Assembly (NCBI RefSeq): GCF_947331435.1
Contig: NZ_CAMZOF010000001.1
Coordinates: 1,426,001-1,490,000 of the forward strand
Direction: 5' to 3'
DNA length: 64,000 bases
Source of the DNA: Pelagibius sp. Alg239-R121
Lineage (GTDB): Bacteria; Pseudomonadota; Alphaproteobacteria; Kiloniellales; Kiloniellaceae
The notes beneath the pieces were generated by a model that worked only from the letters and a program-made list of their open reading frames with translations, searched no databases and was not told the DNA's origin. Both the position numbers and the translations under genes were made by a program. This document shows positions 1-64,000 of this stretch, one piece after another. How positions within the stretch are numbered: the first letter of the stretch is position 1; each line of letters opens with the position of its first letter.

Positions 1-147
1 GTATCACGCAAGGTGTATGCGGAAGTGCCGCCCCGCGTGGAATATAGGGCCACACAGCGCGCACTGGATTTGCAGGAAATGTTCCAGGCTATGCACAACT
101 GGTGGCTCAAAGGCGAGGAGGAAGGCGTCAAGAGAAAGCCGTCCTGA
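1..147 (+). CDS. HxlR-family transcriptional regulator, C-terminal fragment cut by window edge
   Basis: Frame 1 is open from the first base to a TGA at 145-147, giving 48 residues. They contain RKVYAEVPPRVEY followed by a helix with LQEMFQAMHNWW. This is the typical end of the HxlR (MarR-like winged helix) domain, where VYAEVPPRVEY forms the wing and the next helix helps dimerisation. The start and recognition helix lie outside the window. HxlR proteins usually act as small dimeric repressors or activators of a neighbouring gene. The target cannot be judged from here. Confidence 0.8.
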   Translation, partial: VSRKVYAEVPPRVEYRATQRALDLQEMFQAMHNWWLKGEEEGVKRKPS

Positions 148-303
148 CGTCCTCTTTTCCTCAATGATTGCTGTGACAATCGCCCGGCTTCCGGGCCTGC
201 TGTGACCTGGAGTGTGGTCATTCTTCAGGGAAAATTTCAGGAATCTGAAGTGGGCCGGCACCGCTGTGCCTATCAGCAACGTCCCTTTCAATCGAGAGCT
301 CCG

Positions 304-816
304 ATGTCCGAGAACCAACCGACACTGCATCTACTCTGCGGCAAGATCGCCGCGGGTAAGTCCACGCTCGCCTCACATTTGGCGTCAGAGCCGAAGACTA
401 TCCTGATCAGTGAGGACGTCTGGATGGCCCGGCTTTATCCGGGAGAGGTTGTTGCACTGGATGACTACACCCGCTGTTCCGGCCGTCTGAAGGAGGTCAT
501 GGGGCCGCACGCCGAAGCGCTGTTGAACGCCGGGATTTCAGTCGTGCTGGACTTCCCAGCAAACACTTTGCACCAGCGTCGATGGCTGCGCGGTATCTTC
601 GAAAGCGCACGCGCCGCCCACAAGCTGCATCATCTCGATGTGCCGGACGAAATCTGCAAGGCTCGGCTCCGACAACGGAACCTGCAGGGCGCGCACAACT
701 TCACCCCAAGCGACGATGACTTCGATCTGATCACCAGCTATTTTGTGCCGCCCTCGTCTGAAGAAGGTTTCGATATTATCCGCTATGACGCGGCTACCCC
801 TCCAACACAGGCCTGA
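304..816 (+). CDS. Small P-loop ATPase/kinase (zeta-toxin/gluconate-kinase-like fold)
   Basis: This 170-residue protein has a clear Walker A motif near its start (GKIAAGKST, about residues 10-18). It continues with ISEDVWMARLYPGE, an acidic segment typical of small AAA_33/zeta-like kinases that phosphorylate a small molecule. VVLDFPANT near residue 80 fits Walker B, and the arginine-rich lid RLRQRN lies near residue 120. The ATG at 304 was chosen because the P-loop follows at the usual distance; an in-frame start at 202 would add unconserved residues. No antitoxin partner is visible beside it, so a housekeeping or detoxifying kinase is as likely as a toxin. The substrate is unknown. Its 3' end overlaps the convergent NIPSNAP gene by 23 bp. 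Confidence 0.72.
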   Translation: MSENQPTLHLLCGKIAAGKSTLASHLASEPKTILISEDVWMARLYPGEVVALDDYTRCSGRLKEVMGPHAEALLNAGISVVLDFPANTLHQRRWLRGIFESARAAHKLHHLDVPDEICKARLRQRNLQGAHNFTPSDDDFDLITSYFVPPSSEEGFDIIRYDAATPPTQA

Positions 817-1102
817 AGAAACTGCGCTCGTAACTCAGGATACAGCGGGTGTCCTCGGCGTACTTAAAGGCGGCCTGGCAATCCGGATCGTCAAGAATCC
901 GTGTCCGGTACGCCTCGTACTCAGCGAGGCTCGGAAAGCTGAAGAGAGCCAGTCCGATATTGTTCGCGCCTTCGTCGGGTAGGAAATAACCATGGTGGTG
1001 CCCGCCATGGCGCTGCACCAGAGGAATCCACATCCGTCCGTAGCGCTCGAACTCGTCACGTTTGTAGGGATCGATCTTGTAGTGCACATAACAGGTGATC
1101 AT
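794..1102 (-). CDS. NIPSNAP family protein
   Basis: This is a 102-residue ferredoxin-like (dimeric alpha-beta barrel) protein. It begins MITCYVHYKIDPYKRDEFERYGRMWIP-like and carries the HGGHHHGYFLP segment and ALFSFPSLAEYEAYR, which is the NIPSNAP signature of bacterial stand-alone members. Such proteins form dimers and are often annotated without known activity. The gene ends inside the 3' end of the convergent kinase gene, so the two transcripts overlap. No operon partner is visible. Confidence 0.8.
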   Translation of the reverse strand: MITCYVHYKIDPYKRDEFERYGRMWIPLVQRHGGHHHGYFLPDEGANNIGLALFSFPSLAEYEAYRTRILDDPDCQAAFKYAEDTRCILSYERSFFRPVLEG

Positions 1103-1265
1103 GGTTCAGGGGCCTCTTAACAGATTCATCCTGAAGCCAGCATAAGTTGGTGAAAAACTGTCCTCAAACGACGATTGTTTGGGGTTCGCATTAGAAAATT
1201 TGCGGTGAACCGATAGGACCATAGTCTGGTCGAGTTTCAGCAAGTCGTTCTGAAACGTCGGCGTA

Positions 1266-1853
1266 TTAGCGTGCGTCCTCGATGAATCCGAGATCTTTTA
1301 GATGAAAGCGGTGAACTTGACCGGTCTCCTGATCGAACTCCCTGCGCTTCCCTTGCTGGGGGAAGCCAAGTCCATAGAGATGCAGGTGCAACAAGGGTTC
1401 ACTGCTCTTCGCCTCGATAGCATGAATGCCGCCGGGCATGAGCGAGACTGCCAATCCGGGCTGCACGGTTAGTTCGGTTACCTGACGCAGGCCCCCCACG
1501 TCTGATCCGTCGTGAACGTAGAGGCGGTGGGTCTCCTCGCCTTCGACCGCCGCGACCAGAGCCCAACTGCCACCATGATCATGCGGACGCGAAGTCTGAC
1601 CGGGACGGCTCGAATTCACATAAAGGGCGTAGCCGCCGTCTTCGTCCTGGTAGATCAGGGAGGTGCGCTCGATCTCGACTTCGTTCGGCACGGGAAAGTC
1701 GCTGCGCGGGAAGAGTGCGCGCTGCTCGCAAAGACTCATCAGGTGGTGCTTGGCCACTTCCAGCGCGGGGACGGTTACGCCACCTTGAAATGAACGTTTG
1801 ATTCTCGAGATGCAATCTCGAATCGCGGCTTCCCGTTGGGCCTTCACGCTCAT
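1266..1853 (-). CDS. Cysteine dioxygenase-like cupin (thiol dioxygenase family)
   Basis: The protein has 195 residues. It carries a cupin core with RPHDHGGSWALVAAVEGEE, whose two His are candidate iron ligands, and a later GGIHAIEAK that supplies the third His. The family, bacterial cysteine or 3-mercaptopropionate dioxygenases, oxidises a thiol to a sulfinate using non-heme Fe(II) and O2. The ATG at 1853 (MSVKAQRE) was chosen because the longer reading frame upstream is arginine-rich and unconserved. The gene is divergent from a LysR regulator at 1942, which probably controls it. The exact substrate cannot be told from sequence. Confidence 0.75.
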   Translation of the reverse strand: MSVKAQREAAIRDCISRIKRSFQGGVTVPALEVAKHHLMSLCEQRALFPRSDFPVPNEVEIERTSLIYQDEDGGYALYVNSSRPGQTSRPHDHGGSWALVAAVEGEETHRLYVHDGSDVGGLRQVTELTVQPGLAVSLMPGGIHAIEAKSSEPLLHLHLYGLGFPQQGKRREFDQETGQVHRFHLKDLGFIEDAR

Positions 1854-1918
1854 GGTCGTGGATCCTCTTCCTGTTTGGCTGTCAGGGTGGATCTTACTTC
1901 TGGCATTGAAATGAGAAA

Positions 1919-1938
1919 AACGAATTGTTAATATCGTT
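1919..1938. promoter_or_regulatory. Candidate LysR operator between cupin and LysR genes
   Basis: AACGA-N10-TCGTT is a perfect interrupted dyad in an AT-rich stretch. It sits just before the LysR start at 1942 and about 65 bp upstream of the divergent cupin start. A T-N11-A type dyad in a divergent intergenic region is the usual LysR arrangement. The assignment rests on position and symmetry only. Confidence 0.45.
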
Positions 1939-1941
1939 ATC

Positions 1942-2799
1942 ATGAGAAAAATTGATTCCTCATTAGTGAATAGCGACCTGCTCCGCAGTTTTCTCGCTGT
2001 CGCCGAGATCGGAAATGTTACCCACGCAGCGGCTGCAATCGGACGGACGCAGTCGGCCGTAAGTCTGCAGATCCAAAAGCTGGAAGGCGTTTTCTCGGTC
2101 CAGCTGTTCGAGCGCGGATCGCGCGGTGTCCTACTCACCGACGAGGGGCAGCGCTTGCTGCCGGCCGCACGCAAGGCCCTGGCAGAAATCGATCGTGTTG
2201 GCGCGCTGTTTTCAGATCCGCTCGCCGGCCGCATTCGGGTCGGCATTCCTGACGACTACAACGAGACCATTCTCGAAAAAGCTCTGGCACGCTTTGCGGC
2301 GCGCTACAACGACGTCGAGGTCTTTGTGCGATCGGGCTGTACGGCTGGTTTTCCCAACGCTATCAAGCGCGGTGAGTTGGATCTGGCGATTTTCTCGGCA
2401 GGCCCCAACGATCCGGAGAAGACATTCTTCTCAGAACCCACCGTCTGGGCTGCGGGTGCTGAGATGCTGTTGGACCGGAATGTAGCCGTGCCCCTTGCTC
2501 TGTTCGACCGCGACTGCTGGTGGCGCGATGTTGCGACCAGCGCACTGGACCAGGCTGGGCGAAGCTGGCGGCTGGCCTATCAGAGCGAAAACTATACCAG
2601 TGTTAAAGCCGCGATCTCCGCAGGCTTGGCTGTCGGCATTCTCGCCAGAAGCGCTGTCGAAGACTCGATGCAAATCTTGGGTGAACCCGAAGGATTTCCG
2701 CCTCTGCCGCCGACGTCCCTCTCTCTGCTAAAAGGCCCGAACGCTGCAATACGGGTGGTGCAGGAGATGGAAAAGGCACTCCGCTCGGCAATTCTCTAA
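1942..2799 (+). CDS. LysR-family transcriptional regulator
   Basis: This 285-residue protein has a winged helix-turn-helix at residues 8-65 (LRSFLAVAEIGNVTHAAAAIG, then RTQSAVSLQIQKLE). A periplasmic-binding-like effector domain follows (GRIRVGIPDDY onward). Length and layout are normal. It is divergent from the thiol-dioxygenase-like gene and upstream of a GST gene, so both may be targets. The effector is unknown. Confidence 0.9.
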   Translation: MRKIDSSLVNSDLLRSFLAVAEIGNVTHAAAAIGRTQSAVSLQIQKLEGVFSVQLFERGSRGVLLTDEGQRLLPAARKALAEIDRVGALFSDPLAGRIRVGIPDDYNETILEKALARFAARYNDVEVFVRSGCTAGFPNAIKRGELDLAIFSAGPNDPEKTFFSEPTVWAAGAEMLLDRNVAVPLALFDRDCWWRDVATSALDQAGRSWRLAYQSENYTSVKAAISAGLAVGILARSAVEDSMQILGEPEGFPPLPPTSLSLLKGPNAAIRVVQEMEKALRSAIL

Positions 2800-2895
2800 T
2801 GAGAATGAAAAGTTAAATCTGTGCCGGTAGGGCTGGCAGAACCTGCAGATTGTCTGTTCTATGGTTTTTTGACGTCTGTTCATTGGAAAACGAAG

Positions 2896-3528
2896 ATGCC
2901 GGCGACGCTCATGCACGCGCCCCTGACCTGCTCATTGGCAGCGCGATTTGCCGCCGCTGAAGGCAAGGTTCCGCTTGAGATCGCGTATCTGAATCTGCAA
3001 ACAAAGAAATTTGAAGAAGGCGGATCGCTCTACGATTTCAATCCTTTGGGCCAGGTTTCGGTTCTGCGCCTGGAGAGTGGAGAGATCATAACCGAAACTT
3101 CGACGACCTTGTTGTGGATCCAGGCGCAGTCTTCGGAGCCGGCCTTTCGCCGGGAACCCAATGACCCGGATTACTACCAGTTGCTCCGCTGGATCGTGTT
3201 CTGTGCAACTGAACTTCACAAGCAGATCTTTCGTGTCGTCTTTTATCCCGAGGCGACCGACGACGTGAAAGACCGGTTCCGAGAATTGGCGCCTCAGCGG
3301 TTCGCTCTGCTCGATAGTCATCTCTCGGATCGCCCGTACTTGCTGGGTGACCGCTTTTCCGCTGCTGATGCCTATCTGGCGTGGTTTTTCGTTCTGGCCA
3401 AAAACGCGGGACTGGATTCGAGTCAGTACCGGAACCTTCAGGCTTATCGCAGTCATCTTCTGGAACGCCCTCTGATCCAGGAGCTGATCGTCAGCGATCG
3501 GCAGAAGGATGCCGGCATGACTCGGTAA
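2896..3528 (+). CDS. Glutathione S-transferase family protein
   Basis: This 210-residue protein has a thioredoxin-like N-terminal domain. It includes APLTCSLAARFAAAEG, where a Ser/Cys near the first helix is the usual glutathione-activating position, then NPLGQVSVLRLESGEIITETSTTLLWI with the cis-Pro-equivalent and glutathione-contact region. A helical C-terminal domain carries RPYLLGDRFSAADAYLAWF. The ATG at 2896 fits the family start; a longer in-frame start at 2821 adds unconserved residues. It probably conjugates or reduces electrophiles in the cytoplasm. It lies downstream of the LysR gene, on the same strand, after about 100 bp. Confidence 0.85.
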   Translation: MPATLMHAPLTCSLAARFAAAEGKVPLEIAYLNLQTKKFEEGGSLYDFNPLGQVSVLRLESGEIITETSTTLLWIQAQSSEPAFRREPNDPDYYQLLRWIVFCATELHKQIFRVVFYPEATDDVKDRFRELAPQRFALLDSHLSDRPYLLGDRFSAADAYLAWFFVLAKNAGLDSSQYRNLQAYRSHLLERPLIQELIVSDRQKDAGMTR

Positions 3529-3727
3529 TTCACAGCTGAGTGGGATACCGTGCAGCCCCCTAACCAATCTGCAATGCGTCTGCACTGCGGTAAGGTTTTT
3601 GTCGGAATGTCCAGGTAGGCGAGCTGCTTGGTCGAATCTGTCATAAGCCTGCTTGTGCGTCCGCTCTCCGTAGGCTTCTCCAAGTGATTCACAGCAGTAG
3701 TTCGCCGTGATTTCTCGGGGAATCGAC

Positions 3728-3755
3728 TTGAAGATACCGATCGGTATGCTATATT
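3728..3755 (+). promoter_or_regulatory. Promoter of the TetR gene with embedded palindromic operator
   Basis: A -35-like TTGAAG (3728-3733) and a -10-like TATATT (3750-3755) are 16 bp apart. The spacer holds the perfect 14-bp palindrome ATACCGATCGGTAT (3734-3747). The same core recurs twice before the efflux pump genes, so this is a good candidate operator for the TetR protein. Binding here would block its own promoter. The surrounding 3529-3832 stretch shows no other gene. Confidence 0.7.
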
Positions 3756-3832
3756 TTTGGATTGAAGATCATCCTGCGGTGGCTTTCGCGAGCGGTGGTC
3801 GGTTAAAAGCCGGTTTGACGAGGCTGACAATC

Positions 3833-4492
3833 ATGAGAAATGCTGCGGAAACGCGTGATAAACTGCTCGAAACGGCGACGGGTCTAATCTGGCAGAGCAA
3901 CTACAGCAGTGTCGGTGTTAACGAGATCTGCAAGCAGGCCGGCGTGACCAAGGGCGCCTTTTATCACCACTTCGATACTAAGGCCGATCTCTATGTGGCG
4001 GCCTCGCGCCACTATTGGGAAGGCATGAAGCGTGACTTGGATGCAATCTATTCACCGGCCTACACGCCTCTGGAACAGTTGGAAAACCTTATCCAACTGA
4101 TTATTCAAAAGCAGATAAGTGAATGTATTTGCAGAGACTTGGAGGTTGCCGGCTGCCCCTTTTTTACCGCAGGCGGGCAGGCCGGTATAGACGACATTAA
4201 GATCCGGCGGGCCGCGCAGGAAATGGAAGAGCATGTGCAGAAATACAGCGTTGCTCTTGTTCGTGGACTGAAGGGGGAGGGTGTGCTCAATGGCGATCCG
4301 GATATCGAGCAAGTCGCCCGCTTCCTCCATCATTTTATCCAAGGGCTATTGGTCTACGGTCGCCTGATGAACAGCCTGGATGCCGTTCGGGCGGACCTGC
4401 GTGAAGGCCTCTACCGGCTGATCGATTTAAAAGACGAATACCGGATTGCAGAGTCGGAACAGCCTTATTCGAAGGCCTCCGACGCTGCCTGA
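3833..4492 (+). CDS. TetR/AcrR-family repressor of the adjacent RND pump
   Basis: The protein has 219 residues. An N-terminal TetR helix-turn-helix includes VGVNEICKQAGVTKGAFYHHF (about residues 25-45), followed by a helical ligand-binding domain. The ATG at 3833 precedes the first HTH helix at the usual distance; the longer in-frame start at 3707 would place the promoter palindrome inside the gene. It lies just upstream of an RND adaptor/pump pair, and copies of the same palindrome lie before both. It therefore most likely represses itself and the pump until a toxic ligand binds. Confidence 0.88.
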   Translation: MRNAAETRDKLLETATGLIWQSNYSSVGVNEICKQAGVTKGAFYHHFDTKADLYVAASRHYWEGMKRDLDAIYSPAYTPLEQLENLIQLIIQKQISECICRDLEVAGCPFFTAGGQAGIDDIKIRRAAQEMEEHVQKYSVALVRGLKGEGVLNGDPDIEQVARFLHHFIQGLLVYGRLMNSLDAVRADLREGLYRLIDLKDEYRIAESEQPYSKASDAA

Positions 4493-4571
4493 CACCTAAT
4501 GTCAATCATCCTCATACCTGCTGTGCATGCCAGATACGCGTAGCGGTTCGCAAAAAAAACACGCCAGAGTA

Positions 4572-4629
4572 TTGACAACATACCGATCGGTTTCTACCTC
4601 TAGGGCTACGTAACTACACTGATCGGTTT
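4572..4629 (+). promoter_or_regulatory. Efflux-pump promoter with two TetR operator sites
   Basis: A TTGACA -35 box (4572-4577) is followed by ATACCGATCGGTTT (4580-4593), overlapping the spacer. A second copy, ACTGATCGGT, lies at 4618-4627. The centres are 36 bp apart and both match the palindrome before the TetR gene. The -10 region (around 4595-4600) is weak. This looks like the regulated promoter of the pump operon. Confidence 0.65.
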
Positions 4630-4673
4630 ACCGGCTGGACTCCTTGGCTGGACTCCTCGAAAGGAAGAGCGAG

Positions 4674-5918
4674 ATGAGCGCTGGGTCGAAACTCAGAACT
4701 GCAATGATTGCCTTTACTCTAGCCGGTGCTGTGGCAGGCGGTGGTTACCTTGCGCAACCCTACCTGACGGAAAGTATGGGCGTAGGTCCGGTTGCCGCGG
4801 AACCGGTGCCACAGGCCATGCCGGTGAAGGTCATGGAGGTACAGACCCAGCCAATCCGACTGTGGAGCGACTTTTCCGGCCGCCTTTCGGCCATCGACCA
4901 GGTCGAGCTGCGCCCGCAAGTTAGCGGCACGATCGAGGAAATCCATTTCGAAGACGGCCAGATCGTAACCAAGGGCGATGTTCTTCTGATTATCGACCCG
5001 CGTCCCTACGCGGCGGCGGTTGCCGAGGCCAAGGCCGATTTGAATGCGGCATTCCATACGCTTAAGCTTGCCAAAAAGCAGCGTGGCCGCTCCGAGCAAC
5101 TGGTCAAGAAGGGACACGTCTCAAAGAGCGTTCTGGATGAGCGGATCAGCGACCACACGGTTGCCGTCAGCCGTGTCAACAGCGCTAAGGCGAAGCTGGC
5201 CCAGGCAGAAATCGACCTCAACTACGCCTATGTCAAAGCGCCGATAAGCGGCCGTTTGAGTCGGGCGGAGATCACCGAAGGTAACCTGGTCGAGGCCGGT
5301 CCCAATGCGCCAATTCTGACTTCGATTGTTGCGACCGAGGGTATCTACGCCGACTTCGATGTGGATGAACGTACATACCTCCGCTACGTACATGAACTGG
5401 CCAAAGCTGGCGTTGCGGTAAACAAGCTTCCCGTTGAGCTCGTGATTGATGCCGGTGAACTGCGCAGCTATCGCGGTCACATTCACAGCTTCGACAATCA
5501 GATCGATCCGGCGACCGGCACGATCCGTGCCCGGGCCATTTTTTCCAACGTTGACGGCAGCCTGCTGCCCGGCATGTTCGCCGAAGTCCGGCTTGGTGGT
5601 TCCAAAGCCGAGGAACTGGTTCTTCTGAATCCGGGCGACATTGGCACGGATCAAGACAGGAAGTTCGTTTATCTTATCGACAAAGAGGAAAAGGTCGCTT
5701 ACCGCGAAGTATCTCTGGGCGCATCGGTCGATGGCAAGCGTGTGGTTACACGCGGACTCGAAGCCGGCGACCGAGTCATCCTGGGCGGCTTGATGAAAGT
5801 GCGTCCAGGCCTCAGCGTCACTCCGATCCTGCCTGAAGCCGCTGCACCCCCTGAAACTGGCGAGTCGACGCAGGTGTCCGAGACCGGCAGCAGTGCCGAG
5901 GCAGGCCTAACAAACTAG
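4674..5918 (+). CDS. RND efflux periplasmic adaptor subunit (AcrA/MexA-like)
   Basis: This 414-residue membrane fusion protein joins an inner-membrane RND pump to an outer-membrane channel. An N-terminal signal or anchor segment (TAMIAFTLAGAVAGGGYLA) is followed by a biotinyl-lipoyl half-motif (LRPQVSGTIEEIHFEDGQIV), a coiled-coil hairpin of Ala/Lys/Leu-rich helices, the second lipoyl half (YAYVKAPISGRLSR), and beta-barrel and membrane-proximal domains. The ATG at 4674 has an AGGAAGAG ribosome site just upstream; a TTG at 4644 is the alternative. It is first in the pump operon. The acidic, Ser/Gly/Pro-rich C-terminal tail is variable. Confidence 0.92.
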   Translation: MSAGSKLRTAMIAFTLAGAVAGGGYLAQPYLTESMGVGPVAAEPVPQAMPVKVMEVQTQPIRLWSDFSGRLSAIDQVELRPQVSGTIEEIHFEDGQIVTKGDVLLIIDPRPYAAAVAEAKADLNAAFHTLKLAKKQRGRSEQLVKKGHVSKSVLDERISDHTVAVSRVNSAKAKLAQAEIDLNYAYVKAPISGRLSRAEITEGNLVEAGPNAPILTSIVATEGIYADFDVDERTYLRYVHELAKAGVAVNKLPVELVIDAGELRSYRGHIHSFDNQIDPATGTIRARAIFSNVDGSLLPGMFAEVRLGGSKAEELVLLNPGDIGTDQDRKFVYLIDKEEKVAYREVSLGASVDGKRVVTRGLEAGDRVILGGLMKVRPGLSVTPILPEAAAPPETGESTQVSETGSSAEAGLTN

Positions 5919-6178
5919 TGACATCGTTGCAGTTTCGTCTGGGTAGAGGTCTATGGGCTGATTGGTCCGGGCTTCAACAGATCCCGTTCCACAAATAGTT
6001 CAAACGCCAGAGGCTATGGCGCATGTAGTGCGCATATCGGCTTCAGGACAGTTGGTGACACAGCACTCCTGTTCCTCCCGGCATCGCTGTATCGCATCCC
6101 ACCCTATCAAAGTAGAGGCTGATTTACGGTTTGGCTGTTTCAGCGAAAACCGATCAGGTTCCAGGAGAGACCGTTAAC

Positions 6179-9100
6179 ATGTCCTTTCCACGTTTTTTCA
6201 TTGACCGGCCAATCTTCGCCGGTGTGGTCTCGATCCTGATTCTGATTGGCGGTTTGATCGCAATGCTGAACCTGCCGATCTCGGAGTATCCCGAGGTGGC
6301 GCCGCCGTCAGTGGTGGTGCAGGCGCAGTTTCCCGGCGCGAACCCGTCGGTCATCGCCGAGACCGTGGCGACTCCGCTGGAAGAGCAGATCAACGGGATC
6401 GAAGGCATGCTCTACATGAGCTCCCTGGCGACGACCGATGGCAATCTCTCGCTGACCATTACCTTTGAAATCGGGACTGATCCCGATCTGGCGCAACAGA
6501 AGATTCAGAACCGGGTGTCCCAGGCCCTGCCGCGTCTGCCCGAAGTCGTGCGACAGCTCGGCGTCACGGTTGTCAAAAGCTCACCCGATCTGACCATGGT
6601 GGTCCATTTGCGCTCGCCGAACGAGCGCTATGACATGCTCTATCTGCGCAACTATGGAACCCTGAACGTCAAGGACGCCCTGGCGCGGGTCAAAGGCGTG
6701 GGGCAGGTCCGGCTGTTTGGTTCGGGCGACTACGCCATGCGGATCTGGCTGAACCCGGATCAGATCGCGGAACGCAACATGACGGCTTCCGAAGTCCTGG
6801 ACCAGATTCGTCGTCAGAATGTTCAGGTTGCCGCCGGTCAGATCGGCGGGCCGCCCTACGACGACGGAATCCAAGTCCAGCTGCCGATCAACGTTAAGGG
6901 CCGCCTGCAGTCCATCGAGGAGTTTGCCCAGATCATCGTCAAGCGTGATGTGGATGGCACAATTGTGCGGCTTGGCGATGTCGCGCGGCTGGAGATGGAC
7001 TCACAGCAGTATTCACTGCGCTCGCTGCTCGACAATAAACCCGCTGTCGCCATTCCGATCTTTGCTTCGCCGGGCGCCAATGCCCTGGATATTTCCAGTG
7101 GTGTGCGTTCGACCATGGCGGAACTCGCCGAGTCCTTTCCGGAGGGTGTTGATTACAGCATCGTCTACGACCCGACGGTCTTCGTGCAGAAGTCCATCGA
7201 GTCGGTGATCAAGACGCTGTTGGAGGCTTTGGCGCTGGTGGTGCTGGTGGTCATCGTGTTCCTGCAGACCTGGCGTGCTTCGATCATTCCTTTGCTGGCT
7301 GTACCGGTTTCGATTGTCGGTACCTTTGGGCTCATGCTCGCCTTTGGCTTTTCGATCAATGTGCTGTCTCTCTTCGGCCTGATCCTGGCCATTGGTATCG
7401 TGGTCGACGACGCCATCGTCGTCGTGGAGAATGTCGAGCGCAACATCGCCGAAGGTTTGAAGCCGCGCGAGGCCACCATTGCCGCCATGAAAGAGGTGAC
7501 GGGGCCGATCATCGCCACCTCGCTTGTCATCACCGGTGTCTTCGTACCGATCGCCTTCGTCAGTGGGCTGACGGGGCAGTTCTACAAGCAATTCGCCCTG
7601 ACCATTGCCATTGCCACCATCATCTCGACCATCAACTCCCTGACCCTGAGCCCAGCGCTTTCGGCCATTCTGCTGAAAGGCAAGGATGCGCCGAAAGATA
7701 TCCTGACCCGCGCGATGGACTTTCTTTTCGGCTGGTTCTTCCGGCTCTTCAATCGTTTCTTCGGACGGGCCACGTCGGTCTATGCCAAGAGCGTGGGTGT
7801 CTTCGTCGGGCGCAAGGGGATCATGATGGCGCTTTATGCGCTGTTGCTGGGCGCCACCTATCAGGGCTTTCAGATGGTGCCACCGGGCTTTATTCCCCTT
7901 CAGGACAAGCAGTACCTTGTGGGCTTTGCGCAGTTGCCCCAAGGGGCAACGCTGGAACGGACAGAAGAGGTCATGCGTGCCATGTCCGACGTTGCGCTCG
8001 CGGAGCCGGGCGTGACCAGCGCCGTCGCCTTTCCGGGACTCTCGATCAACGGTTTCGTCAACAGCTCCAGCGCCGGTATCGTCTTCGTGACACTTGACGA
8101 CTTTGATGAGCGGACGGACCCCTCGCTCTCGGGCGGAGCCATCGCCCAGAGCTTGCAGCAAAAGTTCGCCGGCGTTGAAGATGCTTTCGTTGCGATCTTC
8201 CCACCGCCGCCCGTCCAGGGCCTGGGTACGATCGGTGGCTTCAAGCTGCAGGTTCAGGACCGCAGTGATCAGGGTTATCGGGCGCTGGACGATGTCATGA
8301 AGCAGGTGCAGGCCAAGGCTTGGGCCGCGCCCGAGCTGACCGGCGTCTTCTCCAGCTACAACATCAATATGCCGCAGCTTTTTGCCGACGTGGACCGGAC
8401 CAAGGCCGAGCGCCTGGGCATTCCGGTGGATGAGATATTCCGCACCATGCAGATCTATCTCGGCTCACTCTACGTCAACGACTTCAACCGCTTTGGACGG
8501 ACGTATCAGGTTATCGCCCAGGCGGATAAACCCTTCCGCTCAACACCGGAAAGTATCGCGCAGCTGCAGACCCGCAATGCCGCAGGGCAGATGGTACCTC
8601 TGGGCTCGGTCGTAACGGTATCGGAGACTTTCGGCCCAGACACCACCATGCGCTACAATGCCTTCCGCTCCGCTGATCTGAACGGCAACGCAGCGCCGGG
8701 CTATTCGAGTGGTGAGGCGCAGGCGGCCATGACCAGGATTCTGGAAGAAACCCTGCCACCGGGAATGGACTTCCAGTGGACCGAGTTGACCTACCAGCAG
8801 ATCCTGGCGGGTAATACAGCAATCTTCATCTTCCCGCTCTGTATCCTGTTGGTGTTCCTGGTGCTGGCCGCGCAGTACGAGAGTTTGACCCTGCCGCTCG
8901 CGGTGATCCTGATCGTGCCAATGTCGATTCTCTCCGCCTTGATCGGCGTCTATTTGACCGGAGGTGACAACAACATCTTCACCCAGATCAGCCTCTTCGT
9001 GCTGGCGGGACTTGCGTCAAAGAACGCGATCCTGATCGTCGAGTTCGCGCGCGAACTGGAACGGGAGGGCCGGGGCCTGATCGAGGCGGCAGTCGAAGCC

Positions 9101-9340
9101 AGCCGTCTGCGTCTGCGCCCGATCCTGATGACGTCCTTCGCCTTTATCATGGGCGTCGTGCCTCTGGTGCTCTCCAGCGGCGCGGGTTCGGAGATGCGTC
9201 AGTCAATCGGCATTGCGGTCTTTTCCGGCATGCTGGGCGTGACCTTCTTCGGGATTTTCCTGACACCGATCTTCTATGTGCTGGTGCGCAAGCTGGAGAA
9301 GCGAAAGGAAACCGGTGGAATTGCGCAACCGGCTGAGTGA
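6179..9340 (+). CDS. RND multidrug efflux permease (AcrB/MexF-like, HAE1)
   Basis: This 1053-residue proton-driven pump of the inner membrane has the expected length and twofold repeat. The proton-relay aspartates are D410 and D411 in GIVVDDAIVVVEN, and the partner lysine is K948 in LASKNAILIVEFA. MSFPRFFIDRPIFAGV at the start is the typical HAE1 beginning, so ATG 6179 is preferred to the longer frame from 6131. It should take amphipathic drugs from the periplasm and pass them to an outer-membrane channel. No TolC-type gene follows, so the channel must be encoded elsewhere. The 260-bp gap after the adaptor gene holds no convincing gene. Confidence 0.95.
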   Translation: MSFPRFFIDRPIFAGVVSILILIGGLIAMLNLPISEYPEVAPPSVVVQAQFPGANPSVIAETVATPLEEQINGIEGMLYMSSLATTDGNLSLTITFEIGTDPDLAQQKIQNRVSQALPRLPEVVRQLGVTVVKSSPDLTMVVHLRSPNERYDMLYLRNYGTLNVKDALARVKGVGQVRLFGSGDYAMRIWLNPDQIAERNMTASEVLDQIRRQNVQVAAGQIGGPPYDDGIQVQLPINVKGRLQSIEEFAQIIVKRDVDGTIVRLGDVARLEMDSQQYSLRSLLDNKPAVAIPIFASPGANALDISSGVRSTMAELAESFPEGVDYSIVYDPTVFVQKSIESVIKTLLEALALVVLVVIVFLQTWRASIIPLLAVPVSIVGTFGLMLAFGFSINVLSLFGLILAIGIVVDDAIVVVENVERNIAEGLKPREATIAAMKEVTGPIIATSLVITGVFVPIAFVSGLTGQFYKQFALTIAIATIISTINSLTLSPALSAILLKGKDAPKDILTRAMDFLFGWFFRLFNRFFGRATSVYAKSVGVFVGRKGIMMALYALLLGATYQGFQMVPPGFIPLQDKQYLVGFAQLPQGATLERTEEVMRAMSDVALAEPGVTSAVAFPGLSINGFVNSSSAGIVFVTLDDFDERTDPSLSGGAIAQSLQQKFAGVEDAFVAIFPPPPVQGLGTIGGFKLQVQDRSDQGYRALDDVMKQVQAKAWAAPELTGVFSSYNINMPQLFADVDRTKAERLGIPVDEIFRTMQIYLGSLYVNDFNRFGRTYQVIAQADKPFRSTPESIAQLQTRNAAGQMVPLGSVVTVSETFGPDTTMRYNAFRSADLNGNAAPGYSSGEAQAAMTRILEETLPPGMDFQWTELTYQQILAGNTAIFIFPLCILLVFLVLAAQYESLTLPLAVILIVPMSILSALIGVYLTGGDNNIFTQISLFVLAGLASKNAILIVEFARELEREGRGLIEAAVEASRLRLRPILMTSFAFIMGVVPLVLSSGAGSEMRQSIGIAVFSGMLGVTFFGIFLTPIFYVLVRKLEKRKETGGIAQPAE

Positions 9341-9456
9341 TCGGTGAGGTGACCTGAGATTAAGATGGCACGGGCGCACGCAGGGCTTTCCTTAGACCCT
9401 GGGCACTGCCAAGATCGGTATCTGCTCGCCTGTCCTTTAAATCGGCTACTGTCTCC

Positions 9457-10233
9457 TTGGAACAAGACCTCATCTTTCTGGCGATTGCCTTTTTCAGCGC
9501 GTCGATGCTTCAGGCTGCGACCGGGATTGGTTTTGGGATCATCGCCGGGCCGGTGCTGCTGCTGGTCCTGAATTCCCCGGCGGCGATACAAATCAGTGTG
9601 CTGCAGAGCTGGCTGATCTGTGCCGCACTGGTACCGGGGCTTCGCAGCTCGGTCCATACTGATCTCCTGAAGGTTTTCGCCAAGGGTAGCGTGATCGGCA
9701 TTCCGCTCGGCGGGATCGTCTATTTCCTGGTTTCTATTGGTCTGTTGAAGTTTCTCGCCGGCCTGGCCGTGCTCGGCACGCTGTTCTTCGTGCTGCACAG
9801 CAACGGCTCCGGCAAGCGGCGACAGGCTGCCGCGAACGCGGGGCCGCCGCCGGTGACGGGCGGCTGGCCGCTTTCTATGGGTTTGGTGTCCGGCGCCATG
9901 AACAGCGCCCTCGCCATGCCGGGCCCCGTGCCTGCCGCCTGGATGTCCGGTGCCGGCCACGCCAAGGATACCGTGCGCGCGACGACTCTGGCGTTACTGC
10001 TTTTCACCTATCCGGCGGCTTTTGTGCTGCAGTGGTTCCTGGTCGGACTTGAGGCGGATACCCTCTGGCTTTGCGCTGGGCTGGCGCCTGCGACGCTGGC
10101 GGGTATCCTGGTCGGCCGGCTGCTGGTGCGGCGGGTGACTGAGGTGGTATTCCGCTGGTTTCTTGTGCTCGTGCTGATCTGCACTGTCGCCGGCCTCTTT
10201 TACGATTCTCTCAAACCTCTGGTTTTGTCATGA
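9457..10233 (+). CDS. TauE/SafE-family sulfite/anion exporter
   Basis: This 258-residue polytopic membrane protein has about eight hydrophobic segments. It has the duplicated layout of TauE/SafE permeases (ATGIGFGIIAGPVLLLV near the N-terminus, SGAMNSALAMPGPVPAAWM at the start of the second half). The family exports sulfite, sulfoacetate or related organosulfur anions. The frame opens at a TTG at 9457. Its stop overlaps the start of the following PLP enzyme in an ATGA, so the two are translationally coupled. This suggests that it removes a sulfur product of that enzyme. Confidence 0.85.
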   Translation: MEQDLIFLAIAFFSASMLQAATGIGFGIIAGPVLLLVLNSPAAIQISVLQSWLICAALVPGLRSSVHTDLLKVFAKGSVIGIPLGGIVYFLVSIGLLKFLAGLAVLGTLFFVLHSNGSGKRRQAAANAGPPPVTGGWPLSMGLVSGAMNSALAMPGPVPAAWMSGAGHAKDTVRATTLALLLFTYPAAFVLQWFLVGLEADTLWLCAGLAPATLAGILVGRLLVRRVTEVVFRWFLVLVLICTVAGLFYDSLKPLVLS

Positions 10234-11273
10234 CGGATATAGCAAACACTTCGCCCCCCAGGCTCGGCCGGCTCGACGACCTGCCGCGCGCCGGATTATT
10301 CCATGCCCCGACCCATATGGAGCCCATGGCAAACCTGGGGGCTGCCCTCGGCACGAAACGGCCGCTGCTGGTCAAGCGCGACGACCTGACCGACATGGCC
10401 TTCGGCGGCAACAAGGTGCGCCAGCTGGAATTCTATCTGGGCGAGGCGCAGGCCCAGGGCGCCGACACGGTCCTGATCACTGGCGCGGTTCAGTCGAACT
10501 TCGCACGCCTTGCGGCTGCGGGTGCCCGTAAGTTGGGCATGGACTGTCATATTCAACTGGAAGAGCGCGTCGCCAAGAACGACCCGCGCTACCGCAACTC
10601 CGGCAACGTTCTGATCGAACGCTTGCTGGGGGCGACCTTGCATTCCTATCCGGAAGGTGAGGATGAGGCCGGTGCTGACCGGCAGTTGGGCGAGATCGCG
10701 GAAGGTCTGCGGCAAGCGGGACGCAAGCCCTACATCATTCCCCTGGCACCCGGTCATGCACCCCTGGGCGCGCTGGGCTATGTGGACATGGCGCGGGAGC
10801 TGCTGCAGCAGGTCGAAGCAGCCGGCCTTACGGTTGATGATATCATCATCCCCTCGGGCAGCGGCGCCACCCACGGCGGTTTTCTCTTCGGCCTGCGGGC
10901 GCTGGGCTCGCAGATCCCGGTCACCGGCATCTGCGTGCGCCGGGACGCGGCCCAGCAAAAGCCCAGGATCGAGCACCGCTGTCAGGAGATCGCAGACCTG
11001 CTGGAGGTCGAAAACCCTGTCCCAGCGGATGACGTCGTGGTCACCGATGCCTTTCTGGCACCTGGCTATGGCAAGGCCAGCGACGAGGTTCTGGACGCCA
11101 TCCGCCTCGCCGCTCGCATGGAAGCCTTGATTCTGGATCCGGTCTACTCGGGCAAGACCATGGCCGGCTTCATTGATACCGCAAAGCGGGCAGAGGGAGA
11201 GGGGGCTCTGATCTTCATTCACACAGGCGGCACCCCCGCGATCTTCGCCTATGAGGGCGATTTGACGGCGTAA
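10230..11273 (+). CDS. PLP-dependent D-cysteine desulfhydrase / cysteate sulfo-lyase family
   Basis: This 347-residue fold-type II PLP enzyme belongs to the ACC deaminase/D-cysteine desulfhydrase family. The PLP lysine lies in FGGNKVRQLEF (about residue 58). Phosphate binding is by SGSGATHGG, and DPVYSGKTMAG and HTGG near the C-terminus are family-typical. The substrate loop reads QSNFAR, with Phe where D-cysteine desulfhydrases usually have His. Coupling to a TauE exporter recalls CuyA/CuyZ, where L-cysteate is split to pyruvate, ammonia and sulfite and the sulfite is exported. That reading is an inference; D-cysteine desulfhydrase is the main alternative. Confidence 0.85.
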   Translation: MTDIANTSPPRLGRLDDLPRAGLFHAPTHMEPMANLGAALGTKRPLLVKRDDLTDMAFGGNKVRQLEFYLGEAQAQGADTVLITGAVQSNFARLAAAGARKLGMDCHIQLEERVAKNDPRYRNSGNVLIERLLGATLHSYPEGEDEAGADRQLGEIAEGLRQAGRKPYIIPLAPGHAPLGALGYVDMARELLQQVEAAGLTVDDIIIPSGSGATHGGFLFGLRALGSQIPVTGICVRRDAAQQKPRIEHRCQEIADLLEVENPVPADDVVVTDAFLAPGYGKASDEVLDAIRLAARMEALILDPVYSGKTMAGFIDTAKRAEGEGALIFIHTGGTPAIFAYEGDLTA

Positions 11274-11321
11274 GTTGTCTGAGCTGAAAAGAAGCTAGTC
11301 AACCGAGCAGCATCATCCTAT

Positions 11322-11359
11322 GTCAGAGCGTAACATTTGCGCTCTGACGAGTCTTTTTT
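11322..11359 (+). terminator. Rho-independent terminator after the TauE/PLP operon
   Basis: A perfect 9-bp stem, GTCAGAGCG (11322-11330) with CGCTCTGAC (11340-11348), has a 9-nt loop and is followed by a run of six T at 11354-11359. It lies about 50 bp after the PLP-enzyme stop and is oriented to end that transcript. Confidence 0.85.
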
Positions 11360-11491
11360 GCAGGAATAGGGCGTTCAGATTGGTTGCGAAAAACGTCCAC
11401 TCGAGGATCAAGTTTTGGACGTAGAATTTGTGCTGTACAAAATCGATTGTGCGCCAATTGCAGTATTTTCCGTGCTCACAATCGCCTCTGT

Positions 11492-12247
11492 TTAGTCACA
11501 CAGTTCTCTAGTTTGAGATTGGGCACAGAAATGTTCCAAATGCGCTCTGCCAATTCGGGCCATGCTCCCACAATTTGCCGGAACCCTGCGTTCCAGAATG
11601 TCCGCGGAACTAAGTTTTGAGATAAACGCATATTCGACAAGATATTCGCAGGAGACGGGCAGTTCAGACAGGTGTTCAGCTTTGGCTTCCAGTTCTGAAA
11701 CGATTTGACCGAAGACTCGTGGCTCCAGTGCCACCAGGTACACTGTACTTGTATAGCTTTCTGTCGTCACATATTCCAATCGAAGCGCTTTACTGTCCTG
11801 CGGACGTATGACGCCAGCACTACGCAACGCAATTGAACTTAGAGCTCTGTTCATCATCTGAAGTTGATTTTCGGTAACCATATCTTGGATCGTGATTAGC
11901 CGGTAGGTGGTCGTGAGATCTGCGTTCTCCTCAAATTTAATTGCTAACTTTACCGATCTGAGACTTAGCGGCATCTCTCCTGTATTTACGACATCCAGTA
12001 CTTCCTCCGTCTGCTCTACGCGGGTGGAAATGTCGATGCCTGCAATGGGGTTCTGACTTCTCCAGGCATTGTAGACGAAGGTCGATACAGTGATTAGAGC
12101 AATCAAGAGAGATAGGACCAGAGATGTTTGGCCGGTAAAACGCCTGAAATCCTGGAAACTACCACATTTCACGCATTTGCGAGCAAGTGGATGGAGGGGC
12201 TCGAGGCAATCGGGGCAGCACTTCTGTTCGTCTGATGGCATAGGCAC
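11492..12247 (-). CDS. Zinc-ribbon, single-pass membrane protein of unknown function
   Basis: The 251-residue protein starts with a zinc ribbon (CCPDCLEPLHPLARKCVKCG, two CxxC knuckles at about residues 10-30). One membrane segment follows (LVLSLLIALITVSTFVY, about 42-60). The remaining roughly 190 residues have mixed beta character (VLDVVNTGEMPLSLRSVKLAI) and probably lie outside the cytoplasm. The second half is not recognised. No operon partner is visible; a PEP-CTERM gene lies upstream on the same strand, 114 bp away. A role in sensing or envelope assembly would be guesswork. Confidence 0.7.
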   Translation of the reverse strand: MPMPSDEQKCCPDCLEPLHPLARKCVKCGSFQDFRRFTGQTSLVLSLLIALITVSTFVYNAWRSQNPIAGIDISTRVEQTEEVLDVVNTGEMPLSLRSVKLAIKFEENADLTTTYRLITIQDMVTENQLQMMNRALSSIALRSAGVIRPQDSKALRLEYVTTESYTSTVYLVALEPRVFGQIVSELEAKAEHLSELPVSCEYLVEYAFISKLSSADILERRVPANCGSMARIGRAHLEHFCAQSQTRELCD

Positions 12248-12361
12248 GCTCTCTTTTCATCGACTGCAATCTACGGAGACGACCGTGCAGCGATCCGAAA
12301 GTCGTTATTCAAGATATGTGTTTCGAACTAACGTCTTGTGGCGAGTGCTTTCGTAGCGGCT

Positions 12362-13198
12362 TTAACGACCGTTTTCTTGCTTCCGCCGGCGTGTGAACGC
12401 CATACCCGCGAGCCCGAAACCAAATAGGGCGAGGCTGGCCGGCTCGGGAACCTGGGTTTGCGGCGGGTCCTCCGGGGGGATGAACATGAAGCCCGAAATG
12501 CTGACGGCGGGGGCCAGGTCGGGCGGGAACCCGCTGTTAGCAACGTTGAAGTTTACCAGATCAATAAAGCTGTCGAAGCTGAAAATGTTTATGTTGTTCA
12601 GTCCGCCCGGGTCCGATTCGGTGATCATATGATACTGGTCGCCGTCGAAGGTCAGTCCGGAGATGCTGACGGCCGGGGCCAGATCGGGCGGGAAGTTGCT
12701 GCCTGAGACATTGAGATTTTTGAGGTCGGTCAGAGTATCGAAGCTGAAAATATTGATATTGTTCAACCCGCCCGGGTCCGACTCGGTGATGATGCGGTAC
12801 TTGTCGCCATCATAGGTCAGTCCGGAGATGCTGACAGCCGGGGCCAGATTGGGCAGTGACGCGCTGCTTGAAACGTTGAAGTTCACGAGGTCGACGAAGC
12901 TGTCGAAGCTGAAGAGGTTGATGTTGTTTAGCCCGCCCGGGTCCGACTCGGTGATGAAGTGGAACTGATTGCCGTCGTAGGTCAGGCCCGACATGCTGAC
13001 GGCCGGGGCCAAACCGGGCGGGAAATTGCTGCTTGAGGTGTTGAAATTGATGAGATCGACGTAGGTGTCGAAGCCGAAAAGGTTCATGTTGTTCAGACCG
13101 CCCGGGTCTGATTCAGTGATGAAGTGGAACGTCGGCATTGCAAAGGCCGGCAGCGGAAAAGCAAGCATACCGGCGACTAAAATCAGCACTTTTTTCAT
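12362..13198 (-). CDS. PEP-CTERM protein built of four tandem 55-residue repeats
   Basis: The 278-residue exported protein has a signal peptide (KKVLILVAGMLAFPLPAFA) and four near-identical 55-residue repeats, each opening with ITESDPGGLNN and containing LAPAVSISGL. A PEP-CTERM sorting tail ends it (VPEPASLALFGFGLAG then TRRRK). Such tails are recognised and cleaved by an exosortase, leaving the protein in or outside the envelope. ATG 13198 has an AGGGGG ribosome site; ATG 13228 is the alternative. Repeats show at the DNA level with a 165-bp period, which marks recent internal duplication. No exosortase is in the window. The function of the repeat is unknown. Confidence 0.88.
   Translation of the reverse strand: MKKVLILVAGMLAFPLPAFAMPTFHFITESDPGGLNNMNLFGFDTYVDLINFNTSSSNFPPGLAPAVSMSGLTYDGNQFHFITESDPGGLNNINLFSFDSFVDLVNFNVSSSASLPNLAPAVSISGLTYDGDKYRIITESDPGGLNNINIFSFDTLTDLKNLNVSGSNFPPDLAPAVSISGLTFDGDQYHMITESDPGGLNNINIFSFDSFIDLVNFNVANSGFPPDLAPAVSISGFMFIPPEDPPQTQVPEPASLALFGFGLAGMAFTRRRKQENGR
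12546..13136 (-). repeat. Tandem 165-bp coding repeats (about 3.6 copies at high identity)
   Basis: The GC-rich block encoding SDPGGLNN recurs near 12604, 12769, 12934 and 13099, exactly 165 bp apart. The blocks encoding LAPAVSISG recur with the same period. The repeats encode four 55-residue units of the PEP-CTERM protein. Limits are approximate. Confidence 0.85.
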
Positions 13199-13574
13199 TA
13201 AGTGACCCCCTGAAAATTGATTCTTCATGCCTTGCGTTGAGTCTTCTGCTCAGTTGCAGGGCGACAAATTTCTGTTCAGGCAAACCGCGGTGCGGGGTTA
13301 CGAAATACGATTTCTCCAAAGGGAGATGCCCGCACTTAAGGACTGATTTTCTTTAATGAATCAGTCTTGGTTAATTTATTGGTATACATATTAACATGAT
13401 TTGGTGTGTTAGTAAATCGGCGCAAAACGTCATTCATTTCATGTTTGACACACAAGGCCGCTGAGTTTGACATCGCAGATAATCATCGTACTTGGACGTA
13501 CGATCCTTCTTGATGCTTTTGACCGGGCGGAAGAGTGCTTTCTGTTCTGCAAGACCCTAATCGAGAGAGAACAT
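13199..13574. promoter_or_regulatory. AT-rich divergent intergenic region with an 8-bp inverted repeat
   Basis: No gene is seen in this stretch. It separates the repeat PEP-CTERM gene (minus) from the lipoprotein gene (plus). It contains GACTGATT (13341-13348) and AATCAGTC (13359-13366), a perfect stem with a 10-nt loop, followed by a markedly AT-rich run (about 13367-13410) suited to a promoter. I cannot assign a regulator. Confidence 0.4.
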
Positions 13575-14012
13575 ATGATAAAATTTCTAATCTGGGCCTT
13601 GTGCGGAGTCTTCTTGTTCCTGGCTGCGGGCTGCGGTTCGCAGACCACCCCGGACAAAAGGGGAAGTTTAGCTGAGACCTTCGAGACCATGCTGGAAGAC
13701 AGCATGGTGGACGCCGATCTCGTGGCTCATGTCGAGATTACCGGCTTCGAGCAGGAGGAGCGCAGCGGAGACATGGTCCTCTACCGGGTCGCCGCAAAAA
13801 TGCTGGAAAGTTTTAAGGGGCCGTCGCCAAGGACTCTGGTGTTTCGCCAATGGATCACTGAACAGGCTGACGAGGAGGCAATCGGCGAGCGGGTGATCGT
13901 TGCGTTGCATGAGTCTGCGGTGGATGGGAGCTATTTTGTACTCGAAGGCGATTCCGCCTTTCCGGATCACGAGAATCTCTTGGATAGCGCCAGGAACGCC
14001 GAGACCAGGTAG
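13575..14012 (+). CDS. Small lipoprotein of unknown function
   Basis: This 145-residue protein starts MIKFLIWALCGVFLFLAAGC. The hydrophobic run ending LAAGC is a type II signal peptide with a lipobox, so the mature protein should be lipid-anchored at Cys20. The mature part is acidic (LAETFETMLEDSMVDADLV) with beta-like segments (VLYRVAAKMLESFKGPSPRTLVFRQW). The pattern resembles small envelope proteins in which a 'VKVLESFKG' strand precedes a 'WITEQ' strand, but I do not recognise a named family. The ATG at 13575 was chosen for the signal peptide. The next gene is convergent. Confidence 0.72.
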   Translation: MIKFLIWALCGVFLFLAAGCGSQTTPDKRGSLAETFETMLEDSMVDADLVAHVEITGFEQEERSGDMVLYRVAAKMLESFKGPSPRTLVFRQWITEQADEEAIGERVIVALHESAVDGSYFVLEGDSAFPDHENLLDSARNAETR

Positions 14013-14017
14013 CCGCG

Positions 14018-14707
14018 TCAGCTTGAGTTCCCCGCTGTTAGTTTGGCAAACGCCTGCTTACCGTTCTTGGTAAAGGCGACCGCGCGTGTGCCAGGGTGTT
14101 TTTTGAGCCAGTCCAGCTCCAGCATTCTCTCAAGCAGCGCATGGCCCAGCGAACCGCCGAGATGATGTGTCTGCTCGCTCCAATCGAGGCACAATCGACA
14201 GATTGGTCGCCGTTTCCCGGCAAGCTCGCTTACCGGAACACCGAAACTCTGCAGAAATCTGACCCCAGGATCCGAAAGCCGCAGCTCCTGTTCTCGGCTG
14301 ATGAGAAAGCCTGACTTCTTCAAAAAGTCAAACAGCTGAACGCCGCACTCTCCAGCCAGATGGTCATAGCAAACGCGTGCCATACGCAATGGCGCTTCGC
14401 GTGGCGCAACGATATGTCTGACATGACCTGTGCGCACCGTGATCCGCAGGAGCACTTCCAGTGCTTCACCAACATCTTCGTTCGCGAGACTATAAAATTG
14501 GTGCCGTCCCTGTCGTGAGCGCTGCACCAAACCGCCCGCGAGCAATTTCGACAGGTGAGAACTCGTTGTCGCAGGTGTAACGCCGGCTTCCCTGGCAAGA
14601 TCACCAGCTGTCCAGGCGTCGCCGTTCATCAAAGCCATCAAGATGTTGGTCCGCGCGGGGTCGCCAATAAGCGCGGCAACATGTGAGATGTCGGGTCCTA
14701 CTTTCAT
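14018..14707 (-). CDS. ArsR-family winged-helix regulator with C-terminal extension
   Basis: This 229-residue protein starts with an ArsR HTH (IGDPARTNILMALMNGDAW, then GVTPATTSSHLSKLLAGGLVQ, residues 13-65). A roughly 140-residue C-terminal part with ICRLCLDWSEQTHHLGGSLG follows. Its Cys and His residues could bind metal or a thiol ligand. This long, two-part form is common among ArsR-type regulators that are not classical metal sensors. It is divergent from a SAM methyltransferase with about 84 bp between starts, so it probably controls that gene. Confidence 0.85.
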   Translation of the reverse strand: MKVGPDISHVAALIGDPARTNILMALMNGDAWTAGDLAREAGVTPATTSSHLSKLLAGGLVQRSRQGRHQFYSLANEDVGEALEVLLRITVRTGHVRHIVAPREAPLRMARVCYDHLAGECGVQLFDFLKKSGFLISREQELRLSDPGVRFLQSFGVPVSELAGKRRPICRLCLDWSEQTHHLGGSLGHALLERMLELDWLKKHPGTRAVAFTKNGKQAFAKLTAGNSS

Positions 14708-14791
14708 ATTTAGATGTGTATCAAAACATTATCTCTCACGAAAGGCGTATACCAGCCTGCAGTGATCATTTCAGTCAAAGGCATAAATGAT

Positions 14792-15565
14792 ATGGAACAC
14801 GAAACGATATACACCCCGGAGGTTATTGGCTGCCTGGAGCTTGGCTGGGGGCCAGGATGGTTATCGCCGGGGGGAAGCGAAGATGTACGCGAACTCATTT
14901 CAGAGACAGATGTCGCTGGCAAGTTCATCCTCGACATAGGCGTTGGCACAGGCGGACCAACACGTGTTCTTGTCCAGGAATTCGGGGCCGGGCAGGTTAT
15001 GGGTATCGACATCGAACAGTCCGTTCTGGACAGGGCTCAAACCCTCAACCGCGTGGAGAATCTCGAGGACCGCATCAGCCTGCAACGCGTTGTGCCGGGC
15101 AAATTACCTTTTCCCGATGCCCATTTCGATATCGTCTTCAGTAAGGACTCATTTGTCCACGTCGCAGACAAAGTGACGCTCTTTTCCGAGATCCATCGGG
15201 TCCTCAAACCCGGCGGATGCTGCCTCTTCAGCGACTGGTGCTGTGGATCGCCTCCCTACAGCGAAGAGATGGAGGGGTTTCTTGCTAACGGAATGAACTT
15301 TTCCATGGCGACTATTGAAGAAACCCGCCGGCATCTCGGCGAGGCTGGCTTTTTGGATATAACCGTAAAGGACCGGAATGCCTGGTTCGTGGATTATGCT
15401 ATCCGCGAGCTTGAAGCAGCTAGGGGAGCCAAGCGGGCGCGTTTTGTGCGTGAAGTTGGGCGGGAAACAGCAGATCGTTTGGCCGCCGCTGCGACCCGGC
15501 GCGCAACGATTGCCAAGCAAGGGCACCTCCGCCCAACCCATCTTCGCGCAACCAAGCCGGCCTGA
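14792..15565 (+). CDS. SAM-dependent methyltransferase, phosphoethanolamine/sarcosine N-methyltransferase-like
   Basis: The 257-residue class I methyltransferase has motif I ILDIGVGTGGPTRVL, acidic residues in VMGIDIE, and the post-motif region FSKDSFVHVADKVTLFSEIHRVLKPGG. The layout WGPGWLSPGG before motif I, and the D-K-x-x-L-F segment, resemble phosphoethanolamine and dimethylglycine/sarcosine N-methyltransferases, which make choline or betaine. A basic tail (about 60 residues) replaces the usual end. ATG 14792 is preferred; an ATG at 14714 would leave almost no space to the divergent ArsR gene. The true acceptor is unproven. Confidence 0.75.
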   Translation: MEHETIYTPEVIGCLELGWGPGWLSPGGSEDVRELISETDVAGKFILDIGVGTGGPTRVLVQEFGAGQVMGIDIEQSVLDRAQTLNRVENLEDRISLQRVVPGKLPFPDAHFDIVFSKDSFVHVADKVTLFSEIHRVLKPGGCCLFSDWCCGSPPYSEEMEGFLANGMNFSMATIEETRRHLGEAGFLDITVKDRNAWFVDYAIRELEAARGAKRARFVREVGRETADRLAAAATRRATIAKQGHLRPTHLRATKPA

Positions 15566-15742
15566 CGTAAGTGAATCGCCCGAAATTTCGATGCAAGGGT
15601 ATGGAACAGGCATTTCGGTGGGAACTACACAAGGGCGAGCACCAGTCTCTGCCCTATAGCGCGCGAGCGCGGATCATAGTGTTAGAATAGATACACCAGA
15701 ACAGCAGGTTGCCGACCGCGAATCCGTCCAACCGAGCGTAGG

Positions 15743-16312
15743 TTACCCGCGCAGCAGGCTTCGAAGGCTTTCGACGACCTGTTTGACGTGCTTGTCGTCG
15801 CCGGTGATGCGTTTGATCAATAGAGCGCCCTCGACCGCACTGAAGGACAGCTTGGCCATGCGGGCCGGGCTTCCTTCGAAGTGGAATGCGCCATCCTTGC
15901 GCCCGTCCTTCAGAAGTTTGGTAAGCCAGCTGAGCTGCTCGTCGAAAAATCTCTCGACTTCGTCCTGCATGTCCTTGGGCAGGCCCGGGTACTCGCCGCT
16001 GAGCACGCCGCAGAGGCAGGCGTGGATTGGATTGCGGGCCAAGTTGAGGATCGGTGCAAGATAGCGCGTGAGCGCCGCCCAGTAATCAACGTTTTCCCTT
16101 GTGTCGAGGTCTGTCATCACCGCGAGCATAGTCTTGCGATAACGTTCGATGATTGCCTTGCCCAGCTCCGACTTGGCAGGGAAATGATAGTAGATGCTGG
16201 CCTTCTTGATGCCGACGCGATCGGCTACGTCTTGAAAACTGAAGGCGTGAAAGCCGTTCGCCTGTATCAGCTCTTCTGCCGTATCAAGTATCTGTGTCGC
16301 GGTTTCAGCCAT
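15743..16312 (-). CDS. TetR-family transcriptional regulator
   Basis: This 189-residue protein has an N-terminal TetR HTH (FSFQDVADRVGIKKASIYYHF, residues 26-46) and a helical C-terminal domain with CLCGVLSGEYPGLP, as in the AcrR/NemR-like group. ATG 16312 is used; a TTG one codon earlier is possible. A Cys pair near residue 100 (HACLCG) could sense electrophiles. It lies downstream of the SDR and MAPEG genes on the same strand, and tandem palindromes before MAPEG (17578-17623) are plausible targets. The 177 bp after the gene hold nothing I can identify. Confidence 0.87.
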   Translation of the reverse strand: MAETATQILDTAEELIQANGFHAFSFQDVADRVGIKKASIYYHFPAKSELGKAIIERYRKTMLAVMTDLDTRENVDYWAALTRYLAPILNLARNPIHACLCGVLSGEYPGLPKDMQDEVERFFDEQLSWLTKLLKDGRKDGAFHFEGSPARMAKLSFSAVEGALLIKRITGDDKHVKQVVESLRSLLRG

Positions 16313-16383
16313 CAATAGAGGTCGTTTTGGGCAATGGTTTCAGAACATCGGTCCTGTCTGTATAGCGTCTGTCTCGCTCAGAG

Positions 16384-17109
16384 TCAGAACTTTTCGGAGA
16401 AGGGGCGAAGGTCGATTTCCTGTGACCAGGCGGAACGGTCTTGTCCGATCAGTTGATAGTAGCTTTCGGCGATGGCGTCAGGCTCCAGGCAAGCGTCGCG
16501 TTCGGGGTCGAACCGCTCGACGGTTTTCTCGCTCCAGATCAGGCCGTCGATAACCACATGGGCGACATGAATGCCGTCGGCGCCATGTTCGCGCGCCAGG
16601 GATTGCGCCAGCCCGCGCAGTGCGAACTTGGCCGACGCGAAAGCGGCGAACTTCGCGCCGCCGCGCAGGGCTGCCGTCGCGCCGGTGAAAAGGATCGCGC
16701 CGCCGCCCTTTTTCTGCATGCCGGGCACAACGGCCTTGGCCGCCGTCATACCACCCAGACAGGTGACCCGCCAAACCGCCTCAAACTCCTTGGCTGTGAT
16801 CTCGACGAAGGGCTTGATCAGGATCTGGCTGGCGTTGTGGATCAGAACATCGGGGGCGCCCCAAAGGTGCTCGACATCCTGAATGGTTTCGCGCACTGCG
16901 GTCGGTTCGGCCAGATCGCAGGAAAAATGTTTGAATTCGGCCGAACCTGACCCTGCGCTTCCATTGCCAAGTTCACTTTCGAGCTCCTTGCCGAAGGCTC
17001 CCGAACGTGCCAGTCCGCCGACCTTATAGCCGGCGCGATGCAAACGCCTGCAGAGCGAGGCCCCAAGGCCAGGGCCAACCCCGGTTACCACGGCAACTTT
17101 TTCGGTCAT
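16384..17109 (-). CDS. SDR-family protein lacking the catalytic tyrosine
   Basis: This 241-residue Rossmann-fold protein has a nucleotide-binding turn (VVTGVGPGLGASLCRRL), the DVLIHNAS equivalent of NNAG, and a long alpha-F region. At the catalytic site, where classical SDRs have S...YxxxK, it reads FAAFASAKFALRG. The lysine is kept but the tyrosine is Phe. A recognisable group of proteobacterial SDR-like proteins shares this. The protein may bind NAD(P)H without classical oxidoreductase activity, or use another residue. ATG 17109 (MTEKVAVV) precedes the first beta strand; longer frames reach 17253 without conservation. It sits between MAPEG and TetR. Confidence 0.82.
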   Translation of the reverse strand: MTEKVAVVTGVGPGLGASLCRRLHRAGYKVGGLARSGAFGKELESELGNGSAGSGSAEFKHFSCDLAEPTAVRETIQDVEHLWGAPDVLIHNASQILIKPFVEITAKEFEAVWRVTCLGGMTAAKAVVPGMQKKGGGAILFTGATAALRGGAKFAAFASAKFALRGLAQSLAREHGADGIHVAHVVIDGLIWSEKTVERFDPERDACLEPDAIAESYYQLIGQDRSAWSQEIDLRPFSEKF

Positions 17110-17149
17110 GGATTGGTTCCTCGCTGCAGACTGTTGGGATCGGGCTCCC

Positions 17150-17548
17150 TTACATAATGCCCATAACGCGTAGTGCAAGAACCGCTTGGACAATCCAACC
17201 GACCGTAAAGCAGATGGTGCGTAAGCCGGGAATGCCCGCCGTATAGACCACAAAGTGCGCCAGTCGGGCGAAGAAGTAGATCATGCAGGCAGTTGCGGTG
17301 AGAGAATCACCGTTTCCCAATACCACGACGGACAGCGCAAGCGGCGCAAAAATCACAAAATTCTCGATACCGTTCCGGTGCGCCTTGATACTGCGCTCGG
17401 CCCAGGCAGCGTGGGGAGCGTCGTTTTCTTCCGGATTGCCCAGCGTGCGCATCAGGCCCCGGGCGGCCATGCGGTTCAGAACGTAGGGAATCCAGAATAC
17501 AGCCGTCATCAGGGCTGTGGCGGCTAACCAAAAGATCTCTTGCGACAT
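17150..17548 (-). CDS. MAPEG family integral membrane protein
   Basis: This 132-residue protein has four hydrophobic helices. The MAPEG signature region is present: ERSIKAHRNGIENFVIFAPLAL, with Glu/Arg/Asn residues that contact glutathione in eukaryotic members. FARLAHFVVYTAGIPGLRTICFTVGW matches the family C-terminus. MAPEG proteins are trimeric membrane enzymes acting on glutathione and lipid-like electrophiles. It is the first gene after the tandem CTACC palindromes and precedes the SDR and TetR genes, which suggests a small stress operon. Confidence 0.87.
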   Translation of the reverse strand: MSQEIFWLAATALMTAVFWIPYVLNRMAARGLMRTLGNPEENDAPHAAWAERSIKAHRNGIENFVIFAPLALSVVVLGNGDSLTATACMIYFFARLAHFVVYTAGIPGLRTICFTVGWIVQAVLALRVMGIM

Positions 17549-17577
17549 TGTTTGTGCCTTTCTTACTGAGGAAATGC

Positions 17578-17623
17578 CTACCTGTTGGATGGTAGAATAT
17601 AAAATCTACCTAACGGAAGGTAG
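17578..17623 (-). promoter_or_regulatory. Tandem palindromic operators before the MAPEG gene
   Basis: CTACC-N8-GGTAG occurs twice, at 17578-17595 and 17606-17623, with centres 28 bp apart (close to three helical turns). The second copy extends to TCTACCT/AGGTAGA. The AT-rich stretch between them (AGAATATAAAAT) could hold a -10 box for MAPEG. The nearby TetR gene (15743-16312) is the best candidate binder. The 284-bp interval to the soxR end holds no other gene. Confidence 0.7.
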
Positions 17624-17832
17624 ATGATCAACTGAAACTTCCTGAGCGAAAGGTTCGCGAATTAGAGACTGCCTCCGGTTTCTATCGAAGTGATTGTTAG
17701 AAAGCGTTTGTTTTCATCGATACGGACAAAAATCTTACACGCTCCACGACACCTTCTCGATGGGCTCGCGGCGGGTCGACAGCTTTTGGAATCCGGTGCC
17801 GCTACGGTCCGCTCGGTCTCAGTTTCTCGTTC

Positions 17833-18267
17833 TCACATCCAATACCGCGGTCCGGAGCCGTTGCGCCCGACGCGATCTTCCGGATTGGCGAAGCGGCAGT
17901 GATCGAAGGAAAGGCATCCGCACCCGATGCAGCTTGTCAGACCTTCTCTGAGGCGCTGCATTTCGGCGATCCTTTCATCGATCCGCTTTAACCACTTGCC
18001 CGATAGGCGTGACCAATCCCGGCGCGTGGGAATACGGCCAACTGGAAGTTTGGCGAGCTCTTCACCAATCTCGTCGAGCGTCAATCCGATCCGCTGTGCA
18101 AAGACAATGAACGCGATGCGTCGCAGCACCGAGCGTTGAAATCGACGATGCCCCGAACCTGTCCGTTCAGACGCAATGAGCCCTCGCTCCTCATAGAAAC
18201 GTAGAGCGGACGACGCGACTCCGCTGCGGCGGGAAATTTCACTGATTGTCAGAACTGATTCCATCAT
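17833..18267 (-). CDS. soxR: Redox-sensitive MerR-type activator SoxR
   Basis: The 144-residue protein has an N-terminal MerR HTH (LTISEISRRSGVASSALRFYEERGLI), a coiled-coil dimerisation helix, and the [2Fe-2S] motif CIGCGCLSFDHC, with the exact CX2CXCX5C spacing of SoxR. Oxidation of the cluster by redox-cycling compounds turns the bound protein into an activator. Starts at 18267 or 18264 fit the family; the frame extends upstream without conservation. It is divergent from an unknown gene at 18406, whose promoter carries a MerR-like long spacer. Confidence 0.9.
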   Translation of the reverse strand: MMESVLTISEISRRSGVASSALRFYEERGLIASERTGSGHRRFQRSVLRRIAFIVFAQRIGLTLDEIGEELAKLPVGRIPTRRDWSRLSGKWLKRIDERIAEMQRLREGLTSCIGCGCLSFDHCRFANPEDRVGRNGSGPRYWM

Positions 18268-18290
18268 GAAGAAAAAATCATGTTTCGCTC

Positions 18291-18321
18291 TTGACTTCAA
18301 GTTCACTTTAACTTGTAGCGT
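18291..18321 (+). promoter_or_regulatory. Candidate SoxR-type promoter/operator in the soxR divergent region
   Basis: TTGACT (18291-18296) and a poor -10, TAGCGT (18316-18321), are 19 bp apart, the overlong spacing used by MerR/SoxR activators. The region holds the dyad CTTCAAGTT-N6-AACTTGTAG (18295-18318), and TCAAGTT matches half of the known SoxR box. The 6-bp gap between halves differs from the canonical box, so the exact site is uncertain. Confidence 0.45.
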
Positions 18322-18405
18322 CACATTTATTGCAGTGCTGAGCCGACTCGCGTGTTGAGCCCCAGCCGCCAGTGAACAAAGCCCAAAGGGCGAAAGGATC
18401 GAAAA

Positions 18406-18852
18406 ATGACCGTGCAGATTGGAAAGTTGCTGAAAGACAACAGCAATTACAGCTTCGTTCAATCAGAAGATAAAAAGCTGCTCCTGTTTAATTGGAAACA
18501 TGTGGCGGGGCTCAGCATTCAGGTTTTTCAAAGAGGCATTTCCAAGTTTGCGGAACAGTGCAAAAGGCATAAGCCCACCCATGCCGTGATCGATGCCAGG
18601 GCATTGGATCAGGGCAGCCCGGCTGTTGCCTGGCTGCGTTCACAAGACGTCGAAACGACTTTGGAAGACTATATGACCTGGTGGACTCGAGAGGTTTTGC
18701 CGGTATATCAGGACGCCGGTATCTCTTCTCTCGCAGTTGCCACGGGTGATCCGAATGCGCCGGGTGAACTCACAAGCCTCCCGCCGGAAGTCAGATTCAA
18801 GATGGGATACTTCCCAGATCTTGAAACGTCGTTGGATTGGAAGCCGGAATAG
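18406..18852 (+). CDS. Unknown 148-residue protein divergent from soxR
   Basis: This protein looks soluble, with no signal or membrane segment. It has alternating strand and helix patterns (LLLFNWKHVAGLSIQVFQRGISKFAEQC, THAVIDARALDQGSPAVAWLR). The shape recalls STAS/SpoIIAA-like domains, which often carry a buried acidic turn such as VIDARAL, but I cannot confirm the family. It contains two adjacent tryptophans (TWWTREVLP). Its position divergent from soxR, behind a long-spacer promoter, suggests it is a SoxR target in redox stress. No partner follows. Confidence 0.65.
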   Translation: MTVQIGKLLKDNSNYSFVQSEDKKLLLFNWKHVAGLSIQVFQRGISKFAEQCKRHKPTHAVIDARALDQGSPAVAWLRSQDVETTLEDYMTWWTREVLPVYQDAGISSLAVATGDPNAPGELTSLPPEVRFKMGYFPDLETSLDWKPE

Positions 18853-18970
18853 CGGTGCCTCCAATGTATTACAACTAGCATTAAGGAACTCCGCGTGGCA
18901 GTGACGAGAGAGGGACTCAGACGTTATGCGACGCCGATGGAGTGAAACGGCGCAACCGTGACAGTTTAAG

Positions 18971-20335
18971 CTATTCCCCCTCAGGCGCACACCAGCGGTC
19001 GATGTCGTCGCTCTCGCCGATAAGGGCAAGGCCGTGGGCGATGGAGACCAGTTCGTCGCCGGTCTCGATCTTTCCGGCACCGAAACGCTCTTCGAACATT
19101 CGGCGCACTGCGGGCACGAAGGAGCTGCCGCCCGTCAGGAACACTTTGTCGATCTCGTTTGTCTGTAATCCGGCCCGCTGCATTGCGATGTCGACCGCCT
19201 TGCTCATCTTCTGCAGGTCACCGGCGATCCAGGTTTCGAAGTCCTTGCGCTCTATGATAAAGCGCAGATCGACCGACTCCGTGGCGAACTCGAACGCGGT
19301 CTGTTCGCTGTCGGACAGGCGTGCTTTGGCATCTGAAACCGCTTTATAGAGTGCATAGCCGAGGTCGTCCTCGACCAGATCGATAAAGGTCTGCAAGCGC
19401 TCCGGCTCGTTGCTTGAGCGCAACAGTTTTTTGAGTTCGCGAAAGTCCCGCGAGGTCTTCAGGATCGAAAGTTCGCTCCAGCGGGCGAAAGCCGTGAAGA
19501 AGCGATTCGGCAGCGTGAGTTCCGCACTCATGCTTTTGTAGGTGCTGCCTTTGCCGATTTCCGGCGAGATCAGTTTGTCGATAATGTGGAAATCGAAAGT
19601 GTCACCGGCCACCCCGACACCTGAGGATGCGAGCGCGTGGGTACGCAGGTTCTTGCCATCCACTTCGAAACGCATGATCGAGAAGTCGCTGGTGCCGCCG
19701 CCGAAATCGGCGACCAGAACCGTGGCGTCGGCCGTCAGGCGCTGGGCGAAAAAGAAGGCGGCGGCGACTGGTTCATAGACAAAACGGACATCCTCGGCGC
19801 CGAACTTTGCCAGTGCGGCGCGGTAACGGGAAAGGGCGAGAGCGGCGTCCGGCTTGCTGCCGGTGAATTCGACCGGCCGGCCCACGATCAGGCGCCGCGG
19901 CAGGCGTGCCATCTGTGTGCCGGCGCGCTCACGGACGAGATTGAGGAAAGCCGCCAACAGGTCCTCGAAGCTGTAACGCTGGCCGTAGATCCGCGTCTCC
20001 GCGAAGAGAGGACTCGCAGCAAAGGACTTCAGCGACTGAAGGAAACGGCAGTCGCCCGGGTTCTCGATAAAGTGATCGATCGCCCAGGGGCCGGCATCCG
20101 ATTCGACCGGGCTCTTGGGGATGCTCTCGTCGTGCCAGAAACACAAGACCGACCTGAATGCCGAGAGGCTCTGATTGTTGTGCTCGAACACCAGGGGTGA
20201 TGCGCCGCCCGAACCCTCATTGGAAGCGGTGGGCAGTGCGACGACCGTATTGGTGGTGCCGAAGTCGAGGCCGAGGCTGGATCCCTCTACTTGCTGTCCC
20301 ATGATTCGCCGATCACGCTGTCTGGTGCTCATCAA
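18971..20335 (-). CDS. Hsp70-family chaperone-like ATPase (YegD-like)
   Basis: This 454-residue actin/Hsp70-fold protein has the phosphate-1 loop LGLDFGTTNTVVALP, phosphate-2 VADFGGGTSDFSI, and the adenosine motif FLTGGSSFVPAVRRMFEERFG. It lacks the beta-sandwich and lid of DnaK, like YegD. These proteins bind ATP; their clients are not established. ATG 20335 is used, but ATG 20302 (MGQQ) is equally possible. It stands alone between a small unknown gene and the operon at 20466-26707. It lies downstream of that operon on the same strand, with 130 bp between. Confidence 0.85.
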   Translation of the reverse strand: MMSTRQRDRRIMGQQVEGSSLGLDFGTTNTVVALPTASNEGSGGASPLVFEHNNQSLSAFRSVLCFWHDESIPKSPVESDAGPWAIDHFIENPGDCRFLQSLKSFAASPLFAETRIYGQRYSFEDLLAAFLNLVRERAGTQMARLPRRLIVGRPVEFTGSKPDAALALSRYRAALAKFGAEDVRFVYEPVAAAFFFAQRLTADATVLVADFGGGTSDFSIMRFEVDGKNLRTHALASSGVGVAGDTFDFHIIDKLISPEIGKGSTYKSMSAELTLPNRFFTAFARWSELSILKTSRDFRELKKLLRSSNEPERLQTFIDLVEDDLGYALYKAVSDAKARLSDSEQTAFEFATESVDLRFIIERKDFETWIAGDLQKMSKAVDIAMQRAGLQTNEIDKVFLTGGSSFVPAVRRMFEERFGAGKIETGDELVSIAHGLALIGESDDIDRWCAPEGE

Positions 20336-20465
20336 GAAAATTCACGTCCCGCGCAGTGGCGCCAGGGGGCGGTTCATCTCTCATATTTCCGATGTCAACT
20401 CAAGGGGATATGCGCGCGCGCCTGTGCCTCACGTGTTTCGTCGAGTTCTACAATCCGATCCGAGC

Positions 20466-21401
20466 CTATCGCGTCCTGAGGTCTCGCGTTGCCTGTAGCA
20501 TGGCCAGAATCATGGCGTCCCGCTGGGAGGAAGCGCTGATGACGTCTCCTTGACCGGTTTCGGCGGCAATGCCCTCAGCGAGGATCGCCGCGATTTCCTG
20601 GGTCAACTCCGGCGTGCCCAGATCCTCCCACCAGCGATGAAAGCTGTCGCGGTATCTGTTGCAGAATTCAGCCATTCCGCCAGATCCAGCCCCCAGATGA
20701 AAAAGCATATGAGGTCCCATAGCCGCCCAACGGAGACCCGGTCCCGCCCACACGGCTTTGTCGACATCCTCGACGGAGGCCACACCGCTGGCAACCAGGT
20801 GGATTGCCTCCCGCCACAAAGCGGCCTGCAGCCGGTTGGCGACGTGGCCGGGCACCTCCCGCTTTACCCGGATGGTTTCCTTGCCCATCTCCTCGTAGAA
20901 TTGTTCCGCCCTTTCCAATACGCCGTCGGCTGTCTGTTCGTTCGTGATCAGTTCGACCAGCGGAATGAGATGAGGCGGATTGAAGGGATGACCAAGCAGA
21001 AAACGTGAGGGGTCCTGCCAGCCCTTCTGCATGTCGTGCACCATCAAGCCGGATGCGGAGGAAGCGACGATCGCTTCGGGCGGCAGATGGGGTTCTATCT
21101 CCCTAAAGAGCGCATGCTTGATCTCCAGGCGCTCGGGCACGTTCTCCTGAACGAACTGAGCCCCTTGAACGGCTGTGCCTGCAGCAGTGTGAAACCGCAG
21201 CCGGTTGGGATCTGCACCTTCGGCGAGGCCGAGTTTTTCCAACAGCGGCCAGGCGCGAGCCACATAATCACCTACTTGTTTTTCAGCGTCCTCGGCCGGG
21301 TCATACACGTCGACTGCCAGTCCGCGTGCCAGAAACAAAGCCGTCCAGCTGACGCCAATCACGCCGGCGCCCAGAACGGCGACTCTCTCAAACTGCTGCA
21401 T
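20466..21401 (-). CDS. 3-hydroxyacyl-CoA-dehydrogenase-fold enzyme, L-carnitine dehydrogenase-like
   Basis: This 311-residue NAD-dependent enzyme starts with VAVLGAGVIGVSWTALFLARG (NAD fold). SSASGLMVHDMQ and GHPFNPPHLIPLVEL carry the catalytic His and substrate region, and VPGHVANRLQAALWREAIHL with WAGPGLRWAAMGPHM completes the carnitine dehydrogenase/lambda-crystallin subgroup. It would oxidise the 3-hydroxyl of carnitine or an analogue to a 3-keto acid. That product is the substrate type for the beta-keto acid cleavage enzyme encoded two genes upstream. The start ATG overlaps the SDR stop (TAATG). Last gene of the operon. Confidence 0.83.
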   Translation of the reverse strand: MQQFERVAVLGAGVIGVSWTALFLARGLAVDVYDPAEDAEKQVGDYVARAWPLLEKLGLAEGADPNRLRFHTAAGTAVQGAQFVQENVPERLEIKHALFREIEPHLPPEAIVASSASGLMVHDMQKGWQDPSRFLLGHPFNPPHLIPLVELITNEQTADGVLERAEQFYEEMGKETIRVKREVPGHVANRLQAALWREAIHLVASGVASVEDVDKAVWAGPGLRWAAMGPHMLFHLGAGSGGMAEFCNRYRDSFHRWWEDLGTPELTQEIAAILAEGIAAETGQGDVISASSQRDAMILAMLQATRDLRTR

Positions 21402-22156
21402 TAGAATAGTCCCGGGTTTAGCGGTGAGGCGGCAGTCAACCCGCCGTCGAGGGTGTAGCATTGGCCGCTTGCAAAGCCCGCGTCGTCGGAGGCAAGCCAT
21501 AGTGCCAGCCGGGCGACATCATCCGGTGTGCCGAAGCGGCCGGCCGGGTGCCGTTTGAGTGCGTCGCGTCGAGCCGCTGCGGGATCCTGCGCCTGCGCAA
21601 AGGCCGCATCGGCCATGTCCGTCATGATCCACCCGGGACAGATCGCGTTGCAGCGGATATCGGGGCCGTGATCCACCGCGATAGAACGCGTCAGCCCGTG
21701 AACGAACGCCTTGGACGCGTTGTAGAGGGCCATTGCCGGATCCGCGGTCATGCCGGAGATCGATCCGATGTTAATGATGGAGGCGCTTTGCTGCATCACG
21801 GGAACGAAGGCGCGGCAGACGAGAAACACGCCTTTTGCATTGACCCCCATAACGGCGTCCCAATCTGCGTCACTGCTCTCGACCACGGTTTTTTCAATCT
21901 GAATGCCGGCGTTGTTGACCAGAATGTCGAGTGAGCCGAATGCTTCCACCGCGGCGCACTTCAAGGCCTCGACCGAGGAGGGGGCCGAAACATCCGCCGT
22001 GACCCACTGGACCGAGGGACCGAGCTCATCGGGCCGCGCCCCACGACCACAGGTCATGACAGCAGCGCCTTCCGCGTGAAGAGCCTCGACAATAGCCCGG
22101 CCGATCCCCTGGCGGCCGCCGGTCACAACTGCCGTCTTGCCTTTTAACCGTGCCAT
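21401..22156 (-). CDS. SDR-family oxidoreductase
   Basis: This classical 251-residue SDR has TGGRQGIGRAI (NAD(P) binding), NNAG, and a serine followed by YNASK (catalytic Tyr and Lys). It ends with SGQCYTLDGG. It shares the phrase IQIEKTVVESSDADWD with its paralogue at 23194-23949 (IEIEKTIEETSLEEWN). The two are therefore related copies in one operon and may act on successive or stereoisomeric hydroxyls. Its stop overlaps the start of the carnitine-dehydrogenase-like gene. The substrate is unknown. Confidence 0.85.
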   Translation of the reverse strand: MARLKGKTAVVTGGRQGIGRAIVEALHAEGAAVMTCGRGARPDELGPSVQWVTADVSAPSSVEALKCAAVEAFGSLDILVNNAGIQIEKTVVESSDADWDAVMGVNAKGVFLVCRAFVPVMQQSASIINIGSISGMTADPAMALYNASKAFVHGLTRSIAVDHGPDIRCNAICPGWIMTDMADAAFAQAQDPAAARRDALKRHPAGRFGTPDDVARLALWLASDDAGFASGQCYTLDGGLTAASPLNPGLF

Positions 22157-22254
22157 CTCTGTGCGCTCCGTTTACCGCCAATTCGTTTCATTCTCTGTAT
22201 CGCCGTTCTCTGCATCGCCGCCTCGATGGAGGCCTCGATGGAGATTAATCCGCT

Positions 22255-23184
22255 CTAGAAGTTCACGCGGTCGCCGCCCTTCAGGCCCAGACGAGCCCGG
22301 GCTTCGGCGGGTGTTGCGATGCTCAGTCCCAAGTTTTCGACGATCTCACGGATTTTGCGGACCTGATCTGCATTGGACCCTGCCAGCTCGCCTGGGCCGA
22401 TATAAAGGCTGTCTTCAAGGCCGACTCTCAAGTTGCCGCCCAGCATCGCGGACTGTGTTGCAAAGGGCATCTGATGGCGTCCGGCCGCCAGAACCGACCA
22501 TTCGTAATCTCCCCCGAACAGCTTGTCGGCGATCCTGTGCATATGCATGAGGTTGTCCGGATCGGCGCCAACGCCGCCGAGAATTCCGAACACCATTTGT
22601 ACAAAGAACGGCGGTTTCACCATTCCCTGATCGACGAACCAGGCAAGATTATAAAGGTGGCCGAGATCGTAGCACTCGAATTCGAAGCGCGTGCCGTGTG
22701 CCTCGCCCAGTTCGCGTAATGCATACTCGATAGATTTGAAGGTGTTGGGGAAAATGAAATCCCGGGTCATCTCGAGGAACGCAGGTTCCCAGTCATGCTG
22801 CCAGCTATCGTATTTTTCCAGCAGCGGGAAGATGCCGAAGTTCATGGAGCCCATATTCAATGACGCCATTTCAGGGCTCGCACGCAGCGCGGTCGCCAAG
22901 CGCTCGTCGATGGTCATGCCCAGTCCGCCACCGGTTGAAACGTTGATTACTGCGTCGCTTGCCTGTTTGATCACCGGCAAGAATTGCATGAAAGTTTCCG
23001 GGCGGGGGTCCGGCTTGCCGGTTTCCGGATCACGGGCATGAAGATGGATGACGGCGGCCCCGGCTTCGGCGGCTTCGATGGCCGCAGTGGCGATCTGCGC
23101 GGGCGTGATCGGCAAGTGGGGTGACATGCTCGGCGTATGAATGCCGCCCGTCGGAGCGCAGGTGATGATTACCGGTTTCGTCAT
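22255..23184 (-). CDS. Beta-keto acid cleavage enzyme (BKACE, DUF849)
   Basis: This 309-residue TIM-barrel enzyme has the BKACE zinc motif VIHLHARD (His47, His49), INVSTGGG, LNMGSMNFG, and GGNLRVGLEDSLY with the conserved Glu. Family members take a beta-keto acid and acetyl-CoA and give a CoA ester and acetoacetate, or acetoacetyl-CoA plus the shortened acid. One named member converts 3-dehydrocarnitine to betaine and acetoacetyl-CoA, which suits the dehydrogenase in this operon. It lies 9 bp after the upstream SDR and 98 bp before the next SDR. Confidence 0.88.
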   Translation of the reverse strand: MTKPVIITCAPTGGIHTPSMSPHLPITPAQIATAAIEAAEAGAAVIHLHARDPETGKPDPRPETFMQFLPVIKQASDAVINVSTGGGLGMTIDERLATALRASPEMASLNMGSMNFGIFPLLEKYDSWQHDWEPAFLEMTRDFIFPNTFKSIEYALRELGEAHGTRFEFECYDLGHLYNLAWFVDQGMVKPPFFVQMVFGILGGVGADPDNLMHMHRIADKLFGGDYEWSVLAAGRHQMPFATQSAMLGGNLRVGLEDSLYIGPGELAGSNADQVRKIREIVENLGLSIATPAEARARLGLKGGDRVNF

Positions 23185-23193
23185 CTCAGCCTC

Positions 23194-23949
23194 TTAAAGC
23201 TTCATCTGCTGGACCTGGGCCGAGAGCCCGCCGTCGATCACCCAAAGCTGGCCGGTGGCGTAGCGTGCTTCGTCCGAAGCCAACCAGTTCACCAGGTTTG
23301 CGACGTCGTCCGGCGTTCCGTACCGGCGGATCGGATGAACGTCGCGGACCGACTGTTTGAGGGAATCAATATCGCCTGCATCCCGAAAGAAGCTTTGGAG
23401 CATTGGGGTATCGACGTAGCCGGGGCAGATCGCATTGACCCTGATTCCTTCGGGTCCATGATCACAGGCCATGGCTCGGGTCAGCGCATGCACCGCGCCC
23501 TTGGTGGCGCAATAGGCGGTTAGGCCGGGATCGGCGATGAAACCATCATAGGACCCGAAGTTGATTACACTGGCGCCCGCCGACCTTCGTAGCAGAGGCA
23601 GCGCATACTTCGACGTCAGGAACATTCCCGTCACGTTGACGGCAAAGATGCGGTTCCACTCTTCGAGGCTGGTTTCCTCGATGGTTTTTTCGATCTCGAT
23701 CCCGGCTGCGTTGACCAGAATGTCGAGCTTGCCCCAGCGTTCGAGGAGTGTTTCGAAAGCCATCTTTGCGTCCTCCTCGTTCGTGACGTCGTATCGAAGG
23801 CTGCTGATGTTCCCGGACGGCGCCTCTTCTGCGGTCAGATCGGCCGCAACAACCTGAGCTCCCTCCTTGGCAAAGCGCGAACAGATGGCCGACCCGATCC
23901 CGCCGGCGCCGCCGGTTACGAAGGCTGTCTTCCCGCTCAACCTAGTCAT
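23194..23949 (-). CDS. SDR-family oxidoreductase (paralogue of 21401-22156)
   Basis: The 251-residue classical SDR has FVTGGAGGIGSAI, the NAAG motif, and a serine (INFGSYDG) followed by YCATK, so the catalytic triad is intact. ATGQLWVIDGG ends the core. Its start overlaps the Rieske-oxygenase stop by 4 bp (ATGA), so expression is coupled. Sequence similarity to the downstream SDR points to duplication and divergence inside the operon. It probably oxidises an alcohol intermediate. The substrate is unknown. Confidence 0.85.
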   Translation of the reverse strand: MTRLSGKTAFVTGGAGGIGSAICSRFAKEGAQVVAADLTAEEAPSGNISSLRYDVTNEEDAKMAFETLLERWGKLDILVNAAGIEIEKTIEETSLEEWNRIFAVNVTGMFLTSKYALPLLRRSAGASVINFGSYDGFIADPGLTAYCATKGAVHALTRAMACDHGPEGIRVNAICPGYVDTPMLQSFFRDAGDIDSLKQSVRDVHPIRRYGTPDDVANLVNWLASDEARYATGQLWVIDGGLSAQVQQMKL

Positions 23950-25127
23950 GACGATCCCGCCGCGTTTGTCTCTGCCTGTTCTTCCGGCCCGGCCTGCGCT
24001 TTTGCATAGGCGTCCAGCAGGAGACCATGAAAATGATGCACCGCATGTTCTGATTTTCCCGAACCCGCAGGATCGTGCACGATCCTGCCTTGATTAAAGG
24101 CCGGTGTTGACATGCCGCGCTGCACGCTTTCGACCAATGCGATATCTTCAGCCTGAAGTACCTCGTCGATGTACTGGATCGCCTCCCGTTCCGCCGCCAC
24201 AGGATCCGCGGTCTCAAAGAAAAAATCGTAGGTTTCCAGCGTGCGGTTGGGCCCCGCTGGGATGATCTGCATCACGATGATATTGCCACGCCCCGGGTAA
24301 CGCATCAGACAGGTATTGGGCCAGAGCCACCAGACTGCATGATCCCGGACGCTGGCATCCGCGACCGCATAGGCGCTATTTGCGCTCTTTCCGGCTTCTG
24401 CCATATGGCTGGAATAGATACCGTGCGTGGTTACCCGGTAGGTGTCCATATCGACCAGCGTGCAGAAGTCCTTGTGTGCCCGCGGGCAGTGGTAGCATTC
24501 GAGGAAGTTGTCGACGACGTTCTTCCAGTTCGACCTGATGTCGTAGGTCAGCCGTTTCGCGAAGGTCAGCTTTTCGATGTCTGGCGCCCACTGTCGAATC
24601 TCATCGGCGAGCGCCCCGCTTTCCTGTATCAGGGGAGATGCAGCGGGATCCAGATTGACGAAGATGAAGCCGCAAAACTCTTCAACCTGTACCGGGTCCA
24701 GACAGATGACGCCGGGCTCGAAGTCCTTGAGGTGTTCCGTTTTCGGAGCGCCGCGCAACTGCCCAGTCAGATCGTAGCTCCAGGCATGATAGGGGCAGAC
24801 GATCAGCCGGGTTCGGCCTTCGCCGCGCAGGAGTTCATGAGCACGGTGCTTGCAGACATTGTAGAAGCCCCTAAGCCGGCCTTCCCGGTCCCGGATCACG
24901 CAGACGGGCTGCGCGGCGACTTCAGTTGCAATATAGGCGCCCGGTTCGCGAAGTTTCTCGCCATGGCAGACCCACTGCCAAGAGCGTTTGAAGATCGCTT
25001 CGGGTTCAATCTTCGCCCAAAGCGCTTCGGTATAAGCCTCCGACAATAAGGACGAGGAGCGTGCCGGATCAGGATCGTAACCCTGAGAAATCCGTTCGAT
25101 ATCCTGTTGAGACGGTGAAACGGTCAT
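23946..25127 (-). CDS. Rieske non-heme iron oxygenase alpha subunit, CntA/GbcA-like
   Basis: This 393-residue oxygenase has a Rieske [2Fe-2S] site, Cys93-x-His95 (NVCKHRAHELL) and Cys112-x2-His115 (CPYHAW). The mononuclear iron site is in NVVDNFLECYHCPRAH (Asp207, His214, His219). The Rieske part resembles carnitine monooxygenase CntA and glycine-betaine oxygenase GbcA, which cut C-N bonds of quaternary amines. No ferredoxin-reductase gene is nearby, so electron supply must come from elsewhere. ATG 25127 overlaps the sulfatase stop by one base; a GTG at 25130 is possible. Confidence 0.87.
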   Translation of the reverse strand: MTVSPSQQDIERISQGYDPDPARSSSLLSEAYTEALWAKIEPEAIFKRSWQWVCHGEKLREPGAYIATEVAAQPVCVIRDREGRLRGFYNVCKHRAHELLRGEGRTRLIVCPYHAWSYDLTGQLRGAPKTEHLKDFEPGVICLDPVQVEEFCGFIFVNLDPAASPLIQESGALADEIRQWAPDIEKLTFAKRLTYDIRSNWKNVVDNFLECYHCPRAHKDFCTLVDMDTYRVTTHGIYSSHMAEAGKSANSAYAVADASVRDHAVWWLWPNTCLMRYPGRGNIIVMQIIPAGPNRTLETYDFFFETADPVAAEREAIQYIDEVLQAEDIALVESVQRGMSTPAFNQGRIVHDPAGSGKSEHAVHHFHGLLLDAYAKAQAGPEEQAETNAAGSS

Positions 25128-26707
25128 CACGTCGGTTCCTTTACGACCTTAATACCATCGCTCCCTGGTACAAGTGGTGGAAAGCGGGTTTTCACTGCGG
25201 CAACAGTCCAGTCCATATGGTTTCGGACATATTCGTTCGCAGCATCTCGCGGCGGATTGAAATCCCAACTGGGGGCGGGCCTGCCGGCTGTAGATGCGAC
25301 AATCGTGCGGCGGCGCTTCTGGGAGAGGATCACGTCCCGCCTGATCTTCTCGCTGTGCCAACGTTCCTGCACGGCCTTCAGGAACTGCTTGGCAAGCCCG
25401 TCATAAGCCGGATCGCAGGCAAGGTTTATGCGCTCGTCACGGTCTTCCACCAGATCGAACAGCAGAGGCGGATCGGTGTCGCAATGAATGTACTTGTGCC
25501 GGCCGCGCCGGATCATGAAAACCGGGTGAGATGTCATCTCGGCGCAGTACTCACCGAGCGCCTCGTCAATGATACCCCTGCCGTTCGGGTCTTGATCTCC
25601 CTTGGCCAGCGGCCAGAGGGAACGGCCGTCGATCACCTGCGCCAGCTCGGGTTGGGGTATGCCGCCTTCAGACGCTATGTCAAGCAGGGTCGGCAAAATG
25701 TCCACCAGGGAGCAGGCATTGCTCAACACGCCCTGGCGAACGCCGGTGCCGGATAAGATAAGGGGCACACGCGCCGAATGCTCGAAGAAGTTCATCTTGT
25801 ACCATAGGCTGCGTTCGCCGAGCATGTCGCCATGGTCGGCCGTGATGATGATCACCGTGTTCTCGAACATGCCGGCTTGTTTCAGCGCCGTGACCAGTTC
25901 GCCGACCTTGCTGTCGAAGTAGGTGGTATTGGCGTAATAAGCGTGACGGGCGTTGCGCAGCTGCGCCTCCGTCACCTCGGTCTCGCTGGCCTGGATACCG
26001 TCCATAAGACGTTTGGAAAAAGCGTCCTGCGCGTCGTAATCAATGGTCGCCTTCGGCAGATCTATATCGGATGCCTGGTAATGATCCCACCATTCCTGCC
26101 TTGCGACATAGGGGTCGTGCGGATGAATGAAACTTGCGACCAGACAGAAGGGTTGGGTTCCGTTCCGTGCGAGATCGAAAATCTTGCGCTTGGCAAAGAA
26201 CGAAACCTCGTCGTCATACTCGATCTGGAAAGTCGTTGCCGCCACACCGGCCTCCAGGACCGAATCCATGTTGTGATACCATTTATCGATGCGCTCGGCG
26301 GGCGCTTCCCAATTCGGTGTCCAGGCAAAATCCGAAGGATAAATGTCCGTTGTGAGGCGTTCGTCAAAGCCGTGAAGCTGATCCGGGCCGACAAAGTGCA
26401 TCTTGCCCGAGAGACAGCAATGGTAGCCCATCTGTTTCAAATAGTGGGCGAAGGTTGGGATCGACGACGGGAATTCGCAGGCGTTGTCATAGGCTTCGAT
26501 CCGCGTGGCGAGCTGACCGGACATGAATGAATAGCGGGCAGGCGCACAGAGCGGCGTGTTGCAATAGGCCGCGTCGAAGCGGGTGCCTCTTCGCGCCAGG
26601 GCGTCGATGTTGGGCGTTTTGACCAGCGGATGCCCGTACGCCGCCGTGAATTGAGGCGACAGCTGGTCAGCCATGATGATGAGGATATTGGGGGGTGTTT
26701 TGGGCAT
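25127..26707 (-). CDS. Choline-sulfatase-like arylsulfatase
   Basis: The 526-residue alkaline-phosphatase-fold sulfatase has metal ligands in IMADQ (Asp13). The formylglycine motif CxPxR is in LCAPAR (Cys54), and TADHGDMLGERSLWYKMNFFEHSARVP is typical of choline-sulfatase (BetC). The C-terminal part with WNFNPP-like WDFNPP also fits. It would release choline, or a related amino alcohol, from its O-sulfate in the cytoplasm; no signal peptide is seen. It is the first gene of the operon and is divergent from the GlxA-type regulator. It lacks the usual betI/betB/betA partners. Confidence 0.87.
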   Translation of the reverse strand: MPKTPPNILIIMADQLSPQFTAAYGHPLVKTPNIDALARRGTRFDAAYCNTPLCAPARYSFMSGQLATRIEAYDNACEFPSSIPTFAHYLKQMGYHCCLSGKMHFVGPDQLHGFDERLTTDIYPSDFAWTPNWEAPAERIDKWYHNMDSVLEAGVAATTFQIEYDDEVSFFAKRKIFDLARNGTQPFCLVASFIHPHDPYVARQEWWDHYQASDIDLPKATIDYDAQDAFSKRLMDGIQASETEVTEAQLRNARHAYYANTTYFDSKVGELVTALKQAGMFENTVIIITADHGDMLGERSLWYKMNFFEHSARVPLILSGTGVRQGVLSNACSLVDILPTLLDIASEGGIPQPELAQVIDGRSLWPLAKGDQDPNGRGIIDEALGEYCAEMTSHPVFMIRRGRHKYIHCDTDPPLLFDLVEDRDERINLACDPAYDGLAKQFLKAVQERWHSEKIRRDVILSQKRRRTIVASTAGRPAPSWDFNPPRDAANEYVRNHMDWTVAAVKTRFPPLVPGSDGIKVVKEPT

Positions 26708-26796
26708 GGTCTGACGTCTCTCCCTGTCAACAGGCTAGAGGGTCTGCCAAACGCATGACTGATGTTTTTCGCCAAAAAAAATGCAATAATCGACAA
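26708..26796. promoter_or_regulatory. Divergent promoter region of the sulfatase operon and its regulator
   Basis: This is an 89-bp AT-rich gap (run of A at 26774-26781) between the sulfatase start and the chosen regulator start. It is the natural place for the operon promoter and the AraC-type binding site. No clear repeat was found. Confidence 0.4.
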
Positions 26797-27843
26797 ATGC
26801 TTCAAGGTAATTTCGATCGAGATGAACGGGCGGAAGAGGAAGGAACCTCCTGTCGTATCGGCATGCTGCTTCTGCCCGGCTTCAACTCCATGGCGGCGAA
26901 TGCCTTTCTGGATCCTTTCCGCGCCGCCAACTACCTGCGTGCCGCAACGGCCTACGACTGGCCCATTTTGTCCCTCGATGGCGGCGAGGTGACGGCCAGC
27001 AACGGGCTGACGATCGCAAAGACGATCCCGATGGCGGCGGCCGGCGCGGCTTGGGATTTGGATTTTCTCGTGGTCAACGCCAGCTGGAACCCGGAGCAGT
27101 TCCGCACCCAGCCCTTGCAGGGGTGGCTGAGGCGGCTGTCCCGGCAAGGGGTCGTGATGTGCGCAATCGATACCGGCGCTTTCGTTCTGGCCCAGGCCGG
27201 GCTGCTCTCGGGGTATCGAGCCGCTGTACACTATGAGCACATTGCCGCTTTCCGGGAGCTCTTCCCGGACAGCCTGATGGATGAATCGCTGTTCGTGTTT
27301 GATCGCGACCGGCTGACCTGTTGTGGGGGCATGGCGGCCGCCGATATGGCACTGGAGATCATCCGCCTTCAGCAGGGCCTCGACGTAGCAAACGCGGCGG
27401 GCCGCTACATATTCCATGAACGCCTGCGGTCCGGCGATGAAGGCCAGTTGCCGACCACTCGGGAGCCGGTGGGCTATGCGGCGCCCGCGCGGTTGCGGGA
27501 CGCCATTGTCCTGATGGAACGCAATCTCGAACAACCCCTGACCATCGGCGCAATAGTATCCCAGCTTGGGTTGTCTCAACGGCAGCTTGAACGCCTGTTC
27601 CGAACCCACACGGGTGTGTCGCCAGTGCGCTATTACGTCGATGTGCGGCTCGACCGGGCACGGGGCCTCGTTACTCAGACCGAGTTGCCGATCGTGGATG
27701 TGGCTGCGGCCTGCGGTTTCGGCAGCGCCGTTCAGTTCACCCGCACCTACAAGCGGCGGTTTGGCCTGGCACCGAGCAGAGATCGGATCGAGGGCCGCGT
27801 ACCGTTTCAGTTTCGATCCTTCCCCAGTCACGCTGGCGTATAG
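26797..27843 (+). CDS. GlxA-family AraC-type regulator of the quaternary-amine operon
   Basis: The 348-residue protein has an N-terminal DJ-1/PfpI-like (GATase1) ligand domain (IGMLLLPGFNSMAANAFLDPFR, VMCAIDTGAFVLAQAGLLSG) and a C-terminal double AraC HTH (LTIGAIVSQLGLSQRQLERLF, VDVAAACGFGSAVQFTRTYKRRFG). This is the architecture of CdhR, GbdR and related regulators of carnitine, betaine and choline use. It is divergent from the sulfatase operon, which it should activate. In-frame starts at 26755 and 26695 exist; 26797 leaves room for a promoter. Confidence 0.87.
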   Translation: MLQGNFDRDERAEEEGTSCRIGMLLLPGFNSMAANAFLDPFRAANYLRAATAYDWPILSLDGGEVTASNGLTIAKTIPMAAAGAAWDLDFLVVNASWNPEQFRTQPLQGWLRRLSRQGVVMCAIDTGAFVLAQAGLLSGYRAAVHYEHIAAFRELFPDSLMDESLFVFDRDRLTCCGGMAAADMALEIIRLQQGLDVANAAGRYIFHERLRSGDEGQLPTTREPVGYAAPARLRDAIVLMERNLEQPLTIGAIVSQLGLSQRQLERLFRTHTGVSPVRYYVDVRLDRARGLVTQTELPIVDVAAACGFGSAVQFTRTYKRRFGLAPSRDRIEGRVPFQFRSFPSHAGV

Positions 27844-28376
27844 ATCTTTATGCGGCCTTCGGCTGCGCGCACAGGTATCTCCAGCGGATTGCCGCCTTGG
27901 TCAACGTGTCCGCGATTCTGCTTACGCCAGCGCGCCTGCCCTTCGGATCGTGTCGGACTAAGAGGCAACCCTGAGGTTGTAACCGGCTGCGTCAGGTGTT
28001 CGGCGATCAAGGCCTAGGACTTTTGACAGTCTCTTCTTGTTACGCGTTGTGATTGGCATCGTTGGGTGCGGCCGCGAAACCTGGATGACCGAAAATGAGG
28101 TGGGAGGCTCGAATGTCTATAAATTGTGCGGTGCAACAGTATTGCGTTCACGAGAAACTCCCTTCGTAATTGGAGGTAAGGACTCGGCAGTTATCGTACT
28201 TTTCGCCATCATATCGTTTCAACTCTTAGCAGAAATTTACAAAATTCTCATATAAAGTTGTTATTTTTTGACAAATAACATATTGAAGATAAAGAAATAA
28301 TTGATTTTTTGACTGAAATTTGCTTTTTTGTTGGTTAACGAGGCGTAAGACTTCGACACTCAACGGAGGAAGCACC
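27844..28376. other. 533-bp intergenic region, AT-rich towards acs
   Basis: I find no convincing gene. The last 150 bp before acs are strongly AT-rich. A TTGACA lies at 28268-28273 and a TTGACT at 28309-28314, so one or more acs promoters are likely, though no good -10 box is placed. A long leader or a regulator site is possible. A reading frame at 28037-28255 has no family features. Confidence 0.45.
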
Positions 28377-30353
<1,977 letters not shown>

Positions 30354-30362
30354 AGATCCCGC

Positions 30363-30405
30363 CGTGCGATCGTCGCCGATGCGTTGCATCGCGAAGGATC
30401 GCACG
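30363..30405 (+). promoter_or_regulatory. Nested perfect hairpin after acs
   Basis: CGTGCGATC (30363-30371) pairs with GATCGCACG (30397-30405). Inside it, CGATGC-gtt-GCATCG (30377-30391) forms a second perfect stem. No T-run follows, so it is not a standard terminator. It may set relative mRNA levels between acs and the transporter genes. Confidence 0.55.
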
Positions 30406-30550
30406 CCCCGGATCTGTACCTGACAACCTGTATTTTGCGCCGCGGTCTGCATCTTGGCCGTGTCAGTCGAGTGGAATTCGACTGCCTGACCTCAGGCCTC
30501 AACGCCGCGCTCAAGCTGTACTGAACAACGTCACCAAAAGGAGTGAAACA

Positions 30551-30811
30551 ATGTCGGAAAAGTCATCGGCCAATGTCTACTGGTCGACAAACATCCGGAT
30601 CGTGACGGTCTGCCTCGTGATCTGGGCACTGGTATCCTTCGGTTTTGGAATCGTCCTGCGTCCTCTGCTCTCCGGTATTTCGATCGGCGGCACGGATCTG
30701 GGCTTCTGGTTTGCACAGCAGGGCTCGATCCTGGTGTTTCTGGCGCTGATCTTTTTCTACGCCTTCCGCATGAACCGGCTGGACCGCGAACACGGCGTCG
30801 ACGAAGAATAG
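30551..30811 (+). CDS. DUF4212 small subunit of sodium/substrate symporter
   Basis: This 86-residue protein has two membrane helices (VTVCLVIWALVSFGFGIVL, GSILVFLALIFFYAFRMN), SIGGTDLGFWFAQQG in the loop, and a charged tail. DUF4212 proteins are found directly upstream of ActP-like sodium:solute symporters as an accessory subunit. The symporter begins 12 bp downstream. The ribosome site (AAGGAG) is good. Confidence 0.93.
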   Translation: MSEKSSANVYWSTNIRIVTVCLVIWALVSFGFGIVLRPLLSGISIGGTDLGFWFAQQGSILVFLALIFFYAFRMNRLDREHGVDEE

Positions 30812-30823
30812 GGGAAGACGACA

Positions 30824-32593
30824 ATGGACCAATACACCCTCAATCTGCTGGTCGTGGGCGCGAGTTTTGCGCTCTATATCGGCATCGCGGTCTGGGCCCG
30901 GGCGGGCACGACCTCCGAATTTTACGCGGCCGGGCGGGGCGTGCATCCCGTCACCAACGGTATGGCGACCGCTGCGGACTGGATGTCGGCGGCGTCCTTC
31001 ATCTCCATGGCCGGGCTGATCGCCTTCACCGGCTATGACAACTCTTCCTTCCTTATGGGCTGGACCGGCGGTTACGTGCTGCTGGCTTTGCTGCTTGCGC
31101 CCTATCTGCGCAAGTTCGGCAAATTCACCGTGCCCGAATTCATCGGCGACCGCTTTTACAGTCCGACCGCACGTCTGGTTGCCGTAGCCTGTCTGATCAT
31201 CGCCTCGATCACCTACGTGATCGGCCAGATGACCGGTGTCGGCGTCGCCTTCTCACGCTTTCTGGAGGTGGACAATGAGCTCGGACTCTTCATTGGCGCA
31301 GGCATCGTGTTCTTCTATGCGGTGCTGGGCGGCATGAAGGGCGTCACCTACACGCAGGTGGCACAATACTGTGTGCTGATCATGGCCTACACGGTGCCGG
31401 CGATCTTCATCTCGCTGCAGCTGACCGGTGTTGCCTTGCCGCCGCTGGGTCTCTTTGCGGATCACGCCGCATCGGGCGTACCGTTGCTTGAGAAGTTGGA
31501 TTTGGTGATTTCGGACCTCGGCTTCAACAGCTACACGGGGCACCACACCAACACCTTCAACATGGTGCTCTTTACCTTGTCTCTGATGATCGGTACGGCG
31601 GGTTTGCCGCACGTGATCATCCGCTTCTTCACCGTGCCGAAGGTTGCCGATGCCCGCTGGTCCGCCGGCTGGGCGCTGGTCTTCATCGCACTGCTGTATC
31701 TGACCGCACCTGCGGTGGGTGCCATGGCACGGCTGAACCTGGTGGATACTATCTACCCGAACGGCCCGACGCGGGACTCGCTTGTCTATGCTGAGCGCCC
31801 TGACTGGATGAAAAATTGGGAAGTCACCGGTCTTCTGAAATTCGAAGACAAAAACGGGGACGGCAAGATCCAATACTACAACGACAAGTCCGACAGCTTC
31901 GCGTCCACCGCTACGGCCAACGGCTGGAAGGGTTCGGAGTTGAACGTGAACCGCGACATCCTGGTGCTTGCCAATCCTGAGATTGCGCAGCTTCCGGGCT
32001 GGGTGATCGCTCTTGTCGCGGCCGGCGGTCTTGCCGCGGCGCTCTCGACGGCGGCGGGTCTGCTGCTTGCGATTTCCTCTGCGGTCAGCCACGATCTGAT
32101 CAAGGGTGCATTGAACCCGAAGATCTCCGAGAAGGGCGAGCTGATGGCGGCCCGTGTCGCTATGGCAGTCGCGATTGCTGTGGCCACCTATCTCGGCCTC
32201 AATCCACCGGGATTTGCCGCACAGACTGTGGCCCTGGCCTTTGGTTTGGCGGCAGCTTCGATTTTCCCGGCTCTCATGATGGGGATCTTCTCGAAGCGGG
32301 TGAACAACATCGGTGCGGTCCTTGGTATGCTGTCAGGTCTGATCTTCACGCTGGTCTACATCTTCTCCTATAAGGGCTGGCTGTTCATTCCGGGCACCAA
32401 CTTCCTGGCCGACACGCCGGAGAACTGGATCCTGGGCATCTCGCCACTCTCAATCGGCGCGGTCGGTGCGGTGATCAACTTTGCAGTCGCCATTACGGTG
32501 TCTCGCATGACCGAAGAGCCGCCTGAGGAAATCCAGGAACTGGTCGAAAGCATCCGCGTGCCTCGCGGTGCGGGAGCGGCCACCACGCACTAA
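30824..32593 (+). CDS. Cation/acetate symporter, sodium:solute symporter family (ActP-like)
   Basis: The 589-residue SSS-family transporter has about 13 membrane helices. FYAAGRGVHPVTNGMATAADWMSAASFISMAG in the first helices carries the Na+/substrate region; TAGLPHVIIRFFTVP and AALSTAAGLLLAISSAVSHD are family motifs. A hydrophilic insert at about residues 325-375 is characteristic of this DUF4212-linked form. It takes up acetate or other short acids for Acs. Confidence 0.93.
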   Translation: MDQYTLNLLVVGASFALYIGIAVWARAGTTSEFYAAGRGVHPVTNGMATAADWMSAASFISMAGLIAFTGYDNSSFLMGWTGGYVLLALLLAPYLRKFGKFTVPEFIGDRFYSPTARLVAVACLIIASITYVIGQMTGVGVAFSRFLEVDNELGLFIGAGIVFFYAVLGGMKGVTYTQVAQYCVLIMAYTVPAIFISLQLTGVALPPLGLFADHAASGVPLLEKLDLVISDLGFNSYTGHHTNTFNMVLFTLSLMIGTAGLPHVIIRFFTVPKVADARWSAGWALVFIALLYLTAPAVGAMARLNLVDTIYPNGPTRDSLVYAERPDWMKNWEVTGLLKFEDKNGDGKIQYYNDKSDSFASTATANGWKGSELNVNRDILVLANPEIAQLPGWVIALVAAGGLAAALSTAAGLLLAISSAVSHDLIKGALNPKISEKGELMAARVAMAVAIAVATYLGLNPPGFAAQTVALAFGLAAASIFPALMMGIFSKRVNNIGAVLGMLSGLIFTLVYIFSYKGWLFIPGTNFLADTPENWILGISPLSIGAVGAVINFAVAITVSRMTEEPPEEIQELVESIRVPRGAGAATTH

Positions 32594-32608
32594 GTCACTT
32601 CGTGCAGC

Positions 32609-32641
32609 CGGCAGGCGTCATGGAGCAGCAGACGCCTGCCG
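32609..32641 (+). promoter_or_regulatory. First of two tandem hairpins between actP-like gene and CBS gene
   Basis: CGGCAGGCGTC (32609-32619) and GACGCCTGCCG (32631-32641) form a perfect 11-bp stem with an 11-nt loop. No T-run follows. Together with the next hairpin it probably acts on mRNA ends or partial termination between two parts of the operon. Confidence 0.6.
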
Positions 32642-32647
32642 TATTAC

Positions 32648-32679
32648 GATGCAGCCCTCGTCCCACAGAGGGCTGCATC
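32648..32679 (+). promoter_or_regulatory. Second tandem hairpin before the CBS/DUF294 gene
   Basis: GATGCAGCCCTC (32648-32659) and GAGGGCTGCATC (32668-32679) form a perfect 12-bp stem with an 8-nt loop, 6 bp after the previous hairpin. The following bases are C-rich, not T-rich. A GGAGGATCC stretch with the gene's ribosome site follows. Confidence 0.6.
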
Positions 32680-32723
32680 CCCTCCCTTCCAGGAGGATCC
32701 AGGTTCGAACCCAAGGGTTAGAC

Positions 32724-34550
32724 ATGCCGTCACAGGTCAGAGATATCGCTGATGAGTTCCTCGCCACGCTGCATCCTTATGACAGCCTGCCGAGCGACGC
32801 GCGCAGCGAACTTGCGGCCAGTCTGGTCTCCGTCGAAGCTTCCAAGGGTCAACAGATCTATACGGTGGGCGCCCCCCTCGAAGGCCTCTACCTGATCGTT
32901 TCCGGCGAAGTCGAGATACACGAGCCCAACGGCGCGCTGGTCTCTATCCTGGGGCCTCGAAATTCTTTCGGCGAACGCGGCCTGATGCGTGACGGCCTTG
33001 CGGCGACCTCTGCACAGACCGTGTCTGATACGCTGCTTTACATTGTGCCGAGCGAAGTCTTTCTCCGGCTCATCCGCGACAGCGCAGATTTTGCGCGCTT
33101 CTTCAACCGATCCCGCGCCGCCAACACATCCGCCGATACGCTCTACACGCTGCCGGTTTCCGACCTCATGACGCGCGACCCGGCGACCTGCGGACCCGAA
33201 ACCGAACTGGTCGCTGCCGCCCGTGTCATGCGGGACCGGCGGATCTCATGCCTGGTCGTCACGGAGGGCGATCGGCCGATCGGTATCCTTACAACACGCG
33301 ATCTTACGGACAAGGCGCTCGCCGAAGGCTTGGCAGGCGCGACGCCGGTCGCGCAGGTTATGACCGTTGATCCTGTTGCCCTGACCCCGGACGCCCTCTG
33401 TGCCGATGTTCTACACCAGATGCTGGAGCGGCACATAGGGCACTTGCCGATTGTCGAGGGTGAACGGCTGGTCGGGATCGTGACCCAAACTGATCTGACC
33501 CGGCATCGCGCGATCTCTTCGGGCGGGATGATCCGCCAGATTGCAGACGCCGGAGATCCGGCCGCTCTGGCCGGTGTGGTGACGCGGATCCCCGATCTTC
33601 TGGTTCATCTGGTCGCGGCCGGCAGCCGGCATGACATCGTCACCCGGCTGGTCACCGATGTTGCCGACGCGGCCACGCGGCGTTTGCTGGCGCTTGCGGA
33701 AGCGCAGCTGGGAGCGCCGCCGGTGCCATACCTCTGGCTTGCCTGCGGCAGTCAGGGGCGGCGCGAGCAAACCGGCGTGTCCGACCAGGACAACTGCCTG
33801 ATCCTCGGCGCGGCGGCGCGCGCAGAGGATATGGAATACTTCCAGGCGCTTGCCAGGTTCGTCTCCGACGGCCTCGACGTCTGTGGTTATTACCACTGCC
33901 CTGGCGAGATGATGGCGACCAACCCACGCTGGTGTCAGCCTTTGCCGGTCTGGCGCGATTACTTCGCCGGCTGGATCCGGAAGCCGGACCCCATGGCACA
34001 GATGCTTGCCTCGGTGATGTTCGACCTGCGTCCCATCGGCGGGGAGATCGGTCTTTACGGCCAGTTGATTGCCGAGACCCTGGAACAGGCCTCGCTCAAC
34101 AGTATCTTCGTTGCTCACATGATCGCGAATTCCGTCAAGCATGTGCCGCCGCTGAGCCTGTTCCGGAGCTTCGCCACCATCAGATCCGGTGAGCATAAAG
34201 ACAGCGTGGACCTGAAGCTCAACGGCGTCGTGCCGGTTGTTGATCTGGCGCGGATCTATGCCATCCAAAGCAAGCTGCAGGTTGTCAATACGCGGGATCG
34301 CCTGCTGGCTGCAGCGGAGACCGACGCCCTCAGTCCGTCCGGCGCGCGCGACCTGATTGATGCCTATGATCTGATCGCGGCCACGCGGCTCCATCATCAG
34401 GTCGGCTGTATCCAAGCGGGTAAAAAGCCCGATAACTTTATGATCCCGGGCACGCTTTCGGATCTTGAGCGCAGCCACCTGCGTGACGCCTTCGTGGTGG
34501 TGAAGACGATGCAATCGGCGCTGGCTCATGGTAAGGCAATGATTTTATGA
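32724..34550 (+). CDS. cNMP-binding/CBS/DUF294 nucleotidyltransferase-like signalling protein
   Basis: This 608-residue protein has a cyclic-nucleotide-binding domain (about 20-130; GAPLEGLYLIVSGEVEI), a CBS pair (about 145-265; VSDLMTRDP and VAQVMTVDP), a DUF294 nucleotidyltransferase domain (GSQGRREQTGVSDQD, about residue 350) and a DUF294 C-terminal helical domain. Such proteins regularly accompany Acs/ActP-type genes and are thought to sense nucleotides or energy state. ATG 32724 starts after the two hairpins; a frame from 32568 overlaps actP and is unlikely. Confidence 0.9.
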   Translation: MPSQVRDIADEFLATLHPYDSLPSDARSELAASLVSVEASKGQQIYTVGAPLEGLYLIVSGEVEIHEPNGALVSILGPRNSFGERGLMRDGLAATSAQTVSDTLLYIVPSEVFLRLIRDSADFARFFNRSRAANTSADTLYTLPVSDLMTRDPATCGPETELVAAARVMRDRRISCLVVTEGDRPIGILTTRDLTDKALAEGLAGATPVAQVMTVDPVALTPDALCADVLHQMLERHIGHLPIVEGERLVGIVTQTDLTRHRAISSGGMIRQIADAGDPAALAGVVTRIPDLLVHLVAAGSRHDIVTRLVTDVADAATRRLLALAEAQLGAPPVPYLWLACGSQGRREQTGVSDQDNCLILGAAARAEDMEYFQALARFVSDGLDVCGYYHCPGEMMATNPRWCQPLPVWRDYFAGWIRKPDPMAQMLASVMFDLRPIGGEIGLYGQLIAETLEQASLNSIFVAHMIANSVKHVPPLSLFRSFATIRSGEHKDSVDLKLNGVVPVVDLARIYAIQSKLQVVNTRDRLLAAAETDALSPSGARDLIDAYDLIAATRLHHQVGCIQAGKKPDNFMIPGTLSDLERSHLRDAFVVVKTMQSALAHGKAMIL

Positions 34551-34563
34551 AGGACAACTGCCC

Positions 34564-35085
34564 ATGCTGATGGAACTTATCGCGACCTTCGCGCTGGGGG
34601 TTGCAGCCGCAGGCGCCGTGATGATCCTTCGCCGTTTCTCTCCCGCGCGTCTCCCGCGCTGGGCAACCCCTGCGGCTGCCGGCCTCGCAATGATCGGCTT
34701 CACGCTCTGGAGCGAGTACACCTGGTTTTCCAGGACCGAGATCGCGCTCCCGGAGAGCTTTGAAATCGTTACCAGACATGAGCATAGTTCCATCTTCCGG
34801 CCCTGGACTCAGGTCAGGCCGTTTATCGATCGCTTCTCGGCCATCGATAAAAACGCTTTACGCCGCAACGAACAGGTGCCGGGCCAGATCATGGCCGAGG
34901 TTCTGATGGTGACGCGCCACAGCGGGAATGCCAGGCTGCCAGTGCTGATCGATTGCCCTGGGACGCGCCGCGCCGATCTGAGCGACGGCATGAAGTTCAA
35001 CGAAGCAGGGGCATTATTGGACGCCGACTGGTACCAGCTGGAATCCGACGATCCCTTGCTGAAGACGGTTTGTACGACGGACTAG
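34564..35085 (+). CDS. Unknown membrane-anchored protein in the acetate cluster
   Basis: This 173-residue protein has one or two N-terminal membrane segments (LIATFALGVAAAGAVMIL, ATPAAAGLAMIGFTLW). A soluble part without recognised motifs follows (FEIVTRHEHSSIFRPWTQVRPF). It starts 13 bp after the DUF294 gene, so it is in the same operon. It is probably a small accessory or assembly factor of this acetate module; no activity can be named. Its TAG stop lies in the end of an inverted-repeat element. Confidence 0.7.
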   Translation: MLMELIATFALGVAAAGAVMILRRFSPARLPRWATPAAAGLAMIGFTLWSEYTWFSRTEIALPESFEIVTRHEHSSIFRPWTQVRPFIDRFSAIDKNALRRNEQVPGQIMAEVLMVTRHSGNARLPVLIDCPGTRRADLSDGMKFNEAGALLDADWYQLESDDPLLKTVCTTD

Positions 35086-35146
35086 AGCGGATCATGTTTG
35101 GCCGGAACCACCCTGTGGTTTCGTCGGAATATGTGAATCAGCTCTA
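35083..35146. repeat. Small palindromic intergenic element (RIME/REP-like)
   Basis: Terminal inverted repeats TAGAGC (35083-35088) and GCTCTA (35141-35146) bracket an inner imperfect stem, GGAACCAC-cct-GTGGTTTC. This layout is that of short mobile palindromes common between genes of alphaproteobacteria. It supplies the stop codon of the upstream gene. A related fragment (ATCATATGGTCxGAG) follows it at about 35149 and recurs near 52335. Confidence 0.6.
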
Positions 35147-35217
35147 AATCATATGGTCTGAGTGCTCCTGGCCGATTTCGTCAAGAGCACGCGAACTTCC
35201 GAGGAAGGAGGCTTCAA

Positions 35218-35595
35218 ATGCCAAAGTCCATTCTTCTGGTCGAGGACGAAGACAGCATCGCGCTTGCGCTCGAATTCATGATGCAGGAGGAGGGGTACCG
35301 TGTCCGGCGTGTCGCCAGCGGCACCGATGCGCTGGAGGCAATCCAAAACGAAGCGCCCGACCTCGTGCTGCTGGACGTGACGCTGCCGGGTTGTTCCGGC
35401 TTCGAGGTCTGCCAGTCGGTTCGCCTGGACGAGCGCCTGAAAGATGTCCGGATCCTGATGATGACCGCGAAAGCCAGCAGCATGGTCCGCCGTAAAGGTC
35501 TGGCGCTGGGCGCCGACGACTTCGTCGCGAAACCCTTCGTGATCCAGGACCTGAAAGTGCGCGTGCGCAGCCTGCTGGAAGAAGCCGTGAACTGA
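35218..35595 (+). CDS. Single-domain response regulator
   Basis: The 125-residue CheY-like receiver has the acidic pair in LLVEDEDS, phospho-acceptor Asp53 (LVLLDVTLPG), the Thr in LMMTAKAS and Lys in AKPF. There is no output domain. It ends 1 bp before the kinase-like/exonuclease gene, so the two are made together and probably work together. AGGAAGGAGG gives a very strong ribosome site. Confidence 0.92.
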   Translation: MPKSILLVEDEDSIALALEFMMQEEGYRVRRVASGTDALEAIQNEAPDLVLLDVTLPGCSGFEVCQSVRLDERLKDVRILMMTAKASSMVRRKGLALGADDFVAKPFVIQDLKVRVRSLLEEAVN

Positions 35596-35596
35596 C

Positions 35597-37702
35597 ATGT
35601 CCTCCGCGTTTGGCACAAAGCTCAGTCTCCGGCTGCGCATCTTTCTGTTTTTTTGCCTCATTGCGCTTGGCGGCGTGGCGATCTTTTTAGGCGCCACGGC
35701 TTTCGGTTACTGGCGCTTGAAAGATCCCGGCGCTTTCGATGCTTTCGTTGCTGCGGGTGCAATTGCCGCCTTTGGCCTCGTTGGCATGGTGGCCTGGATC
35801 TGGCTGCTGTTTGATGAAAATGTCGCCAAACCGCTCTCCAGTCTCGCAAGTGAAATCAGGGCGCGCGTTCATGCTGAAGTACAGAGCGAAATCGATCACG
35901 AGGCGGCACAGTATCTGGGGGACATTGCCCCCGCTGCCTCGGAGATTGCCCGCGATCTGACCAAGACCAGGACTGCACTGGAAGAGGCGGTCAAGCGCGA
36001 GACCGACCAGATCACTCGGGAAAAATCCTGGCTCGCCGCGATCCTACGTGACTTTCCCGCCGGCGTTCTGCTGTGCAATGGCGATCACAAGATCATGCTT
36101 TATAACATGCAATCGGTGTCGCTGCTGCAGCAGACCGGAGCGCTGGGTCTGGACCGTGCTTTGTTTGAGTTGCTGCGGCCGGAACCTCTGCTCGATGCTC
36201 TCGATCGCCTACGGCGCGCCAAGAGATCTGATCAGGCGGCTGAGATCCTTTGCACTTCGAAGAGCGGTGGCCGCGTCTTCAAAGGTCAACTGCGATTGCT
36301 CGGCAGCGCGCGCGAGTCCGATCCAAAAAAAGGCGGCTACATCCTGATCCTGCATGACGTCACCGAGGATCTGCAGGTCCATGCCGCGCGCGATTATCTA
36401 CTGCGCGATCTGGTGGAAATGATCCGGCGGCCAGCGGCAAACCTGCGAACTTCCCTGGCGATCCTGCAGTCACCCGGAACCTTCTCGACCGCGCAGCGCG
36501 AGCGGCTCCAGTCAGTCCTCGACAAGGAGGCGGAAGCATTGGTGTCCATCATCGACAAGTTTGTGACACGCTTCGATGCCACCGAGACCACCTGGTGGCC
36601 CATGTCCGACATCGCCGCCGGCGATATCGTCGCGGGCTTGCAGGCACAGCTCGCTGCACAGGGTCTAGAGATCCAGGCAAAGACCGCGCCGCTCATGCTC
36701 TACTGCGGCGGTTTTGCGCTCATCCAGCTGCTCGCGGGCTTGGCTGAACGCCTCGGCCGGTCACGGACAGGCACAGACCTGGCTCTTTCCATTCAGCCTG
36801 AAGGCGAGGGCGCGACGATCGACCTGAGCTGGCAGGGACAAGTGCTGCCGGTCGAGACTCTCGAAACCTGGCTCGAAGAACCCTTGGGCGCTTCCTATGA
36901 CTGCTACACTCTACGGGATGCAGTCGAAGTGCATCGCACGGAAATCTGGCCGGAACGCCTGCCCGAAGGTCGCGCCCATTTGCGCCTCCCCCTGCGCACC
37001 GCATCGTCCGAACAGACTGGCGAGCCGCTTCCGATCCGGCCTGAATTCTATGATTTTGAGCTGCTTGGGCGGCTTGGCGCACACTTGGACGACGACCGTC
37101 CGCTGCGCGACCTTACCTATGTCGTGTTCGACACCGAAACGACGGGCCTTGAACCGGCGGCCGGTGATGAGATCGTCCAGATTGCCGGTGTGCGCGTCGT
37201 GAACGGCCGGATCATGTCGGGGGAAAACTTTGACGTTTTGGTGAATCCCGAAAGATCGATTCCCGTTTCCTCCACAAAGATTCATGGCATCACCGAAGCG
37301 ATGGTGACCGATGCCCCGACTATCGATTCCGTCTGCGGGGACTTCCACAGTTTTTGTTCCGGTGCCGTACTGGTAGCGCATAATGCGCCTTTCGACATGG
37401 CGTTCCTGCGCCGCCACGCGACACGCCTCAGCATTGATTTCGATCATCCGATCCTCGACACGGTGCTCTTGTCTGCGATCGTCTTCGGTCATGACGCCGA
37501 TCATTCGCTCGATGCCCTTGCCGAGCGTCTGGATATCGAGATCCTCTCCACCGAGCGCCACACTGCGCTGGGTGACGCCAAGGCAACGGCACTGGCGCTG
37601 ATTAAACTGCTTCCCATGCTCGAAGCCCGCGGGATAGAAACGCTTAAACAGGCAATCAGCGAATTCGATAACTATCGGCGGATTGTCAAGGCGGCCCATT
37701 AA
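35597..37702 (+). CDS. Degenerate sensor-kinase-like protein fused to DnaQ-type 3'-5' exonuclease
   Basis: This 701-residue protein has two membrane helices (about 14-36 and 48-72), a coiled/HAMP-like linker, and a PAS domain (about 145-255). A kinase-like region follows (about 262-465), where the DHp helix reads LVEMIRRPAANLRTSLAILQ and has no phospho-acceptor His. A C-terminal DEDDh exonuclease (about 505-680) has Asp512, Glu514, Asp600, His655 and Asp660 all present. So the exonuclease looks active and the kinase does not. Such PAS-exonuclease proteins recur in Acs/ActP loci, but the substrate and signal are unknown. Confidence 0.85.
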   Translation: MSSAFGTKLSLRLRIFLFFCLIALGGVAIFLGATAFGYWRLKDPGAFDAFVAAGAIAAFGLVGMVAWIWLLFDENVAKPLSSLASEIRARVHAEVQSEIDHEAAQYLGDIAPAASEIARDLTKTRTALEEAVKRETDQITREKSWLAAILRDFPAGVLLCNGDHKIMLYNMQSVSLLQQTGALGLDRALFELLRPEPLLDALDRLRRAKRSDQAAEILCTSKSGGRVFKGQLRLLGSARESDPKKGGYILILHDVTEDLQVHAARDYLLRDLVEMIRRPAANLRTSLAILQSPGTFSTAQRERLQSVLDKEAEALVSIIDKFVTRFDATETTWWPMSDIAAGDIVAGLQAQLAAQGLEIQAKTAPLMLYCGGFALIQLLAGLAERLGRSRTGTDLALSIQPEGEGATIDLSWQGQVLPVETLETWLEEPLGASYDCYTLRDAVEVHRTEIWPERLPEGRAHLRLPLRTASSEQTGEPLPIRPEFYDFELLGRLGAHLDDDRPLRDLTYVVFDTETTGLEPAAGDEIVQIAGVRVVNGRIMSGENFDVLVNPERSIPVSSTKIHGITEAMVTDAPTIDSVCGDFHSFCSGAVLVAHNAPFDMAFLRRHATRLSIDFDHPILDTVLLSAIVFGHDADHSLDALAERLDIEILSTERHTALGDAKATALALIKLLPMLEARGIETLKQAISEFDNYRRIVKAAH

Positions 37703-38036
37703 AGCTTTCGAGACAATTCACTGACCGGGGGCAGGTGGGCGATTGGGAGCCACGGCGGCCCTGCGATACCATCAACCTGATGAAGCGGAATCTCGAGCGG
37801 TCTCAGATCATTGATGTTAGGTAAAGCAACTTGAGTTGACCTGACACCAAACCGAATATCTGTTCGCGGCTCGCACGAGTGTGCCTCAAGCGCGAACCTT
37901 TATCGAAGTACCGCCTGCTCCTGCGAGCCGCGGGTGAGAATTCGACTCTAATTCTCAAGAGGCCTTGGCTTGAAACTCTAAATGAAGTCTGATCTCATCG
38001 TTGCGGTCGTCACCTGTCCTCCCTGGAGTTGTGTCT
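37703..38036 (+). promoter_or_regulatory. 334-bp gene-free region with alternative hairpins before a LysE exporter
   Basis: CGCGGCTCGCA (37865-37875) can pair with TGCGAGCCGCG (37922-37932). GTTCGCG (37862-37868) can instead pair with CGCGAAC (37891-37897). The two pairings compete. A third stem, GAGAATT/AATTCTC, lies at about 37937-37957. Such exclusive stems before an exporter gene could be a leader that switches expression. No known riboswitch motif was recognised. Confidence 0.4.
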
Positions 38037-38648
38037 ATGTCGCTGGAATATCTGCTGACCTCGATGATCGTGATTCTTTTGCCGGGTACCGGCGTCCTCT
38101 ACACACTGGCTTTCGGGCTTAGTAAAGGATGGCGCGCCAGCATTCTCGCGGCCTTCGGCTGCACGCTCGGAATTCTGCCAGCCATCGTTGCCTCGATTGC
38201 CGGCCTCGCAGCTCTGCTTCATACCAGCGCCCTGGCGTTCCAAATCGTAAAATATCTCGGTGTCGCCTATCTTTTCTACATGGCATGGTGCGTCCTGAGG
38301 GACGATGGCGCCTTACAGGTTTCAGAGGGCGATGCGCCGGCCTCCGAGGCCAGGATCGTTGTGAACGGCTTCCTGCTGAATATCCTGAATCCGAAACTCT
38401 CGCTGTTTTTCCTGGCTTTCCTGCCTCAGTTCGTACCGGCTACCACGGCTAATCCGACTGTCTATATGCTGGGTCTGGCGGCGACCTTCATGCTGTTGAC
38501 CTTCATTGTCTTTGTCGGCTACGGCGGGTTTGCGACAGCCACCCGGCGTTACGTCATTTCCAGGCCGCGGGTGATGTTGTGGTTCAGGCGTGGTTTCGCG
38601 GGTGCATTCGGTGCTCTGGGGTTACGGCTTGCTCTTTCGGAGAGGTAG
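38037..38648 (+). CDS. LysE/RhtB-family exporter
   Basis: This 203-residue protein has about six hydrophobic helices. It starts MSLEYLLTSMIVILLPGTGVLYTLAFGLSKGW, where LPGTGVLYTLA with the following GWRASILAAFGCTLG is the RhtB motif. GFLLNILNPKLSLFFLAFLPQF is diagnostic for the family. It likely exports an amino acid or homoserine-lactone-like metabolite. It is preceded by a possible structured leader. No regulator gene is adjacent. Confidence 0.88.
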   Translation: MSLEYLLTSMIVILLPGTGVLYTLAFGLSKGWRASILAAFGCTLGILPAIVASIAGLAALLHTSALAFQIVKYLGVAYLFYMAWCVLRDDGALQVSEGDAPASEARIVVNGFLLNILNPKLSLFFLAFLPQFVPATTANPTVYMLGLAATFMLLTFIVFVGYGGFATATRRYVISRPRVMLWFRRGFAGAFGALGLRLALSER

Positions 38649-38773
38649 GCGGCTGGGACCTAGAGTGTTGACGCTGGTTAGGCGGAATTCATTCAATCTT
38701 CTTTGATCCGTATCAAGGCCGGCACCGGCTGTTCCCGATAAAAGGAAGAGAACAGTCAAAAAGCTGCGAGGGA

Positions 38774-39148
38774 TTGAAAGTGTCGACTTCATGCCTGACC
38801 GAAAAGCACCTGAGTGAAATTCACGTATCACCCGCCAGCGTTCTGATCTGTTGCGCATTCGTCTTTGGGCTGCAGCTCATTTCTACTCAGACGCAGGCCC
38901 AAGATTTGCGCAACGAAGGCTACGTGCTTGCCCGCCAGTGGTGTCAATCCTGTCATGTCGTCGATGCCGGACGGAGCGCATCAAGCCAGGCGCCGGCCTT
39001 CGTCGAAATTGCCGGAAATCCAAAGATAACTGACAGTCATCTGCGGGTTTGGCTCAGTACGCCTCACGCGCAAATGCCGGATCTCAACCTATCTAGAAAC
39101 GAAATCACCGCCCTGATCAGCTATCTCGATAGCCTACGGCCGGGATGA
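38774..39148 (+). CDS. Small periplasmic class I c-type cytochrome
   Basis: The protein of about 124 residues has a signal peptide (VLICCAFVFGLQLISTQTQA). The haem motif is CQSCH near residue 57, and MPDLNLS near residue 101 provides the likely Met axial ligand. It ends ALISYLDSLRPG. The frame opens at a TTG (38774); a GTG at 38780, with GAGGG upstream at proper spacing, may be the true start. It should shuttle electrons in the periplasm. It lies 106 bp upstream of the exported MsrA gene, a possible redox partnership. Confidence 0.82.
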   Translation: MKVSTSCLTEKHLSEIHVSPASVLICCAFVFGLQLISTQTQAQDLRNEGYVLARQWCQSCHVVDAGRSASSQAPAFVEIAGNPKITDSHLRVWLSTPHAQMPDLNLSRNEITALISYLDSLRPG

Positions 39149-39254
39149 GTGAGCGGCTGAACTCGCGTTCTTCACGTCCTCGTGACAGAAGTTTTGTTGA
39201 ATTAACCGCCATATCGGGGTGTCCTCATTGAAACTGAATTGGAAAGTGTTTTCG

Positions 39255-39884
39255 ATGAGACAGGTTCTGGTAGCTGGTGTTTTCGCCCTGTTCCTTGCGC
39301 CTTTTTCGGTGCTGGCCCCTCAATCCGCACTGGCGGCCGAGGAAACCGCCATTTTCGCCGGTGGGTGCTTTTGGTGTATTGAGAGCGACTTTGAGAAGGT
39401 AGCCGGTGTCAACGATGTCATTTCCGGCTACACCGGCGGCGAGAGCGACAATCCAACCTATAAGAACCACAGCGCCACCCGGCATCGCGAGGCGGTCCAG
39501 ATTACCTATGATCCGACCGTGGTAAACTACGACCGTTTGCTGGAGATTTTCTGGCGCTCGATTGATCCGGTCGATGCCGGCGGACAGTTCTGCGACCGCG
39601 GTCACAGCTACACGACCGCGATCTATGCCACGAGTATCGAACAGATGCAGCAGGCACAGGCATCGAAGTCTGAGATTGACGCGTCAAAGCTGCTTCCGGA
39701 AAAGATCGTGACACCGGTTCTCGCCACCCAACCTTTCTATCCCTCCGAGGACTATCACCAGGACTATCACAACAAAAATCCCGTCAGCTATAAGTTCTAC
39801 CGTTACCGTTGCGGCCGGAACCAGCGCGTAGAGGAGCTTTGGGGCGACCAGGCCTACCGCGGCATAAAGGAAGCCGGGTCCTGA
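39255..39884 (+). CDS. msrA: Exported peptide-methionine (S)-S-oxide reductase
   Basis: This 209-residue MsrA has catalytic Cys in GGCFWCIESDF, GYTGGESDNPTYK, HREAVQITYDP and PSEDYHQDYHNKNP, all family-typical. An N-terminal signal peptide (LVAGVFALFLAPFSVLAPQSALA) predicts a periplasmic enzyme that repairs oxidised methionine in envelope proteins. ATG 39255 has GGAAAG upstream; in-frame alternatives at 39219 would lengthen the signal. It follows a cytochrome c gene on the same strand. Confidence 0.93.
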   Translation: MRQVLVAGVFALFLAPFSVLAPQSALAAEETAIFAGGCFWCIESDFEKVAGVNDVISGYTGGESDNPTYKNHSATRHREAVQITYDPTVVNYDRLLEIFWRSIDPVDAGGQFCDRGHSYTTAIYATSIEQMQQAQASKSEIDASKLLPEKIVTPVLATQPFYPSEDYHQDYHNKNPVSYKFYRYRCGRNQRVEELWGDQAYRGIKEAGS

Positions 39885-39995
39885 AGACCGGAGATCGATT
39901 GTCGCAGCACGATCTTGCCCCCTATTTTGCGGCTGCTCCTGATGAATTCGGCCGAAAGCGGGAATCGCACTCTGGGCTGATTGAACAGGGTTGAA

Positions 39996-40391
39996 TCAAC
40001 GCTGGGATTGCGGACGTTTTTTGATCTTGTGTTCGGCCCGGATCATCAACTGCTGAAGCTCGTAAGGGTCAACTATATAGCTTGCGCCGAGGATTATCTT
40101 GGTTGACGGGCTTTGTCCCGCGAGCTCAAAGATCTGGTGCAGGCGCATCCCGTCAATCTCCATCCGATCCGGGTTGATCGGGTTTGTGAACAGGCCCATA
40201 AATCTGCCAAGCATCGTCTTGGATTCGCGGACTTCGTTTTCGTGCGCTTTGATCCTGTTTGAAAGCGTGATCATCAGATCTTCTTCCGAGTAGGCCAGAC
40301 GCTGGAAATTGTCTGAGACACCCTTAACGACCGTATTGACGACATCTACGGAGAAATCGGGATCACCTTTGACGATTTGAGTAATTTTCAA
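39996..40391 (-). CDS. Unknown 131-residue soluble protein
   Basis: This charged, mainly helical protein starts MKITQIVKGDPDF and contains VVNTVVKGVSDNFQRLAYSEEDLMITLSNRIKAHE. It lacks a signal or membrane segment and ends with a basic tail (RAEHKIKKRPQSQR). I do not recognise a family. Its codon use looks like that of a real gene but less GC-rich than its neighbours. It lies downstream of the LysR gene at 40502 on the same strand, with 110 bp between. Confidence 0.6.
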   Translation of the reverse strand: MKITQIVKGDPDFSVDVVNTVVKGVSDNFQRLAYSEEDLMITLSNRIKAHENEVRESKTMLGRFMGLFTNPINPDRMEIDGMRLHQIFELAGQSPSTKIILGASYIVDPYELQQLMIRAEHKIKKRPQSQR

Positions 40392-40501
40392 TTTCAGGAC
40401 TTTCGATCAGTTTTCCTGCGAACTCTATGTTGGAAACCGCCAGCGTGTTTTTCATTCATATGCCTGTTCGGTCATCCCTTCCGAGGTGGCCTTAAATTAT
40501 C

Positions 40502-41368
40502 TCAAGCGTTTTCTTTGAGCCACTCTGCGAAGGTCACTAGTTTTTTGTGTCGTTCCCTTCGCGTGACAAGGTAGTAGGCGAGAGTCCCGGGGTCTTCGGA
40601 AAAAACCTTTATCAGGCGCCCGTCCTCAAGATCTCTTTCGACCAAAGCGTAGGCTTGCAGGGAGAGGCCGTATCCGGCGCGTGCCGCCGAGAGCACGAGA
40701 GAGTTCGTTGGGTAGAATTTGTTCTGTCCGGCATGAAAATCGATCCCTCTTTCCTCAGCCCAGAGCTGGTGTTCCGTCCGGCTGGCTTCGAACAGCCAGG
40801 GGAGTTTGCCGAGCTCTGCGAGGGACTTGAATTTGCGATCCGCCAAGAATGCTCCGGTCGCAACGACGACATACTCAGCGGAGGCCAGCAGCTCGCTGTG
40901 ATAACCCGGCCAGATGCCACGGCCATAACGGATCGCCATATCGAAGCCGCCGTCTTTCAGATCCGCCAGCTTCAGGCTTGGTGACAGCTCGATCTCGATC
41001 TCCGGGTGTTCGGCCCAAAACAGGCCCAGCCGCGGCATCAGCCAATTTTCGGCAAAGGCCGGCGTCAAAGCAATCTTCAGAGGGCGGGTTTCTTCGTCTT
41101 TTCGCAGCGCTTCGATTCCCGTCTGCAGAGTCAGAAAGCCCGACGTGACGGCAGCCGCGAGCCTTGTTCCGTTTGCGGTCAGTGCGACGCCACGCCCACT
41201 CCGTACAACAAGCGAACGACCAAAGAAGTTCTCCAGACCGCGGATATGCTGACGAATGGCGGCATCGGTGACATTCAACTCACGCGCAGCGGCCGAGTAA
41301 TTCTGCTGCCGTGCGGTTGCCTCAAAGGCTTTGAGGCCCGCCAGCGAAGGCATCCGACGCCAATCCAT
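40502..41368 (-). CDS. LysR-family regulator (GcvA-like), divergent from LysE exporter
   Basis: The 288-residue protein starts MDWRRMPSLAGLKAFEATARQQNYSAAARELNV, with DAAIRQHIRGLE as recognition helix, as in the GcvA/AmpR subgroup. A normal effector domain follows. It is divergent from the LysE exporter at 41535, across a 166-bp gap holding two palindromes. This is the classic arrangement of a LysR activator and a LysE exporter, where export is induced by intracellular amino acid. The actual ligand is unknown. Confidence 0.9.
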   Translation of the reverse strand: MDWRRMPSLAGLKAFEATARQQNYSAAARELNVTDAAIRQHIRGLENFFGRSLVVRSGRGVALTANGTRLAAAVTSGFLTLQTGIEALRKDEETRPLKIALTPAFAENWLMPRLGLFWAEHPEIEIELSPSLKLADLKDGGFDMAIRYGRGIWPGYHSELLASAEYVVVATGAFLADRKFKSLAELGKLPWLFEASRTEHQLWAEERGIDFHAGQNKFYPTNSLVLSAARAGYGLSLQAYALVERDLEDGRLIKVFSEDPGTLAYYLVTRRERHKKLVTFAEWLKENA

Positions 41369-41377
41369 GATACAAAT

Positions 41378-41501
41378 TCGTAGTTAAACTTCGATAATGA
41401 AAATATTTTCAACGAGGAAATTAGCACGATCCATTTTATAAAGCTGCAAGAATCGACGGTTTGAAAATCGACTGAACAGTAAAACTCGTAGTTACAGTAA
41501 C
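41378..41501. promoter_or_regulatory. LysR operator pair between LysR and LysE genes
   Basis: TCGTAGTTAAACTTCGA (41378-41394) is a 17-bp palindrome of form TCGnAGTTnAACTnCGA. GTTACAGTAAC (41491-41501) is a second, perfect one. The sequences TCGTAGTTA (41378, 41486) and TTCGATAAT (41390, 41507) both recur with about the same offset. The first lies 10 bp from the LysR start and the second about 34 bp before LysE. Confidence 0.65.
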
Positions 41502-41534
41502 ATTTTTTCGATAATCCGGAAAAGGAATAAAAAG

Positions 41535-42152
41535 ATGTCTTTGGAGATCTGGTTGACTTTCGCCGCTGCAAGTGCAGCCCTTCTCGCTGTGCCCGGTCCA
41601 GTCGTGATGCTGTTGTTCAGCTATACATTAGGCCACGGTCGATCCGTTTCCTGGGCCGCCATTCCGGGGGTTGTCTTGGGCGATTTTACCGCGATGACCC
41701 TCTCGTTGCTGGGGGCCGGCGCGGTGTTGTCGTCTTCCGCGACGCTTTTCACGGTTATGAAAATCGGGGGCGCTGCCTATCTCATCTGGCTCGGCATTCA
41801 GATCTGGTGCACGCCTGTAAAAGCTATCGCGGTTGAGGCCGTATCCGAGCGCCGGGACAGGCTTGCCGTCTTCAGGCAGGCATTTCTCGTCACTGCTTTG
41901 AACCCGAAGGACATCGTATTCTTCGTGGCCTTCCTTCCGCAATTCATCGATCCTGCCCGGCCCGCGATGCCGCAGCTCATCACTATCGAGGTCACTTTCC
42001 TTGTCATGGTTCTGATCAGTACCTCGCTGTGGATTGCATTGAGTGGCAGGCTTCGGACCTGTTTAAAGCGCCCGACAACCCTGAAGCTGGTGAATAGACT
42101 GGGCGCTGGTAGTCTGATCGGAGCCGGTACTTTTACTGCCCTCAGCCGTTAG
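41535..42152 (+). CDS. LysE-family translocator
   Basis: This 205-residue exporter has the LysE/RhtB signature in VPGPVVMLLFSYTLGHGRSVSWAAIPGVVLGD and FLVTALNPKDIVFFVAFLPQF, with about six membrane helices. It is controlled by the divergent LysR gene. GGAATAAAAAG gives an acceptable ribosome site. It probably exports an amino acid or analogue. It differs from the other LysE member at 38037 and is not a recent duplicate. Confidence 0.9.
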   Translation: MSLEIWLTFAAASAALLAVPGPVVMLLFSYTLGHGRSVSWAAIPGVVLGDFTAMTLSLLGAGAVLSSSATLFTVMKIGGAAYLIWLGIQIWCTPVKAIAVEAVSERRDRLAVFRQAFLVTALNPKDIVFFVAFLPQFIDPARPAMPQLITIEVTFLVMVLISTSLWIALSGRLRTCLKRPTTLKLVNRLGAGSLIGAGTFTALSR

Positions 42153-42236
42153 AGTCTGGCCGTTGTCGAGGAATCATCGAGATGCGGAAGTCAGCCGAAC
42201 GTGTAGCAGAACTTGAGGGCGGCTATTTGTGCGGCG

Positions 42237-43097
42237 TTATCCGTAAAGTGCGATGACGATTATTCCCAGCGCCAGAAGTCCGGCGGCGAAAAACCGCCGC
42301 AGCATGGCACCCTCCCGCAGGAACAGGCCGCCCAGCGCGACGGAAATGGGAATGGAGGCCTGCCGGATTGAGGTGACCGCCGCCACGTCTCCGCCGAATT
42401 GATAGGCAAGCAAGATCAGATAGTAGGAGGCATAGCAGATAATGCCGGGCAGGAGCAGATAAGTCAGAGAAAAATCCCCGGCCTTTACGGCAGGCACCAA
42501 TCCCCTGGCCCGCCTTCTGAACCACAGTATGGCGTGGATGGGGAATACCAGTCCGTCGACAACAAAGACCAGCACCTGCGGTGCGATGCTCTCCATAAGA
42601 CGAGCGTCGGACAGGGAATAGATGCCGGTACCCGACATCGCCAGGACCGCAAGGACGAGCGTACGCGGATCTTCCAGAAAACGCGTGCCGCGTCTATAGA
42701 GCAGCAGGAATGCGCCGGCGACCGCCAAGGCTATGCCCAGTAATAGAATCGGTGAGTAGGTTTGCCCGAGCAGCAAAACGCCGACGATCACGACAAAAAC
42801 CGGCGAGGCGCGGATAATTGGGTAGTAGGCGGAGAGGTCGCCGCGTTTCAAGGTCGCCGTCAGACAAATGCCGTAGAGAAGCTGACCGCAAACTGACAGT
42901 CCGACGAAAGGAAGGACCGAGAAGACCGCTGTAAAATCGGCCCCGGCGATCAAACCATGCACGAGGGCGCTCAAGGCGATGACGGCGGTAAGGAACAAAA
43001 AACCCAATTGCGGATCCGGGTTCTTCTTGACCAGCAGGTTCCAGACAGGATGCAGGGCGGCCGACGCCAGTACCAGAAGGACGATATTAAGGGCCAT
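42237..43097 (-). CDS. EamA/DMT-superfamily transporter
   Basis: The 286-residue protein has ten hydrophobic helices in two EamA halves (SAYYPIIRASPVFVVIVGVLLLGQ ends the first; DVAAVTSIRQASIPISVALGGLFLREG ends the second). The first 25 residues of the longer frame from 43172 are not hydrophobic, so ATG 43097 is chosen. It is divergent from an HxlR regulator with two matching palindromes between them. It likely exports a metabolite or drug under that regulator's control. Confidence 0.85.
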   Translation of the reverse strand: MALNIVLLVLASAALHPVWNLLVKKNPDPQLGFLFLTAVIALSALVHGLIAGADFTAVFSVLPFVGLSVCGQLLYGICLTATLKRGDLSAYYPIIRASPVFVVIVGVLLLGQTYSPILLLGIALAVAGAFLLLYRRGTRFLEDPRTLVLAVLAMSGTGIYSLSDARLMESIAPQVLVFVVDGLVFPIHAILWFRRRARGLVPAVKAGDFSLTYLLLPGIICYASYYLILLAYQFGGDVAAVTSIRQASIPISVALGGLFLREGAMLRRFFAAGLLALGIIVIALYG

Positions 43098-43213
43098 GGA
43101 TCCGTCTTTGATGATTTCTGTCTGAATCGGCCAGATTGCGAGATCACGCTCTGACCCAACCAATAAAGACACACTCGCAGTTTATGCCTTCACGGAGTAA
43201 GGAAATTTGCTAT

Positions 43214-43275
43214 GCTACGTAAGGTGTAGCATTGGTTTATCAGAGTGAAACAAGGAATGCTACTTATATTGTAGC
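43214..43275. promoter_or_regulatory. Two GCTAC-N7-GTAGC operators between EamA and HxlR genes
   Basis: Perfect interrupted palindromes lie at 43214-43230 (spacer gtaaggt) and 43259-43275 (spacer ttatatt), centres 45 bp apart. They lie in the 187-bp divergent gap, and the second ends 10 bp before the HxlR start. They are strong candidates for HxlR dimer sites controlling both genes. Confidence 0.75.
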
Positions 43276-43284
43276 GTAGATTTT

Positions 43285-43626
43285 ATGTCGAACTTTCCAA
43301 TGCCGGGATTACCGGTGCGCGGTTCCAAAACCGGTAAGCCTCTGATGGCCGTTTTCGACCTCCTTGGCCGGAGCTGGTCCATCGGAATCCTGTGGCAACT
43401 GAGTGAGGGCGGTCCTGCGACCTTTCGCGAACTGCAGGAGCGCTGCGAGAAAGTTTCACCGACTGTCTTGAACACCCGTCTCAAGGAGCTCCGGCAGGCG
43501 GATTTGGTTGAGCGGACGGGAAACGGATATGCGGCGACACCGCTCGGGTCGGAACTCTACGAGATGCTTTCGCCAATAAGGGATTGGTCGAAGAAATGGG
43601 CGAAGCGCGTCAAACGGCGGGCATAG
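43285..43626 (+). CDS. HxlR-family transcriptional regulator
   Basis: This 113-residue winged-helix protein has WSIGILWQLSEGGPATFRELQERCEKVSPTVLNTRLKELRQADLVER, the full HxlR HTH, then the wing VERTGNGYAATPLGSELYEML. It lacks the usual cysteine near the N-terminus seen in redox-sensing YodB-like members. It probably represses itself and the divergent EamA transporter through the palindromes at 43214-43275. The next gene is convergent, 27 bp away. Confidence 0.9.
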   Translation: MSNFPMPGLPVRGSKTGKPLMAVFDLLGRSWSIGILWQLSEGGPATFRELQERCEKVSPTVLNTRLKELRQADLVERTGNGYAATPLGSELYEMLSPIRDWSKKWAKRVKRRA

Positions 43627-43653
43627 CCACCAGCCTGTCTCGAGTAAAAGCGG

Positions 43654-44532
43654 TCAGGCCTTCGCGACTTCGCGAAAGCTCGACAGAACATGCGCGGAAA
43701 AAGCCTTGCCGGCAGACCCCATGTTCTTCGCTTCGCAGAGCCGCAGCTGATAAAGGCCGATTTGGCTCATCCCCTGCTGTGGCCCCAGGGTTTCATAATC
43801 TTCGGAAACCAGGCTTACCGGCAGGGGGGCGATTGCCAGATCCGACAGCACTGCGGCCAGTTGGCCCTGTCCGGTTTCGGAAGTATAGGCGATGCGATAA
43901 CTGCGCTCCATCTCATCCAGTGACCGCAGGGCGGCGGCACGCCAGGGACAACCCTGTTCGGACAGCGCCAGCGGAAGAGGTGTGCGCTTGTGCGCCTGCC
44001 CCTTGTGCATGCCGATCCAGACGAGTGGTTCGGTATAGACGGGTTTGCCCGGCGCAACATCGTTCTTTCCGAACGCCGCCAAGGTGAGATCGAGATCGCC
44101 GGCCTCGAGTTTTTTGGTGAGAGCAATCGTCGTCGAAAGCACCACATCGACCTCGACCAGGGGGTGGGTCGTCGCAAACCGGGACAGAATTTTCGGTAGG
44201 AACCTTGTTCCGAAATCGTCCAGGGCGCCGAAGCGCACCCGGCCTTCGAGTTGGGGAATCCGAAAACGGGAGAGGGCTTCGTCGTTGATCCGCAGAATTT
44301 CACGGCTGTGGATCAGGAAGGCCTCGCCGTCGGAGGTCAGGGAAACCGAGCGGGCATGACGATGGAACAGCGGCCGTCCAAGCTGCTCTTCCAACCGCTT
44401 CATCTGCATGCTCACTGCCGATGGTGTGCGGAACACGCGCTTTGCTGCCGCCGTGAAGCTGCCAACTTCGGAAATAGCGACAAAGGTGTGGATCAAATCG
44501 GTTTCGAGCAGCGCGCTTTGTGCAGGTTGCAT
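43654..44532 (-). CDS. LysR-family transcriptional regulator
   Basis: This protein of about 292 residues has the HTH in FVAISEVGSFTAAAKRVFRTPSAVSMQMKRLEEQLG and an effector domain containing FGALDDFGTRFLPKILSRF. The 'SAVSMQMKRLE' recognition helix and 'WIGMHKGQ' region resemble the group that includes PecT/HexA-like regulators. ATG 44532 is used; the frame opens at a TTG at 44550. It is divergent from the DUF1127 gene at 44634, its most likely target. Confidence 0.88.
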   Translation of the reverse strand: MQPAQSALLETDLIHTFVAISEVGSFTAAAKRVFRTPSAVSMQMKRLEEQLGRPLFHRHARSVSLTSDGEAFLIHSREILRINDEALSRFRIPQLEGRVRFGALDDFGTRFLPKILSRFATTHPLVEVDVVLSTTIALTKKLEAGDLDLTLAAFGKNDVAPGKPVYTEPLVWIGMHKGQAHKRTPLPLALSEQGCPWRAAALRSLDEMERSYRIAYTSETGQGQLAAVLSDLAIAPLPVSLVSEDYETLGPQQGMSQIGLYQLRLCEAKNMGSAGKAFSAHVLSSFREVAKA

Positions 44533-44633
44533 GTCGATCTCATCGTTCAATTTTGCTGAACGATACTATGAATGCTATTCGTTCGATTGATCAATAGATA
44601 TCTGCGATGGTCGCCTTAATCGAGGAGATGACC

Positions 44634-45035
44634 ATGACAGAAAAGCCATTAGAAACTGCCGATCAGACCTTGCCGCGAGGCATTTTCGCCGTCCTCGGGA
44701 CGCTCGTGAACCACTATCACGCCGTCTGGCAGGAACGCCGGTCCTACCGGGAAGCGCGGGCCGCCTTCATGCAGAATGTGTATCTGGACGACAAGCTGCT
44801 CGACGACATCGGCGTGACGCGCGAGGAAGTGGACTGGGCTGCCGGTCTGCCGGTCCAGATCAATGCGGCTCTGGCGCTGCATGCACGGGCGCGACGGCGT
44901 AGATCTGGCAACTTGGGAACTGGAGGAGGGGCGTCGGAAGCCCCGGAGAGAGCGCTTGCCGTCGCTGAGCCAAACGTAAGTCCCATGTGTTCGGCCCCGA
45001 CTCTTGCTCACTTTAGATCAGACGCTAAGGCCTGA
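44634..45035 (+). CDS. DUF1127-containing small protein
   Basis: This 133-residue protein has a DUF1127 core (YREARAAFMQNVYLDDKLLDDIGVTREEVDWAAGLP, about residues 36-72), an arginine-rich short domain linked in some alphaproteobacteria to RNA or phosphate responses. The remaining roughly 60 C-terminal residues are low in conservation. ATG 44634 follows GAGGAG at 6 bp; starts at 44607 and 44628 are possible. It is divergent from the LysR gene, and the 102-bp gap likely holds both promoters. Confidence 0.75.
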   Translation: MTEKPLETADQTLPRGIFAVLGTLVNHYHAVWQERRSYREARAAFMQNVYLDDKLLDDIGVTREEVDWAAGLPVQINAALALHARARRRRSGNLGTGGGASEAPERALAVAEPNVSPMCSAPTLAHFRSDAKA

Positions 45036-45191
45036 CGCTCAACAGGCGCCGGTTCTGCAGTACAATTGCCCGCCATTGATTTCCATGCCAGTGTTTCACG
45101 TTATGGATGAGGCAGGATATCGGCGTGATATTCCGCCTGCAAAAAATCTGGGATGGCAATTCTTGTAACTGCAGATGCGGGGGAGCGAATT

Positions 45192-45806
45192 ATGGGCAAC
45201 GGGATTCCGGAGCCGTCGGTAGGCGAATTGACCTTTGATGCGGAGGGGCAGGAGGGCGGCCCGTTTCACAGCCGTCACTTTCATGTTCCCTCTTCGACCT
45301 CCGGCCTTACGATTGGCCGTGGTTATGATATGAAAATGCGGTCACGATCCGAAGTCCGTGACGATCTTGTTCAAGCCGGTGTCAGTTCCGTGCGGGCTGC
45401 GCTGATCTCCCAGGCGGCAGGTTTGAAAGGTGACGAGGCCGAGGAGTTTCTCCAAGAGAACGAGCTCGAGGATTTCGAAATTACACCGGAGGCACAAGTC
45501 AGGCTTTTCGAGATCGAATATCAGCGCCAGGCCAACGACACGCGCCGTCTTGCCACCAAGGCCGACGTTACGCGCGCATACGGCGCAACCGACTGGGATG
45601 CCCTGCACGACGTCATCAAGGAAATTCTCGTCGACCTGAGATTCAGGGGTGACTACACGCCTTCCTGTCGAAAGTTCCTCCAGACCCATGTTGCCAGGAA
45701 CGACCTTGAGGGCTTCATACAGGAAATCTCCAACCACGACCGCTGGCCGAACGTCCCGCCTGATCGCTTCAGACGGCGCCGGGCAGCTTGTGGAGCGATG
45801 GTTTAG
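45192..45806 (+). CDS. Pesticin/T4-lysozyme-like muramidase domain protein
   Basis: This 204-residue protein contains VGELTFDAEGQEGGPFHSRHFHVPSSTSGLTIGRGYDMKMRS near the start. The Glu and the TIGRGYD segment match the catalytic region of pesticin-type lysozymes. LFEIEYQRQANDTRR and DALHDVIKEILVDLRFRGDYTP follow as in that family. It should cut peptidoglycan. No signal peptide, holin or immunity gene is seen, so release or function (effector, remodelling) is unclear. The C-terminal end (RFRRRRAACGAMV) looks shorter or frame-altered compared with the RRxxYL ending I expect. Confidence 0.75.
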   Translation: MGNGIPEPSVGELTFDAEGQEGGPFHSRHFHVPSSTSGLTIGRGYDMKMRSRSEVRDDLVQAGVSSVRAALISQAAGLKGDEAEEFLQENELEDFEITPEAQVRLFEIEYQRQANDTRRLATKADVTRAYGATDWDALHDVIKEILVDLRFRGDYTPSCRKFLQTHVARNDLEGFIQEISNHDRWPNVPPDRFRRRRAACGAMV

Positions 45807-46080
45807 CCGCTGTATAGGGGGTGCAGTTTGTCAGGGGGCTTATGAAGATATTGGCCGGTTCGGGTAGCACCCGGTTTGGACCGGCCGGTATGGAACCCCT
45901 GAAGTTTCTGGCAGAGATGGCGCGCTCGGAATTCAAAACGAAAGCTCGCACCCTGTGTTCCGGTCTTTGGTGACCGGAAAACCCGATGTTTACGGTGCCG
46001 GCTCTTAAGCTCGCAGCGTCGCTCGGCCTGGGTGAAGTCGACATCGCGAATGTCGTTCCCAATGGTGCCGCGGGCACCGT

Positions 46081-46377
46081 TTATCTCACCCGGCTCAGAT
46101 GCCCCAGATCCGCCAGCGGTAGCAAGGCGGCCAGGACCAGCGTACAGGCGATAGCGAAAAGCATCGTTCGTTTCAGGGATGTCGCCGCTTTGTTGCGCTT
46201 ATGGGCAGTTACTGAAATAGCCATGGCGAGCAGTGCGAGCATCAGGCTGGCGATGTTGGCAAAGGGCACACTTAAGGCGGTGGTGTAGCTTGGGTTGATC
46301 TGGTTGTGGGCGACGGCACCGGCCATGAGGACAATCGAACCAGCGACCAGAAGATTGGTCAGGATCACGGGAATCAT
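46081..46377 (-). CDS. Small membrane protein of unknown function
   Basis: The 98-residue protein has three hydrophobic helices (VILTNLLVAGSIVLMAGAVA, FANIASLMLALLAMAISVTA, MLFAIACTLVLAALLPLADL) and a basic loop (HKRNKAATSLKR). The family is unknown. Its start carries a plausible ribosome site (AGGAGTG). The 274 bp downstream, towards the muramidase gene, hold no other gene. Confidence 0.65.
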   Translation of the reverse strand: MIPVILTNLLVAGSIVLMAGAVAHNQINPSYTTALSVPFANIASLMLALLAMAISVTAHKRNKAATSLKRTMLFAIACTLVLAALLPLADLGHLSRVR

Positions 46378-46426
46378 CTGTCACTCCTCTTGAGTTGGAT
46401 CTGACTTAACGCTACGTGCCAAGGAT

Positions 46427-46467
46427 AAAAAAAGATGCGTTCCGATCGAACCTGACCGAAACGCATC
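46427..46467 (-). terminator. Rho-independent terminator after the LCCL gene
   Basis: On the minus strand GATGCGTT and AACGCATC (46467-46434) form a perfect 8-bp stem, followed by seven T (46433-46427). It lies about 120 bp after the LCCL gene stop. A further perfect 10-bp hairpin without a T-run lies at 46522-46548, between the two. Confidence 0.75.
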
Positions 46468-46589
46468 AAGTTGCCCCACCCGCAAAACAGGTCTCTTGCG
46501 ATTTGATCGGTGAGGCTGGCTGGCGGGATCGATCGGCACGATCCCGCCGGGCACAGGCAATTCGTTGGAGGGTAGGAACGTTTCGCCTC

Positions 46590-47378
46590 TTACTTCATCA
46601 ACGGGCTGTCGACGAAGGAAACCGTGCGGTGGCCGCCGGGGCCGTCCTTGCTCTCCACGCCGTGACGGATGCTGCCGACCAGTTTATCCATGCCGGGGTC
46701 CATCTGCAGGTGGACCAGTCCGCCGTCCTTGGTGATCTTTCCGGCATGCAGGGCCGCAACGCAGACCGTGCTGTTAAAGGAGTAGGAATCGGTGCCGGAG
46801 ATGCGCCGGAACTTCTTGCCCTTCGGCGCGGCCGGGCAGTTGAAGGTGAACCTTTGCCCGACCAGTTGCTTGTAAGCGAAGCCGGTGCGGGTGAACTTAG
46901 CGTCCCACTTCAGCCGGGGAATGTAAGGCTGCTGCACGGCGTCGGCGGCAGTCGTGTCTGCTGCATCCACGAAGACCAGCGAGCGCGGTGTACCCGGCAG
47001 GTCAGCAGAGTCAATCTCGTTCCGGCTGCTTCCCGTATAGGCTTCTTCACCCGGGTTCAACTGAACGGTAACGAAGCCGCCATCCTTGGTGATCTTTCCG
47101 GCATGCAGGGCCGCAACGCAGATCGGGTTGTTGCTGGGATAGACGTCGGTGCCATAGATGGGATCGTCCTTGTCCCGGATCGAACGCGGCGGACATTGCG
47201 CGGTAAAGCGCTGCCCGATGAACTTGTCGCTGTCGAACTGGAATTTTTTCAGCGAGGTGTTCCATTCCAGCTCAGGCAGGGCCGGCATATCCTGGGCCAT
47301 GGTGGCGGTGGCAAGCGCACCGCTTAAGGAGATGCTGGCCAAGGTGGCGGCGAGAAGCTTCAAATTAGATTTTTTCAT
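46590..47378 (-). CDS. Exported protein with two tandem LCCL domains
   Basis: This 262-residue protein has a signal peptide (LLAATLASISLSGALATATMA) and two LCCL domains. Domain 1 (about 52-137) has GQRFTAQCPP, YGTDVY, ICVAALHAGKI and GSSRN with Cys62/Cys87. Domain 2 (about 172-256) has GQRFTFNCP, TVCVAALHAGKITKDGG and GSIRHG with Cys181/Cys206. LCCL domains are secreted, disulfide-bonded modules best known from eukaryotic limulus factor C and cochlin; bacterial function is not known. It is next to the PEP-CTERM cluster and a muramidase, so an envelope or matrix role is plausible. Confidence 0.85.
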   Translation of the reverse strand: MKKSNLKLLAATLASISLSGALATATMAQDMPALPELEWNTSLKKFQFDSDKFIGQRFTAQCPPRSIRDKDDPIYGTDVYPSNNPICVAALHAGKITKDGGFVTVQLNPGEEAYTGSSRNEIDSADLPGTPRSLVFVDAADTTAADAVQQPYIPRLKWDAKFTRTGFAYKQLVGQRFTFNCPAAPKGKKFRRISGTDSYSFNSTVCVAALHAGKITKDGGLVHLQMDPGMDKLVGSIRHGVESKDGPGGHRTVSFVDSPLMK

Positions 47379-47675
47379 AATGGGGTTTCCTTTATCTGAG
47401 TGTTCCAGCGCGATCGTTCTTGATTAATTCAAGCTGAAGTGATCGGGCTCTTGTGCTGCTGCCAATGAATGAGTGCGAAGGCCAAATAACGGACCTCGCC
47501 TTTTTATCTGTCCAATGCCTTCGGGCAGACTTCCCCGGACGCCGCAGCACGACGCCGGCGGGGAGGGTTTTTACGAATCCCGATCTATCTGTTCGGGGTG
47601 ATTGATAAGATGCGCTGCTGATTTCTTAGGGGCCTTGCTCTCGGCCCGCAGTTCAATCAGGTCAGCAGGGGCGTA

Positions 47676-48353
47676 TCATGCGGTTTCACTCTGTCCCTTA
47701 ATCTGCTCCAGCGATTTCCGTCGCCGGCCATAGGCCAAAGCCGCAAGACCCGGGATCAGCAGAAACGCGGTGCTGGGTTCGGGGACGGGAACGCTGCTTG
47801 GACCATCTCTGCGGATCAGAAAGCTGCCGACGGTCGCGGCGCCTTGGTCGAACGCAAATCCGTTGTCATCAACGATGGCCCGGGATGCCGCGGCATCACC
47901 GAAGGGGAGGAGCGGTTCCAGGCTGCCGAGCCCTGCGGTGGGGTTTGAGAGGTCCGGCAGGTAATGACCGAAGGAGACGAAAAAGAAAGCATCGGTGATG
48001 CCCAGCAGATTGGCCAGATCCCACACGGCGGCTTCGCTTGGTCCCTGGAACCCGGGAGTGATGCCTGCCGAGGTGAAGAACAGTGTCTCCACGTCGCTGC
48101 CACGGGCGTAGCTGAAGCCTTCGTAAAGGCCGCCGGCGCCAAATTCGGCTGCGACCTCGTCGACTGAAAGACCAAGGCTCTCGGTCAAGTCCAGCCACTG
48201 CAAGCCTGTGTCGGTATCGCGGGTGATCGTGTCTGCGCCGAAACTCGAGCCTTCCGAAACGAATGCAGCATGGGCACCTTGTGCCGATAAACCTGCAAAC
48301 AGTCCCGCTATCACCGTGGATATTGCCGCGGCTCTTTTGGTTTGCTCAAACAT
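47676..48353 (-). CDS. PEP-CTERM sorting domain protein
   Basis: This 225-residue exported protein has a signal peptide (AAAISTVIAGLFAGLSAQGAHA), a middle region with ITRDTDTGLQWLDLTESLG, and a PEP-CTERM tail (VPVPEPSTAFLLIPGLAALAYGRRR). The 'DTxTGLQWLDL' phrase recurs in many PEP-CTERM proteins. Mature function is unknown. A 92-bp element shared with neighbouring PEP-CTERM loci lies 44 bp upstream of its start (48397-48488). Confidence 0.88.
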   Translation of the reverse strand: MFEQTKRAAAISTVIAGLFAGLSAQGAHAAFVSEGSSFGADTITRDTDTGLQWLDLTESLGLSVDEVAAEFGAGGLYEGFSYARGSDVETLFFTSAGITPGFQGPSEAAVWDLANLLGITDAFFFVSFGHYLPDLSNPTAGLGSLEPLLPFGDAAASRAIVDDNGFAFDQGAATVGSFLIRRDGPSSVPVPEPSTAFLLIPGLAALAYGRRRKSLEQIKGQSETA

Positions 48354-48396
48354 GTGAATAGCTTTCTTGTAATCGAGTCGTTAAAAAACCTAGTTG

Positions 48397-48488
48397 GTCT
48401 ACGAATGTTTGCTCTGATCTCTTATTAAGGTTCGCTGCGCTGGCGAAGAACCTGCATCGCTGCACAAGTACAAAGTATTTTTGCAGGA
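48397..48488 (-). promoter_or_regulatory. Shared PEP-CTERM upstream element, copy A
   Basis: This is a 92-bp block bounded by GTCTACGAATGT and TTTTTGCAGGA, with TCTTATTAAG and GCTGCACAAG inside. It is closely matched by copy B (49213-49305) and more distantly by copy C (50133-50225). It lies just upstream of a PEP-CTERM start. The ends are imperfect inverted repeats (CTGCAAA/TTTGCAG in the better copies). Confidence 0.65.
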
Positions 48489-48507
48489 TCCCATCGCCGT
48501 CCAGGGG

Positions 48508-49152
48508 TCATCTGCGCCGCCGCCGGGCCAAAACAATCCCGGAAAGGCCCAGGCCGAACAGTGCCAGGCTGCCGGGTTCGGGAACCGAAGCATGCGTGGC
48601 GACAACATCGAAATCTTCGAAGAACGTGAGTTCGTTGGGGTGGAAGACGCTGCCTGCGACCGAGAACAGACCCCATTCGAAGGTGATGGAATCGGCGGTG
48701 AAATCAATCACCTCAAAGAAGTTCGTGCTGCCACCTGTTCTCACGACATCCACAATTTCACCGGGACCGGCCAGCCACGCGATATCGCTCAGCGTCACTG
48801 TCACGGTGGGATAGTTGTGGGTGTCTTGTATGTTCAGATTAATCGACTGTGCCGTCAGCCGCAGGCTGTCGTCGTCCAGGGCCTCCACGGACATGTTGAA
48901 GGCGTCTTCGTCGATGTTGCCGTTGTTGAATTCCGTCTCCATGAAACCACTGAAAAACGACGTGGTTCCGCAGGCGTCGAATCCTGGAGCCTCAAAGGTC
49001 GGTGTGACCGTCTGATTTTCGCGCGGAAACTCAGTCCAATCGGTCGAAATGGATACGCCGCAGAGGCCGGCCTCTGCCGAGTTCGCGGCCAAGAACAGGG
49101 ATCCGCCTAATAAAATTCCGGGCAGGCTCTGCAGTAGTAATTTGGAAGACAT
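48508..49152 (-). CDS. PEP-CTERM protein, paralogue of 52798-53472
   Basis: This 214-residue exported protein has a signal peptide (LLQSLPGILLGGSLFLAANSAEA), a core starting LCGVSISTDWTEFPRENQTVTPTFEA, and the tail SVPEPGSLALFGLGLSGIVLARRRR. The core is nearly the same as that at 52798-53472 (SISTDWTEFPRENQ, LRLTAQSINLN, FTADSITFEWGLFSV), so the two are recent paralogues. ATG 49152 follows GGGGAG. Two Cys (LCG, ACGT) may pair. Confidence 0.9.
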   Translation of the reverse strand: MSSKLLLQSLPGILLGGSLFLAANSAEAGLCGVSISTDWTEFPRENQTVTPTFEAPGFDACGTTSFFSGFMETEFNNGNIDEDAFNMSVEALDDDSLRLTAQSINLNIQDTHNYPTVTVTLSDIAWLAGPGEIVDVVRTGGSTNFFEVIDFTADSITFEWGLFSVAGSVFHPNELTFFEDFDVVATHASVPEPGSLALFGLGLSGIVLARRRRR

Positions 49153-49212
49153 CACTTGCTCCCCTCGTTATGAAAATTCCAAGCCTGAGATGGACTGTTG
49201 GATATATTGTTT

Positions 49213-49305
49213 GTCTGCAAATGTGTTGTGCTGGTGTCTTATTAAGTTTCTCGATGCGCGCGATGAACCCGCAAAGCTGCACAAGCAAAATGTATTTTTG
49301 CAGGA
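49213..49305 (-). promoter_or_regulatory. Shared PEP-CTERM upstream element, copy B
   Basis: A 93-bp block bounded by GTCTGCAAATGT and TTTTTGCAGGA, with TCTTATTAAG and GCTGCACAAG inside. It starts 58 bp upstream of the PEP-CTERM gene at 48508-49152. Copy A before a different PEP-CTERM family shares these blocks. Confidence 0.65.
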
Positions 49306-49325
49306 CGCGAAAATGCGAAGACCGT

Positions 49326-49883
49326 TTATGTGCGTCGCCACCGCCGGGCGTAACTACGCCCCGTAAAGCCGAACCCCGTAAGGCCAAGTCCGGTAATGCC
49401 GGCAGCGAACAGGGCAATGCTCGCAGGTTCAGGGACCACCGCTGTATGCCGTGTGATCAGATCGAACGATGCGAATACACCGCCATTCTGAGGGCCGCCA
49501 CCGGTGTTCGAAAAGGTTACGCTGTGGGGCGCGAAGCTGACATCCCCTGTCAACTCGGGATCCAATGTCATCTCAACGCCCACGATTTCTCCGGCTTCTC
49601 CGATCCAGTCCAGATCAGAAAACAAAATGTCGAAGGTCCCGAACACAAGACCGTTTTCCGTCGACAGGTCGATGCGCGACGCGCCGAAATCAACGGATAT
49701 CTCGCCGGGAAACTCGACCCCGTCGCCCACGACCGCGTCGAGTGGACCGAATATGATCGCGTCATTCTGTAAGTAGGTCACTCTGACCTGATCACCGATC
49801 AGGGTTGCCCCCGCCGTTTCAGTAATCCCGAAGGACACCAAGCTCCCCGCAACGAATATTAGGGGCCGTATTTTTCTGAACAT
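49326..49883 (-). CDS. PEP-CTERM sorting domain protein
   Basis: The 185-residue exported protein has a signal peptide (RPLIFVAGSLVSFGITETAGA), a beta-rich core (VTYLQNDAIIFGPLDAVVGDG, ISVDFGASRIDLSTENG) and the tail VVPEPASIALFAAGITGLGL, ending FTGRSYARRWRR. The spacer between PEP and the basic end is slightly longer than usual, with repeated GLTGFGFTG. ATG 49883 follows GGAGATGACAGG. A decayed PEP-CTERM tail lies in frame directly upstream. Confidence 0.86.
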   Translation of the reverse strand: MFRKIRPLIFVAGSLVSFGITETAGATLIGDQVRVTYLQNDAIIFGPLDAVVGDGVEFPGEISVDFGASRIDLSTENGLVFGTFDILFSDLDWIGEAGEIVGVEMTLDPELTGDVSFAPHSVTFSNTGGGPQNGGVFASFDLITRHTAVVPEPASIALFAAGITGLGLTGFGFTGRSYARRWRRT

Positions 49884-49961
49884 CCTGTCATCTCCTAAAC
49901 TCTGTCGCGTTGCGGGTAGGTCCGCTTTGGTGCTCTGTGCAGGGCCGGATGAGTCGCGCCA

Positions 49962-50042
49962 TTCCTGCTTCCGGCGACGGACATACCCCAAGGGTGCCAG
50001 GACGGGATTTGGCAGGAATGCGAAACCGGGTTCCGGCGAGTC
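49962..50042 (-). pseudogene. Remnant of a PEP-CTERM tail upstream of 49326-49883
   Basis: The minus strand reads SPEPG, then 12 residues, then GYVRRRKQE. Spacing and ends are identical to a PEP-CTERM tail such as PEPGSLALFGLGLAGLGYVRRRK, but prolines break the membrane segment. No intact gene precedes it: an in-frame stop lies about 60 bp upstream. It sits between shared element copy C and the intact PEP-CTERM gene, so a whole gene seems to have been deleted down to its tail. Chance is possible but the spacing match is striking. Confidence 0.5.
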
Positions 50043-50132
50043 AGAGCTGTTTCCGCAGCCTGTGTCGCGGCCTTTTCAGTACCGAAGATCCGGCTGCAAT
50101 CTCAAAACCTGCGTATCTTCTAGGAATCATTC

Positions 50133-50225
50133 GTCTGCAAATGTTAATATCGTGCGTTGTATTACAGCCTGTGCTCGCGGACGTGAAGCCGTACGACTGC
50201 AAAGTCATCGTGCAGATTTACAGGA
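50133..50225 (-). promoter_or_regulatory. Shared PEP-CTERM upstream element, copy C (diverged)
   Basis: A 93-bp block bounded by GTCTGCAAATGT and TTTACAGGA, with TATTA and CGCGGACGTGAA in place of the better-kept inner parts. It has the same length as copy B. It lies about 95 bp upstream of the decayed tail and about 250 bp upstream of the intact gene start. The remaining 50226-50589 shows no gene. Confidence 0.5.
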
Positions 50226-50589
50226 TGTGATGTTCGGGCTCGATGTGTAACCGGTTAGTCTGTTGGTATAAAATAGAGAGTTCTTGATTCCTGTTCTCTG
50301 TGCAATCCGGCTCCTAGTGACTTTCGCATTTCACAGATCCGGTTAGGCTGAGCTCTCGCGCGTTTGATGCGCTACCTTGGATAGGCGTGCGCCTGATGTC
50401 ATCCTGGGCCCTACGCCGGGTCGTCGTGAAACGGCGTATTTGGCCGCGTCTGGCAAATTTGCATAAGCAACGTGCGGTTCTATGGGTTCTTCGAACGCCC
50501 ATGGATGTTTAATAGGAGATAGCGAGCGGGTCGGAATGCCGTCCCGAACCGGGAAACGTCGTCGCACTCTTTTGGTAGGGAACGTTCTG

Positions 50590-51417
50590 ATGAACAGTAC
50601 CACGGATTTCCGTTTTCGATCTCAACGTAGCGAGAAGATCATTGCCCTTCATTGCTCCGGCTGGAATGCCAAGCAGTGGGGTTCGCTGCGCGAAGTGCTT
50701 GCTGGAAATTTTGAGCTTCTGACCCCTGAACACTATGGCTGCGAGAGCCGAGGGAACTGGCGCGGGGAGCATGCTTTTACGCTCGCGGACGAAGCTGCCC
50801 AAAGCATAGAACTCATCGACCAGAGTGACGATCGCGTGCACTTGGTCGGTCACTCCTACGGCGGCGCGTTGGCGCTTCATATTGCGCTTGCACGTCCTCA
50901 TAAGGTTGCCAGCCTGGTACTTTACGAACCCTGTGCCTATCACCTGCTTCGTCAAATTGGCCAGGCCGGCGAAGTTGGGATCGCGGAGATTATGGAGTTG
51001 AGCGCCTTCGTCTGCGCGCGTGTGGCTGTGGGCGATTTCAAAGACGCCATGTCCAGTTTTCTCGACTACTGGAATGGCCCGGACGCCTGGGCCGCATTAC
51101 GGCCTGATCTTCGGGAACTGATGCTGTGCTGGGCGCCGAAGGCTCCGCTCGAATTCCACGCCCTGATGGAAGAGCCCGTATTGCTGAGCGCCTATGCTGA
51201 GCTCAACATGCCGGTGCTTCTCATGCGGGGCGAATATACTCCGGCACCAACCGATGCGATCGTGACGGCACTGTCTGTGACTCTGCCTAACTGCCGGCTG
51301 GTCAATGTCTCAGGTGCCGGGCATATGGGCCATGTGACCCATGCGTCTGACGTCCATGCCGCTATCCTGCAACACCTGGGGTCTGGTTCCTTTGCTCAGA
51401 GCGAAGATGATAGGTAA
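50590..51417 (+). CDS. Alpha/beta-hydrolase fold protein
   Basis: This 275-residue hydrolase has oxyanion-side LHCSGWNAKQW, the nucleophile elbow VHLVGHSYGGALALHIAL (Ser), the acid region VLLMRGEYTPAPTDAI (probably Asp) and HMGHVTH (His). All triad members are present. The substrate is unknown; small-ester or lactone hydrolysis is likely. ATG 50590 is used; a frame from 50482 adds unconserved residues. It lies 28 bp upstream of a LysR gene on the same strand, which may control it. Confidence 0.85.
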   Translation: MNSTTDFRFRSQRSEKIIALHCSGWNAKQWGSLREVLAGNFELLTPEHYGCESRGNWRGEHAFTLADEAAQSIELIDQSDDRVHLVGHSYGGALALHIALARPHKVASLVLYEPCAYHLLRQIGQAGEVGIAEIMELSAFVCARVAVGDFKDAMSSFLDYWNGPDAWAALRPDLRELMLCWAPKAPLEFHALMEEPVLLSAYAELNMPVLLMRGEYTPAPTDAIVTALSVTLPNCRLVNVSGAGHMGHVTHASDVHAAILQHLGSGSFAQSEDDR

Positions 51418-51445
51418 GTCGACCTCCTCTCGAATGATTTGAAAA

Positions 51446-52312
51446 ATGGACTGGAATAACCTGAAAGTCGCATTGGCGATCGGCCAGACCGGCTCGCTGA
51501 CACGCGCGGCGCAAGTCCTCGGTGTGGATACCTCAACCGCAGGGCGGCGCCTGTCCGCGCTGGAGGCCGATTTAGGCGTGATGCTCTTCGTTCGCACAAA
51601 AGCGGGGTTTGCTATGACCGATGCGGGCGCTGTCGCGATCAAGCGGGCGGTCGACGTCCAGAATCGAATTGAGCAGCTGATCGACGAGGTGACGGAACCG
51701 GCGGATGGCCCGATAGGAACGATCCGCCTGGCCAGCAACACCTGGATCGTTGATCGCCTCGCACAGACGGCGGTCCCGTCGTTTCTGGAGACACACCCGA
51801 TGATCGATTTGTGCACGACGGTGCGTCCGGCGGACAGCTTGGCGCAGGGCGGCGTTTCGCTGTCTCTATGGTTCGAGACGGAACCCAAAGACGGCGCCTT
51901 CAAAATTTCACTCGGCAAGGTTCCCTACGCGATTTACCGCTCCCGCAAAGCAGAAGGCGGTAAGCCTGGTTGGGTCGCATTTCACGACGAGAAAATGACG
52001 ACCCCCCTGATCGAGCGCGCGAACCGGCGGCTGAAAAAACGCGACGAGCCCCTGCGCTTCACTTCGACGGACGCCGGCGTCTTGTTGAGCGCAGTGAGCG
52101 CAGGCCTAGGTAAAGGGTTGCTGCCGATGTGCCTGGCAGAGGATGACGAACGTGTTGTGCGCGTCAGCGCAGGCGAGCCGGTACTGGAACGCGTGCTTTA
52201 CGTACACGCCTATCATGACACGGTCCAGACGCGGCGCGTCCAGGCCGCCATCAAGTGGCTGCGCGAGTCTTTCGATGCGGTCTTTCAGCCAAGATTCACC
52301 GAGACCGTCTGA
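51446..52312 (+). CDS. LysR-family transcriptional regulator
   Basis: The 288-residue protein has the HTH in LKVALAIGQTGSLTRAAQVLGVDTSTAGRRLSALEADLGVMLF and an effector domain with GTIRLASNTWIVDRL. 'DWNNLKVALAI' at the start is typical of a subgroup near AmpR/GcvA. It follows the hydrolase gene by 28 bp and is probably cotranscribed with it. The target is unclear. A fragment of the small palindromic element family (CAATCATATGGTCGGAG) lies after its stop, near 52332. Confidence 0.88.
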   Translation: MDWNNLKVALAIGQTGSLTRAAQVLGVDTSTAGRRLSALEADLGVMLFVRTKAGFAMTDAGAVAIKRAVDVQNRIEQLIDEVTEPADGPIGTIRLASNTWIVDRLAQTAVPSFLETHPMIDLCTTVRPADSLAQGGVSLSLWFETEPKDGAFKISLGKVPYAIYRSRKAEGGKPGWVAFHDEKMTTPLIERANRRLKKRDEPLRFTSTDAGVLLSAVSAGLGKGLLPMCLAEDDERVVRVSAGEPVLERVLYVHAYHDTVQTRRVQAAIKWLRESFDAVFQPRFTETV

Positions 52313-52406
52313 CAGGCGAACTCAGCCTGCCAATCATATGGTCGGAGCATGACCGTTCTCGATCAATTCAGTCTGGAGCGTCCGGGCTCAAAGAGAAATA
52401 AAACAG

Positions 52407-52793
52407 ATGGCACCCACAACGAGCCTTTTCGGATTTCTTCTGTTTCTGTTCATTCTGACTGTGCTGGTGGTGTATTTTCTGCCACTGGCCTTTACCGAAT
52501 TTCGCCGATTTTTCGCTATCTGGATCGTTATTGGAGTGGCAATTGCCTTCTTCAATTGGTCTTATCTGACACCGCCGTCGGTGTGGGCTGATGGAACCTA
52601 TGATGCCGGTGATTCCCGGGTCAGAAATTTTCTGATCATCCAATGGCTCTTCGCGGCTTTTGCCCAGCTTGCCGACACTTTTGCGAAACGTAACGGTATC
52701 CACCGGCGGCTGATTATCGTGATTTCAGGATGGGCCGCCTCTCTCGCTGTAACGCTTGGGATGGTCTGGCTGGTGAACCTCTACAGCATATAG
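52407..52793 (+). CDS. Small integral membrane protein of unknown function
   Basis: This 128-residue protein has four hydrophobic helices (FLLFLFILTVLVVYFLPLAF, FAIWIVIGVAIAFFNWSYL, LIIQWLFAAFAQLADTF, VISGWAASLAVTLGMVWLV). A short extracellular loop (TPPSVWADGTYDAGDSRV) lies between helices two and three. The family is not recognised. Its end almost touches the convergent PEP-CTERM gene (4 bp). Confidence 0.65.
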   Translation: MAPTTSLFGFLLFLFILTVLVVYFLPLAFTEFRRFFAIWIVIGVAIAFFNWSYLTPPSVWADGTYDAGDSRVRNFLIIQWLFAAFAQLADTFAKRNGIHRRLIIVISGWAASLAVTLGMVWLVNLYSI

Positions 52794-52797
52794 CAGC

Positions 52798-53472
52798 TCA
52801 TGTTTTATGAGAGGCTTTCGAGTTTCCACGACGGACAAAGCCGAGGCCGGCGAGGCCCAGGCCGAACAGCAGCATCGTGCCGGGTTCTGGAACCGCGGTG
52901 TGGGTCGCGACAATGTCGAAGTCTGCAAAGAGCGTGATCTCGTTCGGAAAGAAGACACCGCCGCCGACGGAAAACAGTCCCCATTCGAAGGTGATGGAGT
53001 CGGTTGTGAAGTCGATTGCCTCGAAATGGGTCGTGCCGTCGGCAAAGAGGACGTCCACGATCTCTCCCGGTCCATCGAGCCATGCGATATCACTCAGCAT
53101 CACCGTCACAGATGGGAAGGCATGGGTATCCTCTTCGTTTAGATTGATCGACTGCGCCGATAGCCGCAGGCTGTTGTCATCCAGAGCTTCCACCGAGATG
53201 TTAAAGGCATCCTGATCGATGCCACCGCCGCCATACACCGTCTCCGTGAAGCCGCTAAATATCGATGTCGTCCCGCAGCCGACGAAACCCGAAGCTTCAA
53301 AGGTCGGCGTGACCGTCTGATTTTCACGCGGAAACTCTGTCCAGTCGGTTGATATGGCAGCACCGCAGAGACCGGCATGGGCCGCGCTCGTGGACAGGAA
53401 CAGGGATCCTCCGGCTAATACGCCGAGCAGGTTTTTAAAACAAGAGTTTGGTAAAAAGGACCGAAAGTGCAT
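52798..53472 (-). CDS. PEP-CTERM protein, paralogue of 48508-49152
   Basis: The 224-residue exported protein has a signal peptide (LLGVLAGGSLFLSTSAAHA), the same core as its paralogue (LCGAAISTDWTEFPRENQ, DAFNISVEALDDNSLRLSAQSINLN, DSITFEWGLFSVGGG) and the tail AVPEPGTMLLFGLGLAGLGFVRRG. It lies about 4 kb from its paralogue and lacks the shared 93-bp upstream element, so it may be regulated differently. An exchange or duplication within the cluster is likely. Confidence 0.9.
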   Translation of the reverse strand: MHFRSFLPNSCFKNLLGVLAGGSLFLSTSAAHAGLCGAAISTDWTEFPRENQTVTPTFEASGFVGCGTTSIFSGFTETVYGGGGIDQDAFNISVEALDDNSLRLSAQSINLNEEDTHAFPSVTVMLSDIAWLDGPGEIVDVLFADGTTHFEAIDFTTDSITFEWGLFSVGGGVFFPNEITLFADFDIVATHTAVPEPGTMLLFGLGLAGLGFVRRGNSKASHKT

Positions 53473-53537
53473 TACTCAATTCCTTTTCGCGAGAAAATTC
53501 TTAGGGCTCGGTGCGAGCGGTTAAAACATGAAAGGGT

Positions 53538-53933
53538 CTAGGCCGCGCAGGCCACCGCCTCGACTTCAACCAGCCAGTCCGGAGACACCAGTCCGGCCAC
53601 GAAGACGGTGGTGATCGCCGGTCGGACGCCGTACAGCAGTTCCTTGCGGACTTCGACCAACGGTGCCATGTCTTCGCGCCGCACCAGGAAGAACGTCAGC
53701 TTGACGATGTCGGCGAGCTCCATTCCGGCTTCTTTCAGGACGTTTTCCAGATTAAAGAGCGCTTGGCGGCATTGTTCCCGGAAGTCGGCGGCGAGCTCTC
53801 CCCGGGGCGAGACGCCGACCTGTCCCGAGACGTGCAGAATCCTGGCACCGGCACGGGTTTCGACCCCGTGGGCATAGATGCCGTGATAGGGTTCTCGGAC
53901 GGGAAAGGGATCGTGTCGGGTCGATGTCATCAT
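53538..53933 (-). CDS. RidA/YjgF-family protein
   Basis: This 131-residue trimeric-type protein has ILHVSGQVGVSPRGELAADFREQCRQALFNLENVLKEAGMELADIVKLTFFL and the late segment RPAITTVFVAGLVSPDWLVEVEAVA, with Arg and Glu at the active-site positions of RidA deaminases. It would hydrolyse reactive enamine/imine intermediates or a related metabolite. It is upstream of a PEP-CTERM gene on the same strand and downstream of a LysR gene on the same strand. Confidence 0.87.
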   Translation of the reverse strand: MMTSTRHDPFPVREPYHGIYAHGVETRAGARILHVSGQVGVSPRGELAADFREQCRQALFNLENVLKEAGMELADIVKLTFFLVRREDMAPLVEVRKELLYGVRPAITTVFVAGLVSPDWLVEVEAVACAA

Positions 53934-54064
53934 TGCGCCATTCCTGTGGGGTGTATGTCACAGGAAGGTGGCACGAGGCTCACCCCGGCGGCAGCGAGGA
54001 ATCGTCACAGGCCTTTTGAGAAAATCTCGATTGCACTGATATTGGTTGGTTCAGAGCGTGATGT

Positions 54065-54955
54065 TCAGCAGCCTTTGGCCGTTTCGGCCCGCAACCAGTT
54101 CATGACATCCCGGACCATCGGTTGGCGCTCCGCATTCGGCAGGTGTGCGAGATGAAAGCTATGATGCCATTCGATCGAAGTTGAAAAGGACTTCAGACTG
54201 CCATTGGCAAGCTGGTCGCGGACCACGATTTCTGGGAGCAGCGCGACGCCCTGTCCGGAAAGAACCGCTTGCAGGGCGACGAGAAAGTGTTCCATGACCA
54301 AGGGCCGGGAGACCTGCGAGAGATCGATACCGGAGGCTTCCGCCCAGCTGTGCCATTCATTGCTGGGATAGGTCTGAATTAGTCGGGTCCTGGAAAGCAG
54401 CGCCGCAGAATTGCCGCCCGCGGCGCGCTCAAACAGTGCCGGTGCGCAGACCGGGACCAGAAGACCTTTGACCAGTTCGCTGGAAACCAGGCCCTCCCAT
54501 TCTCCGGCGCCGAAGCGCACACTGAGATCTATTTCCTCACGGGCCAGATCCGCGACCCGGTCCGAAGTCAGAATCTCCAACTCGATATGAGGTAGCTGCT
54601 TTGCGAAGGCGTTCAGGCGCGGCACGAAGAATTGCGCGGCGAAGGAGGCGACTGTTGACAGCCGAAACACGTTCGAGCGTGGCGGCCGGCGCGAGAAGCG
54701 GTTGAAGGCGCCACCCAGTATTTCGAAGGCCGGCGTAATCGATTCAGTGAGCTCGCGACCTTCCAGAGTCAGCGTCAGACCGTCCGGCAGACGTTCGAAG
54801 AGTCGGGCCCCGATGAAGTCCTCGAGCGCCAACACCTGCTTGCTGATCGCACCGGGTGTGACACCGAGTTCTTCCGCCGCACGGGAAAAATTGAGATGCC
54901 GTGCGGCAACCTCAAAGGTACGAAGCGCATTCAACGGGGGCAAGGATCTGGCCAT
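54065..54955 (-). CDS. LysR-family regulator (GcvA-like)
   Basis: This protein of about 296 residues starts MARSLPPLNALRTFEVAARHLNFSRAAEELGVTPGAISKQVLALEDFIG, typical of the GcvA group, followed by a full effector domain. ATG 54955 is chosen; a TTG at 54961 opens the frame. It lies upstream of the RidA gene on the same strand and may control it. The 304 bp upstream of its start hold no gene that I can support. Confidence 0.9.
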   Translation of the reverse strand: MARSLPPLNALRTFEVAARHLNFSRAAEELGVTPGAISKQVLALEDFIGARLFERLPDGLTLTLEGRELTESITPAFEILGGAFNRFSRRPPRSNVFRLSTVASFAAQFFVPRLNAFAKQLPHIELEILTSDRVADLAREEIDLSVRFGAGEWEGLVSSELVKGLLVPVCAPALFERAAGGNSAALLSRTRLIQTYPSNEWHSWAEASGIDLSQVSRPLVMEHFLVALQAVLSGQGVALLPEIVVRDQLANGSLKSFSTSIEWHHSFHLAHLPNAERQPMVRDVMNWLRAETAKGC

Positions 54956-55259
54956 TGCCAAGCTATAGCACTGGTACGGTAAAGTGATAAGAGGACGCTT
55001 CAGCCTCTGCTAACCGGAAACTTTCCGACCCAGACTTCCGATTGCCTTCCAGACTGGGTGCTCGTGCCCCCTTGCCGCTAGGGTCGATCCGATTTCGTCT
55101 CGTGTCAGGACCACGCCGTGACAGGGCTCAGCATAAATGTCCGCACTGCTGAAACGCTTATCATGAGCAATAGGGACTCTATGTCCGTTGCTTTGCGCAG
55201 ACCGACCGGATCGATGGATCGCGAAAATGAGAATCCGTCCGAACCGGATCCGCTTTAGG

Positions 55260-55370
55260 TCAAATTGAGGCGATCAGTGCGAGCAGGCCGGCGATGACGA
55301 CGAGACCGATAGTGACCCATCTGTCTGATCGTTCGGCGCGGGTCTTACTTTCAAGCGTGGTCTCGGACAC
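55260..55370 (-). CDS. 36-residue single-helix membrane protein
   Basis: A GTG-started reading frame encodes a charged N-terminus (SETTLESKTRAERSDR) followed by one hydrophobic helix (WVTIGLVVIAGLLALIASI) and a TGA stop. AGGAG lies 8 bp before the GTG, an excellent ribosome site. Length and charge distribution fit small bacterial membrane proteins. The function is unknown. It stands alone between the LysR gene and the nickel-type transporter; no homologue is recognised. Confidence 0.55.
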   Translation of the reverse strand: MSETTLESKTRAERSDRWVTIGLVVIAGLLALIASI

Positions 55371-55705
55371 AAAAGAGGCTCCTGCTGACGACCATTGCGA
55401 GTTGCAATGCTGCGTGCTGTGATATTTGTAGGGCATTCTGTCAGAGAAAGATGAATCCGCTCTTTACGACTGCGGCGTTTGTTGGACAAAACGACAGGCC
55501 AAGGCGCCAATTCCGATATTCAGGCCGTCAAAGTTTTCGGTGCCCGCAGGTGCGCCAAAGTCATCAAAGAGATTTCAAACCGGGCGGCCATGTCCTACCA
55601 TGCCGCCGCGCAAGAAATCGCGGTCGCAATTGAGCCGGGTGGGGCTTGGAAACGGACGTATAGTGCTTTGCGTGCCACCACTTTCGGCAGGGGAATTGCG
55701 ACAGA
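55371..55705. other. 335-bp gene-free stretch before the nickel/cobalt-type transporter
   Basis: I see no convincing gene, repeat or terminator here. Reading frames across it have no family features and no consistent start. It could hold the promoter of the transporter gene and of the small membrane protein. Confidence 0.4.
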
Positions 55706-56422
55706 ATGTTGGGTATATTGGGTTTAGGGTTTCTGATCGGCATGCAGCATGCCCTGGAAGCCGATCACGTGGCTGCAGTTTCAAGCATTGCCGCCCGCCG
55801 CAGCGGGATGCGCGATATCGTCAAGCATGGTCTGACCTGGGGTGTCGGACACACGCTTACCTTGTTTCTCTTTGCCGGTGCGGCACTGCTGCTCGGTGCG
55901 ACGATCAGTGACGAGCTGGCACGCTGGCTCGAGGCAGCGGTCGGCATCATGTTGATCTTTCTGGGAATCTACGTGATCTGGCGCATGGTGCGTGACCGGA
56001 TTCACTTTCACGTCCATCGCCATTCCGACGGTCTGCGGCACATCCATGCTCACAGCCACCGTGGCGAGACAGGGCCGCACAGTCCGGTGCGGCATGATCA
56101 TGAACATGTGGGGAAGGGGCGGAGCGGGATCGCGTGGCGCAGCCTGTTCGTTGGGCTGATGCATGGCATGGCCGGATCCGCCGCATTACTCGTTCTCGCG
56201 GTTTCGTCCGTCGAATCGCCCTGGATCGGGGTCGGATACGTGGCTTTGTTCGGTGTGGGTTCGATCGTCGGTATGGGGCTGCTGTCCGCCATCATTGCGG
56301 TGCCCCTGGCCTGGTCGGCGCGCGCTATGACAATGACCAATCATGTCCTGCAGGGCGCTATAGGTTGCATGACCGTCCTGATCGGCTCCCTGACCCTGCT
56401 GGATACCCTGGGCGGTCTCTAG
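55706..56422 (+). CDS. Nickel/cobalt-type (HoxN/UreH-like) membrane transporter
   Basis: The 238-residue protein has six helices. GMQHALEADHVAAVS holds the HxxxxDH motif of NiCoT and UreH families, and LFVGLMHGMAGSAALL is the second conserved block. The loop between them is histidine-rich (HFHVHRHSDG, HIHAHSHRGE, VRHDHEHVGKG), as expected for metal capture. It should import Ni or Co. No urease or hydrogenase genes are near. Confidence 0.83.
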   Translation: MLGILGLGFLIGMQHALEADHVAAVSSIAARRSGMRDIVKHGLTWGVGHTLTLFLFAGAALLLGATISDELARWLEAAVGIMLIFLGIYVIWRMVRDRIHFHVHRHSDGLRHIHAHSHRGETGPHSPVRHDHEHVGKGRSGIAWRSLFVGLMHGMAGSAALLVLAVSSVESPWIGVGYVALFGVGSIVGMGLLSAIIAVPLAWSARAMTMTNHVLQGAIGCMTVLIGSLTLLDTLGGL

Positions 56423-56497
56423 ATCAGGCCATATTGTGAACATAGCTTCACCTGGATGACAGATCGCTATAGCGATTCTGTCTAAGCCGGATCTACC

Positions 56498-57106
56498 CTA
56501 GGGTCTGTTGACAATTTGGACGTCGGTGAGGTTGGTAGCTGTCTGAGCCTCGTCCCGTTTTTCGGCGCGTCGATTGTAAGGCAGTTGCGCTAGAAGCCGT
56601 GCGAGCGCGCAGGTGTTGGTCAGACCTGCGAAAACCAGGCCGGCGCCGACAAATCCGCTCAGCAAAGCGAACCAGGGTGAAATCAACCAGGCCAAGAGAA
56701 TTCCCATCACCACCATGCTGCCCGCGGTCATCTGGACCTGCCGCTGCAGACTGATTGGCGCTTTGCGGTTCAACTCTGTCGCCAGACCTGCAGATTTCCA
56801 GCCGCTCAGTCCGCCCTGCAGAGCATAGATCTCATCGTATCCACAGCGTAGAATATCGCTGGCCGCTTCGCGTGTGCGCTGCCCGCTGTTGCAATGAAAG
56901 ATGGCGATTCGGATCTCGGGATCAGAACCTTGGTCGTTGCCATTTGGAACTGCCTTGATGAGTTGCGCGCTTGGCAGCAACTGAGCCCCTGCAATGTGTT
57001 CGCGTCGAAATTCATCGGCTTCGCGGATGTCGAACAGCTTGGCTTTCCCTAGGTCCAGCCAGTGTTTGGCGCTCGCAGCATCGATTTCCCGCAGGTGTCC
57101 GGACAT
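56498..57106 (-). CDS. Rhodanese-like domain fused to DUF2892 membrane domain
   Basis: The 202-residue protein has a rhodanese domain (residues 5-110) with active Cys72 in FHCNSGQRT and IYALQGGLSGWKSAG. DUF2892 follows with two hydrophobic helices (MVVMGILLAWLISPWFALLSGFVGAGLVFAG) and CALARLLAQLPYNRR. This fusion is typical of sulfide-detoxification loci controlled by BigR/SqrR-type ArsR repressors. It should accept sulfane sulfur at the membrane. An AT-rich palindrome lies about 55 bp upstream. Confidence 0.88.
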   Translation of the reverse strand: MSGHLREIDAASAKHWLDLGKAKLFDIREADEFRREHIAGAQLLPSAQLIKAVPNGNDQGSDPEIRIAIFHCNSGQRTREAASDILRCGYDEIYALQGGLSGWKSAGLATELNRKAPISLQRQVQMTAGSMVVMGILLAWLISPWFALLSGFVGAGLVFAGLTNTCALARLLAQLPYNRRAEKRDEAQTATNLTDVQIVNRP

Positions 57107-57160
57107 CCGATCTCTCCTCTGGCCGTTGGATTGCGTTCAAGTTTCTCGCAAACAACATAT

Positions 57161-57178
57161 TCATATTTTAATATATGA
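57161..57178 (-). promoter_or_regulatory. AT-rich palindrome before the rhodanese gene
   Basis: TCATAT-N6-ATATGA (57161-57178) lies about 55 bp upstream of the rhodanese-DUF2892 start, in an AT-rich block 57150-57182. BigR-type repressors of such genes use AT-rich dyads with ATATTCATAT-like halves, which this resembles. No ArsR gene is adjacent. Confidence 0.5.
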
Positions 57179-57234
57179 TATTGAGAGCAGGATGCAAGAC
57201 CCAAGGGGGACCGGAGGCATCTATCGGCAAAGGC

Positions 57235-58230
57235 TCAAAGTACCTGGACACCGCCTTTCGGTGCTGTGCTAGCGGCGAGTGTGTTGCGCAAAGGACGGCC
57301 GAAGTCGGGCGCCGAAACTTCGAAGATGTCGCCCGCTTCTGCCCAAATGCCGGCGGCGAAGCTGAGGGTCGCGGTGCCAAAAAAATGCGCGTGCAGATCG
57401 CCCGGTCGGCGGAACAGGGAATACTTGAAGTGATGATGCTCCAGGTTCGCGATGCTGTGACACATGTTGTCTTCACCGGTGAGAAATTCACCTTCCCAAA
57501 CCACATTGTCGCCACGCAAGAGGCGGGATTTTCCACGGATATCACTTGGGAGATCGCCGATCAGCAGCTCGGGACCGAAGGCGCAGGGCCGTAGTTTGGA
57601 GTGGGCCAGATAAAGGTAGTTCCGGCGTTCCATGATGTGATCAGAGAATTCATTGCCTAAGGCGAAGCCGATGCGCCAAGGCGTGCCATCGGGACCGGCG
57701 AGATAGAGGCCGACAAGCTCAGGCTCTTCGCCGCCGTCTTCTGCAAACGAAGGACTGGAAAGAGCTTTGCCCGGCGCTGCAACAATCGAACCGTCACCCT
57801 TGTAGAACCACTCTGGCTGAACGCCGGTTGCGCCTTCCGCCGGCTTGCCGCCCTCCAGGCCCCAGCGGAACATCTTCATGGAGTCGCTGAGACTTTCCTC
57901 GCCGGGCTCGGCCACCTTCTTATGCATCTGGTCTCGGGTATCTGCACTTCCTAAATGGCTGAGGCCTGTTCCGGTAATCAGAAAATGCGCGGGATCGGGG
58001 TGGTCAAGCGGGGCCAGCAGCCGATCCTCCGCAACAACCGCCCCGTAATTGTGCTGCGGCCCGGTGGCCATTTCTTCGACCAGCGATGCGAGCCCGCGTC
58101 CCGCCGCAATTGCCGCCTGCGCAAGATCGTAACAGCTGCGATAATTCTCGATCTCGGTCAGGCGATCTGTCGATTCGACTCGTGCGACCGCGCGCCGGTC
58201 ATCCGCCGTCACAAATTGAACGATGCGCAT
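57235..58230 (-). CDS. AraD1/GguC-family protein (fumarylacetoacetase-fold)
   Basis: The 331-residue protein has ITGTGLSHLGSADTRDQMHKK, WFYKGDGSIVAAPG and LVGLYLAGPDGTPWRIGFALGNEFSDH, the signature of the GguC/AraD1 group of fumarylacetoacetase-like enzymes. These act on 2-keto-3-deoxy sugar acids such as those from L-arabinonate or L-rhamnonate. ATG 58230 follows GAGAGGAAACA. It is 14 bp after the rhamnonate-dehydratase-like gene, so it probably takes that enzyme's keto product. The exact reaction is unproven. Confidence 0.85.
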   Translation of the reverse strand: MRIVQFVTADDRRAVARVESTDRLTEIENYRSCYDLAQAAIAAGRGLASLVEEMATGPQHNYGAVVAEDRLLAPLDHPDPAHFLITGTGLSHLGSADTRDQMHKKVAEPGEESLSDSMKMFRWGLEGGKPAEGATGVQPEWFYKGDGSIVAAPGKALSSPSFAEDGGEEPELVGLYLAGPDGTPWRIGFALGNEFSDHIMERRNYLYLAHSKLRPCAFGPELLIGDLPSDIRGKSRLLRGDNVVWEGEFLTGEDNMCHSIANLEHHHFKYSLFRRPGDLHAHFFGTATLSFAAGIWAEAGDIFEVSAPDFGRPLRNTLAASTAPKGGVQVL

Positions 58231-58244
58231 TGTTTCCTCTCCCG

Positions 58245-59417
58245 TCACTCGATGATCGTGAAATCTTTTAGATTATCTTCCGCAATTTCCAGGCCGAGGC
58301 CAGGCTTATCGTCGTCGAGATCGATCATGCCGTCGACCGGTGTGGAGTCGCCCTTGAAGACGTAGTAGAAGAGCTCATTTCCAATTTCGACGTCATGGAC
58401 AGGAAAGAACTCAGAAATCGGGCAATTCAAGTTCGACATGGTGAGATGATAGTTGTGCATCTGACCCGCGTGCGGAATCACCGGAACCTGATAGGCCTCT
58501 GCGAGCGCGTTTATTTTCTGTGCTGCCGTGAAGCCGCCGACACGGTTATTGTCATACTGGATCACACTGACCGCGCCTGCGTCGAGCAGCTGTTTGAAAC
58601 CGAACAGAGTGAATTCGTGCTCGCCGCCAGAGATCGGAATGCCGCTATTATTATTGAGCTCTGCATAACCGGCGATATCGTCGGGTATGACCGGCTCTTC
58701 CAGCCAGCGCGGATTGAAAGGCTGAAGCTTCGGGATGATGCGCTTGGCGTAATCCAGATTCCAACCCATGTAGGCCTCGACCATAATATCGACCTCATCG
58801 CCGACAACTTCGCGTAGGGTTCTCACGAGTTCGATGTTCCTGGTGACGCCTTCGGGGCCGTCCTTAGGCCCCCAGCCGAAGCGCATCTTCATCATGTTGA
58901 AACCCTGATCCAGATAGCTTTGCGCTTCTTCGGAAAGCTGATCCAGGGGCTGGCTGTAGAGCTTTGAGGCGTAGACCGGAATGCATTCTTTGGTCCGGCC
59001 GCCGAGCAATTTGAAGACCGGTTTCGCGCTTGCCTTCCCCATGATGTCCCACAGGGCGATGTCGACGGCCGAGATGGCGACCATACCGATGCCTTTGCGA
59101 CCCCAGGCCATGGTTCGCCGGTACATCTTTTGCCAGAGATACTCGTTGTCGAAAGGATCTTCACCGACGATCAGGGAGGTCAGATAGAGATCGATGATCT
59201 GCTTCGCAATCTGAGGTGCCAAGGCTGCGTTTCCCAGGCCGACGATTCCGTCATCGGTCTCGATTTCGCAGACCAGCCACTCATGAAAGCGAAAGGAACC
59301 CATGTTGTCGCCGCGCTCGAACAGGGCGTCCGAGGGATTGGTGCAAAAGTTCTGCGCCGGCGGAACCGTCTTTCCTGTCCATTGCAGCACACGCGTCCGC
59401 ACGCTTTTGATCTTCAT
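58245..59417 (-). CDS. Enolase-superfamily dehydratase, L-rhamnonate dehydratase-like
   Basis: The 390-residue enzyme of the mandelate racemase group has [63 protein letters not shown], and [14 protein letters not shown] with the catalytic His. These match L-rhamnonate dehydratase more closely than galactonate or mandelate members. It would convert a sugar acid to its 2-keto-3-deoxy form with Mg2+. It is downstream of the PdxA-like gene and upstream of the GguC-like gene on one strand, with 14-32-bp gaps. Confidence 0.87.
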
Positions 59418-59449
59418 CTACTTGTCCTCATTTTCTCGGCAGGCAGGCG

Positions 59450-60475
59450 TTACGCGCTGTCGGCACGCCGGTTCGCGGCCATTTCAACCGCCATTAGGAA
59501 GGCACGGCGGACCGGTTCAACATTGGCACGATTGAGGCCTGCAATGTCGAAGGCCGTGCCGTGCGCCGGTGTGGTGATCGGCAGGGGTAAGCCGCCGTGA
59601 ACCGAAACGCCCATCTCGAAGCCCAGCAGCTTTATCGCGATCTGACCCTGGTCGTGGTACATGCTGAGCGCGCAGTCATAGCGCCCATCGCGGACCTTTA
59701 TATAGAGGGTATCCGAAGGAAAGGGGCCTTCGCAGGCGATCTGCTGTTTTTTCGCACGCTCGACCGCGGGACGGATGATCTCGATTTCCTCGCGCCCGAT
59801 GGCGCCGCCATCACCGGCGTGGGGGTTCAGGGCGGCCACCGCGATCCTCGGGCGCTCGAAGCCGGCAACCCTAAGCGTTTGGTGCGCCAATTCGATAGAG
59901 GCAACGATCCCGTCCACCGACAGGCGGTCCGCGACCTCGCGGAGCGGCACGTGAGAGGTGACGCGGGCGTTCCACATACCGTCGATAACGTTGAATTCGC
60001 TGGCCCGGCCATCGTAGCCCAGGCGGGCCTTGGCCCATTGCAATTCGTCTTCCGTTCCCAGGCCGGCTTGATGCATGGCCTGTTTATTGAAAGGCAGGAA
60101 GCAGAGGCCGTCGATCTGTCTCTCTTTGGCGAGATCGAGCGCGAGGCCGAAACCCTCAAGGACAGTGCGCCCCGCTTTGGTCGAGACTTCTCCAGCAGTT
60201 ATCTCCGCTAAGTCCAACGCTGAGGTGCCGAGACATTGTGTGACGTCGAGAAGATTGGGTCGGCCGAGGGAAAAGTCGGCGTGGCCGTAGTCCGAAATCA
60301 TGTGGAGCGCCGGATCAGTCTGTGCCGTCCGGCACCCCATGGCAAAAACCCCTGGATCCGAGATGACCAGAATGTTGGCGGCGTCTCGAACTTCATCATG
60401 AGCGAGGAGCTTTGCCAGCAGTTCCGGACCGATCCCGGCGGCATCACCTTGCACGAGTGCGATAACAGGTTTCAT
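59450..60475 (-). CDS. PdxA/PdxA2-family dehydrogenase
   Basis: The 341-residue NAD-dependent beta-decarboxylating dehydrogenase has ALVQGDAAGIGPELLAKLL, ALNPHAGDGGAIGREEIEII and MYHDQGQIAIKLLGFE with metal-binding His and Asp, and THGTAFDI-like PAHGTAFDIAG. In sugar-acid clusters PdxA2 paralogues act on 4-phospho-D-threonate/erythronate or related acids, not on the vitamin B6 route. The context here (TRAP, dehydratase) favours PdxA2. No kinase partner (DUF1537) is present. Confidence 0.85.
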   Translation of the reverse strand: MKPVIALVQGDAAGIGPELLAKLLAHDEVRDAANILVISDPGVFAMGCRTAQTDPALHMISDYGHADFSLGRPNLLDVTQCLGTSALDLAEITAGEVSTKAGRTVLEGFGLALDLAKERQIDGLCFLPFNKQAMHQAGLGTEDELQWAKARLGYDGRASEFNVIDGMWNARVTSHVPLREVADRLSVDGIVASIELAHQTLRVAGFERPRIAVAALNPHAGDGGAIGREEIEIIRPAVERAKKQQIACEGPFPSDTLYIKVRDGRYDCALSMYHDQGQIAIKLLGFEMGVSVHGGLPLPITTPAHGTAFDIAGLNRANVEPVRRAFLMAVEMAANRRADSA

Positions 60476-60482
60476 GGACGTC

Positions 60483-61766
60483 CTAGCGGTAAAAGATCTC
60501 TACCAATGTCATGGGGATAAAGGGCAGATAGGTTACGGCCATCAACAGGCCGAAGAGCAAGGTGATCAGCGGCAGGTTCGCCTTTGTCGCCTGCCAGATA
60601 TCGACGCGGGCGATTGAACAGGAGGTGACCAGCACGCTGGCGACCGGCGGGGTCTGCTGGCCGATGGCCAGGTTCAGGGTCAGGATAATGCCAAAGTGGA
60701 CCGGGTCGATCCCGACCTGATGGATCAGCGGCAGGACGATCGGCACCACGAGAATGATTGCCGCTGCGCCGTGCAGAATTGTGCCGAGCAGCAGGAGCAG
60801 CACATTCAGCATCATCAGAACGACGTAGCGGTTGCTGGTGGTTTCGGTAATCCACTGTGCCAGCTTTTGCGGCAGCTCGACTTCGGTGAGGTAGAGACCG
60901 AGCACCGCAGAAGCGGCGACGAGGAGCATGACCACGGCGGTTTGCGTCACGCCGTCGACGAGGGCGTGATAAAGCTGCCGGGCATCGAGCTCGCGGTAGA
61001 TAAAGATGCCGATGAAGAGAGCCGCGACGACGGCGAGCCCGGCCCCCTCGGTTGCCGTGACGACGCCGCCGAAAATGCCGCCCAGAATGATAACCGGCAG
61101 CAGCATGGCCGGCCCGGCGGCTTTCGCGGCCTGCCAAAGCCGCCCAAGGTCGAAACTCGCCTCGCGCGGCAGGTCATGGCGTACGGCAAACCAATAGCAG
61201 AAACACAGCATGGAAAAGCCGCCCAGCAATCCCGGGACGATTCCGGCGACGAACAGCTGCACGATCGAGGTATCCGAAAGAGCGCCATAGAGAATCATCG
61301 GGATCGAGGGCGGGATGATAATCGCGAGCGATGCCGAGGATGAGGTGATGGCTGCGGCAAAGGCCGCTTTATAACGACGGCGCCGCATTTCTGGAATCAG
61401 GACCGAACCGATGGCGGCGACATCGGCCACGGCGGAGCCGGAGATCTCGGCAAAAAACAGCGACACGCCCACATTTACCATGGCAAGGCCGCCGCGGACG
61501 AACCCGATCAGCGCCGTCGTGAAGTCGATCAGCTTGCGGGATATGCCGCTGGTGTTCATCAGCGCGCCGGCTAGGATGAACAGCGGGATGGCGATCAGAG
61601 GAAAGCTGGTGGCGCCGTCGAACATCTTGAGCGCCGCGCCGTACAGACCCAGGACGCCTTTAAATGACAGGGTGCCTACGATTGCGGCGGCACAGATCGC
61701 GACGGCGATCGGCACGTTGATCAGCACCAACAGGACGAGAATCAGGAAGACCAGTGCCGTCGTCAT
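60483..61766 (-). CDS. TRAP transporter large permease (DctM-like)
   Basis: The 427-residue integral membrane protein has about 12 helices. It carries FAEISGSAVADVAAIGSVLIPEMRRRRY, SASLAIIIPPSIPMILYG, and late VHFGIILTLNLAIGQQTPPVASVL, all DctM/SiaM-type. It drives Na+-dependent uptake of a carboxylate delivered by the DctP protein. It starts within the DctQ stop (ATGA overlap) and ends 7 bp before the PdxA-like gene. Confidence 0.93.
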   Translation of the reverse strand: MTTALVFLILVLLVLINVPIAVAICAAAIVGTLSFKGVLGLYGAALKMFDGATSFPLIAIPLFILAGALMNTSGISRKLIDFTTALIGFVRGGLAMVNVGVSLFFAEISGSAVADVAAIGSVLIPEMRRRRYKAAFAAAITSSSASLAIIIPPSIPMILYGALSDTSIVQLFVAGIVPGLLGGFSMLCFCYWFAVRHDLPREASFDLGRLWQAAKAAGPAMLLPVIILGGIFGGVVTATEGAGLAVVAALFIGIFIYRELDARQLYHALVDGVTQTAVVMLLVAASAVLGLYLTEVELPQKLAQWITETTSNRYVVLMMLNVLLLLLGTILHGAAAIILVVPIVLPLIHQVGIDPVHFGIILTLNLAIGQQTPPVASVLVTSCSIARVDIWQATKANLPLITLLFGLLMAVTYLPFIPMTLVEIFYR

Positions 61767-62332
61767 TGCCCGTCCCCCAAATCGCTTTGCTTTTGTTTGA
61801 CCTCTGAATTGGGCGCCTGGCGGGCGATCTCAGCTTCAATTTCATCGAGGTCTTCAGCGCGCCCGGCGACGATGCGTGACCAGGCAAGCGGCGTACTGAG
61901 GACTTGCCCCAGTACGAAAAGCACACAGCCGATCGGGACCACGGATTGCGTGAACTGAAGCGGAACCCAATCGAGCGAAATCAGGCTTTCACCGGACATG
62001 ACCCCCAGAACAAACCAGCTTGCCCAAGCCATCGTAATGAAAACGGCATAGACCACGGCCTCGGCGGCCGCAAAGAGGAGTTTGCGTACGCCTGCCCCTA
62101 GGCTCAGCAAAAAACCGGAAAAACTGAGATGCCGGCGGTTCAGGGCTGCAAGCGCCGCCCCGTAATAGGTGATCCAGGCCAGAAGCACCGAGGCCACCTC
62201 GTCGTACCAGATCAAGGACGATCCGCTGTAGCGGAAGATCACCGCGAGCACCACGATGACCGACAGCAGCAGAAGCAACCCGATCGTCACGGCTTCGAGA
62301 GCCAGGCGGAACAGGCGGACGGCAAGGGTCAT
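61763..62332 (-). CDS. TRAP transporter small permease (DctQ-like)
   Basis: This 189-residue protein has four helices (LALEAVTIGLLLLLSVIVVLAVIF first) with YSGSSLIWYDEVASVLLAWITYYGAALAALNRRHLSF, the DctQ family core, and RLS-type tail. It forms a complex with DctM. It is coupled to the downstream permease by a 4-bp overlap. The C-terminal acidic tail (AEDLDEIEAEIARQ) is variable. Confidence 0.92.
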   Translation of the reverse strand: MTLAVRLFRLALEAVTIGLLLLLSVIVVLAVIFRYSGSSLIWYDEVASVLLAWITYYGAALAALNRRHLSFSGFLLSLGAGVRKLLFAAAEAVVYAVFITMAWASWFVLGVMSGESLISLDWVPLQFTQSVVPIGCVLFVLGQVLSTPLAWSRIVAGRAEDLDEIEAEIARQAPNSEVKQKQSDLGDGQ

Positions 62333-62449
62333 TTATCGATGCATCTTGGTTTTGGGATTTCGGCGGTCTTGGGATTGCGGGGGTTTTGCAGCGCCGGGAA
62401 GGAACAAGCAGGGACATGCCTCCTGCCCGGCGCTACGGCGGTTTTGGAT

Positions 62450-63445
62450 TTATTCGCCGAGCTTGAGTGCCGCGTCGATCAGTTCCTTGCCGCCTTTCAC
62501 CTCGTCCGAAAACTGCTGGTAAATCGGTTTGGAAGCCTCCACGAAAGCTGCCCGGTCGGCGACGTTTTCACTCATTCCGGCCGCGACCAGCTTTCCTCTT
62601 AACTCAGAGTCCGCGTTGGCGCCCTGTTCGCGGGCCCAGCCTTCCATTTCGCGCGCGGTGTCCAGCAGGACCTGTTGAATCTCGGCATCCAGCGCTTCGA
62701 ACGCAGTCTTTCCCACGGTTGGGTAAGCCGGCGAATAGACGTGTCCGGTAACCGACAGGTACTTCTGAACTTCCGAGAACTTGGCGGCCCAGATGTTTGT
62801 ATAGGGATTTTCCTGGCCGTCGATGACCCCGGTTTGCAGGGCCACGAATACCTCGGAAAAGGACATGGGAGTTGGATTGGCGCCCCAGGTCTTGAACATG
62901 GTGACCCGCCATTTCGACTTCGGCGTACGAAGTTTGACGCCATCCAGGTCCGCCGGCGTGTTGATCGGTCTTTTGTTGTTCGTGATATGGCGAACGCCGT
63001 TCTCCCAGACGGCCAGCACCTTGTAGCCCTTGCTCTCGACCGTTGGGGCAATGCGGTCCCAGAAGATCGAATCTTCAATCTTGGCCAGATGAGCACGATC
63101 TTTGATCAGGAAGGGCATATCGAACAGGGCGAATTCGTCCGCCACCGATGACATCACGGAGCTGGGCAGGGCTATGTGAACGCTGCCAAGTTTCAGGAGC
63201 TGCATGAGCTCCTTGTCTTTTCCGAGCTGAGCCGAATCGAACAGCTTGACGACGGCCTTGTCGCCGAGCTTCTCGTTGGCGCGCTTGGTAAATTCGGCTG
63301 CCGTTTGCTGTTGCAGGGAGCCCGTTTTGGCGGAGATTCCGAAGATGATCTCCTGCTGTGCCAGTGCGTCGGGCTGTGCCGAAACCAAGGCGGCACAGGT
63401 GAAACCAACCGAAAGGACTCCGGTATACAATTTTTGAAAATTCAT
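62450..63445 (-). CDS. TRAP substrate-binding protein (DctP-like)
   Basis: The 331-residue exported protein has a signal peptide (LYTGVLSVGFTCAALVSAQPDALA), VMSSVADEFALFDMPFLIKDRAHLAK and VKLRTPKSKWRVTMFKTWGANPTPMSFSEVFVALQTGVIDGQENPYTNIW, the DctP core with its Arg carboxylate ligand. It binds the substrate, probably a sugar acid given its operon. ATG 63445 follows GGAGGAATTG. It is divergent from the GntR gene by 345 bp. Confidence 0.94.
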   Translation of the reverse strand: MNFQKLYTGVLSVGFTCAALVSAQPDALAQQEIIFGISAKTGSLQQQTAAEFTKRANEKLGDKAVVKLFDSAQLGKDKELMQLLKLGSVHIALPSSVMSSVADEFALFDMPFLIKDRAHLAKIEDSIFWDRIAPTVESKGYKVLAVWENGVRHITNNKRPINTPADLDGVKLRTPKSKWRVTMFKTWGANPTPMSFSEVFVALQTGVIDGQENPYTNIWAAKFSEVQKYLSVTGHVYSPAYPTVGKTAFEALDAEIQQVLLDTAREMEGWAREQGANADSELRGKLVAAGMSENVADRAAFVEASKPIYQQFSDEVKGGKELIDAALKLGE

Positions 63446-63790
63446 CAATTCCTCCCAAATGGAAATCCCGCAGAAGAATTACGTTTTATTTGTTGTCAGG
63501 CTTCTGGAGATGATGATGTGGAAAAATGGCATACAATTTTCGATAGTGTCAATCTGCTTCTCTGATCTGAGTAGAGTTTCGGCTTGAAATTGAGCTTGAG
63601 GCTGGTCTCGTTAAATGCCGGCCTTTTGCAGCATGTCTGTTGCTTCTCATAGGGAAATTCGGAATCGCCCTTTGGTTTGAAAGGCTTTGACAATTGTTTG
63701 TACAGGGCAATGCGCAAGGCGGGGAGCTATATCCGAAATGGCATGCAAAATGAATTTGTTGCATTCGGAGCTCTATGCTATGCCGGATTT
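63446..63790. promoter_or_regulatory. Divergent region between DctP and GntR genes
   Basis: No gene is seen. GG(C/T)ATACAATTTT occurs at 63528-63540 and, just inside the DctP coding start, at 63422-63435. A weaker GGCATGCAAAAT lies at 63740. GTATAC-like cores suit FadR-type GntR operators. The region is AT-rich and should hold both promoters. Confidence 0.45.
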
Positions 63791-64000
63791 ATGACGGAAG
63801 GCAGTGTTTCAACAGCACAAGGTGATCAGGCGGCGACCAGGCCTGATGATGCCGGTGGCCCCAGGCTACCCCTGACCCAGCGTGTTGCCGGTGCCATTCG
63901 CGATATGATTGTTCAAGATCAACTCAAACCCGGCGAGCGTATCCGCGAGCGCGCCTTGTCTGAAGTACTTAAGGTCTCGCGTACGCCTTTGCGCGAGGCT
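63791..64000 (+). CDS. GntR-family regulator, N-terminal part cut by window edge
   Basis: From ATG 63791 the frame is open to the window end (70 codons). After a variable leader of about 26 residues it reads LTQRVAGAIRDMIVQDQLKPGERIRERALSEVLKVSRTPLREA, the full winged-helix start of FadR-type GntR regulators. The effector domain lies outside. It is divergent from the TRAP/sugar-acid operon and most likely represses it until a sugar acid or keto product binds. Confidence 0.85.
   Translation, partial: MTEGSVSTAQGDQAATRPDDAGGPRLPLTQRVAGAIRDMIVQDQLKPGERIRERALSEVLKVSRTPLREA

What the first reader, a model, noticed from the sequence alone, without database searches (positions are those of the whole stretch)
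20466..27843. Sulfatase-Rieske-BKACE-carnitine-dehydrogenase operon: a possible new route for a sulfated quaternary amine
Six genes are packed with overlaps: choline-sulfatase-like enzyme, CntA/GbcA-like Rieske oxygenase, two paralogous SDRs, a beta-keto acid cleavage enzyme and a carnitine-dehydrogenase-like enzyme. A GlxA/AraC regulator like CdhR or GbdR is divergent. Known carnitine operons have dehydrogenase, BKACE and a thioesterase, but not a sulfatase plus Rieske plus SDR pair, and no thioesterase is seen here. A sulfate ester of carnitine, or a hydroxylated analogue, could be the substrate.
Basis: partly seen in the sequence, partly recalled or inferred. Interest (0 to 1): 0.75.

Follow-up and report, generated by a model that had tools for sequence, protein, structure and literature searches.

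The report
Sulfated-betaine catabolism operon, probably carnitine-like
A conserved bacterial gene cluster seems to strip sulfate from, and then break down, a carnitine-like nitrogen compound whose exact identity is unknown; the sulfate-removing enzyme is a distinct variant of choline-sulfatase.

Summary
Six intact, closely packed genes (20466-26707, minus strand) encode a choline-sulfatase-family enzyme, a CntA-like Rieske oxygenase, two paralogous SDRs, a BKACE and a carnitine-dehydrogenase-like enzyme, with a divergent GbdR-like regulator. The set recurs, mainly in Alphaproteobacteria and also on plasmids. Among 58 related loci with room on both sides, SDR1 is in 57, SDR2 54, CDH 49, BKACE 37, sulfatase 36 and an added aldehyde dehydrogenase 30; a rhizobial clade lacks the sulfatase. 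Operon sulfatases form one clade. They keep the quaternary-ammonium clamp but carry Lys142 and Trp499 (46 of 46). Choline-sulfatases compared here have Trp, Thr or Ser at 142 and Leu at 499, so I predict a sulfated quaternary amine with an extra acidic group. The Rieske has the clade Va signature. The same genome has a canonical carnitine operon 50 kb away, and this BKACE and CDH are not of the canonical carnitine type, so plain L-carnitine is unlikely as the dedicated substrate. Substrate, order of steps and fate of the trimethylammonium group are inferred, and the evidence on the last point conflicts.

The parts
25127..26707 (-). Sulfatase of the choline-sulfatase family (526 aa), CAPAR formylglycine motif, no obvious N-terminal signal (by eye); K142/W499 (S. 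meliloti numbering)
23946..25130 (-). Rieske oxygenase alpha subunit (394 aa), group V, clade Va signature F203, Cys pair C206/C209
23194..23949 (-). SDR1, classical short-chain dehydrogenase (251 aa), Ser-Tyr-Lys kept
22255..23184 (-). BKACE (309 aa), 3,5-dioxohexanoate class, zinc and catalytic residues kept, His at position 18
21401..22156 (-). SDR2, paralogue of SDR1 (251 aa)
20466..21401 (-). CDH: carnitine-dehydrogenase/lambda-crystallin-like 3-hydroxy acid dehydrogenase (311 aa)
26797..27843 (+). Divergent GlxA/AraC regulator (348 aa), GbdR-like, below the GbdR cut-off
26708..26796 (.). 89-base divergent intergenic region, presumed promoter region (inferred, not tested)

Best explanation
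A catabolic operon for a hydroxylated, carboxylated quaternary ammonium compound (carnitine-like, but probably not plain L-carnitine) that some bacteria, mostly of marine origin by their names, also meet as its O-sulfate ester. Proposed steps: (1) uptake by a betaine-type ABC transporter, beside the operon in some relatives, not in the window operon; (2) the sulfatase removes sulfate, with the trimethylammonium held by the choline clamp and a carboxylate by Lys142; (3) the Rieske enzyme oxidises a carbon next to nitrogen, most likely breaking the C-N bond to give trimethylamine and a hydroxy-aldehyde acid; (4) the two SDRs adjust alcohol and aldehyde groups; (5) CDH oxidises a 3-hydroxyl to a beta-keto acid; (6) BKACE and acetyl-CoA split it into acetoacetate and an acyl-CoA, hydrolysed by a thioesterase encoded nearby in a few relatives. 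Shown by sequence: families, kept catalytic residues, recurrent linkage, pocket changes. Inferred: substrate identity, step order, C-N cleavage rather than another oxidation, and the role of Lys142.
For: Linkage in 58 of 80 loci with room; a core of transporter + Rieske + SDR1 + SDR2 without CDH, BKACE or ALDH hits in 20 kb of G331. Sulfatase: C54, N75, K102, H104, Y123, W129, W143, Y144, H145, N146, H201, K309, E386 46 of 46, and K142 and W499 46 of 46, also in 5 of 5 plasmid copies. Of 30 other choline-sulfatase-like sequences none has K142. PMC9063841 (passages) lists Trp142 and Leu499 among tunnel residues. One clade, SH-aLRT 100, with a long-branch warning. Rieske: F203, E205, C206, C209, H208, H213, D323, Y225, Y295 each 80 of 80; clade Va as in PMC7948474 (passages). 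BKACE keeps H49, H51, E171, Y173, R254, E258 43 of 43, with H18 43 of 43 where BKACEs of the genome's carnitine locus and of a carnitine-like locus have E and D. A Pseudomonas plasmid copy adds a PDR/VanB oxidoreductase (plausible Rieske reductase), a thioesterase and a choline-type binding protein.
Against: Position 142 varies among choline-sulfatases (W, T or S), so Lys there is a change at a soft position. The relatives' ALDH (30 of 58 loci; one representative tested) is of the aminobutyraldehyde class (661 bits, cut-off 615; nearest structures betaine- and gamma-aminobutyraldehyde enzymes), which suggests an aldehyde that still carries an ammonium group; the plasmid thioesterase resembles the thioesterase domain of carnitine dehydrogenase fusions. 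Both argue against early loss of trimethylamine. BKACE is absent from 21 of 58 loci and changes 17 times on the Rieske tree. Transporter binding proteins of 5 sulfatase-positive and 10 sulfatase-free loci show no change that reads as sulfate recognition. No sulfated carnitine was found in print. G331 has the sulfatase type away from its Rieske locus.
Confidence: 0.43

Rival explanations
1. The quaternary nitrogen is kept to the end: the Rieske or an SDR oxidises an alcohol or a chain carbon, ALDH makes the carboxylate, CDH makes a dehydrocarnitine-like beta-keto acid, BKACE and the thioesterase release a betaine.
For: ALDH class for cationic aldehydes; thioesterase matching the thioesterase part of the CDH fusion model (112 bits) in the Pseudomonas plasmid copy, weaker homologues near L052, L059 and L071; CDH belongs to the carnitine-dehydrogenase family.
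Against: BKACE has His18 43 of 43, where the genome's carnitine locus L100 has Glu and the carnitine-like locus L102 Asp; it scores 519 bits with the 3,5-dioxohexanoate model against 213 and 202 bits for those two. Nine of 58 loci lack CDH and 21 lack BKACE.
Confidence: 0.3
2. It is a second carnitine operon: carnitine O-sulfate (or D-carnitine) is desulfated or oxidised to dehydrocarnitine and follows the known carnitine route.
For: The O-C-C-N spacing of carnitine equals that of choline, so a choline-sulfatase could evolve to it (chemistry, inference); the Rieske keeps Y225 and Y295, which contact carnitine in CntA.
Against: A carnitine 3-dehydrogenase-thioesterase (681 bits, cut-off 592) with its own BKACE and regulator sits 50 kb away. 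This CDH is below the carnitine cut-offs (one of the two models is for the longer fusion). Neither the Rieske nor the SDR pair is needed for that route.
Confidence: 0.12
3. The sulfatase is simply a choline-sulfatase, and the rest handles an unrelated quaternary amine or polyhydroxy acid.
For: It passes the choline-sulfatase cut-off (686 vs 433 bits); position 142 varies in other choline-sulfatases; the sulfatase comes and goes (12 changes on the Rieske tree); BKACE plus SDR is the proposed deoxyribonate module (PMC6365646, passages).
Against: Invariant K142/W499 (46 of 46); Leu499 in 22 of 23 hairpin-bearing comparators (the exception has Glu); the genome has another, canonical choline-sulfatase next to a choline-sulfate-type regulator; the 5 plasmid records with a sulfatase of at least 60% identity all have it next to this Rieske.
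Confidence: 0.15

Closest known systems
Choline-O-sulfatase BetC (S. meliloti, 6fny/7pth)
   Same: Family, formylglycine site, quaternary-ammonium clamp, C-terminal domain; above the TIGR03417 cut-off
   Different: K142, W499 and A128 invariant in the operon set; separate clade; other gene neighbours
CntA/CntB carnitine monooxygenase (A. baumannii, 6y8j)
   Same: Group V Rieske, aromatic residue at 203, Cys pair, Y225 and Y295
   Different: F258H, N270M, F319L, Y315 to L/I/V; about 35% identity; no CntB-type reductase among the six operon genes; different partners than the malic semialdehyde/D-malate route (PMC11353897, abstract and passages)
Canonical bacterial L-carnitine operon (CDH-thioesterase, BKACE, GlxA-type regulator)
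   Same: CDH plus BKACE plus GlxA-family regulator
   Different: Adds sulfatase, Rieske and two SDRs; divergent CDH and another BKACE class; the canonical copy is present separately
Deoxyribonate oxidation cluster (PMC6365646, passages seen)
   Same: SDR plus BKACE, proposed to give acetoacetate and a hydroxyacyl-CoA
   Different: No quaternary-amine genes in the passages seen; homology of this BKACE to that enzyme was not measured here
SAR11 Arctic island with CDH, BKACE, BBOX, ALDH (PMC12421898, passages seen)
   Same: Quaternary-amine island with CDH, BKACE, ALDH and betaine transporter
   Different: Uses gamma-butyrobetaine dioxygenases; the words Rieske and sulfatase occur 0 times in its text

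Membership tests
Choline-sulfatase (BetC) | TIGR03417 equivalog score and C-terminal choline-sulfatase domain | tested here: met
   686 bits vs 433; PF12411
Choline-sulfatase (BetC) | Quaternary-ammonium clamp W129/H145 and hairpin WYHN | tested here: met
   46 of 46 and window
Choline-sulfatase (BetC) | Tunnel residue Leu499 (near the choline methyls in PMC9063841) | tested here: not met
   W499 in window and 46 of 46; Leu in 22 of 23 comparators with the hairpin. Position 142 is not diagnostic on its own: W, L, T, S or a gap in comparators, K only in the operon type
Choline-sulfatase (BetC) | Activity on choline-O-sulfate | not testable with these tools
   needs enzyme assay
Group Va Rieske oxygenase (quaternary amine) | Aromatic residue at position 203, bridging Glu205, iron ligands | tested here: met
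   F203, E205, H208, H213, D323 80 of 80; definition from PMC7948474
CntA carnitine monooxygenase | Carnitine pocket Y203, Y225, F258, N270, Y295, Y315, F319 | tested here: not met
   Y225 and Y295 kept; Y203F, F258H, N270M, Y315L/I/V, F319L
Carnitine 3-dehydrogenase | Score over NCBIfam cut-offs | tested here: not met
   277 of 414 and 241 of 592
BKACE | Zinc ligands and catalytic Glu, Tyr, Arg | tested here: met
   H49, H51, E258, E171, Y173, R254 43 of 43; which residues bind zinc is recalled, E171, Y173 and R254
Dehydrocarnitine-type BKACE | Acidic residue at position 18 as in the genome's carnitine-locus BKACE | tested here: not met
   His18 43 of 43; E in L100, D in L102. That this residue contacts the cation in Kce is recalled, not from a call
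GbdR regulator | NF052371 cut-off | tested here: not met
   261 of 480 bits

The most novel reading that the evidence does not exclude
The operon degrades a sulfated, carboxylated hydroxybetaine not yet described as a natural metabolite, met as the sulfate ester in the sea and unsulfated on land; its sulfatase founds a subfamily specific for such esters, and its Rieske, SDR pair and BKACE form a route different from the known carnitine pathways.
Probability: 0.33. Interest if true: 0.78.

Novelty: new variant of a known kind. Interest (0 to 1): 0.55.

Why it matters
In the five annotated plasmid copies that have it, the sulfatase is named betC and the rest bear generic names, so a recurrent quaternary-amine pathway is hidden. 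If the reading is right, it predicts a sulfated carnitine-like osmolyte, a carbon, nitrogen and sulfur source and possibly a source of trimethylamine. It also warns that choline-sulfatase annotation includes a subfamily that may have another specificity, recognisable by Lys142 with Trp499.

Tried and rejected
Substrate candidates weighed on chemistry alone and not supported: choline-O-sulfate as the only substrate (too short for CDH and BKACE), gonyol, betaine-lipid head groups, trimethyl-hydroxylysine, 2-deoxy sugar acids. These compound names are recalled.

Neighbour genes as a clue: DAO/GCV_T genes and others near some operons were scanned and looked like local neighbours. An MTTB methyltransferase directly after SDR2 in one locus (L018) is suggestive only. 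For the transporter comparison 13 sulfatase-free loci were given and 3 gave no hit; L154 and L157 were counted as sulfatase-free from their stretch alone. An MR_MLE dehydratase and a HIBADH-type dehydrogenase lie beside the G331 sulfatase; among L011-L090 only L073 gave MR_MLE hits (25-27%). Rfam found nothing in 18000-34000. A first automatic gene call mislabelled antisense ORFs of BKACE and ALDH and was replaced by tblastn. Structure prediction was not run.

Literature searches on the operon or a sulfated carnitine. Searches found nothing; some lists were capped (20 of 56, 20 of 129, 10 of 71, 12 of 23). None of the listed titles and abstract starts describes the operon; most subscription papers are not held.

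Six more from plasmids show Trp, Thr, Ser or a gap. I lowered the best explanation from 0.45 to 0.43 and the novel case from 0.35 to 0.33, and raised the choline-sulfatase rival from 0.13 to 0.15.
Full report
What is there. Six intact genes run on the minus strand from 26707 to 20466: sulfatase, Rieske oxygenase, SDR1, BKACE, SDR2 and a carnitine-dehydrogenase-like enzyme (CDH); a GlxA/AraC regulator is divergent. Two junctions overlap by four bases, one by one base; two have gaps of 9 and 98 bases. Residues expected to be catalytic (expectation recalled) are kept in the orthologues checked: CDH Ser, His, Glu, Asn in 57 of 57, SDR1 Asn/Ser/Tyr/Lys in 74 of 74, SDR2 in 64 of 64, Rieske cluster Cys and His in 80 of 80.

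Is it more than chance. A scan of genome contigs with the Rieske protein found 530 encoding stretches, of which the best 80 were kept, so the sample is biased to close orthologues (67-79% identity in the best segment). In 58 of the 80 there was room on both sides (at least 2.8 kb before and 7 kb after the Rieske). Within 9.5 kb of the Rieske in these 58, SDR1 occurs in 57, SDR2 in 54, CDH in 49, the regulator in 48, BKACE in 37, sulfatase in 36, ALDH in 30 and a ferredoxin reductase in 8; all six window gene types in 19. Sulfatase and ferredoxin reductase never occur together (36 with the first only, 8 with the second only, 14 with neither). In plasmids, 10 of 939 matching records have the Rieske at 60-80% identity and 5 of 682 matching records have the sulfatase at that level; these five are among the ten, with the two genes side by side. 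The operon is patchy: 4 of 23 family genomes at E 1e-100 and 3 of 289 class genomes at E 1e-120, the window's own genome counted in each. A Pseudomonas conjugative plasmid carries a sulfatase-free copy beside an IS6 transposase, which points to lateral transfer.

Core and modules. The smallest unit seen with long flanks is a betaine-type ABC transporter, Rieske, SDR1 and SDR2 in G331 (20 kb). G038 shows transporter, Rieske and one SDR hit, and G198 a PROW hit, Rieske and one SDR hit on a contig that ends nearby, so absence cannot be claimed there. On the Rieske tree, built by a short search, CDH changes 4 times, sulfatase 12 (shuffled mean 17.9; 2 of 500 shuffles as low), ALDH 14 and BKACE 17. 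A rhizobial clade of 10 rows (SH-aLRT 99) has no sulfatase in the 8 rows that could be counted. I read this as a core that starts on the unsulfated compound, an optional desulfation step and an optional carbon-recovery set (inference).

Sulfatase. It passes the choline-sulfatase cut-off (686 vs 433 bits). Numbered by the S. meliloti enzyme, the formylglycine cysteine, sulfate ligands and quaternary-ammonium clamp are kept in 46 of 46 operon orthologues, and 142 is K, 499 is W and 128 is A in 46 of 46, while 500 is T in 40 of 46. Comparators: of 24 from the window's family and genome, 17 have W142 and L499, one (L130) has L142 and L499, and six lack the hairpin so that these positions cannot be compared safely; one of the six (L109) showed W at 499 in one of two alignments. 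Of six from plasmids of other groups, two have W142, two S, one T and one a gap; L499 in five of six, E in the sixth. So K142 is seen only in the operon type, but at a position that varies, while W499 replaces a well-kept Leu. PMC9063841 (abstract and passages) places Trp142 and Leu499 in the substrate tunnel. The 47 operon sulfatases, window included, are one side of a branch with SH-aLRT 100, though the tool warns of long branches. The genome also has a canonical choline-sulfatase next to a regulator of the choline-sulfate type (262 of 325 bits, below its cut-off). One exception to linkage: in G331 the K142/W499 type sits beside an MR_MLE dehydratase, and that genome's Rieske core is on another contig.

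Rieske. The nearest structure is CntA. F203, Glu205, the Cys pair 206/209, the iron ligands, Y225 and Y295 are kept 80 of 80; F258 is H, N270 is M, F319 is L in 80 of 80, and Y315 is L, I or V. An aromatic residue at 203 marks clade Va, with carnitine, choline and benzalkonium oxygenases, against the demethylating clade Vb (PMC7948474, abstract and passages); the Cys pair is found in some group V members (PMC10952381, passages). This favours oxidation of a chain carbon over N-demethylation.

BKACE, CDH, ALDH, thioesterase. The BKACE passes the 3,5-dioxohexanoate model (519 vs 430 bits) and carries His18 in 43 of 43, where the BKACE of the genome's carnitine locus (L100) has Glu and that of a carnitine-like locus (L102, whose CDH is below the cut-off) has Asp. 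BKACE15 of that class uses neutral beta-keto acids and malonate semialdehyde (PMC11961710, passages). The window CDH is below both carnitine cut-offs. The genome's carnitine 3-dehydrogenase-thioesterase (681 vs 592 bits) lies at C1:1502510-1503988, 50 kb from the operon and outside the window. The relatives' ALDH, one representative tested, is of the aminobutyraldehyde class. A thioesterase like that of the carnitine fusion follows the operon in the Pseudomonas plasmid, with 31-33% homologues near L052, L059 and L071. BKACE class and Rieske clade speak for loss of trimethylamine before cleavage; ALDH class and thioesterase speak for keeping the quaternary nitrogen. I keep both models, the first slightly ahead.

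Print. No paper seen in the held library describes the operon (searches, some lists capped); sulfated-carnitine terms gave one unrelated paper. A SAR11 island with CDH, BKACE, ALDH and dioxygenases is the nearest described thing that I saw (PMC12421898, passages).

Verdict. This is a real, recurrent catabolic operon without an assignment that I could find, a new variant of quaternary-amine catabolism, with a residue-level prediction that can be tested directly.

Noticed in passing
L034 (record titled Oceanobacillus sp. HTM 045): Carries the operon typical of Alphaproteobacteria (Rieske 72%) in 69.8% GC DNA; the label or the assembly is probably wrong.
   Followed up: partly
G000 C1:1502510-1504960 (L100:12510-14960): Carnitine 3-dehydrogenase-thioesterase and BKACE just outside the window, with a regulator and a Rieske gene beside them.
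   Followed up: yes
G000 C7:120713-121833 (L107): A further CDH homologue (41%) next to a BKACE fragment that holds a stop codon: possibly a decayed copy.
   Followed up: no
L097:12724-22543: Conjugative Antarctic Pseudomonas plasmid carries a sulfatase-free operon with a PDR-family oxidoreductase and a thioesterase next to an IS6 transposase.
   Followed up: partly
L159:7956-11748: Operon-type sulfatase (K142/W499) next to an MR_MLE dehydratase and a HIBADH-type dehydrogenase, away from the Rieske core of the same genome.
   Followed up: partly
window 28320-34550: Acetyl-CoA synthetase, SSF symporter (ActP-like by recall) and a long ORF with CBS-like sequence (by eye) lie next to the operon on the plus strand.
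   Followed up: no
L018:6222-7823: MTTB-family methyltransferase (721 bits) directly after SDR2.
   Followed up: no
L169 (Azospirillum argentinense betC): Annotated choline-sulfatase with altered hairpin (gap at 142, S144, H146) and Glu at 499 beside a taurine dioxygenase gene: another possible specificity variant.
   Followed up: no
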